From positions 1 through 43,229 of the forward strand of contig JACOZR010000018.1 in assembly GCA_016181245.1 (NCBI GenBank): DNA of 43,229 nucleotides, given 5' to 3'. The notes under the pieces are model-generated. The model had not been told where the DNA came from and searched no databases. It saw only the letters and a program-made list of their open reading frames with translations. Positions within the stretch are counted from its first letter, which is position 1, and each line of letters opens with the position of its first letter. Positions 1 through 43,229 of this stretch are shown one piece after another. The translations under genes were made by a program, and so were the position numbers. Source of the stretch: Candidatus Woesearchaeota archaeon (lineage in GTDB: Archaea > Nanobdellota > Nanobdellia > SCGC-AAA011-G17 > GW2011-AR20).

Positions 1-387
1 TTCTTTTAGAGGATAACCTCTAGTCTTGTAATCCAAAACAACTAATTTTCCATCTTTAACTAATAAGTTATCAATAGCACCATGCAATAAAATTCCAGAT
101 TTTAAATCAGTAAATTCAATTCCTTTTCTGTTATTTCTCCATAAATCAAGAAGAGGCTTTTCATTAAATAAGCCATAACCTGCACATTTTTCTTTTATTT
201 CTGGAGGCAATTCATTTTTTTTCATAAATCTGTCAAAATGCTCTTTCAAGATTTTATCCATTCCAGAAGGAAGAGAAGGAAAAACTGAAGAAGGCCTTTT
301 AATATTTTTAACAATATGAAGATAGAAGCATCTAGGACATTCTAACATTAGGTTTATTGAACTGGGACTTAGCTTGTAATTTGGCAT
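1..387 (-). CDS. PD-(D/E)XK nuclease family protein (N-terminal 129 residues; cut by window edge)
   Basis: The reverse-strand frame opens with ATG at 387 and runs off the window start, so only the N-terminal part is visible. It begins MPNYKLSPSSINLMLECPRC, a Cys-containing start I associate with RecB/Cas4-like PD-(D/E)XK nucleases. Near the cut edge it reads GAIDNLLVKDGKLVVLDYKT, which gives the conserved acidic residue, a beta-hairpin and the D-Y-K catalytic signature. Such enzymes cut DNA and often carry an Fe-S cluster, but the C-terminal cysteines that would show this lie outside the window. A truncated second copy of its 5' end lies at 972-1079. No cas1 or cas2 gene is nearby, so a CRISPR role is not supported. 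Confidence 0.75.
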   Translation of the reverse strand, partial: MPNYKLSPSSINLMLECPRCFYLHIVKNIKRPSSVFPSLPSGMDKILKEHFDRFMKKNELPPEIKEKCAGYGLFNEKPLLDLWRNNRKGIEFTDLKSGILLHGAIDNLLVKDGKLVVLDYKTRGYPLKE

Positions 388-442
388 TTTAAAAGCTCCA
401 AAGCGAAAAACTTAAATACCTCAATTCCTTAAGATGTTTATA

Positions 443-512
443 CAAGGGAACGCGACCTGACGAAAGCCATATCTTGTTATGGGGAGTAGGACTGACGGAC
501 GCTCTTACCTTG
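443..512 (+). ncRNA. Candidate structured RNA (hairpin with kink-turn-like core)
   Basis: This patch is clearly richer in G and C than its surroundings, a classic sign of a structured RNA in an AT-rich archaeon. I can fold it by hand: CAAGG 443-447 pairs with CCTTG 508-512, then AA/TT, GCG 452-454/CGC 500-502 and CC 456-457/GG 497-498. The core follows, where TGACGA (458-463) faces CTGA (492-495) with tandem G-A apposition, and then an apical stem CCATA 467-471/TATGG 478-482. The TGAnGA/CTGA pairing resembles the kink-turn of archaeal box C/D and H/ACA guide RNAs. An H/ACA-type guide hairpin is one reading; a clear ACA box is lacking. The strand is inferred from the GA motifs. Confidence 0.4.
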
Positions 513-528
513 TAAATTTCTTTATATT

Positions 529-975
529 TCACTTTGTTAACCTCTTAATATTTAGTAAATTATCCAGAACAAGACTTGCTTGATATTCACTCGTTCCTTG
601 TATAAGTTCACTCTCTTGCTTTATAACTACATTCTTCCCATCAATGATATTAACCATTTTTCTAAAAGCGATATATTGGCTATTATCTACGGATATAAAA
701 ATGATACAATTCCTGTGGTTTTTCAAAAATTCAAGAACATCCAAAAAAATTTCTACATTTTTGTGCATCTCTTTTATTTTAAATTTCAGAAATGAAGATT
801 TGATATTATCTTTTTTAAAGGTTTTTTTAATATTTCTTAGATAAATTTTTCTATCTCCTGCATTTCGATAGTGTCTGAACCTAGAAAGTTTTGGAAGCAA
901 CTCTTTTAGTTTAACTTTTTCTATCACTGAATAACCTATTAAATTTTCAGAATAATCGATAAAAAACTCTTTCAT
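529..975 (-). CDS. Hypothetical protein, 148 residues
   Basis: An open frame of 148 codons that I do not recognise. The protein is basic (many Lys/Arg in the first 70 residues) and has a hydrophobic beta-strand-like stretch (CIIFISVD, about residues 90-97) between helical parts, suggesting a soluble alpha/beta domain. Its ATG overlaps by ATGA the stop codon of the truncated nuclease fragment at 972-1079, so it may be translated by coupling to that short frame. It sits between two nuclease-like genes in an accessory island. A role in DNA or RNA processing would be guesswork from context only. Confidence 0.55.
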   Translation of the reverse strand: MKEFFIDYSENLIGYSVIEKVKLKELLPKLSRFRHYRNAGDRKIYLRNIKKTFKKDNIKSSFLKFKIKEMHKNVEIFLDVLEFLKNHRNCIIFISVDNSQYIAFRKMVNIIDGKNVVIKQESELIQGTSEYQASLVLDNLLNIKRLTK

Positions 976-1079
976 TTTGTAGTTAACTCCCTCTGAACTT
1001 TAGCTATTTGGAGATAGAAGCATCTAGGACATTCTAACATTAAGTTTATACTGGATGGCGATAGTTTGTAATTTGGCAT
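972..1079 (-). pseudogene. Truncated duplicate of the PD-(D/E)XK nuclease 5' end (35 codons)
   Basis: The frame starts MPNYKLSPSSINLMLECPRC and then FYL: 23 residues identical to the start of the nuclease at 387-1. It then diverges and stops after 35 codons. Within those 23 codons the two copies differ at about seven synonymous positions and no nonsynonymous one, so this was a separately evolving, selected gene copy before it was cut short, not a fresh duplication. The TGA stop overlaps the ATG of the next gene (ATGA). It may be a relic, or a short leader frame that now couples translation of the 148-residue protein. Confidence 0.6.
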
Positions 1080-1121
1080 TTTAACCTTAAAATAGTAGAA
1101 TATATGGGTTTTAAAGGGTTT

Positions 1122-1607
1122 TTATGCTGATCTTTTACGATGTAGGAAATTGGATTGAAGCCTTAAATTTTCTATTATTTTGCTTTCTGTCTCCGCAGAT
1201 AGGTTTGTCCATTCATCCTGAAAGTGATTTATTGTTTGTCCTGTTTTATGATTGACTAATATTGTATCCGGCATTTCTTTGAAAAAGCCAACTAGATCGT
1301 CACCTTGCAGCTCATACCATAATCTAAGTTGTTGAATTTTTATTGTTTTGGCAGGAAGATCAGCATCCTTTATAACACAAAGAACCTCGTCTACATTCTC
1401 AGAATTGTGTTTGTGTTTAATAAAAGAACTGGAGTAAATTTCAACCTCTACTTTAACCTTTTTATCTTTTCTAAGCATGATAAAATCTGGAACTTTATCT
1501 TTATTTTCTTCTATTATTTCATCATATCCTAATTCTTTGTAATTTTCTTTAATCCAGTGGATAATCTCATTTTCATACGCGCAAATTATGTTATCAATGT
1601 TTATCAT
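1122..1607 (-). CDS. PD-(D/E)XK-like endonuclease domain protein, coupled to integrase
   Basis: I choose the ATG at 1607, giving 161 residues, because GGAGG lies eight bases upstream and the ATG overlaps the integrase TGA as ATGA; the frame does extend further upstream. The fold signature is PD at residues 40-41, a short basic hairpin, then EVE at 54-56 and a lysine/histidine-rich segment, the order seen in restriction-like PD-x(n)-(D/E)xK nucleases. The variant with Glu in place of the usual Lys is noteworthy. Tight coupling behind the integrase suggests both act in the same mobile-element or defence process. The target is unknown. Confidence 0.6.
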   Translation of the reverse strand: MINIDNIICAYENEIIHWIKENYKELGYDEIIEENKDKVPDFIMLRKDKKVKVEVEIYSSSFIKHKHNSENVDEVLCVIKDADLPAKTIKIQQLRLWYELQGDDLVGFFKEMPDTILVNHKTGQTINHFQDEWTNLSAETESKIIENLRLQSNFLHRKRSA

Positions 1608-2458
1608 TGTTTTCCTCCGCAGCCCGAGCAAAAATTTGCATCGGAATTTAGCTTCATTCCGCAATTAGAGCAATACTTTGAATCTGTCTTAATTTTTGAA
1701 GAAAAAGGCTGATGCTCTTCATAATCTTTTCTGCGAACAGAATCAATAATCTTGGTATATTCATTGGTTATTGAGATATTTGAATGACCTAATTGATCCC
1801 TAACACTAATAATGCTCACTCCTTTCTTTATTGCATTAACTGCGTGTGTATGCCTGAATTTATGGGCAGATACCCTATTTACATCCAATCCTGCTTGTTT
1901 TGCTATTGATTTTATTTTTTTTGTTATTCCCTTAACTGTATAAGGTTTATTCCAGTTGCTCAAAAACAAATAATCCTCATTTTTCTTATTGCCAATGTAC
2001 AACCTAAGACTTTGTAAGAAGTCTTCATTGAAGAATAAAGCGGTTCTTTGTTGTTTCCCTTTTGTTTCTTTCAATAGAACAAACTTATTGTTGAAATCTA
2101 TGTCTTTTATCCTTACCCTGGCTGCCTCACTTGGCCTACATCCAGTGTTATATAAAAACTTCATTAAAATCTCTGTTCTGATATCATTCTGCAACCTTAA
2201 CACTTCAAACATCTTGTTCATTTCTTCATCGGACAAGAATACTGGTAATTTTCTTTCTTTTTTAGGTCTTTTTAGATAAGATATTTCTTTCTCAGTTAAA
2301 TGCTTAATAATCTCTGATTCTGGAAGGCGGCCAACTTCCTTTATCAGGTCTTTTCTTTTTTTCAAGATGTGAACATTAGGGGGTGTATTAGTTATCTTGC
2401 TTAATACATCAACAAGTACTGCATTACTAATATATTGTGAGGGATATCTGTTTATCAT
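1604..2458 (-). CDS. Tyrosine recombinase/integrase (Xer-like) with C-terminal zinc ribbon
   Basis: A 284-residue site-specific recombinase. The catalytic set is visible: Arg108 in TGCRPSEAAR, Lys133/135 in the TKGK hairpin, His199-x-x-Arg202 in AHKFRHTHA, His225 in GHSNIS and the nucleophile Tyr234 in TNEYTKI. The N-terminal ~70 residues look like a short core-binding domain. The tail (263-280) carries two CxxC pairs forming a zinc ribbon, an addition I know from archaeal Xer-like integrases. A TATA-like element (about 2493-2502) lies ahead of the start. The stop overlaps the next gene by ATGA. It could drive integration of the surrounding island or act as a chromosome-dimer resolvase. Confidence 0.88.
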   Translation of the reverse strand: MINRYPSQYISNAVLVDVLSKITNTPPNVHILKKRKDLIKEVGRLPESEIIKHLTEKEISYLKRPKKERKLPVFLSDEEMNKMFEVLRLQNDIRTEILMKFLYNTGCRPSEAARVRIKDIDFNNKFVLLKETKGKQQRTALFFNEDFLQSLRLYIGNKKNEDYLFLSNWNKPYTVKGITKKIKSIAKQAGLDVNRVSAHKFRHTHAVNAIKKGVSIISVRDQLGHSNISITNEYTKIIDSVRRKDYEEHQPFSSKIKTDSKYCSNCGMKLNSDANFCSGCGGKQ

Positions 2459-2492
2459 AGTTAAAAGTTCCCTTTTGTTAGTTTAAAGGGGT

Positions 2493-2502
2493 TTATTTAT
2501 AA
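2493..2502 (-). promoter_or_regulatory. TATA-like element of the integrase gene
   Basis: On the reverse strand the string reads ATTTATAAAT followed by AA, about 39 bases before the integrase ATG, implying a short leader of about a dozen bases. No strong BRE can be assigned by eye. Confidence 0.4.
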
Positions 2503-2601
2503 ATGAAAGTCGACTTAATAGATATTAACGCTACTTTTATATAAATATTTGGTTATTCTAGAATACAATTAAAACTTTTAATCTTTGATTAAATTATTCT
2601 T

Positions 2602-2698
2602 CAAAGTTTATGCTTAAATATTTTAAGCTTTGACTGTAGTTTTTATCTATAGCATAAATCTAAATTGTTTAATAAATGCTTAAACATTTTAGCCAGTC
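2602..2698. repeat. Dyad-symmetric element and a related direct copy in the integrase upstream region
   Basis: The 17-mer GCTTAAATATTTTAAGC (about 2612-2628) is a near-perfect palindrome, flanked outside by CAAAG and CTTTG. A related string, ATGCTTAAACATTTTAGCC, occurs at about 2676-2694, and both are followed by GACTG or CAGTC. This lies between the integrase and the degraded gene upstream of it. It could be an operator, a recombinase arm site or a terminator; the sequence alone does not decide. Confidence 0.35.
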
Positions 2699-3094
2699 AT
2701 TCTAGTTACTAAATGTTCATAAAAATGGCTTGAATCTTCTGGTCTATCTCTGTGCTGCTCTTGCATTAAACTTTCTCTGGGAACTAATGCTGTTCTTTCT
2801 GTTACTTCCTGCTCATAAATAGATACATTTTCTGTAAATTTCTGTAAGCTAGGAATTACCCTTTCTAAATATACTCCATAATTTACATATGTTAAGTTAA
2901 TTTTCTTTCTTCTTCTAGTAATGATAAGAAGGAATCTATTATTACAGAAGCCTGTGTTGAATTTTGAACTGATTCTAAAGTTTTTCTATTTCTGCTTTTG
3001 TCATACGTCCTTCATATCTGTTCATTAACAATAAAACATCATCTGCCAGATAAGAAAGATCGCACTTATCAATTCGTTTTCTTCTGTCTCTCAT
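2689..3094 (-). pseudogene. Frameshifted gene remnant (about 135 codons in three frames)
   Basis: The reverse strand has an ATG at 3094 behind a GGAG motif and reads MRDRRKRIDKCDLSYLADDV and on to AEIEKL, then stops. A one-base shift at the AAAAA run restores a sensible frame (TLESVQNSTQASVIIDSFLS, then LLEEERKLT and stop). A second shift opens a further coherent stretch (YGVYLERVIPSLQKF to VTRMTG) ending in TAA at 2689. The three pieces join into one helical, charged protein of roughly 135 residues. I read it as a decaying gene with two frameshifts; the first, at a homopolymer, could instead be programmed slippage or a sequencing error. The family is not recognised. Confidence 0.5.
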
Positions 3095-3134
3095 TTTTAC
3101 ATCACTCCTATGTTTTTGTTATTGATTAAAACTT

Positions 3135-3776
3135 TTAAACTTTTACTTTCTTCTTTATTTTTTGTCTTTTTTCTTTTGTTTCTTGTATTAAATCAAGACC
3201 ATTCTTGGTTATTGCTACAAAACTTTCTTTCCCTACTCTTTGTTTCTTAATTAATCCCCAGGTATGTAATATTGTTAAATAATCCGATATTGTTGATCTA
3301 ACGCTGTTGTACAGCTTTCCAGAATAATGTAAGTTGGCTATTGATCTTAATGAGACTTTATTGCTGTTAGTCTGTTTTTGTATTTGATATATAGTTTTGA
3401 AGAGATCCAGCTGGGTCTTTGTCAACGATGAGAATATCTCATTTTTTTGGACCCTTTCTGGACCCTCTTCTAATGGCAGCTCTTCTTGAAGTCTAAAGTT
3501 CCGTTTTTCTTCGATTAGAGGAGTGGGAGCCTGTTCTCTTAGTAACATCGTGCTTACAATTGAATTCAGTTGGTTCTCTATTTTTAGAAGTCTTAACTCG
3601 TGCTCTCTTAGTTTTAAACGATGATCTTGTGTATTTTCGTGGGTATTTTCAGTCCATTTGTGTAGTCTGTCTATGTCTTCCCTTATGTTGGAAAATGTTA
3701 GTTTTAATGTTTCATGGAGCCTTTGAAATCTATCTTCAAAATCATCATCTTTTCTTCCGAATATCCAGAAACCCAT
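3135..3776 (-). CDS. Coiled-coil plus winged-helix DNA-binding protein (paralog A)
   Basis: 213 residues. Residues ~12-75 are heptad-rich and acidic/basic, a probable coiled coil for oligomerisation. After a proline-rich linker, residues ~118-195 form a winged-helix domain (LTKTQLDLFKTIYQI, then VRSTISDYLTILHTWGLIKK as recognition helix and wing). A lysine-rich tail follows. The architecture and the phrase SLTKTQLDLFKTIYQIQ match the neighbour at 4294-4908 (GLTDREFSVFMAIYHLE), so the two are paralogs. A TATA box (about 3793-3806) sits 24 bases before the ATG, and a phased palindrome array lies just upstream of it, suggesting autoregulation. Role inferred: transcription or plasmid/virus-type replication control. 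Confidence 0.7.
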   Translation of the reverse strand: MGFWIFGRKDDDFEDRFQRLHETLKLTFSNIREDIDRLHKWTENTHENTQDHRLKLREHELRLLKIENQLNSIVSTMLLREQAPTPLIEEKRNFRLQEELPLEEGPERVQKNEIFSSLTKTQLDLFKTIYQIQKQTNSNKVSLRSIANLHYSGKLYNSVRSTISDYLTILHTWGLIKKQRVGKESFVAITKNGLDLIQETKEKRQKIKKKVKV

Positions 3777-3792
3777 GAGATTGTGAATATTT

Positions 3793-3806
3793 ACTCATAT
3801 TTATAC
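3793..3806 (-). promoter_or_regulatory. TATA box of the paralog A winged-helix gene
   Basis: On the reverse strand AGTATAAATATGAG is centred about 24 bases before the ATG at 3776, the spacing expected for leaderless transcription. The GACGTC repeat array begins about 20 bases further upstream. Confidence 0.5.
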
Positions 3807-3825
3807 TTTTTCATATTCTAGTTTA

Positions 3826-3890
3826 AACGTCTTAGACGTCTGTAGACATGTCGTAGACGTCTTAGAAGTTCGTAGACGTCTTAGAAATGT
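3826..3890. promoter_or_regulatory. Helically phased GACGTC palindrome array (operator-like)
   Basis: Seven degenerate units of 9-11 bases follow one another: AAACGTC, GACGTC (3835), GACATGTC (3845), GACGTC (3856), GAAGTTC (~3865), GACGTC (3875), GAAATGTT. They are joined by TTA or GTA. The spacing of one DNA turn puts every palindrome on the same helix face, as for cooperative binding of a dimer. The array lies immediately upstream of the TATA box of the winged-helix gene starting at 3776. Best reading: operator of that gene or of its paralog. An iteron-type origin is the alternative. Confidence 0.6.
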
Positions 3891-3967
3891 TATTTTTATC
3901 GTTGATGAGTCAATATTTTGTATTTCTTTATAGAATTTGATTATTGCTTAATTTTATTTGTTTTAAA

Positions 3968-4406
3968 CAATAAAGGCAAAAGTGAGACTCCATTTTAATG
4001 GATTTTTACATTATTTTGATGGTACTTAGGTAGTTCTAGTTTTAGAAGAGCTTATTTCTTGATTTTATCAAAAAAGTGAGAGTTTATTTGAGTTTGATCT
4101 GCTAATTTGGATGTAAAAGTCATAATTTTGCAGATTTAGCAAGCCAGAAGTGCATATAATCAGTTATTTTACCGAAAATGAGAGTTCAGATAGTCTTATT
4201 ATCGTTTTTTATGATTAAAAGTAGCAGTTTTACAAAATAAATTTGGCCATTTTAAATGAATTTTATCGGAAAATGAGTTTTAATCATTGTTGATTAATGA
4301 TTATCGAATAGAGAAATTTGTGTGTTTGAGCCACTTTGCCTTAATTTTAGCAGTTTGGAAGCTAAATTAAGCTCTTTTAACTCTTTTTTTATAGAAAGTG
4401 AGACTT
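3968..4406. repeat. Five-copy spaced motif, about one copy per 95 bp
   Basis: A motif of the form ATTTTATCnnAAAAGTGAGAGT recurs at 3968-3990, 4060-4083, 4164-4185, 4258-4280 and, inside the neighbouring gene, 4384-4406. The first four are 93, 102 and 95 bases apart and the last is 126 away. Intervening sequence is mostly dissimilar. The 516-base stretch 3777-4293 has no convincing gene, so these copies are its main content. The degenerate 22-base units and variable spacers make CRISPR unlikely. They could be spaced binding sites for the adjacent winged-helix proteins, or repeated promoter or processing signals of small transcripts. Confidence 0.5.
4283..4303. repeat. ATGATT-type words at the 3' end of paralog B
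   Basis: The stretch AATCATTGTTGATTAATGAT holds two to three copies, in both orientations, of the same word found inside and upstream of the gene. It overlaps the stop region, so the gene is bracketed by the motif. Confidence 0.4.
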
Positions 4407-4908
4407 TCTTATTATATTGTCTTGTTTTATCTATTGGGATTCCCTTGTTTATCATTGAATTTACGTAGTTTCTGATGCTTATTTCTGTTAATTTAAGGGT
4501 TTTTGAGATATCTTGGTATCTTACAGATCCTTGACCAAATTCATCTTCTAAATGGTAAATTGCCATAAAAACTGAAAATTCTCTGTCAGTTAAGCCCCTA
4601 AAGAGGCTTTCAAACTCTTTTTTTACTGTTTCCAATGATTGATTGTGATTGATGATTGTTGATGATTGTTGATGATTGTCGTTTACCCCATTATTTCCAC
4701 TGGAGTTTTTATAAAAAAAAGTTAATTTATCCTTTATTTCACTTAAAGAGTTTAATAAGTCATTTATTTTAATTTCTAATGCTTTTTTATCCTCTTTTTG
4801 CAATAAAAGTTCTTTTTTTGTTGATTCTATCTCATTTCTAAAGAATTCCATGTCTTTTCTTACGTTTTCAAAGGAATTTCTGAGTCTTTCCTCATTATAA
4901 TCGGCCAT
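4294..4908 (-). CDS. Coiled-coil plus winged-helix DNA-binding protein (paralog B)
   Basis: 204 residues, paralog of the protein at 3135-3776. Residues ~5-65 form a long charged coiled coil. An Asn/His/Gln/Ser-rich linker (NDNHQQSSTIINHNQ, ~76-90) is encoded by tandem 10-bp DNA repeats. The winged-helix part starts at ~105 (GLTDREFSVFMAIYHLE), with a recognition helix near residues 140-152 (TEISIRNYVNSMINKG). A reverse-strand TATA box (4929-4938) lies 26 bases before the ATG. Copies of the word ATGATTGTT occur upstream, inside and at the 3' end of the gene, suggesting the protein binds its own locus. Confidence 0.7.
   Translation of the reverse strand: MADYNEERLRNSFENVRKDMEFFRNEIESTKKELLLQKEDKKALEIKINDLLNSLSEIKDKLTFFYKNSSGNNGVNDNHQQSSTIINHNQSLETVKKEFESLFRGLTDREFSVFMAIYHLEDEFGQGSVRYQDISKTLKLTEISIRNYVNSMINKGIPIDKTRQYNKKVSLSIKKELKELNLASKLLKLRQSGSNTQISLFDNH
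4632..4680. repeat. Tandem 10-bp repeat GATGATTGTT inside the paralog B gene
   Basis: GATGATTGTT occurs at 4651-4660 and 4661-4670, and as GATGATTGTC at 4671-4680, with two looser copies just before. A 10-bp unit cannot keep a codon phase, and the repeat encodes a low-complexity linker in all three phases (NHQQSSTIINHNQ). That suggests the DNA itself, phased with the helix, is what is selected. The same word makes up the upstream array at 4937-4997. Confidence 0.55.
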
Positions 4909-4936
4909 TTTGATGATAAAAGCTTGAGATTTATAT

Positions 4937-4997
4937 GATTAATTGTGTTATTTAATGATTGTTTGATGATTAGCAATGATTATTAATGATTGATTAG
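4937..4997. promoter_or_regulatory. Phased AATGATT array upstream of paralog B, with TATA box beside it
   Basis: AATGATT-like words start near 4954, 4965, 4975, 4985 and 4991, about 10-11 bases apart. They lie directly upstream (reverse strand) of the TATA box at 4929-4938, which is 26 bases from the ATG at 4908. The arrangement mirrors the GACGTC array before paralog A but uses a different word. Confidence 0.5.
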
Positions 4998-5098
4998 AAT
5001 TCTGATAATGACTTTGTCTCTTTTTCCTTTATTTTGGCATCTTTCCAGGAACACTTATCTTTTTTCATTATCTTTAATATCCTTAGTTCCTTGTGCAT
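4994..5098 (-). CDS. Possible small basic protein, 34 residues
   Basis: A short frame MHKELRILKIMKKDKCSWKD and on to LSEF, starting at the ATG at 5098. It is supported mainly by a good TATA box (TCTATATAAATA on the reverse strand, about 5119-5132) centred 27 bases upstream, the leaderless spacing used throughout this window. The peptide is lysine-rich and helical. Its stop overlaps the edge of the phased repeat array at 4937-4997. It could be a real small protein or a chance frame downstream of a promoter for the winged-helix gene. Confidence 0.3.
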   Translation of the reverse strand: MHKELRILKIMKKDKCSWKDAKIKEKETKSLSEF

Positions 5099-5209
5099 TG
5101 GAATAGAATAATTATTTTATTTATATAGAATATTGAAGTAGGTAATACTTTTCTTGTCATAACTTAAAGCTGTTGGAGTATGTTTATATTAGAATTAATT
5201 TTAGAGTGA

Positions 5210-5650
5210 CTAACCAATGTAATCTTGTGGATTTACAGATGGAGGAACTATCCTTGGCATTGGAATATGAGAAGGTAAATTTACTTCTTGTGTCAAAAGG
5301 AGCGCCTTAACATTTGATCTTCTGAATATTAAATTAATTAATTGTGCCTTAAGATCATCTGGAACATCTTTCTTTTCATCCCAATGTTCTTTAATCTCTT
5401 TTATTTTCTCTTTATCTTCTGTATAGATTATATTGCCATTCATACCTAATTCGCCTATTTGCGGCGTATACCTAATAGAGAATTCAAAAACAAACCTTAA
5501 GGCTTTTTGTTTATCTTGCAGTTTTAGCTCGTAATCTTGCATGTCTTTTATACTCACATTATATGTTACTTTGAAATCGCCTCCTTTTTTTACTTCTTCT
5601 TCCTTTTTTTCTACACTTAGTTTATCGTAGTTGAATCCCACTATTGTCAT
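5210..5650 (-). CDS. Conserved hypothetical protein, possibly SecB-like fold
   Basis: 146 residues of regular alternating hydrophobic/charged beta-strand pattern (KVTYNVSIKDM, ALRFVFEFSIRYTPQIG, NGNIIYTED). A helical segment (LKAQLINLIFRRSNVKALLL) and a proline-rich tail (LPSHIPMPRIVPP) follow. This strand-rich body with a C-terminal helix and PxP tail resembles small archaeal proteins with a SecB-like, export-chaperone-type fold, but I cannot confirm that by eye. It is divergent from argS. A TATA box on the reverse strand (about 5670-5682) is 26 bases before the ATG. Existence as a gene is confident; function is not. Confidence 0.65.
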   Translation of the reverse strand: MTIVGFNYDKLSVEKKEEEVKKGGDFKVTYNVSIKDMQDYELKLQDKQKALRFVFEFSIRYTPQIGELGMNGNIIYTEDKEKIKEIKEHWDEKKDVPDDLKAQLINLIFRRSNVKALLLTQEVNLPSHIPMPRIVPPSVNPQDYIG

Positions 5651-5734
5651 GTTCTTAGTTTTTGTGAGAAGTTATATAAATCTTGTGGAAGTTTATTAGA
5701 AAACTTTTTAATCAAGCTTATCTCAAGATTTACA

Positions 5735-7429
5735 ATGTCCTCTGCCATTTTTAAAAAAGAAATTGCTAAAATTCTTTCACTAGTTTTAGGAAAGGAAATA
5801 GATGCGCCTGTTATTGAAGTTCCTCCTGATCCTTTGATGGGTGATTATGCATTTCCTTGTTTCAGTCTTGCTAAAGAAATGAAACAAAATCCTAATGAGA
5901 TTGCTAAAAGTTTATTAGAAAAGATTAAACCGAATAAGTATATTGATTCTGTTAAAGCTATTGGGCCTTATGTGAACTTTTTTGTTAAGAAGGATTTGTT
6001 GTTTAGTGATGTACTCGTGGGCATATCTTCACATAAAGAAAAGTATGGCAAGAAAAAAATTAAAGGAAAAACTGTTTTGTTAGAGGGATGGCAGCCTAAT
6101 ACGCACAAAGCATTTCATATAGGTCATGTCAGAAATGCTGTGCTCGGTGAAAGCGTTGCGAGAATCCTTGAGTTTTATGGTTATAAAGTCATAAGGGTTT
6201 CTTATATGGGGGATATTGGGGCACATGTAGCAAAATGGATTTGGTATTTTAATAAATTCTATAATGGGGGCATTCCAAAAAATAATGTTGGTAAGTGGGC
6301 AGGCAACCTTTATACCTTAGCTAGCATTAAGGAAGAAGAAAATGAAACATATAAAGATGAAATAAATGAAGTTCAGAAAAAACTTGAAGAAGGAGATAAA
6401 AAATTAGTTAATCTCTGGAAAAAAACTAGGGAGTTATGTTTGAATGATTTTTGGAAAATCTATAAAGAGCTTGATTGCGATATAAAGGAGAAGTATTTTG
6501 AAAGCGAAGTTGAAGTGCTTGGAAAAAAAACAGTTATGGACCTTGTAAAGAAAAAATTAGCTTTTTATGATGATGGAGCTGTTGTTATTGATCTTAAGAA
6601 ATATGAGTTGGGTGTATTTGTTTTGTTGAAGAGTAATGGGACTTCTTTGTACTCTACTAAAGATATTGCTCTTGCTTATCTTAAATCTAAAAATCATAAA
6701 TTTGACCTTTCCTTGTATATTGTTGCCAGCGAACAAGAATTCTACTTCCAGCAGCTGTTTAAGACCCTAGATATCATTAAATATAAAGATGCTTCTAAGT
6801 TGAGACATGTTTCTTACGGGCTTGTGATGTTAAAAGATGGAAAAATGTCTTCAAGAGAAGGAAACATAATTCTTTATGAAGATGTTCGTGATGATCTTGT
6901 GAAAAAAGCCTCTGACATCATAAGAGAAAGAGGCTTTAGTAGTAATAAGAAAGAGAAAATTGCTGAAAATGTTGCTTTGGGGGCTATGAAGTTTACTATG
7001 CTTAATCAAGATTCTAATAGAGAAATTATTTTTGACCCTGAACAAGCTTTATCTTTTGAAGGGGAAACAGGACCGTATATTCAGTATACCTATGCAAGGA
7101 CATGCAGCATTTTAAAAAGATATAAAGGAAATGTTAAGGGGGAGGTTGATTTTTCTTTGCTGAATAATGAAGAGGAGAAGAAAATTGTTAAGATTCTTGC
7201 TGATTTCCCAGAAATAGTTGAAAAGGCTGCACTTTCTTATAAGCCAAACTTAATTTGTAAATTCTTATTAGATATTAGCCATGCGTTTAATGAGTACTAC
7301 CATAAGCACAAGATATTGCAAGAAGACAAAAAATTGGAGGAAGCTAGGATATTACTTGTTTTTTGTTTAAAACATGTATTAGAAAACGGACTTGGATTAT
7401 TAAGTATTAAAGCGGTTTCTGAAATGTAA
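5735..7429 (+). CDS. argS: Arginyl-tRNA synthetase
   Basis: 564 residues, class I aminoacyl-tRNA synthetase charging tRNA-Arg. The HIGH motif is exact at 128-131 (HKAFHIGHVRNAVLG) and the KMSS loop is at 370-373 (DGKMSSREGN). An N-terminal tRNA-contacting domain precedes (residues ~1-85, ending IGPYVNFFV) and an anticodon-binding helical domain ends the protein (SFEGETGPYIQYTYAR, then the DALR-type region). Length fits the family. A TATA-like CTTTTTA lies ~27 bases upstream of the ATG, so the message is probably leaderless. It is a single-gene unit divergent from the SecB-like gene. Confidence 0.97.
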   Translation: MSSAIFKKEIAKILSLVLGKEIDAPVIEVPPDPLMGDYAFPCFSLAKEMKQNPNEIAKSLLEKIKPNKYIDSVKAIGPYVNFFVKKDLLFSDVLVGISSHKEKYGKKKIKGKTVLLEGWQPNTHKAFHIGHVRNAVLGESVARILEFYGYKVIRVSYMGDIGAHVAKWIWYFNKFYNGGIPKNNVGKWAGNLYTLASIKEEENETYKDEINEVQKKLEEGDKKLVNLWKKTRELCLNDFWKIYKELDCDIKEKYFESEVEVLGKKTVMDLVKKKLAFYDDGAVVIDLKKYELGVFVLLKSNGTSLYSTKDIALAYLKSKNHKFDLSLYIVASEQEFYFQQLFKTLDIIKYKDASKLRHVSYGLVMLKDGKMSSREGNIILYEDVRDDLVKKASDIIRERGFSSNKKEKIAENVALGAMKFTMLNQDSNREIIFDPEQALSFEGETGPYIQYTYARTCSILKRYKGNVKGEVDFSLLNNEEEKKIVKILADFPEIVEKAALSYKPNLICKFLLDISHAFNEYYHKHKILQEDKKLEEARILLVFCLKHVLENGLGLLSIKAVSEM

Positions 7430-7475
7430 TCCGTTTAACCGCATAGCTTATATATTTGTATAACTTTGTTTGATT

Positions 7476-7739
7476 GTGAGCAAAATATCTTTGAAAAAAG
7501 AAGCTAGGATTAAGGAAGACATACTAAGACTTCTTTATGACAAATATCCCGAGTTTCATTATACGAGTGTTGTTTCTTATGAGACTTTAAGGAATAATGA
7601 ATTTATTTTGAGATTGTTAAATGAATTGACAAAAGAAGGGCTTGTTTCTTTTATTGATGAAAAAGGAGGGAGGGGTATAAGGAAAAAATGGTGCTTAAAG
7701 AAGGAAGTTTTTGAAAAGTATAAAGAATTACTACCCTAA
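7476..7739 (+). CDS. Small winged-helix protein
   Basis: I choose GTG at 7476 (87 residues, starting [10 protein letters not shown]) over the TTG two codons earlier, because the TATA box CTTATATATTTG (7447-7458) is centred 24 bases before the GTG. The protein is a compact helix-helix-wing domain: [37 protein letters not shown], then a glycine/basic wing ([13 protein letters not shown]). This pattern suits an archaeal winged-helix DNA- or RNA-binding protein. Its last nine bases overlap the end of the convergent lonB C-half gene. The regulated target is unknown. Confidence 0.6.
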
Positions 7740-9089
7740 CTTTTTCAAAAGATCCTTTTTTCCTGACCAGTCTAAAGCATATTTTAATACTTCTTGAATT
7801 GTGTTTACAGGGATAATTTCTATCTTTTTCTTGCTTTCTGGAGATAAAACAACATCTTTTAGGTTTGTTTGGGGGATTATAACTTTCTTTATGCCCGCTT
7901 CTATTGCTGCTTCTATTTTTGGAGTTACTCCTCCAATAGCCAGAACCTCTCCTCTAACTGAAAGAGAACCAGTCATAGCCACATCTTGTCTTACTGGAAC
8001 GTCCTTTAGTGCAGAAATAATCGCTGTTGCAACTGCTATGGAGGCTGAATCGCCTTCAACACCTGAGTCTGCTGTTTGTAGAAATTGAACAAAAATATCG
8101 TATTTTTCTTTGATATCTTCACCGAAGTTCTTCAAGATAATTGCTGAAACATTCTTTACTGCCTCTTTGGCTATTTTTCCTAATTGACCTGTAGCTATTA
8201 TTTCAGATTTTTTGCCTCCTGGTGTGATTTCTGATTCTATTGGGAGGACTATACCTGAGAAGCTTAATTCTGTGCCTATTACTGCTAGACCGTTAACTCT
8301 TCCTATTAATGTGCCTGTTGTGACTATGATTTGGTATTCCTTCTTGGTTTCTATGTATTTGTCTGCTATTTGCTGCTCTAGGGTTCTTGCCAATCTTTTT
8401 GCTTTTTCAATATGAATTGGTTCAACTAACTTTGATTTTTCTGCTATTGCGAAGTCTCCTGCTGCTCTTACTAGACCACCTAGTTCTCTTAATCTTAAAG
8501 TTAATTTTCCTGCTCTTGTTGATCTTTTTCTTGCTTCCTCTATAATTTTGATAACTGCGTTTTTTGAGAAATGTGGAATTTTCTTATCTTTCTTTACTTC
8601 TTGTGCTATGAATTGAGCGATCTTATAATGATTTTCTGGGGTATCATCCATTTCGTGATCCATATAAACTTCATAACCATAACCTCTGATTCTTGATCTT
8701 AATGCAGGATGCATATTTTTTACTGTCTCTAAGTTTCCTGAGGCAACTAGAATAAAATCGGTTGGAACTGGGTCGCTTCTTGTCATTGATCCTGAAGAGC
8801 GTTCTGATTGGCCTGTGATAGGGTATTTCTTTTCTTGCATGGCTGTTAAGAGCTCTTGCTGAGATCTTGGTGAAAGACTTGCAATTTCATCTACATAGAG
8901 AACTCCCCCAGATGATCTGTGGATAAAACCTGGAATTAAACGTTCATGAGCTGGAGTGCCTAAACCTCCTGAATTTTTGACTAGAATGTTATTAGCTAGT
9001 AAATTCCCTGATTCTGTTGTTAAATTGTACAAGTATCCTTTGTATGGGATTTTTTCTATTTTCTTGATTTTTTCTGTGGTGAGTTTCAT
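7731..9089 (-). CDS. lonB: LonB protease C-terminal half fused to an intein C-fragment (split gene)
   Basis: 452 residues. Residues 1-39 are an intein C-terminal fragment: block F is [17 protein letters not shown], block G ends ILVKN, and Ser40 is the +1 extein residue. Residues 40-452 are the rest of archaeal LonB, resuming exactly at [12 protein letters not shown]. They contain Walker B (VLYVDEI, 63-69), the arginine-finger/sensor region, and the protease domain with catalytic Ser348 (GDSAS) and Lys391 (TPKIEAA). There is no Walker A: that is in the separate gene at 10481-11497. A TATA-like element (9110-9120) lies ~26 bases before the ATG. Joined to the other extein this gives about 621 residues, the normal LonB length. 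The penultimate intein residue is Lys where His is usual. Confidence 0.93.
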
Positions 9090-9109
9090 ATTAATTGATT
9101 GGATAAATG

Positions 9110-9120
9110 AATTTAAAAGA
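9110..9120 (-). promoter_or_regulatory. TATA-like element of the IntC-lonB gene
   Basis: Reverse-strand TCTTTTAAATT is centred about 26 bases before the ATG at 9089. The C-half therefore appears to have its own leaderless promoter and not to depend on read-through from the endonuclease gene. Confidence 0.45.
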
Positions 9121-9128
9121 TTAATGCT

Positions 9129-9203
9129 TTATTCTCTAAATGGGATTTCTTTTCCTTCTACCTTCAATATCTTAAGACTTGCTTTTTTATTCCAATCATA
9201 CAT
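9129..9203 (-). CDS. 24-codon frame overlapping the endonuclease 3' end (possible former C-terminus)
   Basis: Starting at the ATG at 9203, which overlaps the endonuclease stop codon by eight bases, a frame reads MYDWNKKASLKILKVEGKEI then PFRE and stops. The overlap and the protein-like composition suggest it was once the continuation of the endonuclease or intein frame, later cut off by a frameshift. It might still be translated by coupling. Too short to identify. Confidence 0.3.
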   Translation of the reverse strand: MYDWNKKASLKILKVEGKEIPFRE

Positions 9204-10248
9204 CTTTTCTTTGCTGTTTGATGATTTCTAAGGAGTGTGGAGTTAAATTTAGTACTCTTAGTGTGGTTTCTTTATTTTTCGTATTAAATAAAACATCCCT
9301 ATATCTGTGATATTTTAAATTAATAAAGTCTTTTAATGTATTATTTAATCTTTCTTGTTTATATTTGCAGTATGTTAATCTTATCATTTGCACAAAATTG
9401 TAAAAATTATCTAGATCCTTGCTAATTTGTAACCTGAGCAAGCATTTGTCTGGATATTTCTTAGGATAACTTATTGAAATTGATCCTGTTCTTATATTTT
9501 TACTATTCAAATATTTTTGAATTTGAGATAGAAAGTTTATCTTATTTTCTCTTGAATTTATTGTTGTTTGTAAACCTATATCTAATGATGTCAATTGATT
9601 ATTATTTTTATGTATTGTAGGAGTTCCTAGCTCCCCCCCGAGAAAAGATGAAAAGAAGCTATCTGCTATTTTTTCGTTTATAAATATCCATTCTGGTATT
9701 TTAAATTCTATTTGTGATTTTCTCCCTATTGGTGCCCCTAATGCTTGAAATAATCTTATTACGTTTCTATTTGTATTTTGATAACACCATGAATGCCCAT
9801 ATCCTCCTGCTTCTATTATTCTTGAATTTGATTCTATTTCACTTCCGAAAATTGTTTTAAGATCTTCTCCGAACTCCTTTACTGCTTCTAATTCTGAACT
9901 TGATAGAAAAATTCCATTTAAATTACCAAATATTCCTCCGTCTCCAAATGTCGCCCCTAAAATCTTCGAAATTAATTGTACTCTTGAATCTTCTATTGTG
10001 AGGGGAATTAACCCTTTTTCTTTTAGCCAGTTAGCTGTTTGTATTGGGACTGGAATATGTTTCTTTGCATGCCACCATCTTGTTTTTCCGTATGACTGAT
10101 TTAGTAATTTTGCTATTTTTTTGTAACCAAAAGAAGGATTTTCTTCCTTGATTTTTATATATGTGTGATAGAGTCCGCATTGCTCTTGCTGTCTTGCATC
10201 GTATGTGTTGATCATATCTTGTTCTGTTAATACTATTTTGTTTTTCAT
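9196..10248 (-). CDS. Free-standing LAGLIDADG-type homing endonuclease inside the split lonB intein locus
   Basis: 350 residues. The N-terminal ~80 residues include a helix-turn-helix-like stretch (GYKKIAKLLNQSYGKTRWW) ending in PVPIQTANWLKEKGLIP, a module I associate with archaeal LAGLIDADG endonucleases. Motif 1 is ISKILGATFGDGG (94-105; catalytic acid Asp103) and motif 2 is FFSSFLGGELGTP (198-210; Glu206), so the two-motif monomeric form with both acids looks intact. The gene has its own start and a TATA box (10271-10280) 27 bases upstream, and is not in frame with either intein fragment. It presumably cuts intein-less lonB alleles and spreads the whole cassette. Confidence 0.85.
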   Translation of the reverse strand: MKNKIVLTEQDMINTYDARQQEQCGLYHTYIKIKEENPSFGYKKIAKLLNQSYGKTRWWHAKKHIPVPIQTANWLKEKGLIPLTIEDSRVQLISKILGATFGDGGIFGNLNGIFLSSSELEAVKEFGEDLKTIFGSEIESNSRIIEAGGYGHSWCYQNTNRNVIRLFQALGAPIGRKSQIEFKIPEWIFINEKIADSFFSSFLGGELGTPTIHKNNNQLTSLDIGLQTTINSRENKINFLSQIQKYLNSKNIRTGSISISYPKKYPDKCLLRLQISKDLDNFYNFVQMIRLTYCKYKQERLNNTLKDFINLKYHRYRDVLFNTKNKETTLRVLNLTPHSLEIIKQQRKDV

Positions 10249-10270
10249 AGTTTAATATTAGTATATGCTA

Positions 10271-10280
10271 TTATATATAA
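10271..10280 (-). promoter_or_regulatory. TATA box of the homing endonuclease gene
   Basis: TTATATATAA is centred 27 bases before the endonuclease ATG at 10248 on the reverse strand, fitting leaderless transcription independent of the lonB N-half gene. Confidence 0.55.
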
Positions 10281-10310
10281 ATGTTTGTATTTTATAGTTA
10301 AATGATAACA

Positions 10311-10320
10311 TTTAAAAATA
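10311..10320 (+). promoter_or_regulatory. TATA-like element of the small RHH gene
   Basis: TTTAAAAATA is centred 25 bases before the ATG at 10340. Together with the box at 10271-10280 it forms a divergent promoter pair between the endonuclease and the RHH gene. Confidence 0.4.
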
Positions 10321-10339
10321 ATGAAACTTTTATAAGATT

Positions 10340-10480
10340 ATGAAAAAAATAGAGAAGGTTATGGTTTATTTTCCTGAAGATCTTTCTAAGAAGTTAAAAG
10401 AGATTGCTGAGAAGAATACTAGATCTATTTCGGGGCAAGTAGTTCATTATGTAAAACAGGGAATTAAGATGGAAGATTAA
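10340..10480 (+). CDS. Ribbon-helix-helix (antitoxin-like) small DNA-binding protein, 46 residues
   Basis: The peptide starts MKKIEKVMVYFPEDLSKKLK, continues EIAEKNTRSISGQVVHYVKQ and ends GIKMED. That is a short beta-strand (KVMVYFP), helix (EDLSKKLKEIAEKN) and second helix after a Ser-rich turn (SISGQVVHYVKQGI), the ribbon-helix-helix pattern of Arc/CopG/antitoxin repressors. It lies antisense between the intein N-fragment gene and the endonuclease gene, divergent from the latter. Its TAA directly abuts the stop of the intein N-fragment (no spacer base). A partner toxin is not visible, so a repressor of the endonuclease promoter is the more natural guess. Confidence 0.65.
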   Translation: MKKIEKVMVYFPEDLSKKLKEIAEKNTRSISGQVVHYVKQGIKMED

Positions 10481-11497
10481 TTAAGATATTGTGATAACCC
10501 TATCAAATCTTGTCAATTTCTGTGCTTCTTTGTATATTATTTTTCCAAATCTTCTTACTGCCACTTTATGTTCCGGTGTTACTATTAATATTTTTCCTTT
10601 TTCTGTTATGAATTTTATTAGTTTTCCTTTGTAAAAATAACGGTTTGCCGATAATACTTCTACTTCTTCTGTATCTTTGCCTTTTTTTCCTAAAATAAAT
10701 AATTCTTTTTTGTTTGTAAAGAAGGCTTCATATTTTCCTTTCTTGATTAATTTGTTTCTATTTTTTTCAAATAAAGGATCTAATAACCCTTTTAGTTTTA
10801 TTTCTTGTAGAGTTTTAATTTCACTTTTTCCATTTTGTATTATTTTTACTACTTTTGTGTTAGGAAAAAAAGTTTGGAGCGGGTCATGAAGTACATCGCC
10901 GAATAATGCACCTGAATGAGCCCCCGTAGCATCGATGAAAGGTGCTTTCTTTGTTTTTGCATTATCAATTAAAAGCTTTGGTACTTTAAATTCTCCGTTC
11001 ATCTTGACTCTTTTATTTACATTGATGAATATAACAAAAGCTGCTAAAAATATCATCGATGAGATTAGTGAAGCTGCTGCTAGGATATCCCCGTATTGCT
11101 TTCTTACCCACCACGGGGTTATGATTGCTAAGATAATTAAAATAAAAAAGATAATATTTTGATTTTTGAAGGAAGCCATTAATTGTATTTTTGCTTTATC
11201 TACCATCGCTCTTCCCTGACCTCTTGGGACGGTTCTTATCTTGGGAACATTTTCGTCTGCATGATTGGGGTAAGAAAGAACGTCTACTAACTTTTCTTTT
11301 GGCAACAATTCTGCTAGAGCTTGGCCTAGAATACTCTTTCCGGTTCCTGGTTGGCCGATTAATAAAACATTTCTTCTTTGCTCTGCTGCCTTTTTTATGA
11401 TATTCTTGGCATTTTCCTGGCCAACTACTTGATCTATAATTCTTTCTGGAACTTTTATTTCTGATGTAGATTTAAAGTTGAGAAGATCTTTTGCCAT
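10481..11497 (-). CDS. lonB: LonB protease N-terminal half fused to an intein N-fragment (split gene)
   Basis: 338 residues. Residues 1-208 are the N-extein: Walker A GQPGTGKS (48-55), two membrane helices (about 114-130 and 139-158) placed as in archaeal membrane-bound LonB, then ATGAHSGALFGDVLHDPLQ. Residues 209-338 (130 residues) are an intein N-fragment: block A TFFPNTKVVKI, a beta-rich body, block B with the T-x-x-H signature (IVTPEHKVAV) and a stop after FDRVITIS. The first intein residue is Thr (codon ACT) where Cys or Ser is usual. Without the C-half it lacks Walker B and the protease. A TATA-like element (11516-11528) is ~25 bases upstream. Confidence 0.93.
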   Translation of the reverse strand: MAKDLLNFKSTSEIKVPERIIDQVVGQENAKNIIKKAAEQRRNVLLIGQPGTGKSILGQALAELLPKEKLVDVLSYPNHADENVPKIRTVPRGQGRAMVDKAKIQLMASFKNQNIIFFILIILAIITPWWVRKQYGDILAAASLISSMIFLAAFVIFINVNKRVKMNGEFKVPKLLIDNAKTKKAPFIDATGAHSGALFGDVLHDPLQTFFPNTKVVKIIQNGKSEIKTLQEIKLKGLLDPLFEKNRNKLIKKGKYEAFFTNKKELFILGKKGKDTEEVEVLSANRYFYKGKLIKFITEKGKILIVTPEHKVAVRRFGKIIYKEAQKLTRFDRVITIS

Positions 11498-11515
11498 AAC
11501 TATATTCTTAGAGAT

Positions 11516-11528
11516 ATAGTTTAAAACT
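11516..11528 (-). promoter_or_regulatory. TATA-like element of the lonB N-half gene
   Basis: Reverse-strand AGTTTTAAACTAT is centred about 25 bases before the ATG at 11497. The three reverse-strand genes of the split locus thus each have a promoter-like element at leaderless distance. Confidence 0.45.
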
Positions 11529-11549
11529 ATTTCGTTTATGTATTAAGAA

Positions 11550-11813
11550 CTAGATTACCTCTTCTTCTGCAATGACAATGTAATCGCCTATTGCTATTAC
11601 AGATGAAAAAGGAACCATTAGAAGATTGTCTTTATTTTTTTCTAGTTCTAAGCCTTCACAATAACCTGTCGGATTTTTTAGAAGTATATGAATAATTTCA
11701 CCTGTTTTCATTTCAAACTCTATGTCTGCGGCTTCACCAAACTTTTTACCTGTTTTAGATACTATAGTTTTTCCTAAAAGTTGCTTAGAATATTTTCTGT
11801 CGTCTTCTTTCAT
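11550..11813 (-). CDS. PRC-barrel domain protein
   Basis: 87 residues covering a single PRC-barrel: LLGKTIVSKTGKKFGEAADI opens the first strands, the middle GEIIHILLKNP follows, and VPFSSVIAIGDYIVIAEE closes it. PRC-barrel domains occur in ribosome maturation factor RimM and, alone, as small archaeal proteins thought to bind RNA or protein partners. A second, diverged PRC-barrel protein is at 26377-26649. It lies upstream of the lonB N-half on the same strand, separated by ~50 bases that contain the latter's TATA element, so it may be independent. Confidence 0.75.
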   Translation of the reverse strand: MKEDDRKYSKQLLGKTIVSKTGKKFGEAADIEFEMKTGEIIHILLKNPTGYCEGLELEKNKDNLLMVPFSSVIAIGDYIVIAEEEVI

Positions 11814-11899
11814 ATTAAATCTGCTTAATTTGAACTTGTTTATAAATATTGTTGTTTTTATAAAGTATTAATTGAACCCTTAGTATTTAATTATTATTT

Positions 11900-12293
11900 G
11901 ACCCTCAGACCATCATTTCTCTTGGAACTTGTGTATTTTGATTTACTTCTTATGGAAATCTTTTAATTTGCTTATTCTTTCGTTTATGGGCTTTAAACGC
12001 TTAATTTGACTTATTTTAGATATTTTTTAATAATTTTATTTTTATTTATCAGTAATTAATAATTCATAGAATTGGTTTATATGGTCTGTATTGTTGTTTT
12101 ATTGATATTTTTTTATTTTTCTTATTATTTTTATATATAAGTTTTTCTATATTATATTATATATCTATATTATATCTATTATAAAATATATATTATATCT
12201 GATGTTACCATTATTTAGTTCTATTTGAAATGGTGGGGTTATTTATAGATTTTTTAAATTTTAATTCTTGCATAGGAAATGTAGGTGGGGGAG
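11900..12293. other. Candidate replication origin (oriC) beside cdc6
   Basis: About 530 bases without a gene (11814-12344) precede orc1/cdc6. Three origin-recognition-box-like elements share GAAATG followed by a G tract: TTTGAAATGGTGGGGTT (12224-12240), AGGAAATGTAGGTGGGGGAG (12274-12293) and, inverted, the complement of CCCTCAGACCATCATTTCTC (11902-11921). Between the inverted element and the other two lies an almost pure A/T stretch with TATATTA repeats (about 12131-12200), as expected for a duplex-unwinding element. Archaeal origins very often adjoin cdc6 and have this inward-facing ORB arrangement with terminal G strings. The core match to known ORBs is partial. Confidence 0.6.
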
Positions 12294-12316
12294 TATATAT
12301 TTTTACATAACAATAC

Positions 12317-12324
12317 TTATAAAA
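12317..12324 (+). promoter_or_regulatory. TATA box of orc1/cdc6
   Basis: TTATAAAA is centred 25 bases before the ATG at 12345. This decides the start: the upstream GTG at 12285 would put the promoter and an ORB-like site inside the coding region. Confidence 0.55.
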
Positions 12325-12344
12325 GGAATTTACTTCTAAAGATT

Positions 12345-13550
12345 ATGAAAAAGGGGCTATCTAATTTCTTTGAAGAATATCTTACTAAAAACCCTCTTTT
12401 TGTTAATAAAAAGGCTTTACAAGGGAATTTTACTCCAGATAATATTTCACATAGAGATGAACAAATTAAACAATTGGCAAGTATTCTTGCACCTGCTTTG
12501 CGAATGGAAAAACCAAGTAATGTATTTTTGTATGGAAAAACTGGAACAGGAAAAACATGTGTTACTCAATACATAACTTCACAAATTTTTGACCTTAGCA
12601 AAAAAAAGAACTTGGATTTAAAGATTTGTTATCTCAATTGCAAACTAAAAAAAGTTGCAGATACAGAGTATAGATTAATGGCTGAACTTGCTAGAAATTT
12701 TGATGTTGAAGTTCCTGCTACAGGATTACCTACAGAAGAGGTTTACAAAATTTTTGTTAAGGCTATAGATAGTAATGAAAAAAAGCTTATTTTATTAATA
12801 CTTGATGAAATAGACCAGCTCGTAAGTAGAGTAGGAGATGGTGTTTTATACAATCTTACAAGACTTAATTCTGAACTTAAGAATTGTGAATTAAGCGTAA
12901 TTGGTATAAGTAACGATTTGCTTTTTACAGATGATTTAGACCCTAGAATAAAATCTAGTTTGAGTGAAGAAGAGCTTGTATTTCCCCCTTATAATGCAAT
13001 TCAATTACAAGATATTTTGAGAGAAAGATCTGCTATAGCTTTTCGTGAAAATGTAATTGAATCAGGCGTTATTGAGAAATGTGCTGCTTATGCTGCAAGA
13101 GAACATGGAGATGCAAGAAGAGCTTTGGAACTTTTGAGAGTTTCTGGTGAACTTGCAGAAAGATCAAATAGTGAAATTATAAAAATTAAACATATAGATG
13201 AAGCAGAAGAAAAAATTGAGAAAGATACTGTGCTTGATGTTGTTAAGACTCAACCGAAACAAAGTCAAATTGCCCTATATTCTATTTTAAAAGTTTGCAC
13301 CAATGAAAATCATATCTTTACAGGAGATGTTTATGATTATTATAAAGATATTTGTAGACAGGTTGGTGCAAAATCATTAACACAAAGAAGAATTAGTGAT
13401 ATTATAGCAGAGTTAGACATGTTTGGGATTATACATGCCCGTGTTGTTAGTAAAGGTAGATATGGTAGAACAAAAGAGATTACCTTAGGTATTCCGTTAT
13501 CAACTCTTCCAAAATTAGAGGAAACATTGAAGGAGGGTCTTGGTCTTTAG
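12345..13550 (+). CDS. cdc6: Orc1/Cdc6 origin recognition and helicase-loading ATPase
   Basis: From the ATG at 12345 the protein has 401 residues, typical for archaeal Orc1/Cdc6. Walker A is GKTGTGKT (64-71), Walker B ILDEIDQL (about 152-159), and the sensor-2 region reads EHGDARRALELLR. A C-terminal winged helix (about 320-400, with QRRISDIIAELDMFGII) binds origin boxes. It binds oriC and loads MCM. It stands next to an origin candidate and is followed with essentially no gap by both PolD subunits, so initiation and elongation genes are transcribed together. The GTG at 12285 is an alternative start that I reject. Confidence 0.95.
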   Translation: MKKGLSNFFEEYLTKNPLFVNKKALQGNFTPDNISHRDEQIKQLASILAPALRMEKPSNVFLYGKTGTGKTCVTQYITSQIFDLSKKKNLDLKICYLNCKLKKVADTEYRLMAELARNFDVEVPATGLPTEEVYKIFVKAIDSNEKKLILLILDEIDQLVSRVGDGVLYNLTRLNSELKNCELSVIGISNDLLFTDDLDPRIKSSLSEEELVFPPYNAIQLQDILRERSAIAFRENVIESGVIEKCAAYAAREHGDARRALELLRVSGELAERSNSEIIKIKHIDEAEEKIEKDTVLDVVKTQPKQSQIALYSILKVCTNENHIFTGDVYDYYKDICRQVGAKSLTQRRISDIIAELDMFGIIHARVVSKGRYGRTKEITLGIPLSTLPKLEETLKEGLGL

Positions 13551-13551
13551 T

Positions 13552-15066
13552 ATGCTAAGCGCAAAAGATTATCAAAAAACTGTTTATGATTTTTTTTTAT
13601 CTAAAGGTTTTTTAGTTAGTCCTAGTTTTCTTCAATGTATCTCTGAAGATTTTGATATTGATGAGTTTTATCTAAAACTGAAAAGATATACCCCTGTTCC
13701 ATTTGTTCTTACGGATGAGCTTTTTTTAAAAATAAATGAAGAAAAAAAAGAGTTTACAGAAGAGAAAAAACAAGAAGTTGAAATAATTTCCTTTGATATT
13801 TCTAGAGAACCCAGGGTAGTTGTTGTCAAGAATTATACTGAAAAAAATAAGAAAAAAGAGGTCATGGATTTTGTAAATTATTACAGGGCAAGATATAATG
13901 CCATAAAAAACATTCTTATTAATAGACAAGAACTACAAAATGCGGTTTCAATAAATAGGATTCTTCAAAGAACAGAAAAAGATTTTGTGGCTTTAATAGG
14001 GATTGTGAAAGAGAAGAAAATAAGTAAAAATGGAAATATCATTCTTGTACTTGAAGATCTTACCGGAACCATATCTGTTGTGATTAATAAAAACAAACAG
14101 GAATTTTTTTCTTTGTCACAGGACATACTTCTAGATGAGATAATCGGAGTTTCTGGTGTAAATAGTGATAAAGTTGTGTTTGCAAATGAAATAATTCTTC
14201 CAGAGATACCTATAAATAATGAGCTTAAGAAATCTGATGTTGAGGAATATGTTGTTTTTACGTCTGATTTACATGTTGGCAGTAAAATGTTTTTTGAAAC
14301 TAATTTTTTAAAATTCATTTCCTGGATTAATGGGGAATATGGGAGTGATGAGCATAAAACTTTAGCAAAGAAAGTTAAATACCTGTTCATAGGGGGGGAT
14401 CTTGTTGAAGGTGTAGGAATCTATCCTGGGCAAGAAGGGGATCTTGTTATTAAAGATGTTTATGAACAATATTCTAAGCTTACAGACTACATTTCAAAAA
14501 TAAGAAAAGATTTACCAATAATTGTAATAGGCGGGAATCATGATGCTCTTAGACTGAGTGAACCACAACCTCCGATTGATCCTAAAATGGCACCTTCTCT
14601 TTACGAGCTCAAAAATATAACTTTTGTTACTAATCCTTCTGTTGTAAATATTGGTTCTACTGAACTTTTTAGCGGCTTCAATGTTCTCCTTTATCATGGA
14701 GGAAGCTTTCCATATCTTTCTGAAAATGTGGATAGTATAAGGAGAAATGGAAGACTCAACAGACCAGATTTGATTATGAAATACTTATTACAAAGAAGAC
14801 ATCTTTCAGTTAGTCACACATCTACTTTGTATGTGCCTGGTGACGAAGACTTCTTGGTTATAGATAAGGTGCCAGATTTTTTTATTAGTGGGCATATTCA
14901 CAAAACTATTTTGAATAGTTACAGGAATGTTACCCTTGCTGCTTGCGGCTGTTGGACTGGGCAAACCGATGATCAGGCTAGAAGAGGTATTGTTCCTGAT
15001 CCAAACAGAATTATCCTTGTTAATCTGCAAACAAGAGAGCCAAAAATTTTGAACTTTGAGGAATAA
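13552..15066 (+). CDS. polB: DNA polymerase D small subunit (DP1; proofreading exonuclease)
   Basis: 504 residues from the ATG at 13552, one base after the cdc6 stop; GGAGG at 13532-13536 could also serve a TTG at 13540. An OB-fold (about residues 146-216, FVALIGIVKEKKIS to IIGVSGV) precedes a calcineurin-like phosphoesterase domain. Its motifs are SDLHVGS (238-244), GGDLVEG (281-287), GGNHDALR (327-334), LLYHGGS (379-385) and GHIHKT (447-452). These coordinate the two metals of the Mre11-like 3'-5' exonuclease. DP1 pairs with DP2, encoded immediately downstream (stop TAA then ATG), to form the archaeal replicative polymerase D. Confidence 0.96.
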   Translation: MLSAKDYQKTVYDFFLSKGFLVSPSFLQCISEDFDIDEFYLKLKRYTPVPFVLTDELFLKINEEKKEFTEEKKQEVEIISFDISREPRVVVVKNYTEKNKKKEVMDFVNYYRARYNAIKNILINRQELQNAVSINRILQRTEKDFVALIGIVKEKKISKNGNIILVLEDLTGTISVVINKNKQEFFSLSQDILLDEIIGVSGVNSDKVVFANEIILPEIPINNELKKSDVEEYVVFTSDLHVGSKMFFETNFLKFISWINGEYGSDEHKTLAKKVKYLFIGGDLVEGVGIYPGQEGDLVIKDVYEQYSKLTDYISKIRKDLPIIVIGGNHDALRLSEPQPPIDPKMAPSLYELKNITFVTNPSVVNIGSTELFSGFNVLLYHGGSFPYLSENVDSIRRNGRLNRPDLIMKYLLQRRHLSVSHTSTLYVPGDEDFLVIDKVPDFFISGHIHKTILNSYRNVTLAACGCWTGQTDDQARRGIVPDPNRIILVNLQTREPKILNFEE

Positions 15067-18000
15067 ATGAAAGAATACCACAAATCTTTACAACTTGAAC
15101 TAAACAAAACGTATGATGTAGCTGTGAAAGCTAGAAGTAAATGCCTTGATCCTAGTCCCTATGTAGAAATTCCCGTAGCAAAAAATATGGCCGAAAGAGT
15201 AGAAGGTTTGATCAGTGTTGCAGCGCCAGAAATTAGAGGTTGTGGTGTGGTAGAACGTATTCAGGAACTTGAAAAAAAATATGGGAAGCTAAATTGGAGA
15301 GTTGCTTTGCAAGTTTCTGAGGAAGTAGCGCAAGAAACCTTTTGTAAGTTTACTGATAAGAAAAAAGCTATGGAAGTAGCAATACGTGTTGGAATAGCTT
15401 ATGTTACTAATGGAGTTGTTTCTAGTCCTTTAGAAGGATTTACAGAGCTAAAGATTAAGAAACGAAGGGATGGAAAAGAATATTTTGCTTTGTATTTTTC
15501 TGGGCCCATTAGAAGTGCCGGCGGAACTGGTGCTAGTGTGTCTGTAATTATCGGAGATTATGTTCGAAAGAAAATGGGATACAGCGAGTATGATCCTACT
15601 GAGGAGGAAGTTAAGAGAATGAATACTGAGCTTTATGATTATCATGAAAAAGTAACTAACTTGCAATACCTGCCAAGTGAAGAAGAACTAGAATTTATGG
15701 TTAGGCACCTTACAGTGCAAATAGATGGAGATCCCAGCGAGAAATATGATGTTAGCAACTATAAGGATCTTGACAGGATAGAGACAAATAAAATAAGAAA
15801 TGGACCTTGCCTTGTTTTGGGGGAGGGTTTATGCCAAAAAGCTCCAAAGTTATGGAAACAGATAGACAAATGGGGTAATGATTTTGATCTTGTACATTGG
15901 AGATTCTTGGAAGAATTTTTAAATTTACAGAAAAAAATTAAATCTAAAGGAGTTATTAAATCAGAAAATAAAGATAATCTGAAGATTAAACCCGATTTTA
16001 CATTTATCAAGGATTTGGTTGCAGGCAGGCCTGTACTTACTCACCCTTTAAGGGTTGGTGGTTTTAGGTTACGTTATGGTAGGGCAAGAAATACTGGGTT
16101 AAGTTCTAATGCAATTCATCCTGCTACTATGTACGTTACTAATAACTTTATTGCAATTGGTACGCAAATCAAAATGGAGAGACCTGGAAAAGCTAGTGCA
16201 CTCAGTATTTGCGATACTATTGAAGGACCTATTGTCAAACTGAAAAATCAAAGTGTTCTATTATTGAATAATGTAGAAGATGCAAAGCATTATGCTCCAG
16301 AAGTCGAAGAGATTATATTTTTGGGAGATATTCTGGTAAGCTATGGCGACTTTTTTAACAGAGCGCATCCTCTTGTTCCTTGCGGATATAATGAAGAATG
16401 GTGGCTCAGAGAACTAGAAGACAAAATTGAAAAAAAATTTGATAACGATATAGATAAACTTGCTTCTTCTATGGGGGTAGATAAATCAATATTAAAAAAT
16501 ATTTTTTTTGAACCTTCTAGTATTTCATTTGATAATTCTGTTAAGCTTTCTAGATTATTGGATATACCCCTTGCTCCAAGATTTACATACCATTGGGCGG
16601 ATATAAATCATGAACAATTTTTAAGTTTACTTTCCTGGTTAAGCGAAAGAAGGATTGAAAATGAAAATATAGTTCTTCCTTTTATATATGATTTGAATTC
16701 AGCATTATCTGATGCAGATCCAAAACGCATACTTGAACTTTTAGGTGTTCCTCACCTTGTTGCAGGCAAGAATCATGTAATCATAAGTGGCGAAGATGCG
16801 CAAGCTTTTTCTTTTTCATTGAATGAATTTATTATACCTCTTGAGGATATCAAAGATGCAAAAAATGGACTTGATATAGTTAACAAGATATGCCCTGTTA
16901 CCATAAGAGACAAATCCGGAACATTTATTGGAGCTAGAATGGGCAGACCTGAAAAAGCTAAAATAAGAAAGCTTACTGGTAGTCCACACTGTCTTTTTCC
17001 TATAGGGGAACAAGGAGGAAGGATGCGTTCTTTTCAAAGTGCAATTGAAAAAGGATATGTTAAAGGAGATTTTCCTCTTTACAAATGTTTGAATTGCAAT
17101 ATTGATTCTATATTTTCTATTTGTATAAAATGTAATTCAAAAACTGAGAAGTTTTATTCTTGTCAAGCATGTGCCAAAGATGTAACTACATGTACCCATA
17201 AAGAAGTAAGGAAGAATTACAAATACAGAGAAATTCCTATTAGAGACTATATGGATTATGCCCAGAATAATCTTAATCTAAAAGGATTACCGGATCTTAT
17301 AAAGGGTGTTAGAGGATTAAGTAGTAAAGATCATATACCAGAAAATCTTATGAAAGGCATATTAAGAGCAGTAAATGAAGTTTATGTTAACAAAGATGGT
17401 ACTGTGAGATATGATGCAACTGAACTTACAATTACACACTTTAGACCTTTTGAAATAGGCGTTACTATAGAAAAACTCAAGTCTCTTGGTTATTTAACAG
17501 ATACCTACGGGAATCCATTGGAAGAGGATACACAGATAGTTGAACTCAAACCACAAGATGTAATTATTCCATCTTGTAAAGACTCTCTAGATGAAGGAGG
17601 AGATGATATACTTCTAAGGTCTAGCAAATTCATAGATGATTTGTTAAAACATATGTATGGAATGGATACTTTTTATAATGCTGATCAAAGACAAGACCTA
17701 GTGGGACATTTGGTTTTGTCTATAGCCCCACACATTTCTGCAGGAATTGTCTGTAGAATAGTTGGTTTTAGTAATACCCAGGGATTTTATGCTCATCCGA
17801 TGCTTCATTGTGCAGTTAGAAGAGATGCGGATGGTGATGAAATTGCATTTACTTTACTTTTAGATGCTTTGCTTAACTTTTCTAGAGCATATTTACCTGC
17901 TCATAGGGGGGCTACACAAGATGCACCTTTAGTTCTTAGTTCTACACTTATACCTAGCGAGATTGATGATATGGCTTTCGATGTTGATATTGCACCTAAA

Positions 18001-18576
18001 TACCCCTTAAAACTTTATGAAGCAGCATTAGAATATAAATTTCCATGGGAAGTTGAAGTTGAACAATTAAGACATAGGCTTGGTAAAGAGGATGAGCAAT
18101 ATGGTTGGAAGTTTACTCATGATACAAGTAATATTAATGATGGAGTTGTCTGTAGTGCATATAAATCTATACCAGATATGCAAAAAAAAGTTTTTGGGCA
18201 ATTAGAGATAGCAGAAAAGATAAGGGCAGTTGATGAAGTTGATGTAGCAAGACTGGTAATTGACAGACATTTTATTAGAGACATAAGAGGGAACTTAAGG
18301 AAGTTTTCTACACAAGAATTTAGATGTGTTAGTTGTAATGAAAAATATAGAAGACCACCTTTAGCAGGCTATTGCTTAAAATGTAAAGGCAAACTTCTTT
18401 TTACTGTTTCTGAGGGAAGTGTTATTAAATACCTAGAACCAAGCATTAGCTTAGCTGAAAAATATGAACTACCAAAATATCTGAGACAAACACTTGAACT
18501 AACTAAGATGCGTATTGAAAGCGTTTTTGGCAAAGATCCTGAAAAACAAGAAGGACTTGGAAGATGGTTTGGATAA
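15067..18576 (+). CDS. polC: DNA polymerase D large subunit (DP2; polymerase catalytic subunit)
   Basis: 1169 residues, normal DP2 length with no intein. The catalytic core shows RRDADGDEIAF (residues 918-928) with the two acidic ligands Asp922 and Asp924, preceded by NADQRQDLVGHLVLSIAPH and followed by PAHRGATQDAPLV. Two zinc-binding regions are visible: a CxxC-rich one near residue 675 (KCLNCNIDS, ICIKCNS, SCQAC) and a C-terminal one near 1085 (CVSCNEKYRRPPLAGYCLKC). The fold is RNA-polymerase-like double-psi barrel. The gene starts directly after the DP1 stop, completing a cdc6-DP1-DP2 series downstream of the putative origin. Confidence 0.97.
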   Translation: MKEYHKSLQLELNKTYDVAVKARSKCLDPSPYVEIPVAKNMAERVEGLISVAAPEIRGCGVVERIQELEKKYGKLNWRVALQVSEEVAQETFCKFTDKKKAMEVAIRVGIAYVTNGVVSSPLEGFTELKIKKRRDGKEYFALYFSGPIRSAGGTGASVSVIIGDYVRKKMGYSEYDPTEEEVKRMNTELYDYHEKVTNLQYLPSEEELEFMVRHLTVQIDGDPSEKYDVSNYKDLDRIETNKIRNGPCLVLGEGLCQKAPKLWKQIDKWGNDFDLVHWRFLEEFLNLQKKIKSKGVIKSENKDNLKIKPDFTFIKDLVAGRPVLTHPLRVGGFRLRYGRARNTGLSSNAIHPATMYVTNNFIAIGTQIKMERPGKASALSICDTIEGPIVKLKNQSVLLLNNVEDAKHYAPEVEEIIFLGDILVSYGDFFNRAHPLVPCGYNEEWWLRELEDKIEKKFDNDIDKLASSMGVDKSILKNIFFEPSSISFDNSVKLSRLLDIPLAPRFTYHWADINHEQFLSLLSWLSERRIENENIVLPFIYDLNSALSDADPKRILELLGVPHLVAGKNHVIISGEDAQAFSFSLNEFIIPLEDIKDAKNGLDIVNKICPVTIRDKSGTFIGARMGRPEKAKIRKLTGSPHCLFPIGEQGGRMRSFQSAIEKGYVKGDFPLYKCLNCNIDSIFSICIKCNSKTEKFYSCQACAKDVTTCTHKEVRKNYKYREIPIRDYMDYAQNNLNLKGLPDLIKGVRGLSSKDHIPENLMKGILRAVNEVYVNKDGTVRYDATELTITHFRPFEIGVTIEKLKSLGYLTDTYGNPLEEDTQIVELKPQDVIIPSCKDSLDEGGDDILLRSSKFIDDLLKHMYGMDTFYNADQRQDLVGHLVLSIAPHISAGIVCRIVGFSNTQGFYAHPMLHCAVRRDADGDEIAFTLLLDALLNFSRAYLPAHRGATQDAPLVLSSTLIPSEIDDMAFDVDIAPKYPLKLYEAALEYKFPWEVEVEQLRHRLGKEDEQYGWKFTHDTSNINDGVVCSAYKSIPDMQKKVFGQLEIAEKIRAVDEVDVARLVIDRHFIRDIRGNLRKFSTQEFRCVSCNEKYRRPPLAGYCLKCKGKLLFTVSEGSVIKYLEPSISLAEKYELPKYLRQTLELTKMRIESVFGKDPEKQEGLGRWFG

Positions 18577-18578
18577 AT

Positions 18579-19775
18579 TTATAGTAGGAAAAATAAAATA
18601 ACCGGCAAGATTAAAGACCCCATCAAGTGACTTTTTCCTGTTTCTTTTAAATCTGGAAGCATTCCTAAAAATATTGCAGTAAATAACACTATTACGCCTA
18701 TGAATCCTGAAATTATTAATACTGCAATTGTTAATCCTGCTATTATTGTTAAACTTAATATGTTATAGTTTATCATCGAAATATAAGTGCTAAACAATTT
18801 GGACATTTTCATCGCAATTATAGTCGATATACCCCCTACAACTAAGGCTATTGCTATAAATATTATCAAGTCGTTAATTGTAAAGGCTTCCATTATTTTT
18901 GATACAGCAACTATTGAACCGTTTCTTGCTTTGTCTAGAGCATAAATGGATACAAAGCTTATAATAAAGTCAATTGTGCTAATCCCTCCGACCATTATTA
19001 GAAAACTCTTTGAATCTTTTTCTTTAACTATAGAACTTCCTAATATCGCGCCTTGTGCACTTCCTAAACCGGGCAACATAGATACTATGCTTCCTGATAT
19101 CAAACTAGTTAAAACCGATTTGAATATCTTTCTTTTTTTAATATTTATTTCTACTTTTTCCTGTTTTGGAATTTTCACTTTATTTTTTAGACCAAGAAGT
19201 AATGTGCTTATTCCAAATAAACCTGAAAATAATGGAAATAAAGGTTCTTTTATCTGTAAGTTTATTGTTGCTATGCCTAATATCCCAGAAAGTAAAAAAA
19301 TTATCAATGCCCACAATCTATTTTTCTCTCTCAGTATAAGAAATGCCATTACTGCTATAATGATAAATGCGATATACTTTATAATCAAAGGATAACCCTT
19401 ACTCAAGAAAGTTATTAGTGGCGGTATTGAAACTATTGCAAATATTAAACCGAAAAGGGAACCTGTTATTGTTAATATTATTGCTTCGTGACCTTTTCCG
19501 TCTAATAGCATTTTGTGTCCTGGCAATACATTCATTGCACTGCTATCTGCATCTGGTGCACCTAGATAAATTGAAGGAAGTGCGTCTATTATTGAATTAG
19601 AAACAGCTACAGCCACTATTAATGTGGCCAACCCTATTGGCGATAAGTAACTTAGTAATATGGGAGAAAGAGATATGAGAATTACGTTCACCGCATTTGG
19701 ATGCAACCCCGGAACAAGTCCGCATATAATACCCAAAATAGTTCCCAAGACTATTATTACTAACAGTTCAAGCAT
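18579..19775 (-). CDS. TctA-family (DUF112-type) membrane permease
   Basis: 398 residues, almost entirely hydrophobic with about 10-12 membrane helices. The opening GTILGIICGLVPGLHPNAVN and the repeated GLGSAQGAILGSSIV motif halfway are the two inverted-repeat signatures of the TctA tricarboxylate-transporter permease family. Archaeal members lack the periplasmic binding subunit, and none is seen here, so the substrate is unknown. Its start overlaps the stop of the upstream OB-fold gene as TAATG, implying coupled translation. It converges on the DP2 gene with a two-base gap. Confidence 0.8.
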   Translation of the reverse strand: MLELLVIIVLGTILGIICGLVPGLHPNAVNVILISLSPILLSYLSPIGLATLIVAVAVSNSIIDALPSIYLGAPDADSSAMNVLPGHKMLLDGKGHEAIILTITGSLFGLIFAIVSIPPLITFLSKGYPLIIKYIAFIIIAVMAFLILREKNRLWALIIFLLSGILGIATINLQIKEPLFPLFSGLFGISTLLLGLKNKVKIPKQEKVEINIKKRKIFKSVLTSLISGSIVSMLPGLGSAQGAILGSSIVKEKDSKSFLIMVGGISTIDFIISFVSIYALDKARNGSIVAVSKIMEAFTINDLIIFIAIALVVGGISTIIAMKMSKLFSTYISMINYNILSLTIIAGLTIAVLIISGFIGVIVLFTAIFLGMLPDLKETGKSHLMGSLILPVILFFLL

Positions 19776-20137
19776 TACACTATAGCTATTTTATTAGCTA
19801 TTAATTCTTTTTTGTTTTGATATTCCTTTACCGTTCCTTCTATATCTGCTTTATATCCTTTACTTATGTTAAGTTTTTCCTCTTTAAAGACAATTACGCT
19901 TATTTTTCCACTGTCATCTTGTAGATCTAGGATGTACAATCCTGGTGTTTCTTTGACATTATTTATTTTACCTATTACCCTTATCTTTTCTTCCTCTTTC
20001 ATATTTTCAATGTCACTTATATTTACCTTTTTTATGTCAGTATATTCAACTATTAATAACAAAATAAGTATACCCGTTAAAGAAACTGTTAAAGCTATTT
20101 TGAATAATGATGATTCATTCATACTATGATTATACAC
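19775..20137 (-). CDS. Membrane-anchored OB-fold protein
   Basis: 120 residues: one N-terminal membrane helix (about residues 12-27, IALTVSLTGILILLLIVEY) followed by an OB-fold (KIRVIGKINNVKETPGLYIL, DDSGKISVIVFKEE, GYKADIEGTVKEYQNKKELI). This tRNA_anti-like fold usually binds nucleic acid or oligosaccharide. Here, tethered to the membrane and translationally coupled (TAATG) with a permease gene, it may be an accessory subunit of that transporter. A start five codons later (MNESS) is possible. A TATA-like TTTTAAAATT (near 20161-20170) serves both this gene and the divergent arginase-family gene. Confidence 0.65.
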   Translation of the reverse strand: MYNHSMNESSLFKIALTVSLTGILILLLIVEYTDIKKVNISDIENMKEEEKIRVIGKINNVKETPGLYILDLQDDSGKISVIVFKEEKLNISKGYKADIEGTVKEYQNKKELIANKIAIV

Positions 20138-20191
20138 CCTGATTTTTGTGTATTTCGGTAAATTTTAAAACCTACGTTTTTTTGTTAAAGC

Positions 20192-20953
20192 ATGAAAATT
20201 ATTGGAATTCCTTTTGCTTCTGGGAGCTTAGGAAAAAATGAAGGATGTGAGAAAGCTCCAGAATTGGTTGTAAAAAGATTAAGGGACATTTCTGTAAATG
20301 AAGATGGTAATTCAATATCTTTTGATTTTTTAAAAGTAGATGTAGATAAAAACAACTTTGATTCTACACATAAAGAGATTCAACGAGTATCTGGGGATGT
20401 GTATATTGGCGGAGACCATTCTATTACTTACTCCAGTTTTAGTTCTTTGCCTGGAAAAAATAAAGGTATAATAATTTTGGACGCACACCCTGATTTAGAA
20501 GTTGGAACCAAGACACCAGATCATGAAAGCTACTTAAGAGTGCTTATAGAAGAAAGAAAAATTCCAAAAGAAAATATTTTGCTTGTCGGCATTAGAAGTG
20601 TAAGTAAAAATGAACTTGATTTTATCAAACAAAACAAAATTAAATGCATCTATATGAAATCCATATTTGAAAATGGAATCAGAGAAACAGCAGATGATAT
20701 TACTGAACTTGCCATTAACTTTTCAGATATTTACTTGAGCATAGATATAGATGTTTTGGATCCTGCTTTTGCCCCTGGAACAGGATATTGCGAGCCTGGA
20801 GGCATGAATATTAGAGAATTATTGTTCTTGTTACAAAGAATTAAAAAAATGAGGAATTTGAAAAGGATAGACCTTGTTGAAATAAATCCTGATAAAGATT
20901 CCAATGGCATAACTCTAAGCTGCGGGGCTAAAATATTATCCACCTTTTTTTGA
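20192..20953 (+). CDS. Arginase/agmatinase (ureohydrolase) family enzyme
   Basis: 253 residues. All six Mn2+ ligands of the ureohydrolase fold can be placed: His76 in GGDHS (73-77), Asp97, His99 and Asp101 in DAHPD, and Asp185 and Asp187 in SIDIDVLDPAFAPGTG. The C-terminal EINPDKD also matches. The substrate could be arginine, agmatine or a related guanidino compound; the short length and DAHPDLE variant lean to the agmatinase side, which would feed polyamine synthesis. The second metal-loop histidine is His111 (DHESYLR). A TATA-like element at 20161-20170 is 26 bases upstream. Divergent from the OB-fold gene. Confidence 0.85.
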   Translation: MKIIGIPFASGSLGKNEGCEKAPELVVKRLRDISVNEDGNSISFDFLKVDVDKNNFDSTHKEIQRVSGDVYIGGDHSITYSSFSSLPGKNKGIIILDAHPDLEVGTKTPDHESYLRVLIEERKIPKENILLVGIRSVSKNELDFIKQNKIKCIYMKSIFENGIRETADDITELAINFSDIYLSIDIDVLDPAFAPGTGYCEPGGMNIRELLFLLQRIKKMRNLKRIDLVEINPDKDSNGITLSCGAKILSTFF

Positions 20954-20990
20954 ATTATATTTTTATAGTAGGTTGTTTTATTGAATATTA

Positions 20991-21428
20991 ATGAAACTAG
21001 TTATATCTGTAAGAATATTTTTACTTTTTATTTTGCTAATCCTTACAGTTGGTTGTTCTTCACATAATATTGTTATTAATTCTGGCGGAAAAGAAGCATA
21101 CATTAATGCTGAAGTGGCAGATACTAATGAAGAAAGAATTAATGGGTTGATGTATAGGAAAAACTTATGCGACAATTGCGGTATGCTTTTTGTTTTTGAT
21201 GATTCTGATTACCGGTCTTTTTGGATGAAGAACACACTTATTCCTCTTGACATGATATTTATCGGTGAAAACTATGTAATCACTGATGTTAAAAGCGCTG
21301 TTCCTTGTTTAGAAGAAAAATGTGATACTTATTCTTCAACAAAAAAAGTAAAATATGTACTTGAGGTTAATGGTGGTTTTGTAAAGGAAAACAATATTAA
21401 TGTTGGAGATGTAGTTGTTATAACATGA
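20991..21428 (+). CDS. DUF192 lipoprotein
   Basis: 145 residues. A signal segment (about 1-22) ends in a lipobox-like LTVGCSS, so Cys22 is probably lipid-anchored outside the membrane. The remaining domain has the DUF192 signature: ERINGLMYRKNL, GMLFVFDDSDYRSFWMKNTLIPLDMIFI and the closing VLEVNGGFVKENNINVGDVV. The biochemical role of DUF192 is unknown. The sequence here adds three further cysteines (CDNCG and CLEEKCD), possibly disulfides. A TATA element at 20961-20970 lies 26 bases upstream. It overlaps the thpR gene by ATGA. Confidence 0.8.
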   Translation: MKLVISVRIFLLFILLILTVGCSSHNIVINSGGKEAYINAEVADTNEERINGLMYRKNLCDNCGMLFVFDDSDYRSFWMKNTLIPLDMIFIGENYVITDVKSAVPCLEEKCDTYSSTKKVKYVLEVNGGFVKENNINVGDVVVIT

Positions 21429-21979
21429 GATGCTTTTTAGCTATTCCATTAAGCGATGAATTGAAAAATCATTTGTTTTTAGTAGCGCAAGATATAAAAA
21501 AAGAGTTCAAAAAGCATAAAATAAAATCAAGTTTTGTACCCAAAAAAAACCTGCACATCACTCTTATGTTTTTAGGAGAACTTAATGAAAAAGAAGTTAT
21601 ACAAATGAAGGATGCTATTTCTAAAATAAGATTTAAACCTTTTAGATTTAAACTAAAACATCTTGGTGTTTTTCCTAACGAAAATCTTTCTAGAGTTTTA
21701 TGGATTGGAATTGACCCTGTAAAAGATGTTATAGCTTTACAAAAAAAGATAGACACTGCTTTATTGGATATTGTTGGGTTGGCGAGAGATCACGAATTTG
21801 GAGCGCACATAACATTAGCTAGAACAAAACACTCTCCAAAAATCTCTGCAGTTATCAAAAATATTCAATTAGCAGAAATTGAACAAAGTGTCGATTCTAT
21901 TGTGCTTTATAGGAGTGAGTTACATAAGGATGGCGCAAAGTATTTTTTAGTTGAGAAATTTAAAGTGAACAATGCTTAG
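21425..21979 (+). CDS. thpR: RNA 2',3'-cyclic phosphodiesterase (2'-5' RNA ligase family)
   Basis: 184 residues with the paired HxTx motifs of the 2H phosphoesterase superfamily: HITL at 44-47 and HITL at 128-131. The opening MRCFLAIPLSDELK and the strand FRFKLKHLGVFPN are typical of ThpR/LigT. The enzyme opens 2',3'-cyclic phosphates on RNA ends. It is translationally coupled to the DUF192 gene (ATGA at 21425-21428) and converges on the Hef nuclease gene with a four-base overlap. Confidence 0.9.
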   Translation: MRCFLAIPLSDELKNHLFLVAQDIKKEFKKHKIKSSFVPKKNLHITLMFLGELNEKEVIQMKDAISKIRFKPFRFKLKHLGVFPNENLSRVLWIGIDPVKDVIALQKKIDTALLDIVGLARDHEFGAHITLARTKHSPKISAVIKNIQLAEIEQSVDSIVLYRSELHKDGAKYFLVEKFKVNNA

Positions 21980-22632
21980 GATTCATATTCTTTTTCCATA
22001 ACCTCTTTTATTTTTCTAGCTTTGTTTTTTCCTATCTTTTCAACTTCTTGCAATTCCTTTTCATTAGTACACGCTATGTTCTTTATGGATTTGAATTTTT
22101 TTAATAATGACTTTGCTAAGGTTGGCCCTACACCTGGTAAAGATTCTACTATATATTCTTGCAGCTCTTTTGTACTGATTGGTTTTTTTGACTTTAATAA
22201 ACTTACATCTCTTTTTTTGTTTTCTAATCTTTTAGCAATTGTTTCTAGATATGCTGCTGTGTCTTTTTCACTCTTTGTATAAATTATTGGAACTTGCAGG
22301 TCTATTGCAATTGCTGAAAGCATGCCTCTTATAGAGTTAGGGTGAAAATTTCTTACCTGGTAGATATTTTCTTCTCCCTCTATTATTAGTATTGGAATGT
22401 TGAAATTTTCTTTTAATGATATTAGCTGGGTTATAATCCTCTTGTCTATTATAGAATTTAGAAAATCACTTATTGTTTTTCTTTCGATACCTACTAGAAC
22501 TTCTCTACCCTCTAACATTTTTGACTGGATTATGAAATCTGCTGAAATAAGACTTTTTATGTTTACTTTAATATGCTTTTTTGATAACTCTAAAATAATT
22601 CTCTTTTCTCTGTAATCTGCTATTATTTCCAT
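21976..22632 (-). CDS. hef: ERCC4/XPF-type nuclease (Hef nuclease half) with tandem HhH
   Basis: 218 residues. The ERCC4 nuclease signature is complete: an N-terminal ADYREKR acid, then GIERKTISDF with ERKxxxD at 50-56. A tandem helix-hairpin-helix DNA-binding domain follows (SLPGVGPTLAKSLLKKF and VEKIGKNKARKIKEV). In euryarchaeal Hef this part is fused behind a helicase; here the helicase is a separate gene at 23147-24640, with an unrelated forward-strand gene in between. It cleaves forked or flapped DNA as a dimer. The start is supported by a reverse-strand TATA (22647-22660) ~24 bases upstream. Confidence 0.9.
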   Translation of the reverse strand: MEIIADYREKRIILELSKKHIKVNIKSLISADFIIQSKMLEGREVLVGIERKTISDFLNSIIDKRIITQLISLKENFNIPILIIEGEENIYQVRNFHPNSIRGMLSAIAIDLQVPIIYTKSEKDTAAYLETIAKRLENKKRDVSLLKSKKPISTKELQEYIVESLPGVGPTLAKSLLKKFKSIKNIACTNEKELQEVEKIGKNKARKIKEVMEKEYES

Positions 22633-22646
22633 ATTAATTTATAATC

Positions 22647-22675
22647 TTTTTATAATATAAATTTTTATATATTTA
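22647..22675. promoter_or_regulatory. Divergent TATA pair between the Hef nuclease and an orphan secreted protein
   Basis: TTTTTATAATATAA (22647-22660) serves the reverse-strand nuclease (start 22632), and TTTTTATATATTTA (22662-22675) serves the forward gene: it is centred 25 bases before ATG 22693. Both spacings fit leaderless initiation. Confidence 0.5.
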
Positions 22676-22692
22676 CCTTTATTATGATTTTT

Positions 22693-23145
22693 ATGAAAAC
22701 AAGAAATGCTGTTGCTTCTTTATTGACTTTAGTATCTATGGGATTAAGTGATGTTGGGGCTGTTGAACTTAAAGATTCTACTAGTGTTACTCCCGATACA
22801 TTAAAGGTTTGCGTTTCAGATAATCCTGTCTTGGGCCCAGGTATATATTTAGATCTTCCTGATTCGAGGTATACTGGCAAAAGACTTGGAAATCATTTTG
22901 ATCCACCTTTTTTAGTTTCTGATAATTCTATCGTAGGTTGGCACATCCAAACTAAGAGCGTAGAGGGATCTATCATTCTCGTTACTCAACTTTTTGGTCC
23001 TGGTATTTTTGTAGGCAATCCGCATTTTGCTTCTACTCCCCTTTTTGAGCATTTAGATAGTTTGATGACTACTCGTTTTGTTGGTTATGATAAAACTGAT
23101 TTACAGAAATATTTAGATGGGTATGTGGGGAATATGAACCATTAA
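22693..23145 (+). CDS. Orphan predicted secreted protein, 150 residues
   Basis: The second ATG (22693) is preferred because the TATA box at 22662-22675 is 25 bases upstream; an ATG at 22684 is possible. The N-terminus MKTRNAVASLLTLVSMGLSD VGAV looks like a signal peptide, with probable cleavage near residue 24. The rest is polar and rich in Pro, Gly, Asp and aromatics (GPGIYLDLPDSRY, GPGIFVGNPHF; a twofold GPGIY/GPGIF phrase), suggesting a small extracytoplasmic beta fold. I do not recognise a family. It sits on the forward strand exactly between the two halves of Hef. Composition looks less lysine-rich than its neighbours, hinting at transfer. Confidence 0.6.
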   Translation: MKTRNAVASLLTLVSMGLSDVGAVELKDSTSVTPDTLKVCVSDNPVLGPGIYLDLPDSRYTGKRLGNHFDPPFLVSDNSIVGWHIQTKSVEGSIILVTQLFGPGIFVGNPHFASTPLFEHLDSLMTTRFVGYDKTDLQKYLDGYVGNMNH

Positions 23146-23146
23146 T

Positions 23147-24640
23147 CTATTGATAATTCTCTAGAGTATTACTTGACTGCATTTGTTTTAAAATGAATTT
23201 CATTGATTTTTCTTTTCTTTTAGCTGACCAGTAATATCCTTGTTCTCTTGTATCTTTTGTCATTAATTGGATTATTCTTCCAGAAGCTATTCTACCAACT
23301 CTACCTGCTCTTTGTATCGCTCTTATTTCTGATGGCACGCAATCGTAAAATATCGCTAAATTTGCTCCTGAAATATCTAAACCTTCTTCTCCAATTGAAG
23401 TACAGATAAGTGTATTGTAATCTCCTTCCTCAAATGTTTTTATTGTACTTATCTGCTCTTTTTGTGACAACCCCGATTTTTGTCCTATTAATTTTAATGG
23501 CTTTATTTTTGGCTCTTGGCCTAGAAATGTTATTATCTCATCTATTGTATCTCTGTAATTTGCAAATACTATTGTTTTTGTTTTTTCTGGTTCTTTCTTA
23601 AGTGCTCCTATTAGTGCTAATAACTTTGGATGTTTTATTCCTTTTTTTATTAAATCTGTATTTTTTTCCATGACATTTTTTATTTCTTTATTATTAACTA
23701 ATGCCTTTGCAGCCTTGGAATTTTCACTTTTTAATTTTTCCCAGTACTTTTGTATTGCTTCTAATCCTTGTGTTTCAAGAAGTTCTAGAAGATAATCTAT
23801 CTTAAGTAAATACGATGTTAAAGATACACCATAAAAGGCTATCTGGTTTTTATTTTCTATTTCTTTTCTCAACTGATATTGCAATTTTAATATATCTGTT
23901 TTGTTAATTACATTTGCTGGTTTATAGAATCCCAGTTTTTCAAGATCTTTTAATCTTAACTTGTAAATATTTTTTATTACCTTATGAATTTCTTTCATTT
24001 CTTTTGGTAATTCTACTTCTACCCAGGTTATATCTTTTTTTTGTACATATTGTGCTACTTCTTTATGTTGTTCTTCTCTTATTTCTACTCTTTCTATGAA
24101 AAGATTTTTACAGACATCATTTATTTTTTCTCTTGTACCCCCTGGTGAAGCTGTTAAGGCAATTATTCTTTGATTATTCGCTTGTTGATTGTAAAAGAAT
24201 GCAACTCTCGTATTAGCGTAGTTTTCTTTTGACCTGTGCGCTTCATCAATAACTAAAAGTGAAACATCTTCTAGACTTATTCTCCCATTCTCCAAATCTT
24301 TTTGTATTGTTTGAGGTGTTGCAATTATTATCTTGCTTTTTTTGAATATTTCAATTCTATTTTTTGGAGAAATTATCCCAGTTAACATTTGAATGTATTC
24401 TTCTTCTAGGTTGGTGTTTGCTTGAAACTCCTTTTTTATTTGTGATGCCAATGGTTTTGTTGGTGTAAGAAACAGGATTTGTGTATTCTTATAATCGTTT
24501 AATCTTTTCATTGCTAGTAAAATTGCTGTTTTTGTTTTTCCTAATCCTGTTGGGAGAATTATTAATGTATTGTGGTTTAATGCTGTTTTTACTATGTTTT
24601 CCTGATATTCTCTCGGAGTATAATCTTTGATTTCAAACAT
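23147..24640 (-). CDS. hef: SF2 DEAH helicase (Hef helicase half)
   Basis: 497 residues from the ATG at 24640; a reverse-strand TATA-like GTTTAAATATACTT (about 24657-24670) is 25 bases upstream, favouring this start over 24646. Helicase motifs are Q-like YTPREYQ, Walker A PTGLGKT (30-36), DEAH (132-135), TASPGG, and motif VI QRAGRVGR. A helical insertion between the RecA domains (about 225-325) is typical of the Hef/FANCM/MDA5 branch. The protein ends after the helicase core, with no nuclease. It remodels stalled forks and probably works with the separate ERCC4 nuclease at 21976-22632. Confidence 0.92.
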   Translation of the reverse strand: MFEIKDYTPREYQENIVKTALNHNTLIILPTGLGKTKTAILLAMKRLNDYKNTQILFLTPTKPLASQIKKEFQANTNLEEEYIQMLTGIISPKNRIEIFKKSKIIIATPQTIQKDLENGRISLEDVSLLVIDEAHRSKENYANTRVAFFYNQQANNQRIIALTASPGGTREKINDVCKNLFIERVEIREEQHKEVAQYVQKKDITWVEVELPKEMKEIHKVIKNIYKLRLKDLEKLGFYKPANVINKTDILKLQYQLRKEIENKNQIAFYGVSLTSYLLKIDYLLELLETQGLEAIQKYWEKLKSENSKAAKALVNNKEIKNVMEKNTDLIKKGIKHPKLLALIGALKKEPEKTKTIVFANYRDTIDEIITFLGQEPKIKPLKLIGQKSGLSQKEQISTIKTFEEGDYNTLICTSIGEEGLDISGANLAIFYDCVPSEIRAIQRAGRVGRIASGRIIQLMTKDTREQGYYWSAKRKEKSMKFILKQMQSSNTLENYQ

Positions 24641-24681
24641 AATCATAAAGGTTTAAAAGTATATTTAAACTATGTTATACT

Positions 24682-24948
24682 ATGATAACTAAGATTTTAG
24701 GAATTATAGACCTTTTGGCAGCTTCTTTTCTCCTATTAGCTGGTTTTGATGTTATTTTCACAAGTTCTTTCATATTAATAACTGCTTTATTGTTAGTAAA
24801 GAGTTTAATATTCTTAACAAACTGGACTAGTTGGATTGATCTGGTTATTGTGATTTTTATGATTTTAATTTTATTTAATTTTTACACTTTTATCAATTTA
24901 TTTTTTGCATTATGGTTACTCCAAAAAGGAGTTCTTTCCCTTTTTTAA
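24682..24948 (+). CDS. Small integral membrane protein, 88 residues
   Basis: Almost wholly hydrophobic, with about three to four membrane helices (ILGIIDLLAASFLLLAGF, FILITALLLVKSLIFL, WIDLVIVIFMILILFNF, FINLFFALWLLQKGV). It is recognisably like small DPANN or archaeal membrane proteins of unknown function. It diverges from the Hef helicase gene; TTTAAAAGT near 24651-24659 lies ~27 bases upstream. Its stop overlaps by four bases the end of the convergent membrane protein gene at 24945. Confidence 0.6.
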   Translation: MITKILGIIDLLAASFLLLAGFDVIFTSSFILITALLLVKSLIFLTNWTSWIDLVIVIFMILILFNFYTFINLFFALWLLQKGVLSLF

Positions 24949-25703
24949 AAATGCTCTGAGAACATTTTTTTACCGTACTCTATATATTTAAAGTAAGCAA
25001 TTGCAAGTATTAATGCGACCACTAAGGCAAGAAGCAGTGCGAATTTTATTGATAAGATTCCTACTAATATTAAGAATAAAATTGCCAAAACTGCTGTGAA
25101 GACATATGTTGTTCTTGAATGCATTGCTATGTAATTTCCTGGAAGAGTTGAAAGAGGTATTAAATTTCCTATTATTATCCATGTATTTACTATTACTCCC
25201 GTTTCTGAGTTCAGCAACATGAAAAAAACTAAAGTTATTGTACTAAAAATAATCCCGGCTATTGTTATTCTTGAGGCTTCATGATCTCTTACGTACTTGT
25301 ATTTTCTATCAATTCTTTCTGAGTCTAATGAAAAATTAGAAATTGCTGTAAAATATTGCAAGCCTGAAGATACTAAAGTTACAAAAATTGCTATTATCTG
25401 CCCTAGATAAGTTGGTAATGGGATATGAAATGCTTTTAGTGATATCTTTTTTTCTAACTCTTGGATTCTCCACAAACCAAAAGTTAATGATATCCTGTAA
25501 TATTTTGCTGCTAATTTGTAGCCTAAAATAAGCATCTGCGCAGAGACTGTTACAATTAGGAACGTCCTTATTAGATTCAATGTCCATGATGCTGTTGTTG
25601 TGATTTCTTTTCTATCGTTATATGCAAAAATTAATGTTAAGAGAATTATTAGAATTAAACTATCCTTGATTTCCTTTGATAATTTTAATGATACCTTCTT
25701 CAT
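24945..25703 (-). CDS. Multi-pass membrane protein resembling a degenerate site-2-protease-like family
   Basis: I place the start at the ATG at 25703 (252 residues), 44 bases inside the TraB gene end; an upstream ATG at 25715 is possible. There are six or so membrane helices. The stretch DSERIDRKYKYVRDHEASRITIAGII and the later NLIPLSTLPGNYIAMHSRTTYVF recall archaeal M50-like membrane proteins, in which the second segment usually carries an N-x-x-P-x-x-x-D-G metal-binding loop. Here no HExxH is present and the Asp-Gly is replaced, so an active protease is unlikely. It overlaps the TraB gene and is probably co-expressed. Confidence 0.55.
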   Translation of the reverse strand: MKKVSLKLSKEIKDSLILIILLTLIFAYNDRKEITTTASWTLNLIRTFLIVTVSAQMLILGYKLAAKYYRISLTFGLWRIQELEKKISLKAFHIPLPTYLGQIIAIFVTLVSSGLQYFTAISNFSLDSERIDRKYKYVRDHEASRITIAGIIFSTITLVFFMLLNSETGVIVNTWIIIGNLIPLSTLPGNYIAMHSRTTYVFTAVLAILFLILVGILSIKFALLLALVVALILAIAYFKYIEYGKKMFSEHF

Positions 25704-26331
25704 GCCCAGCGCCAACTATTGCAAATATTGTCTTAGTTGGATTATTAGTCATTAGGCTATATAAGTTTTTTGCCATCACATGATTTCTTTCTTCTATTAA
25801 GACATTGTAAACATTAGGGTAGGAGTTCTTTACTATTTGAACCATTTTTTCTATTGTTTCTTTAGGAGGTATTTTTCTTAAATCAAAAGGTTCTATCTGT
25901 GGTTTTCTGGTTATTAGCCCTTTTATTATTTCTTTAACAAATCTTAATTTTTCTCTCCATGTTACACTTTTTGATAATTTTTTTAGTGTAATTGATATAT
26001 CCTGGTCTATTAGGGCTATAGCCAACTTGTGTTTTTTTGCTAATTTTATTGCTGTTTTCATTTCGCTTCCAGGGGTTACTCCCACAAGCTTTCCTAGCTT
26101 TTTTTCAATATAAGCCCCTATTAAGTTCATTAAGAAACCCTTTATGCCTAGATATCTTATATCTTTTATACTCAGCTTTTTTTCCTGGAATAAGGCATAA
26201 ACTCTCTTTTGGTCTAGTTCTATTGCCACTATCTCTGGCTTTTTTGCTTCTATAAACTCCTTTACTTTGTCTATTGACTCTTGGGCTATGTGTGATGTTC
26301 CAAGTAGATATATATTTCTGTAAGATAGCAT
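25660..26331 (-). CDS. TraB/PrgY family protein
   Basis: 223 residues with the family landmarks GTSHIAQES (11-19) near the start and VGAGHEEGI near the end, plus the conserved VAIELDQKRVYAL and ALIDQDI phrases. TraB proteins were first known as plasmid pheromone shut-off factors. The fold is related to Tiki proteases and EreA/ChaN-like enzymes, with the GxxH and GxGH histidines as candidate catalytic or metal residues. The common C-terminal membrane extension is absent; instead a separate overlapping gene (24945-25703) encodes membrane helices, so the pair may be a split version of the membrane-attached TraB protein. Confidence 0.85.
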   Translation of the reverse strand: MLSYRNIYLLGTSHIAQESIDKVKEFIEAKKPEIVAIELDQKRVYALFQEKKLSIKDIRYLGIKGFLMNLIGAYIEKKLGKLVGVTPGSEMKTAIKLAKKHKLAIALIDQDISITLKKLSKSVTWREKLRFVKEIIKGLITRKPQIEPFDLRKIPPKETIEKMVQIVKNSYPNVYNVLIEERNHVMAKNLYSLMTNNPTKTIFAIVGAGHEEGIIKIIKGNQG

Positions 26332-26346
26332 ATCATAAGAGAAATC

Positions 26347-26360
26347 TTTAAATATATAAA
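26347..26360. promoter_or_regulatory. Bidirectional TATA element between traB-like and PRC-barrel genes
   Basis: TTTAAATATATAAA lies 24-25 bases from both start codons (26331 reverse, 26377 forward). One near-symmetric element may therefore promote both leaderless messages. Confidence 0.5.
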
Positions 26361-26376
26361 CTGAGTGTAGAAAGTT

Positions 26377-26649
26377 ATGTTAAGAACAAAAAGAGTCACA
26401 GAAGTTTATGATATGAAGGTTTTTACCGATGATGGAAACTATTTTGGTGATATTGAAGAAACTATTTTAGGTTCTAACAAAGTTTTTGGATGGAAAGTAA
26501 GGGCAACTAAGGGGTCTTATCTAAGCAAGGTTTTAGGTGGTGCTAAAGGGGTTATTGTTCCACACCAGATGATAAGGTCTTTTGGTGATGTTGTTCTAAT
26601 TAGTAAAGATGCTATTCCACAGCAAGAACAGAGTGAAGAAGAAGAGTAA
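26377..26649 (+). CDS. PRC-barrel-like domain protein with acidic tail
   Basis: 90 residues. VTEVYDMKVFTDDGNYFGDIEE followed by NKVFGWKVRA and GVIVPHQMIRSFGDVVLISK gives the strand order of a PRC-barrel. The last nine residues are mostly Gln/Glu. It is diverged from the one at 11550-11813. It starts the forward block that continues into three membrane-protein genes (32 bases apart, with a separate TATA at 26651-26660), so co-function with the pilus-like system is possible but unproved. Confidence 0.7.
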   Translation: MLRTKRVTEVYDMKVFTDDGNYFGDIEETILGSNKVFGWKVRATKGSYLSKVLGGAKGVIVPHQMIRSFGDVVLISKDAIPQQEQSEEEE

Positions 26650-26681
26650 AATTTATATAGTTCTGAAATCAAAAGATTTTT

Positions 26682-27266
26682 ATGGCTTCATCTTTGCAGA
26701 ATGCTGTTCAATTTTTTCAAGAATTTGGTTTATTTGATGTAGTTTTGCCATTTCTTTTGGTTTTTTCTCTTGTTTTTGCAGTGCTTGAGAAAACTATGAT
26801 TCTAGGGAAAGAAACCCATGGTGGGAGAGATATTCCAAATAAAAATTTGAATGCCTCGATGGCTTTTGTTATAGCTATGTTGGTTATTGCAAGCACTAGA
26901 ATTGTAGGCATAATCAATACCGCTTTACCAAATATAATGCTTTTATTGGTTGTTTCATTAATGTTCCTTTTGCTTATTGGGATATTTGTTGGAACTGGAG
27001 AACTTAATTTTTCAAAAGAGCATACAAAGGCAAATACTTTTATCTTATTTGTCATGTTTTTTGGTGTTGTTTTGGTTTTTTTAGATGCTATTCCAACTGA
27101 TTCTGGTAAAAGCTGGTTGGATTTTGTTTGGGATTTTATTTTAAATCAATGGAGTGGAGCTGTGTTTTCATCCATTGTCATACTACTGGTGATTATAGGA
27201 GCAATACTTTATGTAACAAATACTCCTAAACCTTCTGGCGGAGAAAATAGAAAAGGAGCTGATTAA
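26682..27266 (+). CDS. Tandem paralogous membrane protein 1 of 3
   Basis: 194 residues, about five membrane helices. The N-terminal phrase LFDVVLPFLLVFSLVFAVLEKT and then KNLNASMAFVIAMLVI recur in the next two genes, so the three are tandem duplicates. A polar loop (about 37-50) contains Gly/His residues; the C-terminus is short and polar (TPKPSGGENRKGAD). No family name can be given. Position ahead of secretion ATPase, platform and pilin-like genes suggests a membrane component of that apparatus. TATA ATTTATATAG (26651-26660) is 26 bases upstream; the following gene starts after two bases. Confidence 0.65.
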   Translation: MASSLQNAVQFFQEFGLFDVVLPFLLVFSLVFAVLEKTMILGKETHGGRDIPNKNLNASMAFVIAMLVIASTRIVGIINTALPNIMLLLVVSLMFLLLIGIFVGTGELNFSKEHTKANTFILFVMFFGVVLVFLDAIPTDSGKSWLDFVWDFILNQWSGAVFSSIVILLVIIGAILYVTNTPKPSGGENRKGAD

Positions 27267-27268
27267 TT

Positions 27269-27841
27269 ATGGTTTCACAAATACAAGATGTTTTTGCACA
27301 ATTGCAGAATATTGGGCTTTATGATTTTATATTACCTTTTTTATTGGTTTTTACTATTGTTTTTGCTATTCTGGAGAAAACTTATATTTTTGGAAAAACT
27401 AGCGGTCCAAATGGAGAATCTAAAAGGAATATAAATGCTGTTGTTGCCCTTGTTTTAGGACTGATAATTGTTAATCAATTTGAAATCATTCAAAGCTTGA
27501 ATAACTTTTTACCTAAGATATCTTTTTTCATAATTGTATCTTTAATGATACTAATTTTATTTGGGTTGTTTGGTGCTAATGTAGAGAGAGGATTGAGTGG
27601 ATTTTTATTGACTGGTGCTGCAATTATATCTCTTGTTGCTACTTATTGGGCTTTGGGGCCTAGCTTGGACTTTAGAGTTCCTTATTGGGTGCAAGACAAT
27701 GCCTCAACCATTCTTGTTTTGTTAATAATTTTAATAATAATATTTGCTGTTGTAAGTGGTGGAGGCAATAGGCAACAAAATACATTTGATACTTGGCATA
27801 ATAACTTGGAAAAACTTTGGGGTAGAGGTCCTTCTCACTAA
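27269..27841 (+). CDS. Tandem paralogous membrane protein 2 of 3
   Basis: 190 residues and about five membrane helices. It opens with LYDFILPFLLVFTIVFAILEKT and continues with KRNINAVVALVLGLII, matching the first copy almost position for position. It differs in its middle loops and ends in a hydrophilic tail with Gly/Asn/Gln and a WHNNLEKLWGRG segment. The start is two bases after the stop of copy 1 and the stop directly abuts the ATG of copy 3, so the three are translated from one message and may form a hetero-oligomer. Confidence 0.65.
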   Translation: MVSQIQDVFAQLQNIGLYDFILPFLLVFTIVFAILEKTYIFGKTSGPNGESKRNINAVVALVLGLIIVNQFEIIQSLNNFLPKISFFIIVSLMILILFGLFGANVERGLSGFLLTGAAIISLVATYWALGPSLDFRVPYWVQDNASTILVLLIILIIIFAVVSGGGNRQQNTFDTWHNNLEKLWGRGPSH

Positions 27842-28405
27842 ATGGCAACTGTTTTAGATATTAGCTTATTGAAACTTATTGCACCTATTTTTTCATTTAT
27901 TTTTGTTTTTACTCTTGTCTATGCAGTTATGGACAAGTTTAAACTAGTTGGGGATAATAAGGGAATTCATGCAGCAATTGCCTTCTCAATAGCAATGGTA
28001 TTCATGTTTGCAGGAGATGCTATCAAATTTGTTAATTTCATAACCCCCTGGTTTATCATTATGCTTATTGTAGGAATGTTTATAATTACATTTTTTGTGT
28101 TCTTTGGCGTTTCTACAAAAACAATAGGAGAGCAGGTTATGACTGATCCAAGGGTTGTTTGGACAATCATCATAATTAGCATTATTATATTATTTGTTTC
28201 TATAGGCCAGGTATTTGGTTCTGATTTGCCTGGGCAGTTTGATGAAAATGGTCAAAGAATTTCAGTAGAGAATGATAGTGGAACTGCAACATCTGAAGGG
28301 TTACAGGCAATTGTACATCCTAGGGTCTTGGGCGCATTATTCTTATTAGTTATTGCTGCCTTTGCTATAAGGCTTATATCTGAAAATGTAGTGCCCATAA
28401 AATAA
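27842..28405 (+). CDS. Tandem paralogous membrane protein 3 of 3
   Basis: 187 residues, the most diverged copy: IFSFIFVFTLVYAVMDKFKLVG and KGIHAAIAFSIAMVFMF take the places of the conserved phrases, and LEKT becomes MDKF. It has about five membrane helices, with one longer polar loop (about 125-155, PGQFDENGQRISVENDSGTA) before the last helix, probably outside the membrane. It has no gap to copy 2. It converges on the coiled-coil genes on the reverse strand, one base apart. Confidence 0.65.
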   Translation: MATVLDISLLKLIAPIFSFIFVFTLVYAVMDKFKLVGDNKGIHAAIAFSIAMVFMFAGDAIKFVNFITPWFIIMLIVGMFIITFFVFFGVSTKTIGEQVMTDPRVVWTIIIISIIILFVSIGQVFGSDLPGQFDENGQRISVENDSGTATSEGLQAIVHPRVLGALFLLVIAAFAIRLISENVVPIK

Positions 28406-28406
28406 A

Positions 28407-28991
28407 CTATTTTTTTAATTTATTAGTTATTCTTTCTAATTCTTTTATGTTTGTGACTAAAGGATCCAGTATTTTTTCAAATACTTTTTCCAAGGCTTTC
28501 ATTTCAGTGCTAATATTCAGTATATTTTCATTATATTCAGAAACTTTTCCTAGAACTGCTTTTTGTAAATTATTGAAACGATCTTGTGTTCTAATTAGTT
28601 CTTGTTTTATAGAAACCATTTCTCTATCTGTACGCTCTTTCCAGAGCTCAAAATTCCCGGCCCTAGCCATGAATTCTTGCCATCTCTCTTCTATAATTGA
28701 TTCTGCTATTTCTTGGATTTCTTCTGATGAAGAAGATTGTTGGTAATACTGAGGATTATAATTTCTTTCTACTACTGGGAATTGTGGACTTTCTTCCCAG
28801 GGAGAAGGAGCTTCTTCTATTAATTCTTGCTCAGCACTTTGTGGTTTTTCTTTTGTTTGCTGAGGTGCATTTGTTGTAAACTGATCTAGTGTATCCAGTA
28901 TATTCTGCTGTTTTTTTGGACTCTCATCAACTGGTTCTTGATTATCCATCTGACTGTAAGGATCTTTTTTTTGTTCTGGTATTTTTATCAC
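28407..28991 (-). CDS. Coiled-coil protein, FlaC/FlaE-like C-terminal part
   Basis: 194 residues. The first ~85 residues are low-complexity and rich in Gln, Pro, Glu and Ser. Residues ~88-194 are a long charged coiled coil, with LGKVSEYNENILNISTEMKA and VFEKILDPLVTNIKEL at the end. This C-terminal pattern (helix ending in a conserved Asp-Pro before a last helix) recalls archaellum FlaC/D/E proteins, which form the cytoplasmic ring around the FlaI motor. The GTG at 28991 overlaps the upstream gene by 50 bases; the ATG at 28949 (overlap 8) is the alternative. It is encoded opposite to the ATPase but beside it. Confidence 0.6.
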   Translation of the reverse strand: MIKIPEQKKDPYSQMDNQEPVDESPKKQQNILDTLDQFTTNAPQQTKEKPQSAEQELIEEAPSPWEESPQFPVVERNYNPQYYQQSSSSEEIQEIAESIIEERWQEFMARAGNFELWKERTDREMVSIKQELIRTQDRFNNLQKAVLGKVSEYNENILNISTEMKALEKVFEKILDPLVTNIKELERITNKLKK

Positions 28992-29367
28992 CCCTATTTT
29001 CTAAAGCTTTTTGTAATTGAGAATCTGTTACGAATTTTAGAGGATTCCAAAATTCTACATATTTCTCCAAAACCTTTAACTGCTCTTTTTTTGCGAAGAA
29101 TCTTAGTTCTTCGGCTATTTTTGCCATTGAATTTTTTATTTCAAACATCTCGGATTTTAAATCTCTTACATCCTGATTTACTTCTTTTATCTCTTGGTGA
29201 AGCTTTTTGTATTCTGCAATCATATTCTGATTTACTATTAAAACTCTATCTCTAAGGTTATCGTATCTTGCTTCCAAAAGCCTCACTCTTTCAGATGGAT
29301 CAATTTGAAATTGCTCTTGCATTGTTATTAATACATTACCCTGGCTTAAAAACATTTTGCTTTTCAT
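28942..29367 (-). CDS. Coiled-coil protein, FlaC/FlaE-like
   Basis: Up to 141 residues. A coiled coil spans about residues 25-100 (RVRLLEARYDNLRDRVLIVN to IAEELRFFAKKEQLKVLEKY) and is followed by FWNPLKFVTDSQLQKALENR, reminiscent of the short C-terminal segment of archaellum FlaE/FlaC ring proteins. The start is uncertain: the promoter spacing suggests translation may begin at codon 5 (29355) or at codon 16 (29322, MQEQFQ) instead of 29367. It is divergent from the secretion ATPase and overlaps the next coiled-coil gene, so these two likely form a motor-associated complex. Confidence 0.6.
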   Translation of the reverse strand: MKSKMFLSQGNVLITMQEQFQIDPSERVRLLEARYDNLRDRVLIVNQNMIAEYKKLHQEIKEVNQDVRDLKSEMFEIKNSMAKIAEELRFFAKKEQLKVLEKYVEFWNPLKFVTDSQLQKALENRGDKNTRTKKRSLQSDG

Positions 29368-29371
29368 AACT

Positions 29372-29382
29372 TTTTTATATAG
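29372..29382 (+). promoter_or_regulatory. TATA box of the secretion ATPase gene
   Basis: TTTTTATATAG is centred 25 bases before the ATG at 29402, which decides that start over the in-frame upstream codon at 29357. Read on the other strand, the same element may serve the divergent coiled-coil gene. Confidence 0.5.
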
Positions 29383-29401
29383 CCTTAATTTGGATATATG
29401 T

Positions 29402-31690
29402 ATGCTTTTTGATAAGAAAATTAAACCTGGAGATTATATCATTGAAAAAGAAGGTGCAAATACTATTCTTAAAATAAATTTTGATGGTTATCCTTCTGTG
29501 CCTAGTGTGGAAGATAGCGACTCTACTATGGCAAAAGTTGTAGACATTCTTGTGGAGTCTCCAGGTGTTAATACAATAATGTTTGCTCAAAGAAGAAATT
29601 ATGTTTACAGCTATGAACAGACTAACATCTTAAATGAAATTGCAGGGCTTTATAATTATTTAACAAAGCAAAAAAAAATCTTGTCTTTGAGCTTCTTTGA
29701 GCAAACAGAGGCTTTTCAGTTTTATTCTTCTGAATGGAGAGAAACTTTGAACTCTATTGTTTATAGCTTATTAAAGAGCGATCCTGCTGGAGCATATGTT
29801 GAACTTAAAAGAATTGCAAGGGATGAGCGTATAAAGATAAAAAAAACAGAATCTTTAGAAGAGGTACATGCGAGATCTGCCTACATTGAAACCCTTAATT
29901 ATCTTATCAAGTTGTTGGATGGAACTACATTGATTTCTAGCATTAAAAATTCTCTTGCCGGGCATGTAGTTGGAAGTAGAGGCATTTATCGAACTATTTT
30001 CAAACCGGAAGTAGGACCTGATTTTGTTTTTACTAGATTAATGGCTGATATTCCTTTGCACGCAGAGGAAATTGATGCTTATAGTTTAGATGCCGGGACA
30101 GATGTAACTATTTATAGAATTCCGAATGACATTAAGTATTATTACCATCTAAGTCCTCCTGAGTTTAAGATTTCTGAGGAAAAATATGTTTTGTTAGATT
30201 TAGCAAGAAATTCTATGCTTGAATATAAACCTAAAAAGGAAGAATTTACTGATCCAGAAAAAATGAGAAGAACCTTTTTTAACATTGGTAGAGATATGCT
30301 GGGGGAATTAGCCGAAAATAGAGGTTATGACTTAAGTTATGCTGAAATTGAGGAACTTGCACATATTCTCGTGAGGTATACTGTTGGATTTGGATTTGTT
30401 GAACTTTTGCTTAAAGACAAAAATATTCAAGATATTAATGTAAATGGTCCAATAGGAGAAACACCGCTTTTTATTGTTCATGCAAACTATGATGAGTGTA
30501 CTACTAACATTATTCCTGCAAGAGAAGACGGGGAAAGTTGGGCTACAAAGTTTAGAATAATTAGTGGAAGACCTTTGGATGAGGCTAATCCTGTTTTAGA
30601 TACTGAACTTGTTTTGCCTTATGCTAGAGTAAGAGTTGCTGCAATGGGCAGGCCATTAAACCCTACTGGATTGGCTTTTGCTTTTAGAAGGCATAGAGAT
30701 AACCCTTGGACATATCCTTTGTTTATTTCAAATAGAATGATGGGGCCTTATGCAGCAGGGCTTTTAAATTTCTTAGTTGATGGCGGGAGATCGATGTTAT
30801 TTGCAGGTACAAGAGGATCCGGAAAGACTTCTTTATTGGGAAGTACATTAGTGGAGTTGATGAGGAAACATAGGATAATTACTGTTGAAGATACGCAAGA
30901 GATTCCTGTTGATTATTTGAGAAAAATTGGATATAATATCCAATCGATGAAAGTTAGGAGTGCTTTGACTAAAGGTGGAAGTGAGGTCGGAGCTGACGAA
31001 GGAATAAGAACTAGTTTAAGATTTGGTGATAGTAGTTTGATTGTGGGTGAAATAAGATCTATTGAGTCAAAAGCTTTGTATGAAGCAATGAGAGTCGGAG
31101 CTTTAGCTAATTTGGTAGCGGGGACGATTCATGGAGCTAGCCCATATGCTGTATATGACAGAGTTGTAAATGATTTAGAAGTACCAAAAACAAGTTTTAA
31201 AGCAACAGATATAATTGTAATTAGCAATCCTGTCAAGACAAGCGGAGGATTGCATAAACAAAGAAGGGTTTTGCAAATTACTGAAGTTAGAAAACATTGG
31301 ACTGATGATCCCGTAAAAGAAAATGGATTTGTCGACTTGATGAAATATGATGTTAAAGATGATCTTCTAAAACCAACAGAAGCTTTGCTTCATGGAGACA
31401 GTGATGTTTTAAAATCAATCGCTTCTCAAGTCAAAGAATTTGTTGGGAACTGGGATGCTGTTTTGGAAAATATACAATTGAGAGCTAACATCAAAAGAAC
31501 TCTAGTTGAAACAGCTAATAAAATGGGAAACTATCAACTATTAGAAGCTGATTTTGTTGTTAAAAGTAATGATGCTTTTCATCAACTCATGGATGATGTG
31601 AGAGAAGAAAATGGAAGTTTAGATAGTAAACGCATCTTCTTTGAATGGAATGAATGGTTAAAAAAAGAGGTTAAGAATTTTAAGACATGA
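29402..31690 (+). CDS. Type IV pilus/archaellum-type secretion ATPase (FlaI/GspE family)
   Basis: 762 residues from the ATG at 29402. The N-terminal ~300 residues are a family-specific extension. The ATPase core then shows the N2-type region (LLKDKNIQDINVNGPIGETP), Walker A AGTRGSGKTS (about 468-477), the Asp box ITVEDTQEIP, Walker B SLIVGEIRSIESKALYEAMR and the His box AGTIHGASP. About 180 residues follow the core, longer than in classic FlaI. It powers assembly or retraction of a pilus-like fibre as a hexamer. The stop overlaps the platform gene by ATGA. Confidence 0.92.
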   Translation: MLFDKKIKPGDYIIEKEGANTILKINFDGYPSVPSVEDSDSTMAKVVDILVESPGVNTIMFAQRRNYVYSYEQTNILNEIAGLYNYLTKQKKILSLSFFEQTEAFQFYSSEWRETLNSIVYSLLKSDPAGAYVELKRIARDERIKIKKTESLEEVHARSAYIETLNYLIKLLDGTTLISSIKNSLAGHVVGSRGIYRTIFKPEVGPDFVFTRLMADIPLHAEEIDAYSLDAGTDVTIYRIPNDIKYYYHLSPPEFKISEEKYVLLDLARNSMLEYKPKKEEFTDPEKMRRTFFNIGRDMLGELAENRGYDLSYAEIEELAHILVRYTVGFGFVELLLKDKNIQDINVNGPIGETPLFIVHANYDECTTNIIPAREDGESWATKFRIISGRPLDEANPVLDTELVLPYARVRVAAMGRPLNPTGLAFAFRRHRDNPWTYPLFISNRMMGPYAAGLLNFLVDGGRSMLFAGTRGSGKTSLLGSTLVELMRKHRIITVEDTQEIPVDYLRKIGYNIQSMKVRSALTKGGSEVGADEGIRTSLRFGDSSLIVGEIRSIESKALYEAMRVGALANLVAGTIHGASPYAVYDRVVNDLEVPKTSFKATDIIVISNPVKTSGGLHKQRRVLQITEVRKHWTDDPVKENGFVDLMKYDVKDDLLKPTEALLHGDSDVLKSIASQVKEFVGNWDAVLENIQLRANIKRTLVETANKMGNYQLLEADFVVKSNDAFHQLMDDVREENGSLDSKRIFFEWNEWLKKEVKNFKT

Positions 31691-33879
31691 ATGAAGAGGA
31701 GATTATAGCCAAGTATCAGAAGAAATTAAAGAGTAATATCTCTATGGAAGATGTAGAAGGATATAGTCCTACTACTTTTTCGAGAGAATATCAGCGTTTC
31801 AGAAAAGACTCACTCAGTACTGGAAGGAATTTATACGAAAATGCGTGCAATAATCTTGAGGATGTTTTAAGAATTAAAGTAAAAGATAAAGATTATGATA
31901 AGCTCAAAGAGAGTATTGATATAATCCATTTAGATATCACTCCTGAAGGAGCAGCAAGTTTCGCAAGCTTCGTTTCTCTATTTGTTATCTTTATTGGCTT
32001 GTTTTTAAGTGGTTTTATTTGGGTTATTACAGGAGAATTTAGCTTTACTATTTTGATATTATTCTTGTTTTTCTTTTTTGTTGGAGCTTTGTTATTGAAA
32101 CCTTTGACCTCTATTCCTAACTATATTGCTAATAAATGGAGATTAAGAGCAGGTAATCAAATGGTTCTCTGCATTCTTTACGTTGTTATGTATATGAGGC
32201 ATACTTCAAACTTAGAACATGCTTTAAAATTTGCAGCAGATCATGTTGGTAATCCCTTATCTTTAGATTTAAGAAAAATATTTTGGGATGTTGAAACTGG
32301 AAAGTATTCGACTATTAAAGAAAGTCTTGATTCTTATCTTGTTAAATGGAGAGATTACAATCTTGAATTTGTCGAGGCTTTTCATTTAATTGAAGGAAGC
32401 TTATTAGAAGAGAGTGAAGATAGAAGAATAAGTTTATTGGAAAAATCTTTGGAAGTTATACTTGATGGAATGTATGAAAGAATGCTGCATTACGCACATG
32501 AATTGCAGAATCCCATAACAATATTAAATATGCTTGGTGTTGTTTTGCCTGTTTTAGGTTTAGTTATATTACCTTTGATAGGTAGCTTGGTTCAAGGAAG
32601 CGGAGCCATGAAAGCGTTTGTTTTGTTTTTACTTTATAACTTATTTTTACCGACTTTTTTGTATCTATTCGGAACAAGTGTATTAGCAAAGAGACCTACT
32701 GGGTATAGTGAAGCGGACATTATTAAGAAGAATCCCAAACTTAGAAAATATTCTTATATAATCCTTCCAATAGGAAACAGAGAAATTTTATTTCATCCTT
32801 TTTGGGTAGGCTTTTTTGTTTTTTTAGTTGTTGGCTTTATTGGGTTAATACCTTTGCTTATGATGTTAAGCGGAATTGATTTTTCTTTTTTAGGAATGAA
32901 TGTTGTGAACATGACTTCTGTTGACGGTAAAAATTGCAGCTTTGGTGAAAATTGTTTTGGCCCTTTTGGTCCTGGTTCTGTCTTGTTTGGTTTGTTCTTT
33001 CCTTTGGGGCTAGCTTTAGGCATTGGAACTTATTATAGGCTAAGAAGCAAAAATCTCATTGCATTAAGAAATAATATCAAGAATTTAGAAAAAGAATTTT
33101 CTGGTGGCTTGTTTCAACTAGGAAACAGAGTTGGAGATGGAGTGCCTGTTGAAGTAGCTTTTAATGATGTTGCCCAGAATATGGAGGGAACTCCTACAGG
33201 AGATTTTTTTAGAACTGTCAGCTACAACCTTCAGAGATTAGGTATGAGTGTCAAAAGTGCTTTATTTGGAAGCAATGGAGCTATTAGGATGTTTCCTAGT
33301 AGCCTAATTGAAACAAGCATGAAAGTTTTATTGGAAAGCAGTAAAAAGGGAACTGCAATTGTTGCTAAATCTTTGATTAGTATATCTACTTATGTTAACA
33401 GAATTCATCAAGTAAATGAAAGATTAAATGATTTATTGAGTGATACATTGTCTAGTATGAAAAGTCAAATTAGTTTTTTAAGCCCAATTATTTCTGGAAT
33501 TGTTGTTGGAATAAGTACTATGATTGTTACTATTATTGTGAAACTTGTTGTCGAACTTAATGTGCAATCTGGTGGAGCAGATTCTGTTGTTCCTGGAAAT
33601 TTGGCTGCTATTGCTGGTATATTCAGCATATCAAATATAATTCCTAGTTACTACATGCAGCTTATTATTGGGTTATATCTAGTTGAAATTGTAATAATAT
33701 TGACTTTATTATCTACTCGAATTGAGCATGGTCTTGATTCTTTACAAGAACAATATAACTTAAGCAGCAACTTGTTTTCATCTTCTATATTGTACTTCAT
33801 TTTGGCAGTTATTGTTACAGTGATATTTACTTTCTTAGTATCTTCAATTGTACCTACGTCTTCTGCATCGTTTAATTAA
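31687..33879 (+). CDS. Membrane platform protein (FlaJ/TadC/GspF family)
   Basis: 730 residues with two T2SF-like halves. The first has membrane helices near residues 98-140 and a cytoplasmic helical domain (NQMVLCILYVVMYMRHTSNL, then LLEKSLEVILDGMYERMLHY) and ends in helices near 275-335. The second repeats the plan (FSGGLFQLGNRVGDGVPVEV to MSVKSALFG) and ends in three C-terminal helices. Between them a long loop after two helices contains CSFGENCFGPFGPG, probably outside and possibly disulfide-bonded, which is unusual. It anchors the ATPase and extrudes the fibre. It overlaps the ATPase gene (ATGA) and the convergent methyltransferase gene by eight bases. Confidence 0.88.
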   Translation: MNEEEIIAKYQKKLKSNISMEDVEGYSPTTFSREYQRFRKDSLSTGRNLYENACNNLEDVLRIKVKDKDYDKLKESIDIIHLDITPEGAASFASFVSLFVIFIGLFLSGFIWVITGEFSFTILILFLFFFFVGALLLKPLTSIPNYIANKWRLRAGNQMVLCILYVVMYMRHTSNLEHALKFAADHVGNPLSLDLRKIFWDVETGKYSTIKESLDSYLVKWRDYNLEFVEAFHLIEGSLLEESEDRRISLLEKSLEVILDGMYERMLHYAHELQNPITILNMLGVVLPVLGLVILPLIGSLVQGSGAMKAFVLFLLYNLFLPTFLYLFGTSVLAKRPTGYSEADIIKKNPKLRKYSYIILPIGNREILFHPFWVGFFVFLVVGFIGLIPLLMMLSGIDFSFLGMNVVNMTSVDGKNCSFGENCFGPFGPGSVLFGLFFPLGLALGIGTYYRLRSKNLIALRNNIKNLEKEFSGGLFQLGNRVGDGVPVEVAFNDVAQNMEGTPTGDFFRTVSYNLQRLGMSVKSALFGSNGAIRMFPSSLIETSMKVLLESSKKGTAIVAKSLISISTYVNRIHQVNERLNDLLSDTLSSMKSQISFLSPIISGIVVGISTMIVTIIVKLVVELNVQSGGADSVVPGNLAAIAGIFSISNIIPSYYMQLIIGLYLVEIVIILTLLSTRIEHGLDSLQEQYNLSSNLFSSSILYFILAVIVTVIFTFLVSSIVPTSSASFN

Positions 33880-34468
33880 CTTTTTTTATTCTAAATATAA
33901 TATTTTTTCCTAAGAAGTTTGAACTCATAATTTTAAAATTATTTTTTTTAATTATTTTTTTTAATTCAAAATAGCCTATGAAATTGTAATACCTTTGCAA
34001 AATTTCATCTTTCTTTTTCCAAGGAATATATGTTTCCTGTTTCTTTAATATAAACTTTAACTGTAATTTATTCCATACTGTTATAAATGCTTCTCCATTT
34101 GGTTTTAAAACTCTGTTTATTTCTTTTATTGCTTTTTCTGGATTTTTTAAATGGTGTAATGTTGCTATTGCTAAAATGTAGTTAAATGTGTTGTTTTTGA
34201 ATTTTGTATTTGTTATTTCTGCATGTTTTAAAATTACTTTGAAATTATGTTTTTTTGAGAATTTTTTTGCTTCTTTTAGCATTTCTTTTGAGAAATCAAG
34301 ACCGTAACATTTTAAATTTTTGAAAGGCAATAGATTTCTGCAATTTCCACAACCCAAATCCAAGATTTTTCCTCTTTTCCAATTTAAATCTTTTAACTCT
34401 CCTATTGGCTTATTTCTAAAATTATTCCATGATTGCGCAATTTTATCCCATACTTTTTGCTGGTTCAT
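33872..34468 (-). CDS. SAM-dependent methyltransferase, Trm9/ALKBH8-like
   Basis: 198 residues, class I Rossmann methyltransferase. Motif I is ILDLGCGNCRNLLPF (about 35-49), motif II YGLDFSKEML, motif IV ILAIATLHHLKNPEKA, and motif V/VI INRVLKPNGEAFITVWN. The opening VWDKIAQSWNNFRNKPI and the late ETYIPWKKKDEILQRYYNFI match the tRNA wobble-uridine methyltransferase branch (Trm9/ALKBH8), so tRNA is the likely substrate. A generic small-molecule methyltransferase remains possible. Its end overlaps the platform gene by eight bases. Confidence 0.8.
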   Translation of the reverse strand: MNQQKVWDKIAQSWNNFRNKPIGELKDLNWKRGKILDLGCGNCRNLLPFKNLKCYGLDFSKEMLKEAKKFSKKHNFKVILKHAEITNTKFKNNTFNYILAIATLHHLKNPEKAIKEINRVLKPNGEAFITVWNKLQLKFILKKQETYIPWKKKDEILQRYYNFIGYFELKKIIKKNNFKIMSSNFLGKNIIFRIKKVN

Positions 34469-34510
34469 TTTTTTACAAATATTTTTAAACTTTATATACC
34501 TTTTATTTTT

Positions 34511-34771
34511 ATGAGAATAGAAAAGAGGATTTGGCCTGAGGCTTTTCAGAAAATTTTAGATGGAATAAAGAATGTTGAACTTAGATTGGCGGATTTTGAG
34601 TGCAATCCTGGAGATATTTTGGTGTTAAGGGAGTATGATCCTAAAACTAAAGAGTATACTGGAAGAGTCATTGAAAAGGAAGTAAAATATGTAATGAGAA
34701 CGAAAGAACAACCTTATTGGTCAAAAGAAGAAGTTGAAAAATATGGATTCCAAATTATGTCATTTAAGTAA
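34511..34771 (+). CDS. DUF3850-type ASCH-fold protein
   Basis: 86 residues from the ATG at 34511 (a longer frame upstream is not protein-like, and a TTTATATA element near 34490 sits at leaderless distance). WPEAFQKILDGIKNVELRLADFECNPGDILVLREYDPK is the hallmark of the DUF3850/ASCH-like PUA-related fold, ending GRVIEKEVKYVM. Such domains are believed to bind RNA or modified nucleotides. An unrelated-length ASCH protein follows at 34800, so two such proteins are adjacent, next to a Trm9-like enzyme. Confidence 0.8.
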   Translation: MRIEKRIWPEAFQKILDGIKNVELRLADFECNPGDILVLREYDPKTKEYTGRVIEKEVKYVMRTKEQPYWSKEEVEKYGFQIMSFK

Positions 34772-34799
34772 ACTATTTAAAACAAAAATTAAATAAATC

Positions 34800-35237
34800 A
34801 TGGAACATATTGCAATAATGAGAAAGTCTTGGGATTTGACTCAAAAAATTTTGACAGGACAAAAGAAAATTGAATCAAGATGGTATAAAGTAAAATATGC
34901 TCCCTGGAATAGAATTAAATCTGGTGATGTTGTTTATTTTAAAGATTCTGGTGAGCCTGTTACTATAAAAACGGAAGTTGATAAAGTTATTCAGTTTTCT
35001 GATTTAAATCCAGAAAAAGTTAGAGAGATTTTGTATCAATATGGCCAAGCTGATGGTCTAGGTATCGATACAATACCCGAATTTTTTGAAATGTTCAAAG
35101 ATAAGAAATATTGCATGTTAATTTTTTTGAAAAACCCACAAAAAATAATTCCATTTGAAATTGATAAATCTGGATTTGGCGCAATGTCCGCATGGATCTC
35201 TATTGATGATATAAACAGGATAAAGGTGAACTCCTAA
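34800..35237 (+). CDS. ASCH domain protein
   Basis: 145 residues. IMRKSWDLTQKILTGQKKIESRWYKVKYAPWNRIKSGDVVYFKD gives the ASCH beta-barrel start with the conserved GxKxxExR-like GQKKIESRW. The C-terminal part (FLKNPQKIIPFEIDKSGFGAMSAWISID) is the extension seen in archaeal stand-alone ASCH proteins. Predicted to bind RNA; some relatives act on RNA or modified bases. A TTTAAAAC element near 34773-34780 is ~24 bases upstream, so it has its own leaderless promoter. Confidence 0.75.
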   Translation: MEHIAIMRKSWDLTQKILTGQKKIESRWYKVKYAPWNRIKSGDVVYFKDSGEPVTIKTEVDKVIQFSDLNPEKVREILYQYGQADGLGIDTIPEFFEMFKDKKYCMLIFLKNPQKIIPFEIDKSGFGAMSAWISIDDINRIKVNS

Positions 35238-35326
35238 ATTTCAAAACTCTTTCCCACTTCTTTTGATTTTACTTAGTACAGCATATCTTAGGCAAACTAT
35301 TTAAAATAAAGATTATTAGAAAAAAT

Positions 35327-35434
35327 ATGAAAAAAGGGGCAATGTCATTAATTCTAGTTATGATTCTTTTACTCGTACTTGTTATATTACTATTGTTAAT
35401 CTTTATGGGTGGTTTGAAAAATGTTTTTCAATAA
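35327..35434 (+). CDS. Very small pilin-like membrane protein, 35 residues
   Basis: The peptide MKKGAMSLILVMILLLVLVI, then LLLLIFMGGLKNVFQ, is a basic Gly-containing start followed by one hydrophobic helix, the pattern of a class III (prepilin-type) signal and little else. TATA-like CTATTTAAAATA (35298-35309) is ~24 bases before the ATG. Its end overlaps the next pilin-like gene by 14 bases. With a sibling mini-protein at 36304-36453 it may be a minor subunit or assembly peptide of the fibre. Confidence 0.6.
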   Translation: MKKGAMSLILVMILLLVLVILLLLIFMGGLKNVFQ

Positions 35435-36311
35435 AAAAGGAGAAACTTATAATACTGTTTTAGGTTTGGTAGCTCTTGCTCTTGTTGCTGTTCTGTTCTT
35501 AGGGATATTTACTCCTCTTTTTGGAGATTTAGCTAATAAGACAGATGATAGTACTTGTGAATCTTGGGTTCGCTTACAAGCTAAGGCTAAATTTGGAGGG
35601 ATAAGGTCTATTTCCAGCAACAATCCCTGTGTTACTAATATTGATACATTAAAAAATAAAGAGAGTTCTGAAGTTTATGCTGACTTTGCGAAAAAAGCTT
35701 ATCATTGCTCTTCTAAATATGGGGGTGGTAATGCGGATTTTCTAAGTGACTGGGTTGCTGTAAATCCTTTTTATGAAGGAACTTATTGTTTTGTCTGTTC
35801 TGAGACCACTATAGGTGAAGATGTTAAACTTAAAGAATTTGACTTAAATACATTTGAACTTTATCTTTCTCAAAATAATGTTCCAGGACAAATTATTGGC
35901 GAAAAAAAGACTTATACAGATTATCTTACAGAAGCAAAGAACTCTAAAATTGATTTTGGAGATGGTAAAATACCCTTAAAACAAGGTTCTAAGATTTACA
36001 CCATCTTTACTGTGCTAAAGACTAATGTCGCACCTTCTCTTACTGAACAAGTTGTTGATGGATTTTCTAGTGTATTTGAAAAAACTTTAACATCCACTAC
36101 TTTGGCAGCTGTTGCCACTAGATCTATTCAAGGTACTGTATCTGGGGCAATCTTTGGTTTTGTTTATTCAAGCACTGAAGCAAGTTTTGGTAAGAATTAT
36201 GCTTATCCTGGTTTAGTTATTGCAAACACAGATGATGTGACTAAATTGGGATGTTCACAAATTCATTTTAAACCCAATAAAGGAATAATTGAAGGTATAA
36301 AAAGTGCATAA
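35421..36311 (+). CDS. Pilin-like secreted protein, 296 residues
   Basis: The start FFNKKGETYNTVLGLVALALVAVLFLGIF is a basic KKG processing site followed by a hydrophobic helix, as in prepilins. The large C-terminal part is extracytoplasmic, with paired cysteines (STCESWVRL, NNPCVTN, AYHCSSKYGG, YCFVCSET, LGCSQ) that may form disulfides. A second hydrophobic, glycine-rich stretch near residues 220-250 (ATRSIQGTVSGAIFGFVYSS) could be a further membrane or amphipathic segment. Part of the run of pilin-like genes that continues to 40191. Confidence 0.6.
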   Translation: MFFNKKGETYNTVLGLVALALVAVLFLGIFTPLFGDLANKTDDSTCESWVRLQAKAKFGGIRSISSNNPCVTNIDTLKNKESSEVYADFAKKAYHCSSKYGGGNADFLSDWVAVNPFYEGTYCFVCSETTIGEDVKLKEFDLNTFELYLSQNNVPGQIIGEKKTYTDYLTEAKNSKIDFGDGKIPLKQGSKIYTIFTVLKTNVAPSLTEQVVDGFSSVFEKTLTSTTLAAVATRSIQGTVSGAIFGFVYSSTEASFGKNYAYPGLVIANTDDVTKLGCSQIHFKPNKGIIEGIKSA

Positions 36312-36453
36312 AAATGGAAGTTTTGAATGGGGGGAAATTGCAAAGTTTATCTTGCTACTACTAGCGATTGTTATCGTTTTTTTGTTTATATCTCTATTTA
36401 AGGGAGGACTTGGCAAGGTTCTTGTTTCTATAAGGAACCTTTTAGGATTGTAA
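36304..36453 (+). CDS. Very small membrane protein with FEWGE start, 49 residues
   Basis: Starting at the GTG at 36304, inside the end of the preceding gene (overlap of 8 bases), the frame reads MHKNGSFEWGEIAKFILLLL, then one long hydrophobic helix and a short basic amphipathic tail (GLGKVLVSIRNLLGL). Its frame fills the otherwise empty 144 bases between two pilin-like genes and ends three bases before the next ATG, which supports its being real. Like the 35-residue protein at 35327, it resembles a prepilin stripped to its helix. Confidence 0.55.
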   Translation: MHKNGSFEWGEIAKFILLLLAIVIVFLFISLFKGGLGKVLVSIRNLLGL

Positions 36454-36455
36454 AA

Positions 36456-37031
36456 ATGAATAAAAAAGGTGAAAATTTACTTCATTATGTTGTACCCATA
36501 ATCTTGATTCTTTTAGTTCTTGTCTTGATTATAACTTTCTCTTTTTCTACTACTAATTTTGGAAAGTCTGTTCTTAAGATGCTCGGACTGAGCGATGATA
36601 ACTCTCTTGCTCAGAAAAATGAAGAAGCACAGAACAGTTTTAAAGAATTTACTAAAAATTTAAAACAATGTTCACAATACAAAGAGGATAATTGTTTTTG
36701 TAATGCTCCTTTAGCTGGGTTTTCCGATATCCATGCAGTTAAGGCATCACAAAAAGGCGTAAAAATAGAAACTGTGAAAGATAGTAGCGAAGTTACACTA
36801 GCTGAAGAAAGTATTCAGCATACATCTTGTTATGTCTCTAATGTAGGATTTTCTGTTAAAGACTCTTTGGTTATATACTTTGATGAAGAAAGTGCTTATA
36901 CTCTTGTTAATGGATTTATTGAAGATAATAAGGTAAGGCTTTTAGCAACTAACAATATTTATAAAAAACAGGGTAACTTATGCTTTATTACTAGTGATTT
37001 TGTTGAAAAGCCAAAGAAGTGTGAGAAATAG
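36456..37031 (+). CDS. Pilin-like secreted protein, 191 residues
   Basis: MNKKGENLLHYVVPIILILL and onward to IITFSFS is a KKG prepilin-type signal with one hydrophobic helix. The outer part (about 30-191) contains the phrase CSQYKEDNCFCNAPLAGFSD and later cysteines (HTSCYV, LCFITS, KKCEK). A comparable cysteine cluster occurs in the protein at 37679-38233 (CNGKGCICLCEKS), so the two may be distant relatives. Expected outside the cell on the fibre or cell surface. Confidence 0.6.
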   Translation: MNKKGENLLHYVVPIILILLVLVLIITFSFSTTNFGKSVLKMLGLSDDNSLAQKNEEAQNSFKEFTKNLKQCSQYKEDNCFCNAPLAGFSDIHAVKASQKGVKIETVKDSSEVTLAEESIQHTSCYVSNVGFSVKDSLVIYFDEESAYTLVNGFIEDNKVRLLATNNIYKKQGNLCFITSDFVEKPKKCEK

Positions 37032-37080
37032 AAAGGTTTAATAATAAATAATTGTTTATAAAAAATAAAAAAGAGGTAAA

Positions 37081-37473
37081 ATGTTATTTCCAAAAGACAA
37101 GAAAGGCGCAGAGTTATCAATGAATGTTATTGTTATTGTAATCATTCTTGTCATTGTTCTTGTTGTTATGGTATCATTTTTTTATGGTGGGTTTGGTCCA
37201 TTAACTGATAGAATAAGACAGGTTGGACCAGACACTAAGGATGTTGCTGTAGCGGATTGTAAATCTAAATGCCAACTTGCTCAGGGTGCAGAAGGAGATA
37301 ATGCAAAAGAAAAATCATCTTACTGCAGGAAGCTTGTAAATGTAGATAGTGATGCAGATGGAACAGCGGATCAGAAACATAGATGTTGGAGTAATGAAAT
37401 AGGGGAGCAATGCCCAGGAGTTACGTCTATTTGTGAGAGGAAATACCCTGATGCTTTTGATACTATTGAGTAA
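37081..37473 (+). CDS. Pilin-like secreted protein, 130 residues
   Basis: KKGAELSMNVIVIVIILVIVLVVMVSFF is a textbook class III signal and helix: basic KKG, cleavage after Gly, then AELS leading into a long hydrophobic stretch. The outer domain has six cysteines (DCKSKC, YCRKL, RCWSN, QCPGV, ICERK) and a DSDADGTADQ motif like a calcium-binding EF-hand/dockerin-type loop. A Shine-Dalgarno-like GAGGT lies seven to eight bases upstream and a TATA (about 37055-37066) suggests a fresh transcript start here. Confidence 0.65.
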   Translation: MLFPKDKKGAELSMNVIVIVIILVIVLVVMVSFFYGGFGPLTDRIRQVGPDTKDVAVADCKSKCQLAQGAEGDNAKEKSSYCRKLVNVDSDADGTADQKHRCWSNEIGEQCPGVTSICERKYPDAFDTIE

Positions 37474-37488
37474 TTTCTTTTTATTACT

Positions 37489-37674
37489 ATGAAAAAAGCA
37501 GAATTAAGTATGACTGTAATTGTTACTACAATTTTACTACTAATTGTTTTGGTCGTTCTAAGTATTGTTTTTCAGGAGCAGATTTTGAGTATGGTTGATA
37601 GTTTGAAGAGTCTTACAAGTGGCATTACTGATACCGCTAGCGATGTTAATGTAAAGGATTTGGTAAATAGGTGA
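37489..37674 (+). CDS. Small pilin-like protein, 61 residues
   Basis: MKKAELSMTVIVTTILLLIV and onward to LSIVFQEQ repeats the AELSM start and helix of the preceding gene, so the two share ancestry at the N-terminus. The remainder is a short amphipathic helix (MVDSLKSLTSGITDTASDVNV) without cysteines. This size and plan suit a major fibre subunit that is mostly the N-terminal helix. It is fifteen bases after the preceding stop and four before the next start, so it is clearly in one transcript with them. Confidence 0.65.
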   Translation: MKKAELSMTVIVTTILLLIVLVVLSIVFQEQILSMVDSLKSLTSGITDTASDVNVKDLVNR

Positions 37675-37678
37675 TTTT

Positions 37679-38233
37679 ATGAAGAAGAGGGCTGAAGAAA
37701 GTTCAAGCAGTGCCGGTTTGACTGTGGCTGGTTTGGTTATTTTTGCTATTGTTTTAGTTCTTATTACACCTGCTATTTCTAGGGCATGGTCTTTGCTTTT
37801 TGCTGAAGATGAGGATACAAGTCAGTCTACAAGAGAGTTTTATACCCAATTAGTTGACACTATAACTCAGTTGAAAGAAGGGAGTAAAACAGAACTCTTA
37901 TTTTCATTGAATAATGATTTTGTGCTAGTGGGGTTTCGAAAAGATCAAGACTCTTTTTCAGGAAGTTGTCAAGATATTTCTTTGGATGTTAAAAAACAGC
38001 TTCAGTGTAATGGAAAGGGGTGTATTTGTCTTTGCGAGAAAAGTACATTTACTAAAGAAATTTGCGGCTCTGAAGGAGATGTTTGCAATCCTTTTGAATT
38101 AGACGTTATTGATACTAAATCTGATTGCGGAATTCTTTTTGTTAAACCAAATATTGTGACTACTTTGGCCGTTACTAAGGATAAAATAAAAATTGATATT
38201 AATTCTTTAAATTCTAGAGAACTTGCCAATTGA
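37679..38233 (+). CDS. Pilin-like secreted protein, 184 residues
   Basis: The N-terminus MKKRAEESSSSAGLTVAGLV, then IFAIVLVLITPAI, gives a basic start, a serine-rich stretch and a single helix. The outer region has a mixed alpha/beta look (REFYTQLVDTITQLKEGSKT, ELLFSLNNDFVLVGF) and a dense cysteine cluster (SCQDI, QCNGKGCICLCEKS, ICGSEGDVC, DCGIL) that probably forms disulfides. The basic stretch before the helix deviates from KKG, so prepilin-peptidase processing is less sure here. Confidence 0.6.
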   Translation: MKKRAEESSSSAGLTVAGLVIFAIVLVLITPAISRAWSLLFAEDEDTSQSTREFYTQLVDTITQLKEGSKTELLFSLNNDFVLVGFRKDQDSFSGSCQDISLDVKKQLQCNGKGCICLCEKSTFTKEICGSEGDVCNPFELDVIDTKSDCGILFVKPNIVTTLAVTKDKIKIDINSLNSRELAN

Positions 38234-38267
38234 AAACTAATATAAATTGCCGTTTGTTTTACATTAT

Positions 38268-38600
38268 ATGAATAATCACGGAAAAGAGGCAATAGCTATT
38301 CCTTTCTTATACTTGACTTATTTGGTTCTTGCTTTGACAATAGTATATCTTTTGTTTGCCTTTCTGGATGATCGAGTCACTGGAAATGATTTTTATAATC
38401 AATATACTGCTGAAGCTGTATCGCTTGCTTATGGTTTTGCTGAGGCTGCTCCAGGGAACTTATATGTCTCTTACACTGAAGATAAACCATATGACTTAGA
38501 AATGGAAGGTAATTTTATCTCTGTTAATAGGGAAGGGAGTAAGTTAATTGGTGATGCTTACATAATTCAAAATGGTTATTTAAATCAAGTTTATCAGTAA
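38268..38600 (+). CDS. Membrane-anchored pilin-like protein, 110 residues
   Basis: The ATG at 38268 is chosen because the earlier TTG (38247) coincides with a TATA-like TAATATAAATT (38237-38247), about 25 bases upstream. MNNHGKEAIAIPFLYLTYLV gives a Gly-Lys-Glu prepilin-like boundary and one helix (to about residue 33). The outer part is about 75 residues, acidic, without cysteines: FYNQYTAEAVSLAYGFAEAA, then LYVSYTEDKPYDLEMEG. This looks like the membrane-anchored outer domain type seen next to pilin genes in DPANN-like clusters. It is followed at once by the frame lacking a start codon. Confidence 0.55.
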   Translation: MNNHGKEAIAIPFLYLTYLVLALTIVYLLFAFLDDRVTGNDFYNQYTAEAVSLAYGFAEAAPGNLYVSYTEDKPYDLEMEGNFISVNREGSKLIGDAYIIQNGYLNQVYQ

Positions 38601-38615
38601 AAAGAGAATTTTTAA

Positions 38616-39041
38616 GTAATCCCTATTATCTTTGTTTCTCTGATACTTATTGTTTTTTTTATTATTCCAAGTTCTTATGCACAAATTGATACAAGTAATG
38701 CTGATCATGTTGTTATTAAGAAAAATTTGCTATACAATTGTTTAGCTTATAATGATGTAAGAACCCATCCTGGAATTATTGATAGCAATTCTTTTAATGA
38801 GGATAGAATCCAGAGATGTTTGGGGTTTAGTGGTGATTCTTATGGGGTTATTCTTAACCTGAATTATGATGACAAGAATTCTGAAGTTTTTGTCAATAAG
38901 CGTATGACTGATAGAATTACTTTTTGTTCATCTAAAGGATCTTTTCAATGTAATAACGAAGATATTTATGTAACTATTTATGAAAAAGATCAACTAAAAA
39001 TAGGATTACTAAATATTAAAATTATAGGACTCAAAAAATGA
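38616..39041 (+). CDS. Secreted protein lacking a visible start codon (probable frameshift at its 5' end)
   Basis: The open frame from 38616 encodes an obvious signal peptide (VIPIIFVSLILIVFFIIPSS then YAQ) and a 110-residue outer domain with cysteines (YNCLAY, QRCLGF, FCSSKGSFQC). No ATG, GTG or TTG precedes the signal; a stop codon directly does. In the -1 frame just upstream lies KKRIFK, a natural basic N-region, so one missing G near 38616 would restore it. The TTG at 38727 would discard the signal and is unlikely. Either the gene is damaged, uses an unusual start, or the sequence has an error. Its end overlaps the next gene (ATGA). Confidence 0.5.
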   Translation, partial: VIPIIFVSLILIVFFIIPSSYAQIDTSNADHVVIKKNLLYNCLAYNDVRTHPGIIDSNSFNEDRIQRCLGFSGDSYGVILNLNYDDKNSEVFVNKRMTDRITFCSSKGSFQCNNEDIYVTIYEKDQLKIGLLNIKIIGLKK

Positions 39042-39487
39042 AAAAAGGACAATATCAATATCTCCTGTTTATTTATGGATTGATTATTCTTATAATTGCT
39101 TTGCTATTTGGTGGTTTTCTTTTTTCTTTTAAATCTGGTACAGATGTCAAAACTTATCAAGACTATTCTAGTTTAGACATTAATTTTTTAAATTATCTTA
39201 GAACTCCTGTAACTATTAATGGATTGGGATTTTCTATGGGGGATTTGATTGTTTATAGTTATTATACGAATGATTTTAACAAATTGGATGAACAGACACA
39301 CTTGATTTTCAACAAGTTTTATGGAGAGAAATGCTCTTGGGAGGTCAGCTATTCTCTTAAGGAAAGCCAAAACTTTCATATTGTTAACAACTTAGGTTTA
39401 CTTCCTACTGATTCTCGTTCAGCTCATGCTATTATTCCCGGGTTTAAAGGAGAAAATATAAAGGTGGAGTTAAAAGAAAAATGTTAA
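39038..39487 (+). CDS. Pilin-like protein, 149 residues
   Basis: MKKGQYQYLLFIYGLIILII and onward to LLFGGFLFSF shows the KKGQ prepilin boundary and a long helix. The outer domain (about 30-149) is strand-rich with a single pair of cysteines (EKCSWE and the last residue region KEKC). The phrase SSLDINFLNYLRTPVTINGLGFSMGDLIVYSYY resembles a repeated feature of DPANN pilin-like proteins that I have no name for. It overlaps its predecessor (ATGA) and the next gene by seven bases. Confidence 0.6.
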   Translation: MKKGQYQYLLFIYGLIILIIALLFGGFLFSFKSGTDVKTYQDYSSLDINFLNYLRTPVTINGLGFSMGDLIVYSYYTNDFNKLDEQTHLIFNKFYGEKCSWEVSYSLKESQNFHIVNNLGLLPTDSRSAHAIIPGFKGENIKVELKEKC

Positions 39488-40191
39488 ACAAAAAAGGAAA
39501 TTTACTTTTAGTTGTATATGCAGTATTACTTCTTATAGTATTTAACCCACTTTATGCTCTTGCTACAGATTCGAATAACAGAATTAATATTTTTAGATCA
39601 GATTTAGGACGGCTCCAAGAAAGCATCAATGATGCATATTTTAATACTGAAGTTGAATTGTTTAAATCTGACCAATTAATTAAATATGATGTTTATAGAA
39701 TCACAAATGAATTTGGAGAAAATGGAGGATATTCTAAGGATAATTTATGTGAGAAGAAAGATGGAGTTGTTGTTATAGACTTTAAGGATTGTAATCCGGA
39801 TTTAAATGCTAATTACATTGAGCTGTTTAAGAAATATTTTGATAAAGAAATTAAAGATTTAGAATTAAAGGATAATAGTTTAATTGGTGAGTTAGATGAA
39901 GTTAAATACGATAAAAAAGGAGAAAATTTTGAAATTGACTATAATGCAGCCAATAAATTCAAACAGGATACTTTAATTGACTTAAAATTCTTAAATGAGC
40001 TAAAAAATAGGGTTAACAGTTGTGTAGAAAGAAAACAGGACTTGAAAGATTGCGTTGGTGTTGAGTTTACAGAGAAAGACGGATATGCATTTTTTACTAT
40101 AGAAAATGATAAAAATGGCCTTATGATTCTAGAAGGTGAGGTTGTTGTAATAAAAAAACCTGCTTTTAAATTTGCTGTGAAAAATGATTAA
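39481..40191 (+). CDS. Membrane-anchored secreted protein, 236 residues
   Basis: MLNKKGNLLLVVYAVLLLIV then FNPLYALA combines a KKG boundary with a helix ending in an ALA-like cleavage motif, so either prepilin or standard signal processing is possible. The outer part is lysine- and aspartate-rich, with a helical region (about 30-60) and three or four cysteines (DNLCEKKDG, DCNPDL, NSCVERKQDLKDC). It is the last gene of the pilin-like run; its final eight bases overlap the RPA-like gene. Confidence 0.55.
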   Translation: MLNKKGNLLLVVYAVLLLIVFNPLYALATDSNNRINIFRSDLGRLQESINDAYFNTEVELFKSDQLIKYDVYRITNEFGENGGYSKDNLCEKKDGVVVIDFKDCNPDLNANYIELFKKYFDKEIKDLELKDNSLIGELDEVKYDKKGENFEIDYNAANKFKQDTLIDLKFLNELKNRVNSCVERKQDLKDCVGVEFTEKDGYAFFTIENDKNGLMILEGEVVVIKKPAFKFAVKND

Positions 40192-41176
40192 TCTAAATTA
40201 TGAAGACATTATTACTAAGATTAAAGAGGATAGAGGATTGAGTGAAGACGAGATTAGTACTCGGGTAAATGAAAAAATTAACCAACTTGGCGATTTAATC
40301 AGCAAATCTGGTGCTGCACATATTGTTGCTAATGAGCTTGGTGTTAAGCTTTATGATCTTAAAAAAAGAAAGCTTAAGATTAAAGATTTGATTGCAGGTT
40401 TGAGTTCTGTAGACATTGTTGGAAAAGTTCTCACATTATATGGTATAAGAGACTTTGTTAGAAATAATACTCCTAGTAAAGTTGCAAGTATCTTGATAGG
40501 AGATGAAACTGGAACTGTGAGGGTAGTTATATGGGATACTAAACAAATTACGCATTTAGAGAACAATGATATTACTGAGGGAATGATTATTAGAGTAAAG
40601 AATGCATATGTCAAGGAAAATAATGGTTTCAAAGAGATGCATGTTGGAAGTAGGGGAGAATTAGAACTTAATGTAGATGAAGATATAGGTGAAGTAAGGT
40701 TTAGTTCTGCTGCTCCAGAAAGAAGAGAAAAAAGAAAGATAAGTGACTTAAAACACGGAGATTTTGCTAGTTTAAATGGTTATATTGTGCAACTCTTTGA
40801 GCCTAAATTTTATGAAGCTTGTGTTGAGTGCAATAGGAAAGTTCTCTTAGACAATGGAAAAGGGAGATGTGAACAGCATGGAGATGTAGAAACTAGAAAA
40901 AATGCTATTCTTAATTTCTATTTAGATGATGGGAGTGGGAATTTGAGAGTTGTAGCTTTTAGAGATAATGTCAAGAAATTAATACCTGATCCTGAAACAA
41001 TCCAAGGAGATGCTGAGAAATTTGAGGCTTGCAAAAATAAACTCTTAGGAAGCCTTATAACTGTTGATGGGAAGGCTGTAAAGAATATGATGTTTGAAAG
41101 GATTGAATTTTTAGCCAACAATATCCAGGAATTTGATGTTGATTCTAAGATTGATGAATTATTGAAAGAAATTTAA
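40184..41176 (+). CDS. RPA-like single-stranded DNA-binding protein
   Basis: 330 residues. After a helical N-terminus (EDIITKIKEDRGLSEDEIST, then HIVANELGV), an OB-fold spans about 66-160 (LSSVDIVGKVLTLYGIRDFV to KNAYVKENNGFKEMHVG). A second OB-fold (about 185-315) embeds a zinc finger: CVECNRKVLLDNGKGRC EQH. This is the architecture of archaeal RPA41-like proteins. It coats single-stranded DNA in replication and repair. It overlaps the preceding pilin-like gene by eight bases, so it is probably on the same transcript; a functional link to the pilus is not obvious. Confidence 0.85.
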   Translation: MINLNYEDIITKIKEDRGLSEDEISTRVNEKINQLGDLISKSGAAHIVANELGVKLYDLKKRKLKIKDLIAGLSSVDIVGKVLTLYGIRDFVRNNTPSKVASILIGDETGTVRVVIWDTKQITHLENNDITEGMIIRVKNAYVKENNGFKEMHVGSRGELELNVDEDIGEVRFSSAAPERREKRKISDLKHGDFASLNGYIVQLFEPKFYEACVECNRKVLLDNGKGRCEQHGDVETRKNAILNFYLDDGSGNLRVVAFRDNVKKLIPDPETIQGDAEKFEACKNKLLGSLITVDGKAVKNMMFERIEFLANNIQEFDVDSKIDELLKEI

Positions 41177-41472
41177 TCTGTTTCTATTTCAATTGGGCCT
41201 ATCCAACCAGCTATAAGGTTGTAAAGAAATGCGCCTATTAGTCCTGCTAGAAAACCCATTATTCCGTATAATATTGGAAATAATATTATTGCTGCTCCTC
41301 CATACATCATTGAACCAAATGTTGAGCCGTAGTTTGAACCCATCATACCAAAACCCATTGTAGGGATAATTGAGAATATTAAACCGAGAAATACGCCAAT
41401 TATAAGATAGATAATTCCCACAATTTTTCCTGTAGATAACACATCTATTTTTCTTATTCTTAATTTCTTCAT
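41173..41472 (-). CDS. Small membrane protein, DUF3566-like
   Basis: 99 residues. A basic start (MKKLRIRKIDVLSTGKIVGI) is followed by three membrane segments rich in Gly and Met (FSIIPTMGFGMMGSNYGSTF, GGAAIILFPILYGIMGFLAG, LIGAFLYNLIAGWIG) and an acidic end. The R/K-rich N-terminus with a glycine/methionine loop is a common small archaeal membrane protein of unknown role. It converges with the RPA-like gene (four-base overlap). Confidence 0.6.
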   Translation of the reverse strand: MKKLRIRKIDVLSTGKIVGIIYLIIGVFLGLIFSIIPTMGFGMMGSNYGSTFGSMMYGGAAIILFPILYGIMGFLAGLIGAFLYNLIAGWIGPIEIETD

Positions 41473-41559
41473 ATTTTATTTAATCATTATTTTACTATAT
41501 ATAGTTTTTGTTGTTATTTTCTAGTAAAGTTAATAAGTAATCATTCTCCCCTTTTATTT

Positions 41560-42321
41560 ATGATTTTAGAAGATGAATTTGGGGATATTATAAAGAAAGC
41601 TAGAAATGGTTTAAAGATATCTTTAAATGATTTAGCCTTGAAAACTGGAATTAATGAGAAAGATATCTCTTTAATGGAATCTTACAAGTTAAGGCCTACC
41701 AAAGAACAGATTACTAAACTTTCTAAGTTTTTGGGATTAAATGGAAAGAAATTGATTAATATTTTTAATTGGGAACCTAAGAAATCTAAATTAGAATCTA
41801 ATTCTATTAAAGTTATTAAAATGGAGAATGATTATCATGGATACTTAGTTAATAGTTATATTGTTATTAAAGGTATAAATGCACTTTTAATTGATACTGG
41901 AGCTAATCCTCAAAATGCTTCGCATAAACTAAAAGAGTTAAATATTAAACTAAATGGGATATTATTGACACATGGGCATGGAGATCATACTTATGGTGCT
42001 GAAGAAATTAGCAAAAGATTTAATTGTGAAGTATTTAGAGATTTTGATTATGATAAAGATTTGAAAATAAAGAACTTTCATGTTAAAGTTATTTCTACTC
42101 CCGGTCATACCTCTAAGAGTTGCTCTTACTTGATTGATAATTTTTTATTTGTTGGAGATGAATTATTTGCTGGATCTATTGGTAATTCTGAAATTCCTTA
42201 TGAAAAACATTTAGAGATTATTAGGAAGAAGATATTGTCTTTAGATGATGATGTAATATTACCTGGACATGGGCCTGTTACAACAGTGAAAGAAGAGAAA
42301 GAAAATAATCCTTTCTTTTGA
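41560..42321 (+). CDS. XRE-type HTH domain fused to a metallo-beta-lactamase-fold hydrolase
   Basis: 253 residues. Residues ~8-70 are a Cro/C1-type helix-turn-helix (FGDIIKKARNGLKISLNDLA, LKTGINEKDISLMESYKLRP). Residues ~82-250 are a metallo-beta-lactamase fold with THGHGDH (137-143), PGHT (His183), VGDELF (Asp200) and LPGHG (His237), the full two-metal ligand set of the glyoxalase-II-like group. The fusion suggests a regulator whose DNA binding is tied to hydrolysis or sensing of a metabolite, or a hydrolase targeted to DNA. An archaeal MBF1-like HTH is an alternative reading of the N-terminus. Confidence 0.85.
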   Translation: MILEDEFGDIIKKARNGLKISLNDLALKTGINEKDISLMESYKLRPTKEQITKLSKFLGLNGKKLINIFNWEPKKSKLESNSIKVIKMENDYHGYLVNSYIVIKGINALLIDTGANPQNASHKLKELNIKLNGILLTHGHGDHTYGAEEISKRFNCEVFRDFDYDKDLKIKNFHVKVISTPGHTSKSCSYLIDNFLFVGDELFAGSIGNSEIPYEKHLEIIRKKILSLDDDVILPGHGPVTTVKEEKENNPFF

Positions 42322-42340
42322 AAAAAATAAAACCAAAAGG

Positions 42341-42352
42341 TATATATATATT
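42341..42352 (+). promoter_or_regulatory. TATA box of the cysteine-rich lipoprotein gene
   Basis: TATATATATATT is centred 24-25 bases before the ATG at 42370, again the leaderless spacing. Confidence 0.55.
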
Positions 42353-42369
42353 AAATCCTTAAAAAATTC

Positions 42370-43229
42370 ATGCAAAAAAAATATTTGGTGATTTTTAGTT
42401 TAATCTTATTCTCTATGTTTATTATTGCTGGATGTAAAGAAGGAGCTGTTGGGGGTCCAATTACTAAGAAAAATAATGGGGTCTTATGTAACACTAATAA
42501 TGACTGCTTGAGTGGATCATGTTTCGGACCTGCAAATGGTGCAAAATATTGCCAAATCTTACCTGTAGCTGGAGTAACTGAAACAAAACAGTTATCTTGT
42601 TCTAGTACTAAGGATGAATTTTGTCCAAGTTCTTGTGCGGCTGGAACAGATTATGATTGTTGTATAAATAAAGGAGCTTATTGGACTGTTAGTGATCAGG
42701 GTATTGAAGGGTGTTTTGATACTCTTTATAGTGGAGTACAACCTCTTGGAAATGATAGGTATATGTTTCCTTCTGGTAAATATCTTATCAAAGATGGATT
42801 GATAATAACACTTGTAAAGGTTGGGTCTGGAGGAGATGTAGCCGTTGATGTAGATGGTACATCTCAAATTATTGCATATCAACAAACTGTAACTGTTTTA
42901 GGTGGTTTACAAATTACTAATTTAGATCAGTTTTATGATTCAAAGGATCAAAGTTTTAGTTCTGCAATTCTGTCAACTAAATTAACTCCTCTTAAGGGTC
43001 CTACACAACCTACACAAACATGTGCAACTTATACATCTCAGGATGTATGTGGAAGAAATAATTGTGTATGGGATGTTGGGTCAAACAGATGTGATACTAA
43101 GGTTGTTAGAGAACCAGCATCCATATCTAACACGGTGTGTTCAAAATTATCTATAACGGCGTGTAATACACAGTATACAAGGTGTAAGGTAATTAATAGT
43201 GTATGTGTTGATTTATTGGTAAAATCTTC
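42370..43229 (+). CDS. Cysteine-rich lipoprotein (C-terminus beyond window)
   Basis: At least 286 residues visible, with no stop before the edge. MQKKYLVIFSLILFSMFIIA then GCKEG is a lipoprotein signal with lipobox IIAGC (Cys22 lipid-anchored). The outer part has several cysteine modules: LCNTNNDCLSGSCFGPANG and further (a knottin-like CxxxxxCxxxxC opening), SCSSTKDEFCPSSCAAGTDY DCC, then CATYTSQDVCGRNNCVWDVG and CSKLSITACNTQYTRCKV, two related small repeats. A central stretch (about 125-205) without cysteines looks like a beta domain. A surface-exposed, disulfide-stabilised protein is expected; the function is unknown. Confidence 0.75.
   Translation, partial: MQKKYLVIFSLILFSMFIIAGCKEGAVGGPITKKNNGVLCNTNNDCLSGSCFGPANGAKYCQILPVAGVTETKQLSCSSTKDEFCPSSCAAGTDYDCCINKGAYWTVSDQGIEGCFDTLYSGVQPLGNDRYMFPSGKYLIKDGLIITLVKVGSGGDVAVDVDGTSQIIAYQQTVTVLGGLQITNLDQFYDSKDQSFSSAILSTKLTPLKGPTQPTQTCATYTSQDVCGRNNCVWDVGSNRCDTKVVREPASISNTVCSKLSITACNTQYTRCKVINSVCVDLLVKS

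Follow-up and report, generated by a model that had tools for sequence, protein, structure and literature searches.

The stretch of DNA analysed here (the window, 43,229 nucleotides, from a Candidatus Woesearchaeota genome of 0.9 Mb in 51 contigs) carries two adjacent genes on the minus strand, which we refer to as P1 and P2. P1 (3135–3776) encodes a 213-residue protein with a coiled coil and a winged helix, and P2 (4294–4908) encodes a 204-residue protein made up of a coiled coil (residues 2–67), a disordered linker (69–87) and a winged helix (92–196). Residues 69–87 are the sole internal stretch of P2 predicted to be disordered, and connect a helix of 66 residues to the winged helix. AlphaFold2 models (pLDDT 83.5 for P2 and 71.1 for P1) support the coiled-coil/winged-helix architecture first proposed for both genes from their translations, and the winged helices of the two proteins are paralogous (hhalign, 97.3%, E = 2e-11). 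Neither protein matched a Pfam or PDB family above cut-off or showed sequence homology to a known initiator family. Profile searches of the PDB returned generic coiled-coil and helix-turn-helix matches only, and a fold search returned generic winged helices of the MarR, DnaD and CodY types, with DnaD included in the top match of P2. Both genes are single-copy in the genome. P2 is present in 11 of the 13 genomes of the family and in 89 of the 103 of the order, and P1 adjoins it in nearly all P2-bearing genomes of the order. All genomes compared are draft or sampled assemblies, and the start codons of ORFs were inferred.

Each gene is preceded by a repeat array on the minus strand. The P1 array (3826–3890), composed of palindromic GACGTC-type half-sites with an average phase of ~10 bp, is located directly upstream of a TATA-like box assigned by sequence (3797–3806, minus strand), and the P2 promoter array (4937–4997), composed of AATCAT/AATGATT words, is located directly upstream of a second such box (4926–4936, minus strand), confirming the arrangement from which this analysis began. 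Autocorrelation of the P1 array peaked at lags 9, 19, 21 and 30 (z 3.5–5.8) and that of the P2 promoter array at lags 31 and 10 (z 3.9 and 2.3); the one-turn phasing that had been proposed therefore stands as an average of ~10 bp but is not exact. Three-copy AATCAT arrays and GACGTC pairs were not found outside the P2/P1 locus in the 0.9-Mb genome. The pairing of gene and array, which was sought in relatives, holds across them. In the window genome (G000) and in G003, G008, G009 and G004, the sequence of the GACGTC array preceding P1 is almost unchanged, although the P1 protein of G004 is only ~33% identical. With paralogous winged helices and distinct arrays, the original prediction of two related regulators with diverged operator words is borne out.

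What the original prediction overlooked is that the word of the P2 promoter array also occurs inside the P2 gene. A linker array of AATCATCAAC repeats (4630–4684, minus strand; 10-bp period, z 7.0) is in frame and encodes the disordered linker; together with the P2 promoter array, this region (about 4618–4690) gives the most periodic 62-bp stretches in the window. In the P2 coding strand the linker array directly follows an origin recognition box (ORB; CTCCAGTGGAAATAATGGGGT, 4685–4705, minus strand), which matches the published common archaeal ORB consensus, TCCA[CG]T[TG]GAAA[TC][GA]AAGGGGT (PMC4164010), with 0–2 mismatches in 62 of 87 P2 genes. Allowing up to 3 mismatches, the ORB was detected in 87 of 88 P2 ORFs of the order, and a sample of 35 full-length P2 genes of a second order contained it without exception. 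When the ORB pattern was scanned genome-wide, 83 of 103 genomes were positive, mostly with a single copy at P2, and the reversed pattern used as a control gave no match in the 103 genomes. Based on the consensus match, we infer that Orc1/Cdc6 binds the P2 ORB.

The P2 ORB is read in two frames, encoding S-x-G-N-x-G-V in 71 genes and V-P-Q-E-x-K-G-S in 12, and its codons are under near-total synonymous constraint: TCC is used for 70 of 71 serines, GGA in 69 of 69 cases and GGG in 69 of 70, whereas in the rest of these P2 genes they account for 12–28% of the codons for the respective amino acid. An additional copy of the ORB and array is found in the non-coding P2 promoter of five genomes. Since the box occupies two frames, has frozen codons and recurs in non-coding DNA, it is, on this comparison of sequences, conserved as DNA and not as peptide, and represents a DNA constraint on coding sequence strong enough for two different reading frames to accommodate it. 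In the P2 linkers of L258, L271, L250, L274 and L139 the ORB or an ORB-like site is present twice in the same direction, which suggests that ORB and array are duplicated together as one module.

The array words vary by lineage (AATCATCAAC, AAGCAAGC, CATTCATTCAAC, CGACAGAC, CACTCACTCAC and AACAAACA), and the promoter and linker words change together. The two arrays of a genome matched on the same strand and shared 19.1 7-mers versus 3.9 for mixed pairs (87 genes), the maximum of 2000 permutations being 6.9. Of all columns, residue 147 in the predicted recognition helix of P2 (residues 142–154), an asparagine in the P2 of the window, is the most informative about the array word by entropy-normalised mutual information. 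Threonine at this position occurs with TTCA/TGCA only (16 of 16), alanine with AGCA (6 of 6 having four or more copies), aspartate with GACA (42 of 46 having three or more copies) and glycine or asparagine with ATCA/AACA, while serine takes in all CTCA/CGCA cases. Residue 144 tracks the second base of the word, with cysteine accompanying T or G and serine or threonine mostly accompanying A. On a tree built without the co-varying columns, and with a word threshold of four copies, changes of word and residue largely coincided (6 and 5, 7 jointly, for threonine; 5 and 4, 5 jointly, for alanine), and no independent contrast on a supported branch ran counter to the prediction, although their number was too low for the sign test to reach significance. 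The second order, retrieved after the word-residue pattern had been noticed, has R-D-Y together with GACA-type words almost throughout, with one clear exception (L258); the pairing of aspartate with GACA is thus found there as the code predicts. As residues 147 and 144 track the word, and the promoter and linker words co-vary, P2 in all likelihood binds its own array, and for P2 the proposed divergence in operator specificity is borne out by a recognition helix that changes with its word.

Arrays that abut TATA boxes, promoter and linker words that co-vary, and the lack of other array targets in the genome all favour autoregulation only, whereby P2 and P1 would be self-limiting repressors or activators, the promoter and intragenic arrays would be operators looped via the coiled coil, and Orc1 at the ORB would tie P2 expression to the cell cycle. 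We consider this account unlikely in view of how the arrays are placed. None of the 35 P2 promoters of the second order carries the word, yet the ORB and linker array are kept in all 35; thus, as far as sequence conservation can tell, the intragenic ORB-array is the invariant core and the promoter array is an addition. P1 occurs in different arrangements. Type A P1 genes, including that of the window, are in tandem with P2, and their array is part of the promoter that separates the two genes, while type B genes are convergent and have a GTTC/GAAC array inside their own coding linker and none in the promoter. The median distance from the ORB to the P1 array is nonetheless 743 bp for type A and 755 bp for type B, such that array positions follow the ORB and not the promoters. 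P1 is expected to bind its own palindromic array at ~750 bp from the ORB. The locus also contains a directional 13-mer with the consensus AACTCTCAYTTTT, which is ~100-fold enriched there, lies on one strand in almost every case and is hardly found elsewhere in the genome. In the window, copies are found on the minus strand at 3978–3990 (GAGTCTCACTTTT), 4072–4084 (AACTCTCACTTTT, with no other exact copy genome-wide), 4174–4186 (AACTCTCATTTTC) and, inside the P2 coding sequence, 4394–4406 (AAGTCTCACTTTC). The fixed spacing between ORB and P1 array, the 13-mer and the lack of the word in P2 promoters of the second order together weigh against a set of operators alone and favour a nucleoprotein site that acts in cis.

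Two further groups of genes were observed. Family f11 (L134–L137) has a P1 with an enlarged GTTC/GAAC coding array; no P2 or matching ORB was detected in this family, and the 13-mer is kept in two genomes. A third, more distant group consists of P2-like genes without the ORB and was kept as an outgroup. TTCCCA/TCCCA repeats are present in the promoters of P1-like genes beside such ORB-less P2-like genes (L278, L279 and L282), which suggests that arrays of the P1 type predate the P2 ORB.

The P2/P1 pair is located 5–10 kb from orc1/cdc6-DP1-DP2, whereas in G077 P2 and the Cdc6-PRC gap appear to be widely separated. In the window, Orc1/Cdc6 (12285–13550, plus strand) is followed by DP1 (13540–15066) and DP2 (15067–18576), and the gene order across the order is DP2-DP1-Orc1/Cdc6, PRC, LonB, a small ORF, ArgRS, the gene at 5210, P2, P1 and a tyrosine recombinase. 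This neighbourhood recurs in part in the second order. The original prediction had envisaged the regulators as a filament or multimer along the DNA, possibly in a partition, copy-control or silencing system of an integrated element, and the tyrosine recombinase gene that is often nearby would fit a plasmid or virus remnant. However, P2 and P1 are single-copy and syntenic beside replication genes in most genomes of the order and into the second, where a mobile element would be marked by patchy presence, element genes and no core synteny; in a limited test, two ORB-plus-array patterns gave no match in viral contigs. The recurrent neighbourhood therefore places P2/P1 in the core genome, close to the origin, and not in an integrated element, which we regard as a highly improbable source.

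Several neighbours have features of their own. The recombinase (1604–2458) has a C-terminal zinc ribbon, and many genomes of the order have a relative of it close to P1. The 146-residue gene at 5210–5650 has no Pfam match and travels with P2 across the order and the second order. LonB (7731–11497) is divided into three ORFs, an N-part (10481–11497), a free-standing ORF (9196–10248) and a C-part (7731–9089) that begins with a weak match to Intein_splicing. Elsewhere in the family LonB is a single protein of ~620 residues, and the three-ORF arrangement is seen again in several other genomes. The arrangement resembles a split intein whose halves are separated by an independent gene, possibly for a homing endonuclease.

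An ORB inside P2 points first to replication control, ahead of the partition or copy-control function that had been guessed. P2 and P1 could still be ParB/SegB-like, loading onto origin-proximal arrays to form a centromere-like partition site, coupled to Orc1 through the ORB. Like ParB/parS and SegAB, the locus is origin-proximal and has multiple arrays with cognate, locally encoded binders, the coiled coils would be multimeric, and no regulon is apparent. Unlike those systems, it has no ParA/SegA-type ATPase gene among the scanned window ORFs or the recurrent neighbours, and an Orc1 box is part of the site, whereas an ORB is not a defining part of the known partition sites. A partition role is thus distinctly improbable.

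A candidate for the canonical oriC is the intergenic region between Cdc6 and PRC (11868–12284; 80% AT). In the window this gap contains one weak ORB-like site only (12219–12239, plus strand), and in many genomes the AT-rich gap holds weaker, often divergent ORB-like pairs. The best of these sites has 2–5 mismatches, and the P2 ORB is nearer to the consensus. At P2, the ORBs are single or direct, with no inverted ORBs flanking an AT-rich DUE as in a canonical oriC; Sulfolobus oriC1 has an inverted ORB-DUE-ORB pair in which both ORBs are required for firing (PMC12141716). GC skew in two near-complete genomes was driven by gene strand and too noisy to place the origin. The Cdc6-PRC gap may be the firing origin. 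Given its weaker divergent pairs and the need for inverted ORBs in Sulfolobus, the P2 site may fire as an additional origin, assist oriC as a loading or helper element, or serve for titration or resetting. In the last case, an ORB beside oriC would remove or reset Orc1 after firing, in the manner of datA/DARS, with P2 and P1 as accessories. Consistent with this, the P2 ORB is the better match to the consensus and, being near oriC, would be duplicated early, and there are precedents in a haloarchaeal downstream ORB cluster (PMC4010727) and in near-origin titration in E. coli (PMC12371093). A single ORB would nevertheless be a weak sink, and titration does not account for why the box sits so strictly beside an array co-evolving with P2, which makes this reading somewhat unlikely.

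We therefore lean, with modest confidence, towards the P2-P1 region being an origin-proximal cis site for Orc1/Cdc6, P2 and P1, with a role in replication initiation or its control; this is the most likely of the readings, and the confidences placed in its rivals partly overlap with its own. According to this model, Orc1 would bind the ORB within P2, and P2, as a coiled-coil multimer with winged-helix heads, would bind the tandem array beside the ORB inside its own gene. P1 would bind its palindromic array ~750 bp away, so that the three proteins would assemble on a site overlapping the genes of two of them, and this complex would control or carry out initiation. In this order P2 would also bind the promoter copy of the array, which would probably make it autoregulatory.

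Initiators that bind within their own genes are known from other systems: lambda O is an initiator with origin iterons in the middle of its gene. RepA_N plasmid initiators likewise have iterons, and a DnaD-like N-terminal domain (PMC7145576). P2 resembles both as an initiator-like winged-helix protein predicted to bind mid-gene repeats, its linker arrays co-varying with its recognition helix. It differs in that the locus is chromosomal and core, includes an Orc1 box, two paralogues and species-variable words, and has no detected sequence homology to either. The analogy points to a site that would work like lambda O/ori, or like iteron initiators with an origin in the gene, without belonging to those families. 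With the archaeal origins Sulfolobus oriC1 and Pyrococcus oriC, the P2 site shares the ORB consensus and nearness to orc1/cdc6, and in Sulfolobus a non-Orc1 protein, UBP, works beside the ORBs at the ucm (PMC12141716). The P2 ORB, in contrast, is single, lies within a coding sequence some kilobases away from cdc6, and precedes an array cognate to the protein which that gene encodes. At Sulfolobus oriC3, the winged-helix non-Orc protein WhiP is tied to a chromosomal origin (PMC4010727). However, oriC3 lacks an ORB, and P2 and P1 each have one winged helix and a coiled coil.

A stronger form of this model, which we put forward tentatively as a possibility less probable than the general one, is an active replicator of a cellular chromosome in protein-coding DNA. 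Orc1 and a co-initiator, P2, would load at an ORB-iteron module in the P2 gene, and the repeated joint rewriting of helix and iterons across two orders would constitute a readable natural code for winged-helix/DNA recognition. No report of such a locus was found in a literature search that took in few subscription journals, and to our knowledge replication initiation in DPANN archaea is essentially unstudied. The ~120 natural P2/array pairs provide a data set on how winged-helix specificity changes when promoter and gene-body sites change with it, and the locus provides a concrete, order-wide candidate for a partner of Orc1, with exact sites and a testable architecture.

Follow-up and report, generated by a model that had tools for sequence, protein, structure and literature searches.

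Three paralogous membrane proteins encoded beside type IV pilus-like motor genes in Nanobdellota

Genes and predicted products at the locus

The window (the whole 43,229-nucleotide stretch of DNA that was analysed) comes from a Woesearchaeota-type MAG of 0.9 Mb and carries three consecutive forward-strand genes for paralogous 5-TM membrane proteins. M1 (26682..27266; ORF of 194 aa) is the first of the trio, M2 (27269..27841; 190 aa) is its paralog, and M3 (27842..28405; 187 aa) is a more distant paralog. The lengths and abutting arrangement given in the first-pass annotation are exact, with gaps between the window ORFs of 2 nt (M1–M2) and 0 nt (M2–M3). The similarity among the three is far above chance, as that annotation had proposed, both in phmmer searches (1e-20 for M1–M2, about 5e-5 for M1–M3) and in profile–profile comparison with hhalign (E=2e-43 for M1–M2, 8e-21 for M1–M3, and 2e-19 for M2–M3). 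The LPFLLVF..VFAxLEKT motif sits in TM1; it was described as common to all three proteins, but although M1 and M2 show it clearly, M3 has a degenerate form (PIFSFIFVFTLVYAVMDKF). The (K/R)xINA motif, reported as an N-terminal signature, actually follows TM1 at about residues 54–61, and its position in M3 reads GIHAA. P, F, G, K, N, and L predominate among the near-invariant residues in the family alignments, which showed no conserved catalytic pattern.

Directly upstream of M1 lies a gene for a 90 aa PRC-barrel protein (26377..26649, forward strand; PF05239, 21.6 bits against a cut-off of 21.2), which is a frequent neighbor in this position and occurs there both in the gene order of the window and in distant families (L088, L089, L096, and L097). 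It is a possible additional partner of the trio, of uncertain membership in the locus. Downstream, and convergent to M3, is CC1 (28407..28991, reverse strand), a soluble protein for which the family alignment shows a conserved C-terminal helical region with the motif VLGKVxEYDxNI...KAMEKVFxKILP. Most CC1 relatives also carry an N-terminal helical motif, MRxxGxxNxQIIQxLQRxGYxxxxIFDAxxQA, which is degenerate in the window protein. CC2 (28942..29367, reverse strand; true start probably at 29322) is a coiled coil with the motif KVLEKYIxLWxPxNFVT at its C terminus. The earlier description of the neighborhood was sound for a T2SSE ATPase, a platform protein, and two opposite-strand coiled-coil proteins, but the FlaC/E-like label for the latter does not hold: none of 23 CC1 and none of 20 CC2 relatives matched a Pfam archaellum family, and PF05377 gave no match at the CC1 and CC2 genes of the window's own genome.

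The secretion ATPase of the T2SSE/FlaI/TadA superfamily (29402..31690, forward strand) matches PF00437 at E 2e-13 and 50 bits, against a cut-off of 24.9, which places it in the VirB11/T2SSE family. Its PDB matches are 2oap, CpaF (8rkd and 9e24), and FlaI, and its score of 119 bits against the NCBIfam FlaI/ArlI model is far below the equivalog cut-off of 550. The following gene (31687..33879, forward strand) encodes a membrane platform protein of a divergent TadC/FlaJ type. The window protein had no direct match in Pfam, and its sequence-based assignment as TadC/FlaJ-like is made through the family HMM, which scores 158 bits against a haloarchaeal 'secretion system protein' and aligns to the T2SSF proteins on contig C5 of the same genome with a probability of 96%.

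Between the platform gene and the pilin-like genes (33872–35237) are a reverse-strand methyltransferase-like gene and two ASCH-like genes, and the methyltransferase is retained in the related locus L003. Six forward-strand ORFs behind the platform combine a KKG or KKA sequence with a hydrophobic stretch and are predicted class III-signal pilins: 35421..36311 (NKKGE followed by a hydrophobic segment), 36456..37031 (NKKGE), 37081..37473 (DKKGAELSMNVIVIVI, the best-conserved of these pilins), 37679..38233 (KKRAE), and two further ORFs at 39038–39487 and 39481–40191. A prepilin peptidase is encoded elsewhere in the genome (PF01478, 56.9 bits, at G000:C38). In most other gene orders, pilin genes were not found behind the platform.

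Structure, ancestry, and distribution of the trio

M1–M3 form an undescribed family, as first suspected, with no relative in Pfam, NCBIfam, or the PDB, and the literature search found no publication describing the trio. Sequence matches of the trio in these three collections were rejected as hydrophobic noise; the same applies to an assignment of M1 to DUF2070 (PF09843), which scored 14.1 bits against a cut-off of 30. When 44 M1 relatives were searched against Pfam, no family matched more than 3 of them at E 1e-3, and neither Pfam nor NCBIfam returned a peptidase or insertase family for the trio.

In an AF2 model of M1 (pLDDT 79.6, pTM 0.53, from a 28-sequence alignment), an amphipathic helix at the N terminus accompanies five membrane helices, and a short beta hairpin separates TM1 from TM2; helices are predicted at 17–38, 54–70, 72–104, 112–136, and 161–179. 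The M3 model shows the same five-helix layout at lower confidence (pLDDT 73). Foldseek found nothing under E 1 for the M1 model in the PDB, and VIA gave a best Z of 5.4 over a partial region only; the missing fold match does not argue for a new fold. Basic residues cluster in loop 1 and the C tail of both M1 and M2, and in M1 also in loop 3; the pattern is weaker in M3. Their placement in loops and tails suggests an N-out, C-in topology for the trio.

A tree built from 148 proteins of about 50 loci placed M1, M2, and M3 in one clade each (SH-aLRT 95, 90, and 99, respectively); this was a quick run from which the most divergent families were left out. The three separate clades indicate that the triplication is older than the sampled families, and by their sequences the copies are not local duplicates. 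Comparison with L003 gave dN/dS values of about 0.05–0.13 for all three genes (about 0.07 for M1) at dS near saturation, as expected of genes that are each under purifying selection.

M1 is present in 186 of the 194 genomes sampled across Nanobdellota/Nanoarchaeota, and the ATPase is likewise present in 186. Profiles also recover the trio in divergent families such as f21, f52, f53, and f66, usually as matches about 600 bp apart, and a search with the M3 profile matched 54 of 56 relatives of G137. The trio was found in neither plasmids nor viral contigs. Copy number varies occasionally: L069 has two M2-type genes (7813–9041), which makes four M genes in a row, and in G005 (L101/L102) one contig carries M1, M2, and an M2-type gene, with two M3-type genes and CC1, CC2, ATPase, and platform genes on another.

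Linkage of the trio with the motor genes

The usual gene order, with strands indicated, is M1>M2>M3> CC1< CC2< ATPase> platform>, and it is conserved in most of the loci read, from dozens of families. The gap between M2 and M3 is at most 30 nt in 42 of 49 loci; CC1 adjoins M3 in nearly all loci, on the opposite strand in 42 of 46, and CC2 co-locates with the ATPase. Both M1 and the ATPase could be located in 122 genomes among the matches listed, and in 87 of these, the trio and the ATPase lie within 10 kb of each other (median 4.6 kb; same strand in 85 of 87). Within Nanobdellota, therefore, the trio usually adjoins pilus-type motor genes, and this conserved gene order supports the proposed link to a pilus-type motor in the DPANN phylum.

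The first-pass annotation held that frequent trios away from any secretion ATPase would count against such a link, and this is partly what was found, as 35 of the 122 genomes showed no close linkage. In 5 of them, the two lie on one contig, 14–330 kb apart (330 kb in G077); in the other 30, they are on different contigs, some of which reflect mere assembly breaks. An intact trio stands alone on several long contigs (L117–L120), and in every such genome the ATPase is nonetheless present. In 20 unlinked regions that were read, the trio is whole wherever the contig allows; in almost every region CC2 stays with the ATPase and platform, and CC1 is found with either side. This pattern of breaks suggests that the trio is one unit and the motor another. 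Four genomes lack both the trio and the ATPase (hypergeometric P 8e-5), which was rejected as strong support for linkage because the P value ignores phylogeny and missing contigs contribute. Missing contigs explain at least part of the co-absence, since one of these genomes (G033) lacks the trio and the ATPase yet keeps the platform.

A candidate subcomplex of a type IV pilus-like machine

We put at about even the chance that M1, M2, and M3 form an obligate hetero-oligomer in the membrane that is tied to CC1 and CC2 and is a subcomplex of a type IV pilus (T4P)-like machine. The machine looks T4P-like because its ATPase and platform have homologs in a haloarchaeal T4P-like pair and because, in the gene order of the window, class III-type pilins come after the platform. 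The main argument for hetero-oligomerization is the specialization of the copies, from which we infer a physical complex; three separately maintained paralogs thus favor this part of the earlier proposal, and a ring form for M1–M3 is only an idea. Throughout Nanobdellota, three non-interchangeable 5-TM paralogs would assemble into one membrane subcomplex, placed around or beside the platform with N-out, C-in topology and basic loops and tails in the cytoplasm. Assembly of the class III-signal pilins into a filament would be driven by a hexameric T2SSE ATPase together with the divergent TadC/FlaJ-like platform, and CC1 and CC2, as helical proteins of the cytosol, would bridge the trio to the ATPase. 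The trio may then be a scaffold or stator anchored in the membrane, analogous to ArlCDE/ArlX and ArlF/G of the archaellum or to PilMNOP of bacterial T4P. Evidence against this model comes from the sizeable minority of genomes in which the trio is apart from the ATPase and from the many gene orders that have no pilins behind the platform.

Stand-alone trios are not rare, and the main rival is therefore that the trio is an independent envelope complex (a channel, or a membrane scaffold related to the S-layer or to lipids) that lies with the motor in an old surface-function cluster without being part of it. The several lineages in which an intact trio is distant from the ATPase, the f52 trios (L086 and L087) that sit amid unrelated genes, and near-universal conservation, which is typical of a housekeeping envelope function, all point this way. 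However, the order with CC1, CC2, ATPase, and platform is kept in most families, and inspection of the flanks of stand-alone trios revealed no other recurrent partner, so that we regard an independent complex as a real possibility but an improbable one. It is decidedly unlikely that the trio handles pilins (prepilin insertion, chaperoning, or quality control in the membrane) rather than forming a structural part of the machine: small polytopic proteins within a pilin locus would suit such a role, and the stand-alone trio in L120 has two pilin-like ORFs directly downstream, but enzyme-like conserved residues and peptidase or insertase matches are absent, and pilins are often not near the trio. 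A divergent archaellum, with the trio substituting for archaellum stator parts, is very improbable. FlaI is the best-scoring NCBIfam model for the ATPase, but that score falls far under the FlaI cut-off, CC1 and CC2 match neither FlaC_arch nor Arch_fla_DE, and the nearest ATPase and platform relatives found here outside the phylum are a haloarchaeal T2SS/T4P-type pair. Recent tandem duplication into three interchangeable copies without specialized function is suggested by the tandem layout and the extra M2-type copy in L069 but is scarcely credible given the three separate clades over the sampled families and the low dN/dS in all three genes.

For the hetero-oligomeric subcomplex, the closest described setting is subclade 4F of the haloarchaeal T4P. 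Makarova et al. (2016; PMC4858521) report that halobacterial subclade 4F has a coiled-coil component and that nanoarchaea have the 4F ATPase too, but with no pilins that could be identified. The window locus, a putative member of 4F judged by sequence similarity to a haloarchaeal ATPase, fits that description, with a VirB11/T2SSE ATPase, a TadC-like platform, a cytosolic coiled-coil partner, and class III-signal pilins. It differs from 4F as described there in having two coiled-coil proteins and the three 5-TM paralogs, and the main-text passages on 4F describe no such trio (PMC4858521). Outside DPANN, the closest ATPase (34% identity) and the closest platform (158 bits) that we found both come from a secretion locus on Haloterrigena turkmenica pHTUR04 (L105), and no homologs of M1–M3, CC1, or CC2 were found in 19 kb around that pair.

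The archaellum (ArlI/J/H, ArlCDE/ArlX, and ArlF/G) has an ATPase of a related superfamily, and its accessory parts around the motor and platform are comparable by analogy only. Unlike in the archaellum, the ATPase here falls under the FlaI cut-off, and CC1 and CC2 relatives lack FlaC_arch or Arch_fla_DE matches; inspection by eye recognized no FlaH/ArlH-like ORF among the window ORFs. The bacterial Tad pilus (CpaF/TadA and TadB/TadC) shares the CpaF-like ATPase (8rkd and 9e24) but differs from the window locus, which has a single long platform protein. We know of no counterpart of the trio in either the archaellum or the Tad pilus. If the trio is a true T4P part, it would be a polytopic type of component for which we found no described T4P counterpart.

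Among the Nanobdellota are very small archaea, often ectosymbionts, and for most of their surface machines no genes have been assigned. A motor cassette that carries a three-paralog membrane module in almost all genomes offers a concrete candidate gene set for such machines, and the locus may also complete the system of the nanoarchaeal ATPase to which Makarova et al. could assign no pilins (PMC4858521). Cryo-ET of Nanobdella aerobiophila revealed archaella and a second, unassigned appendage, together with an attachment organelle (PMC11104419). A single-cell study found that non-synonymous diversity is high in a FlaJ/TadC homolog of Nanoarchaeota and suggested a role for T4P in symbiosis (PMC6142677). 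A tie between the locus and the structures seen in Nanobdella is speculation. We are doubtful, although we raise it, that a phylum-wide and perhaps phylum-specific subcomplex of three obligate paralogs turns the standard archaeal T4P motor into a surface machine of a different kind, which might be the second appendage or the attachment apparatus of Nanobdella (PMC11104419).

The genome of the window also encodes a conventional pilus locus (G000:C5; L085:10176–11190 and 13005–13502), which, like the locus studied here, has a T2SSE ATPase, a T2SSF platform, and pilins; its own pilins include several of the KSQAAMEFLMTYGWAI type. It differs in having no trio, a platform split into two ORFs, and a far nearer match to Pfam T2SSF. 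Its secretion ATPase ORF (L085:5308–8337) is one of several that are over-long or split (also L005:9878–13723 and L004:9210–12955), which suggests inteins or insertions within the motor gene in several relatives. Elsewhere in the window (7731–11497, reverse strand), a Lon-like protease gene appears to be interrupted by an intein-like insertion with a homing-endonuclease-like ORF at 9196–10248, as judged by eye.
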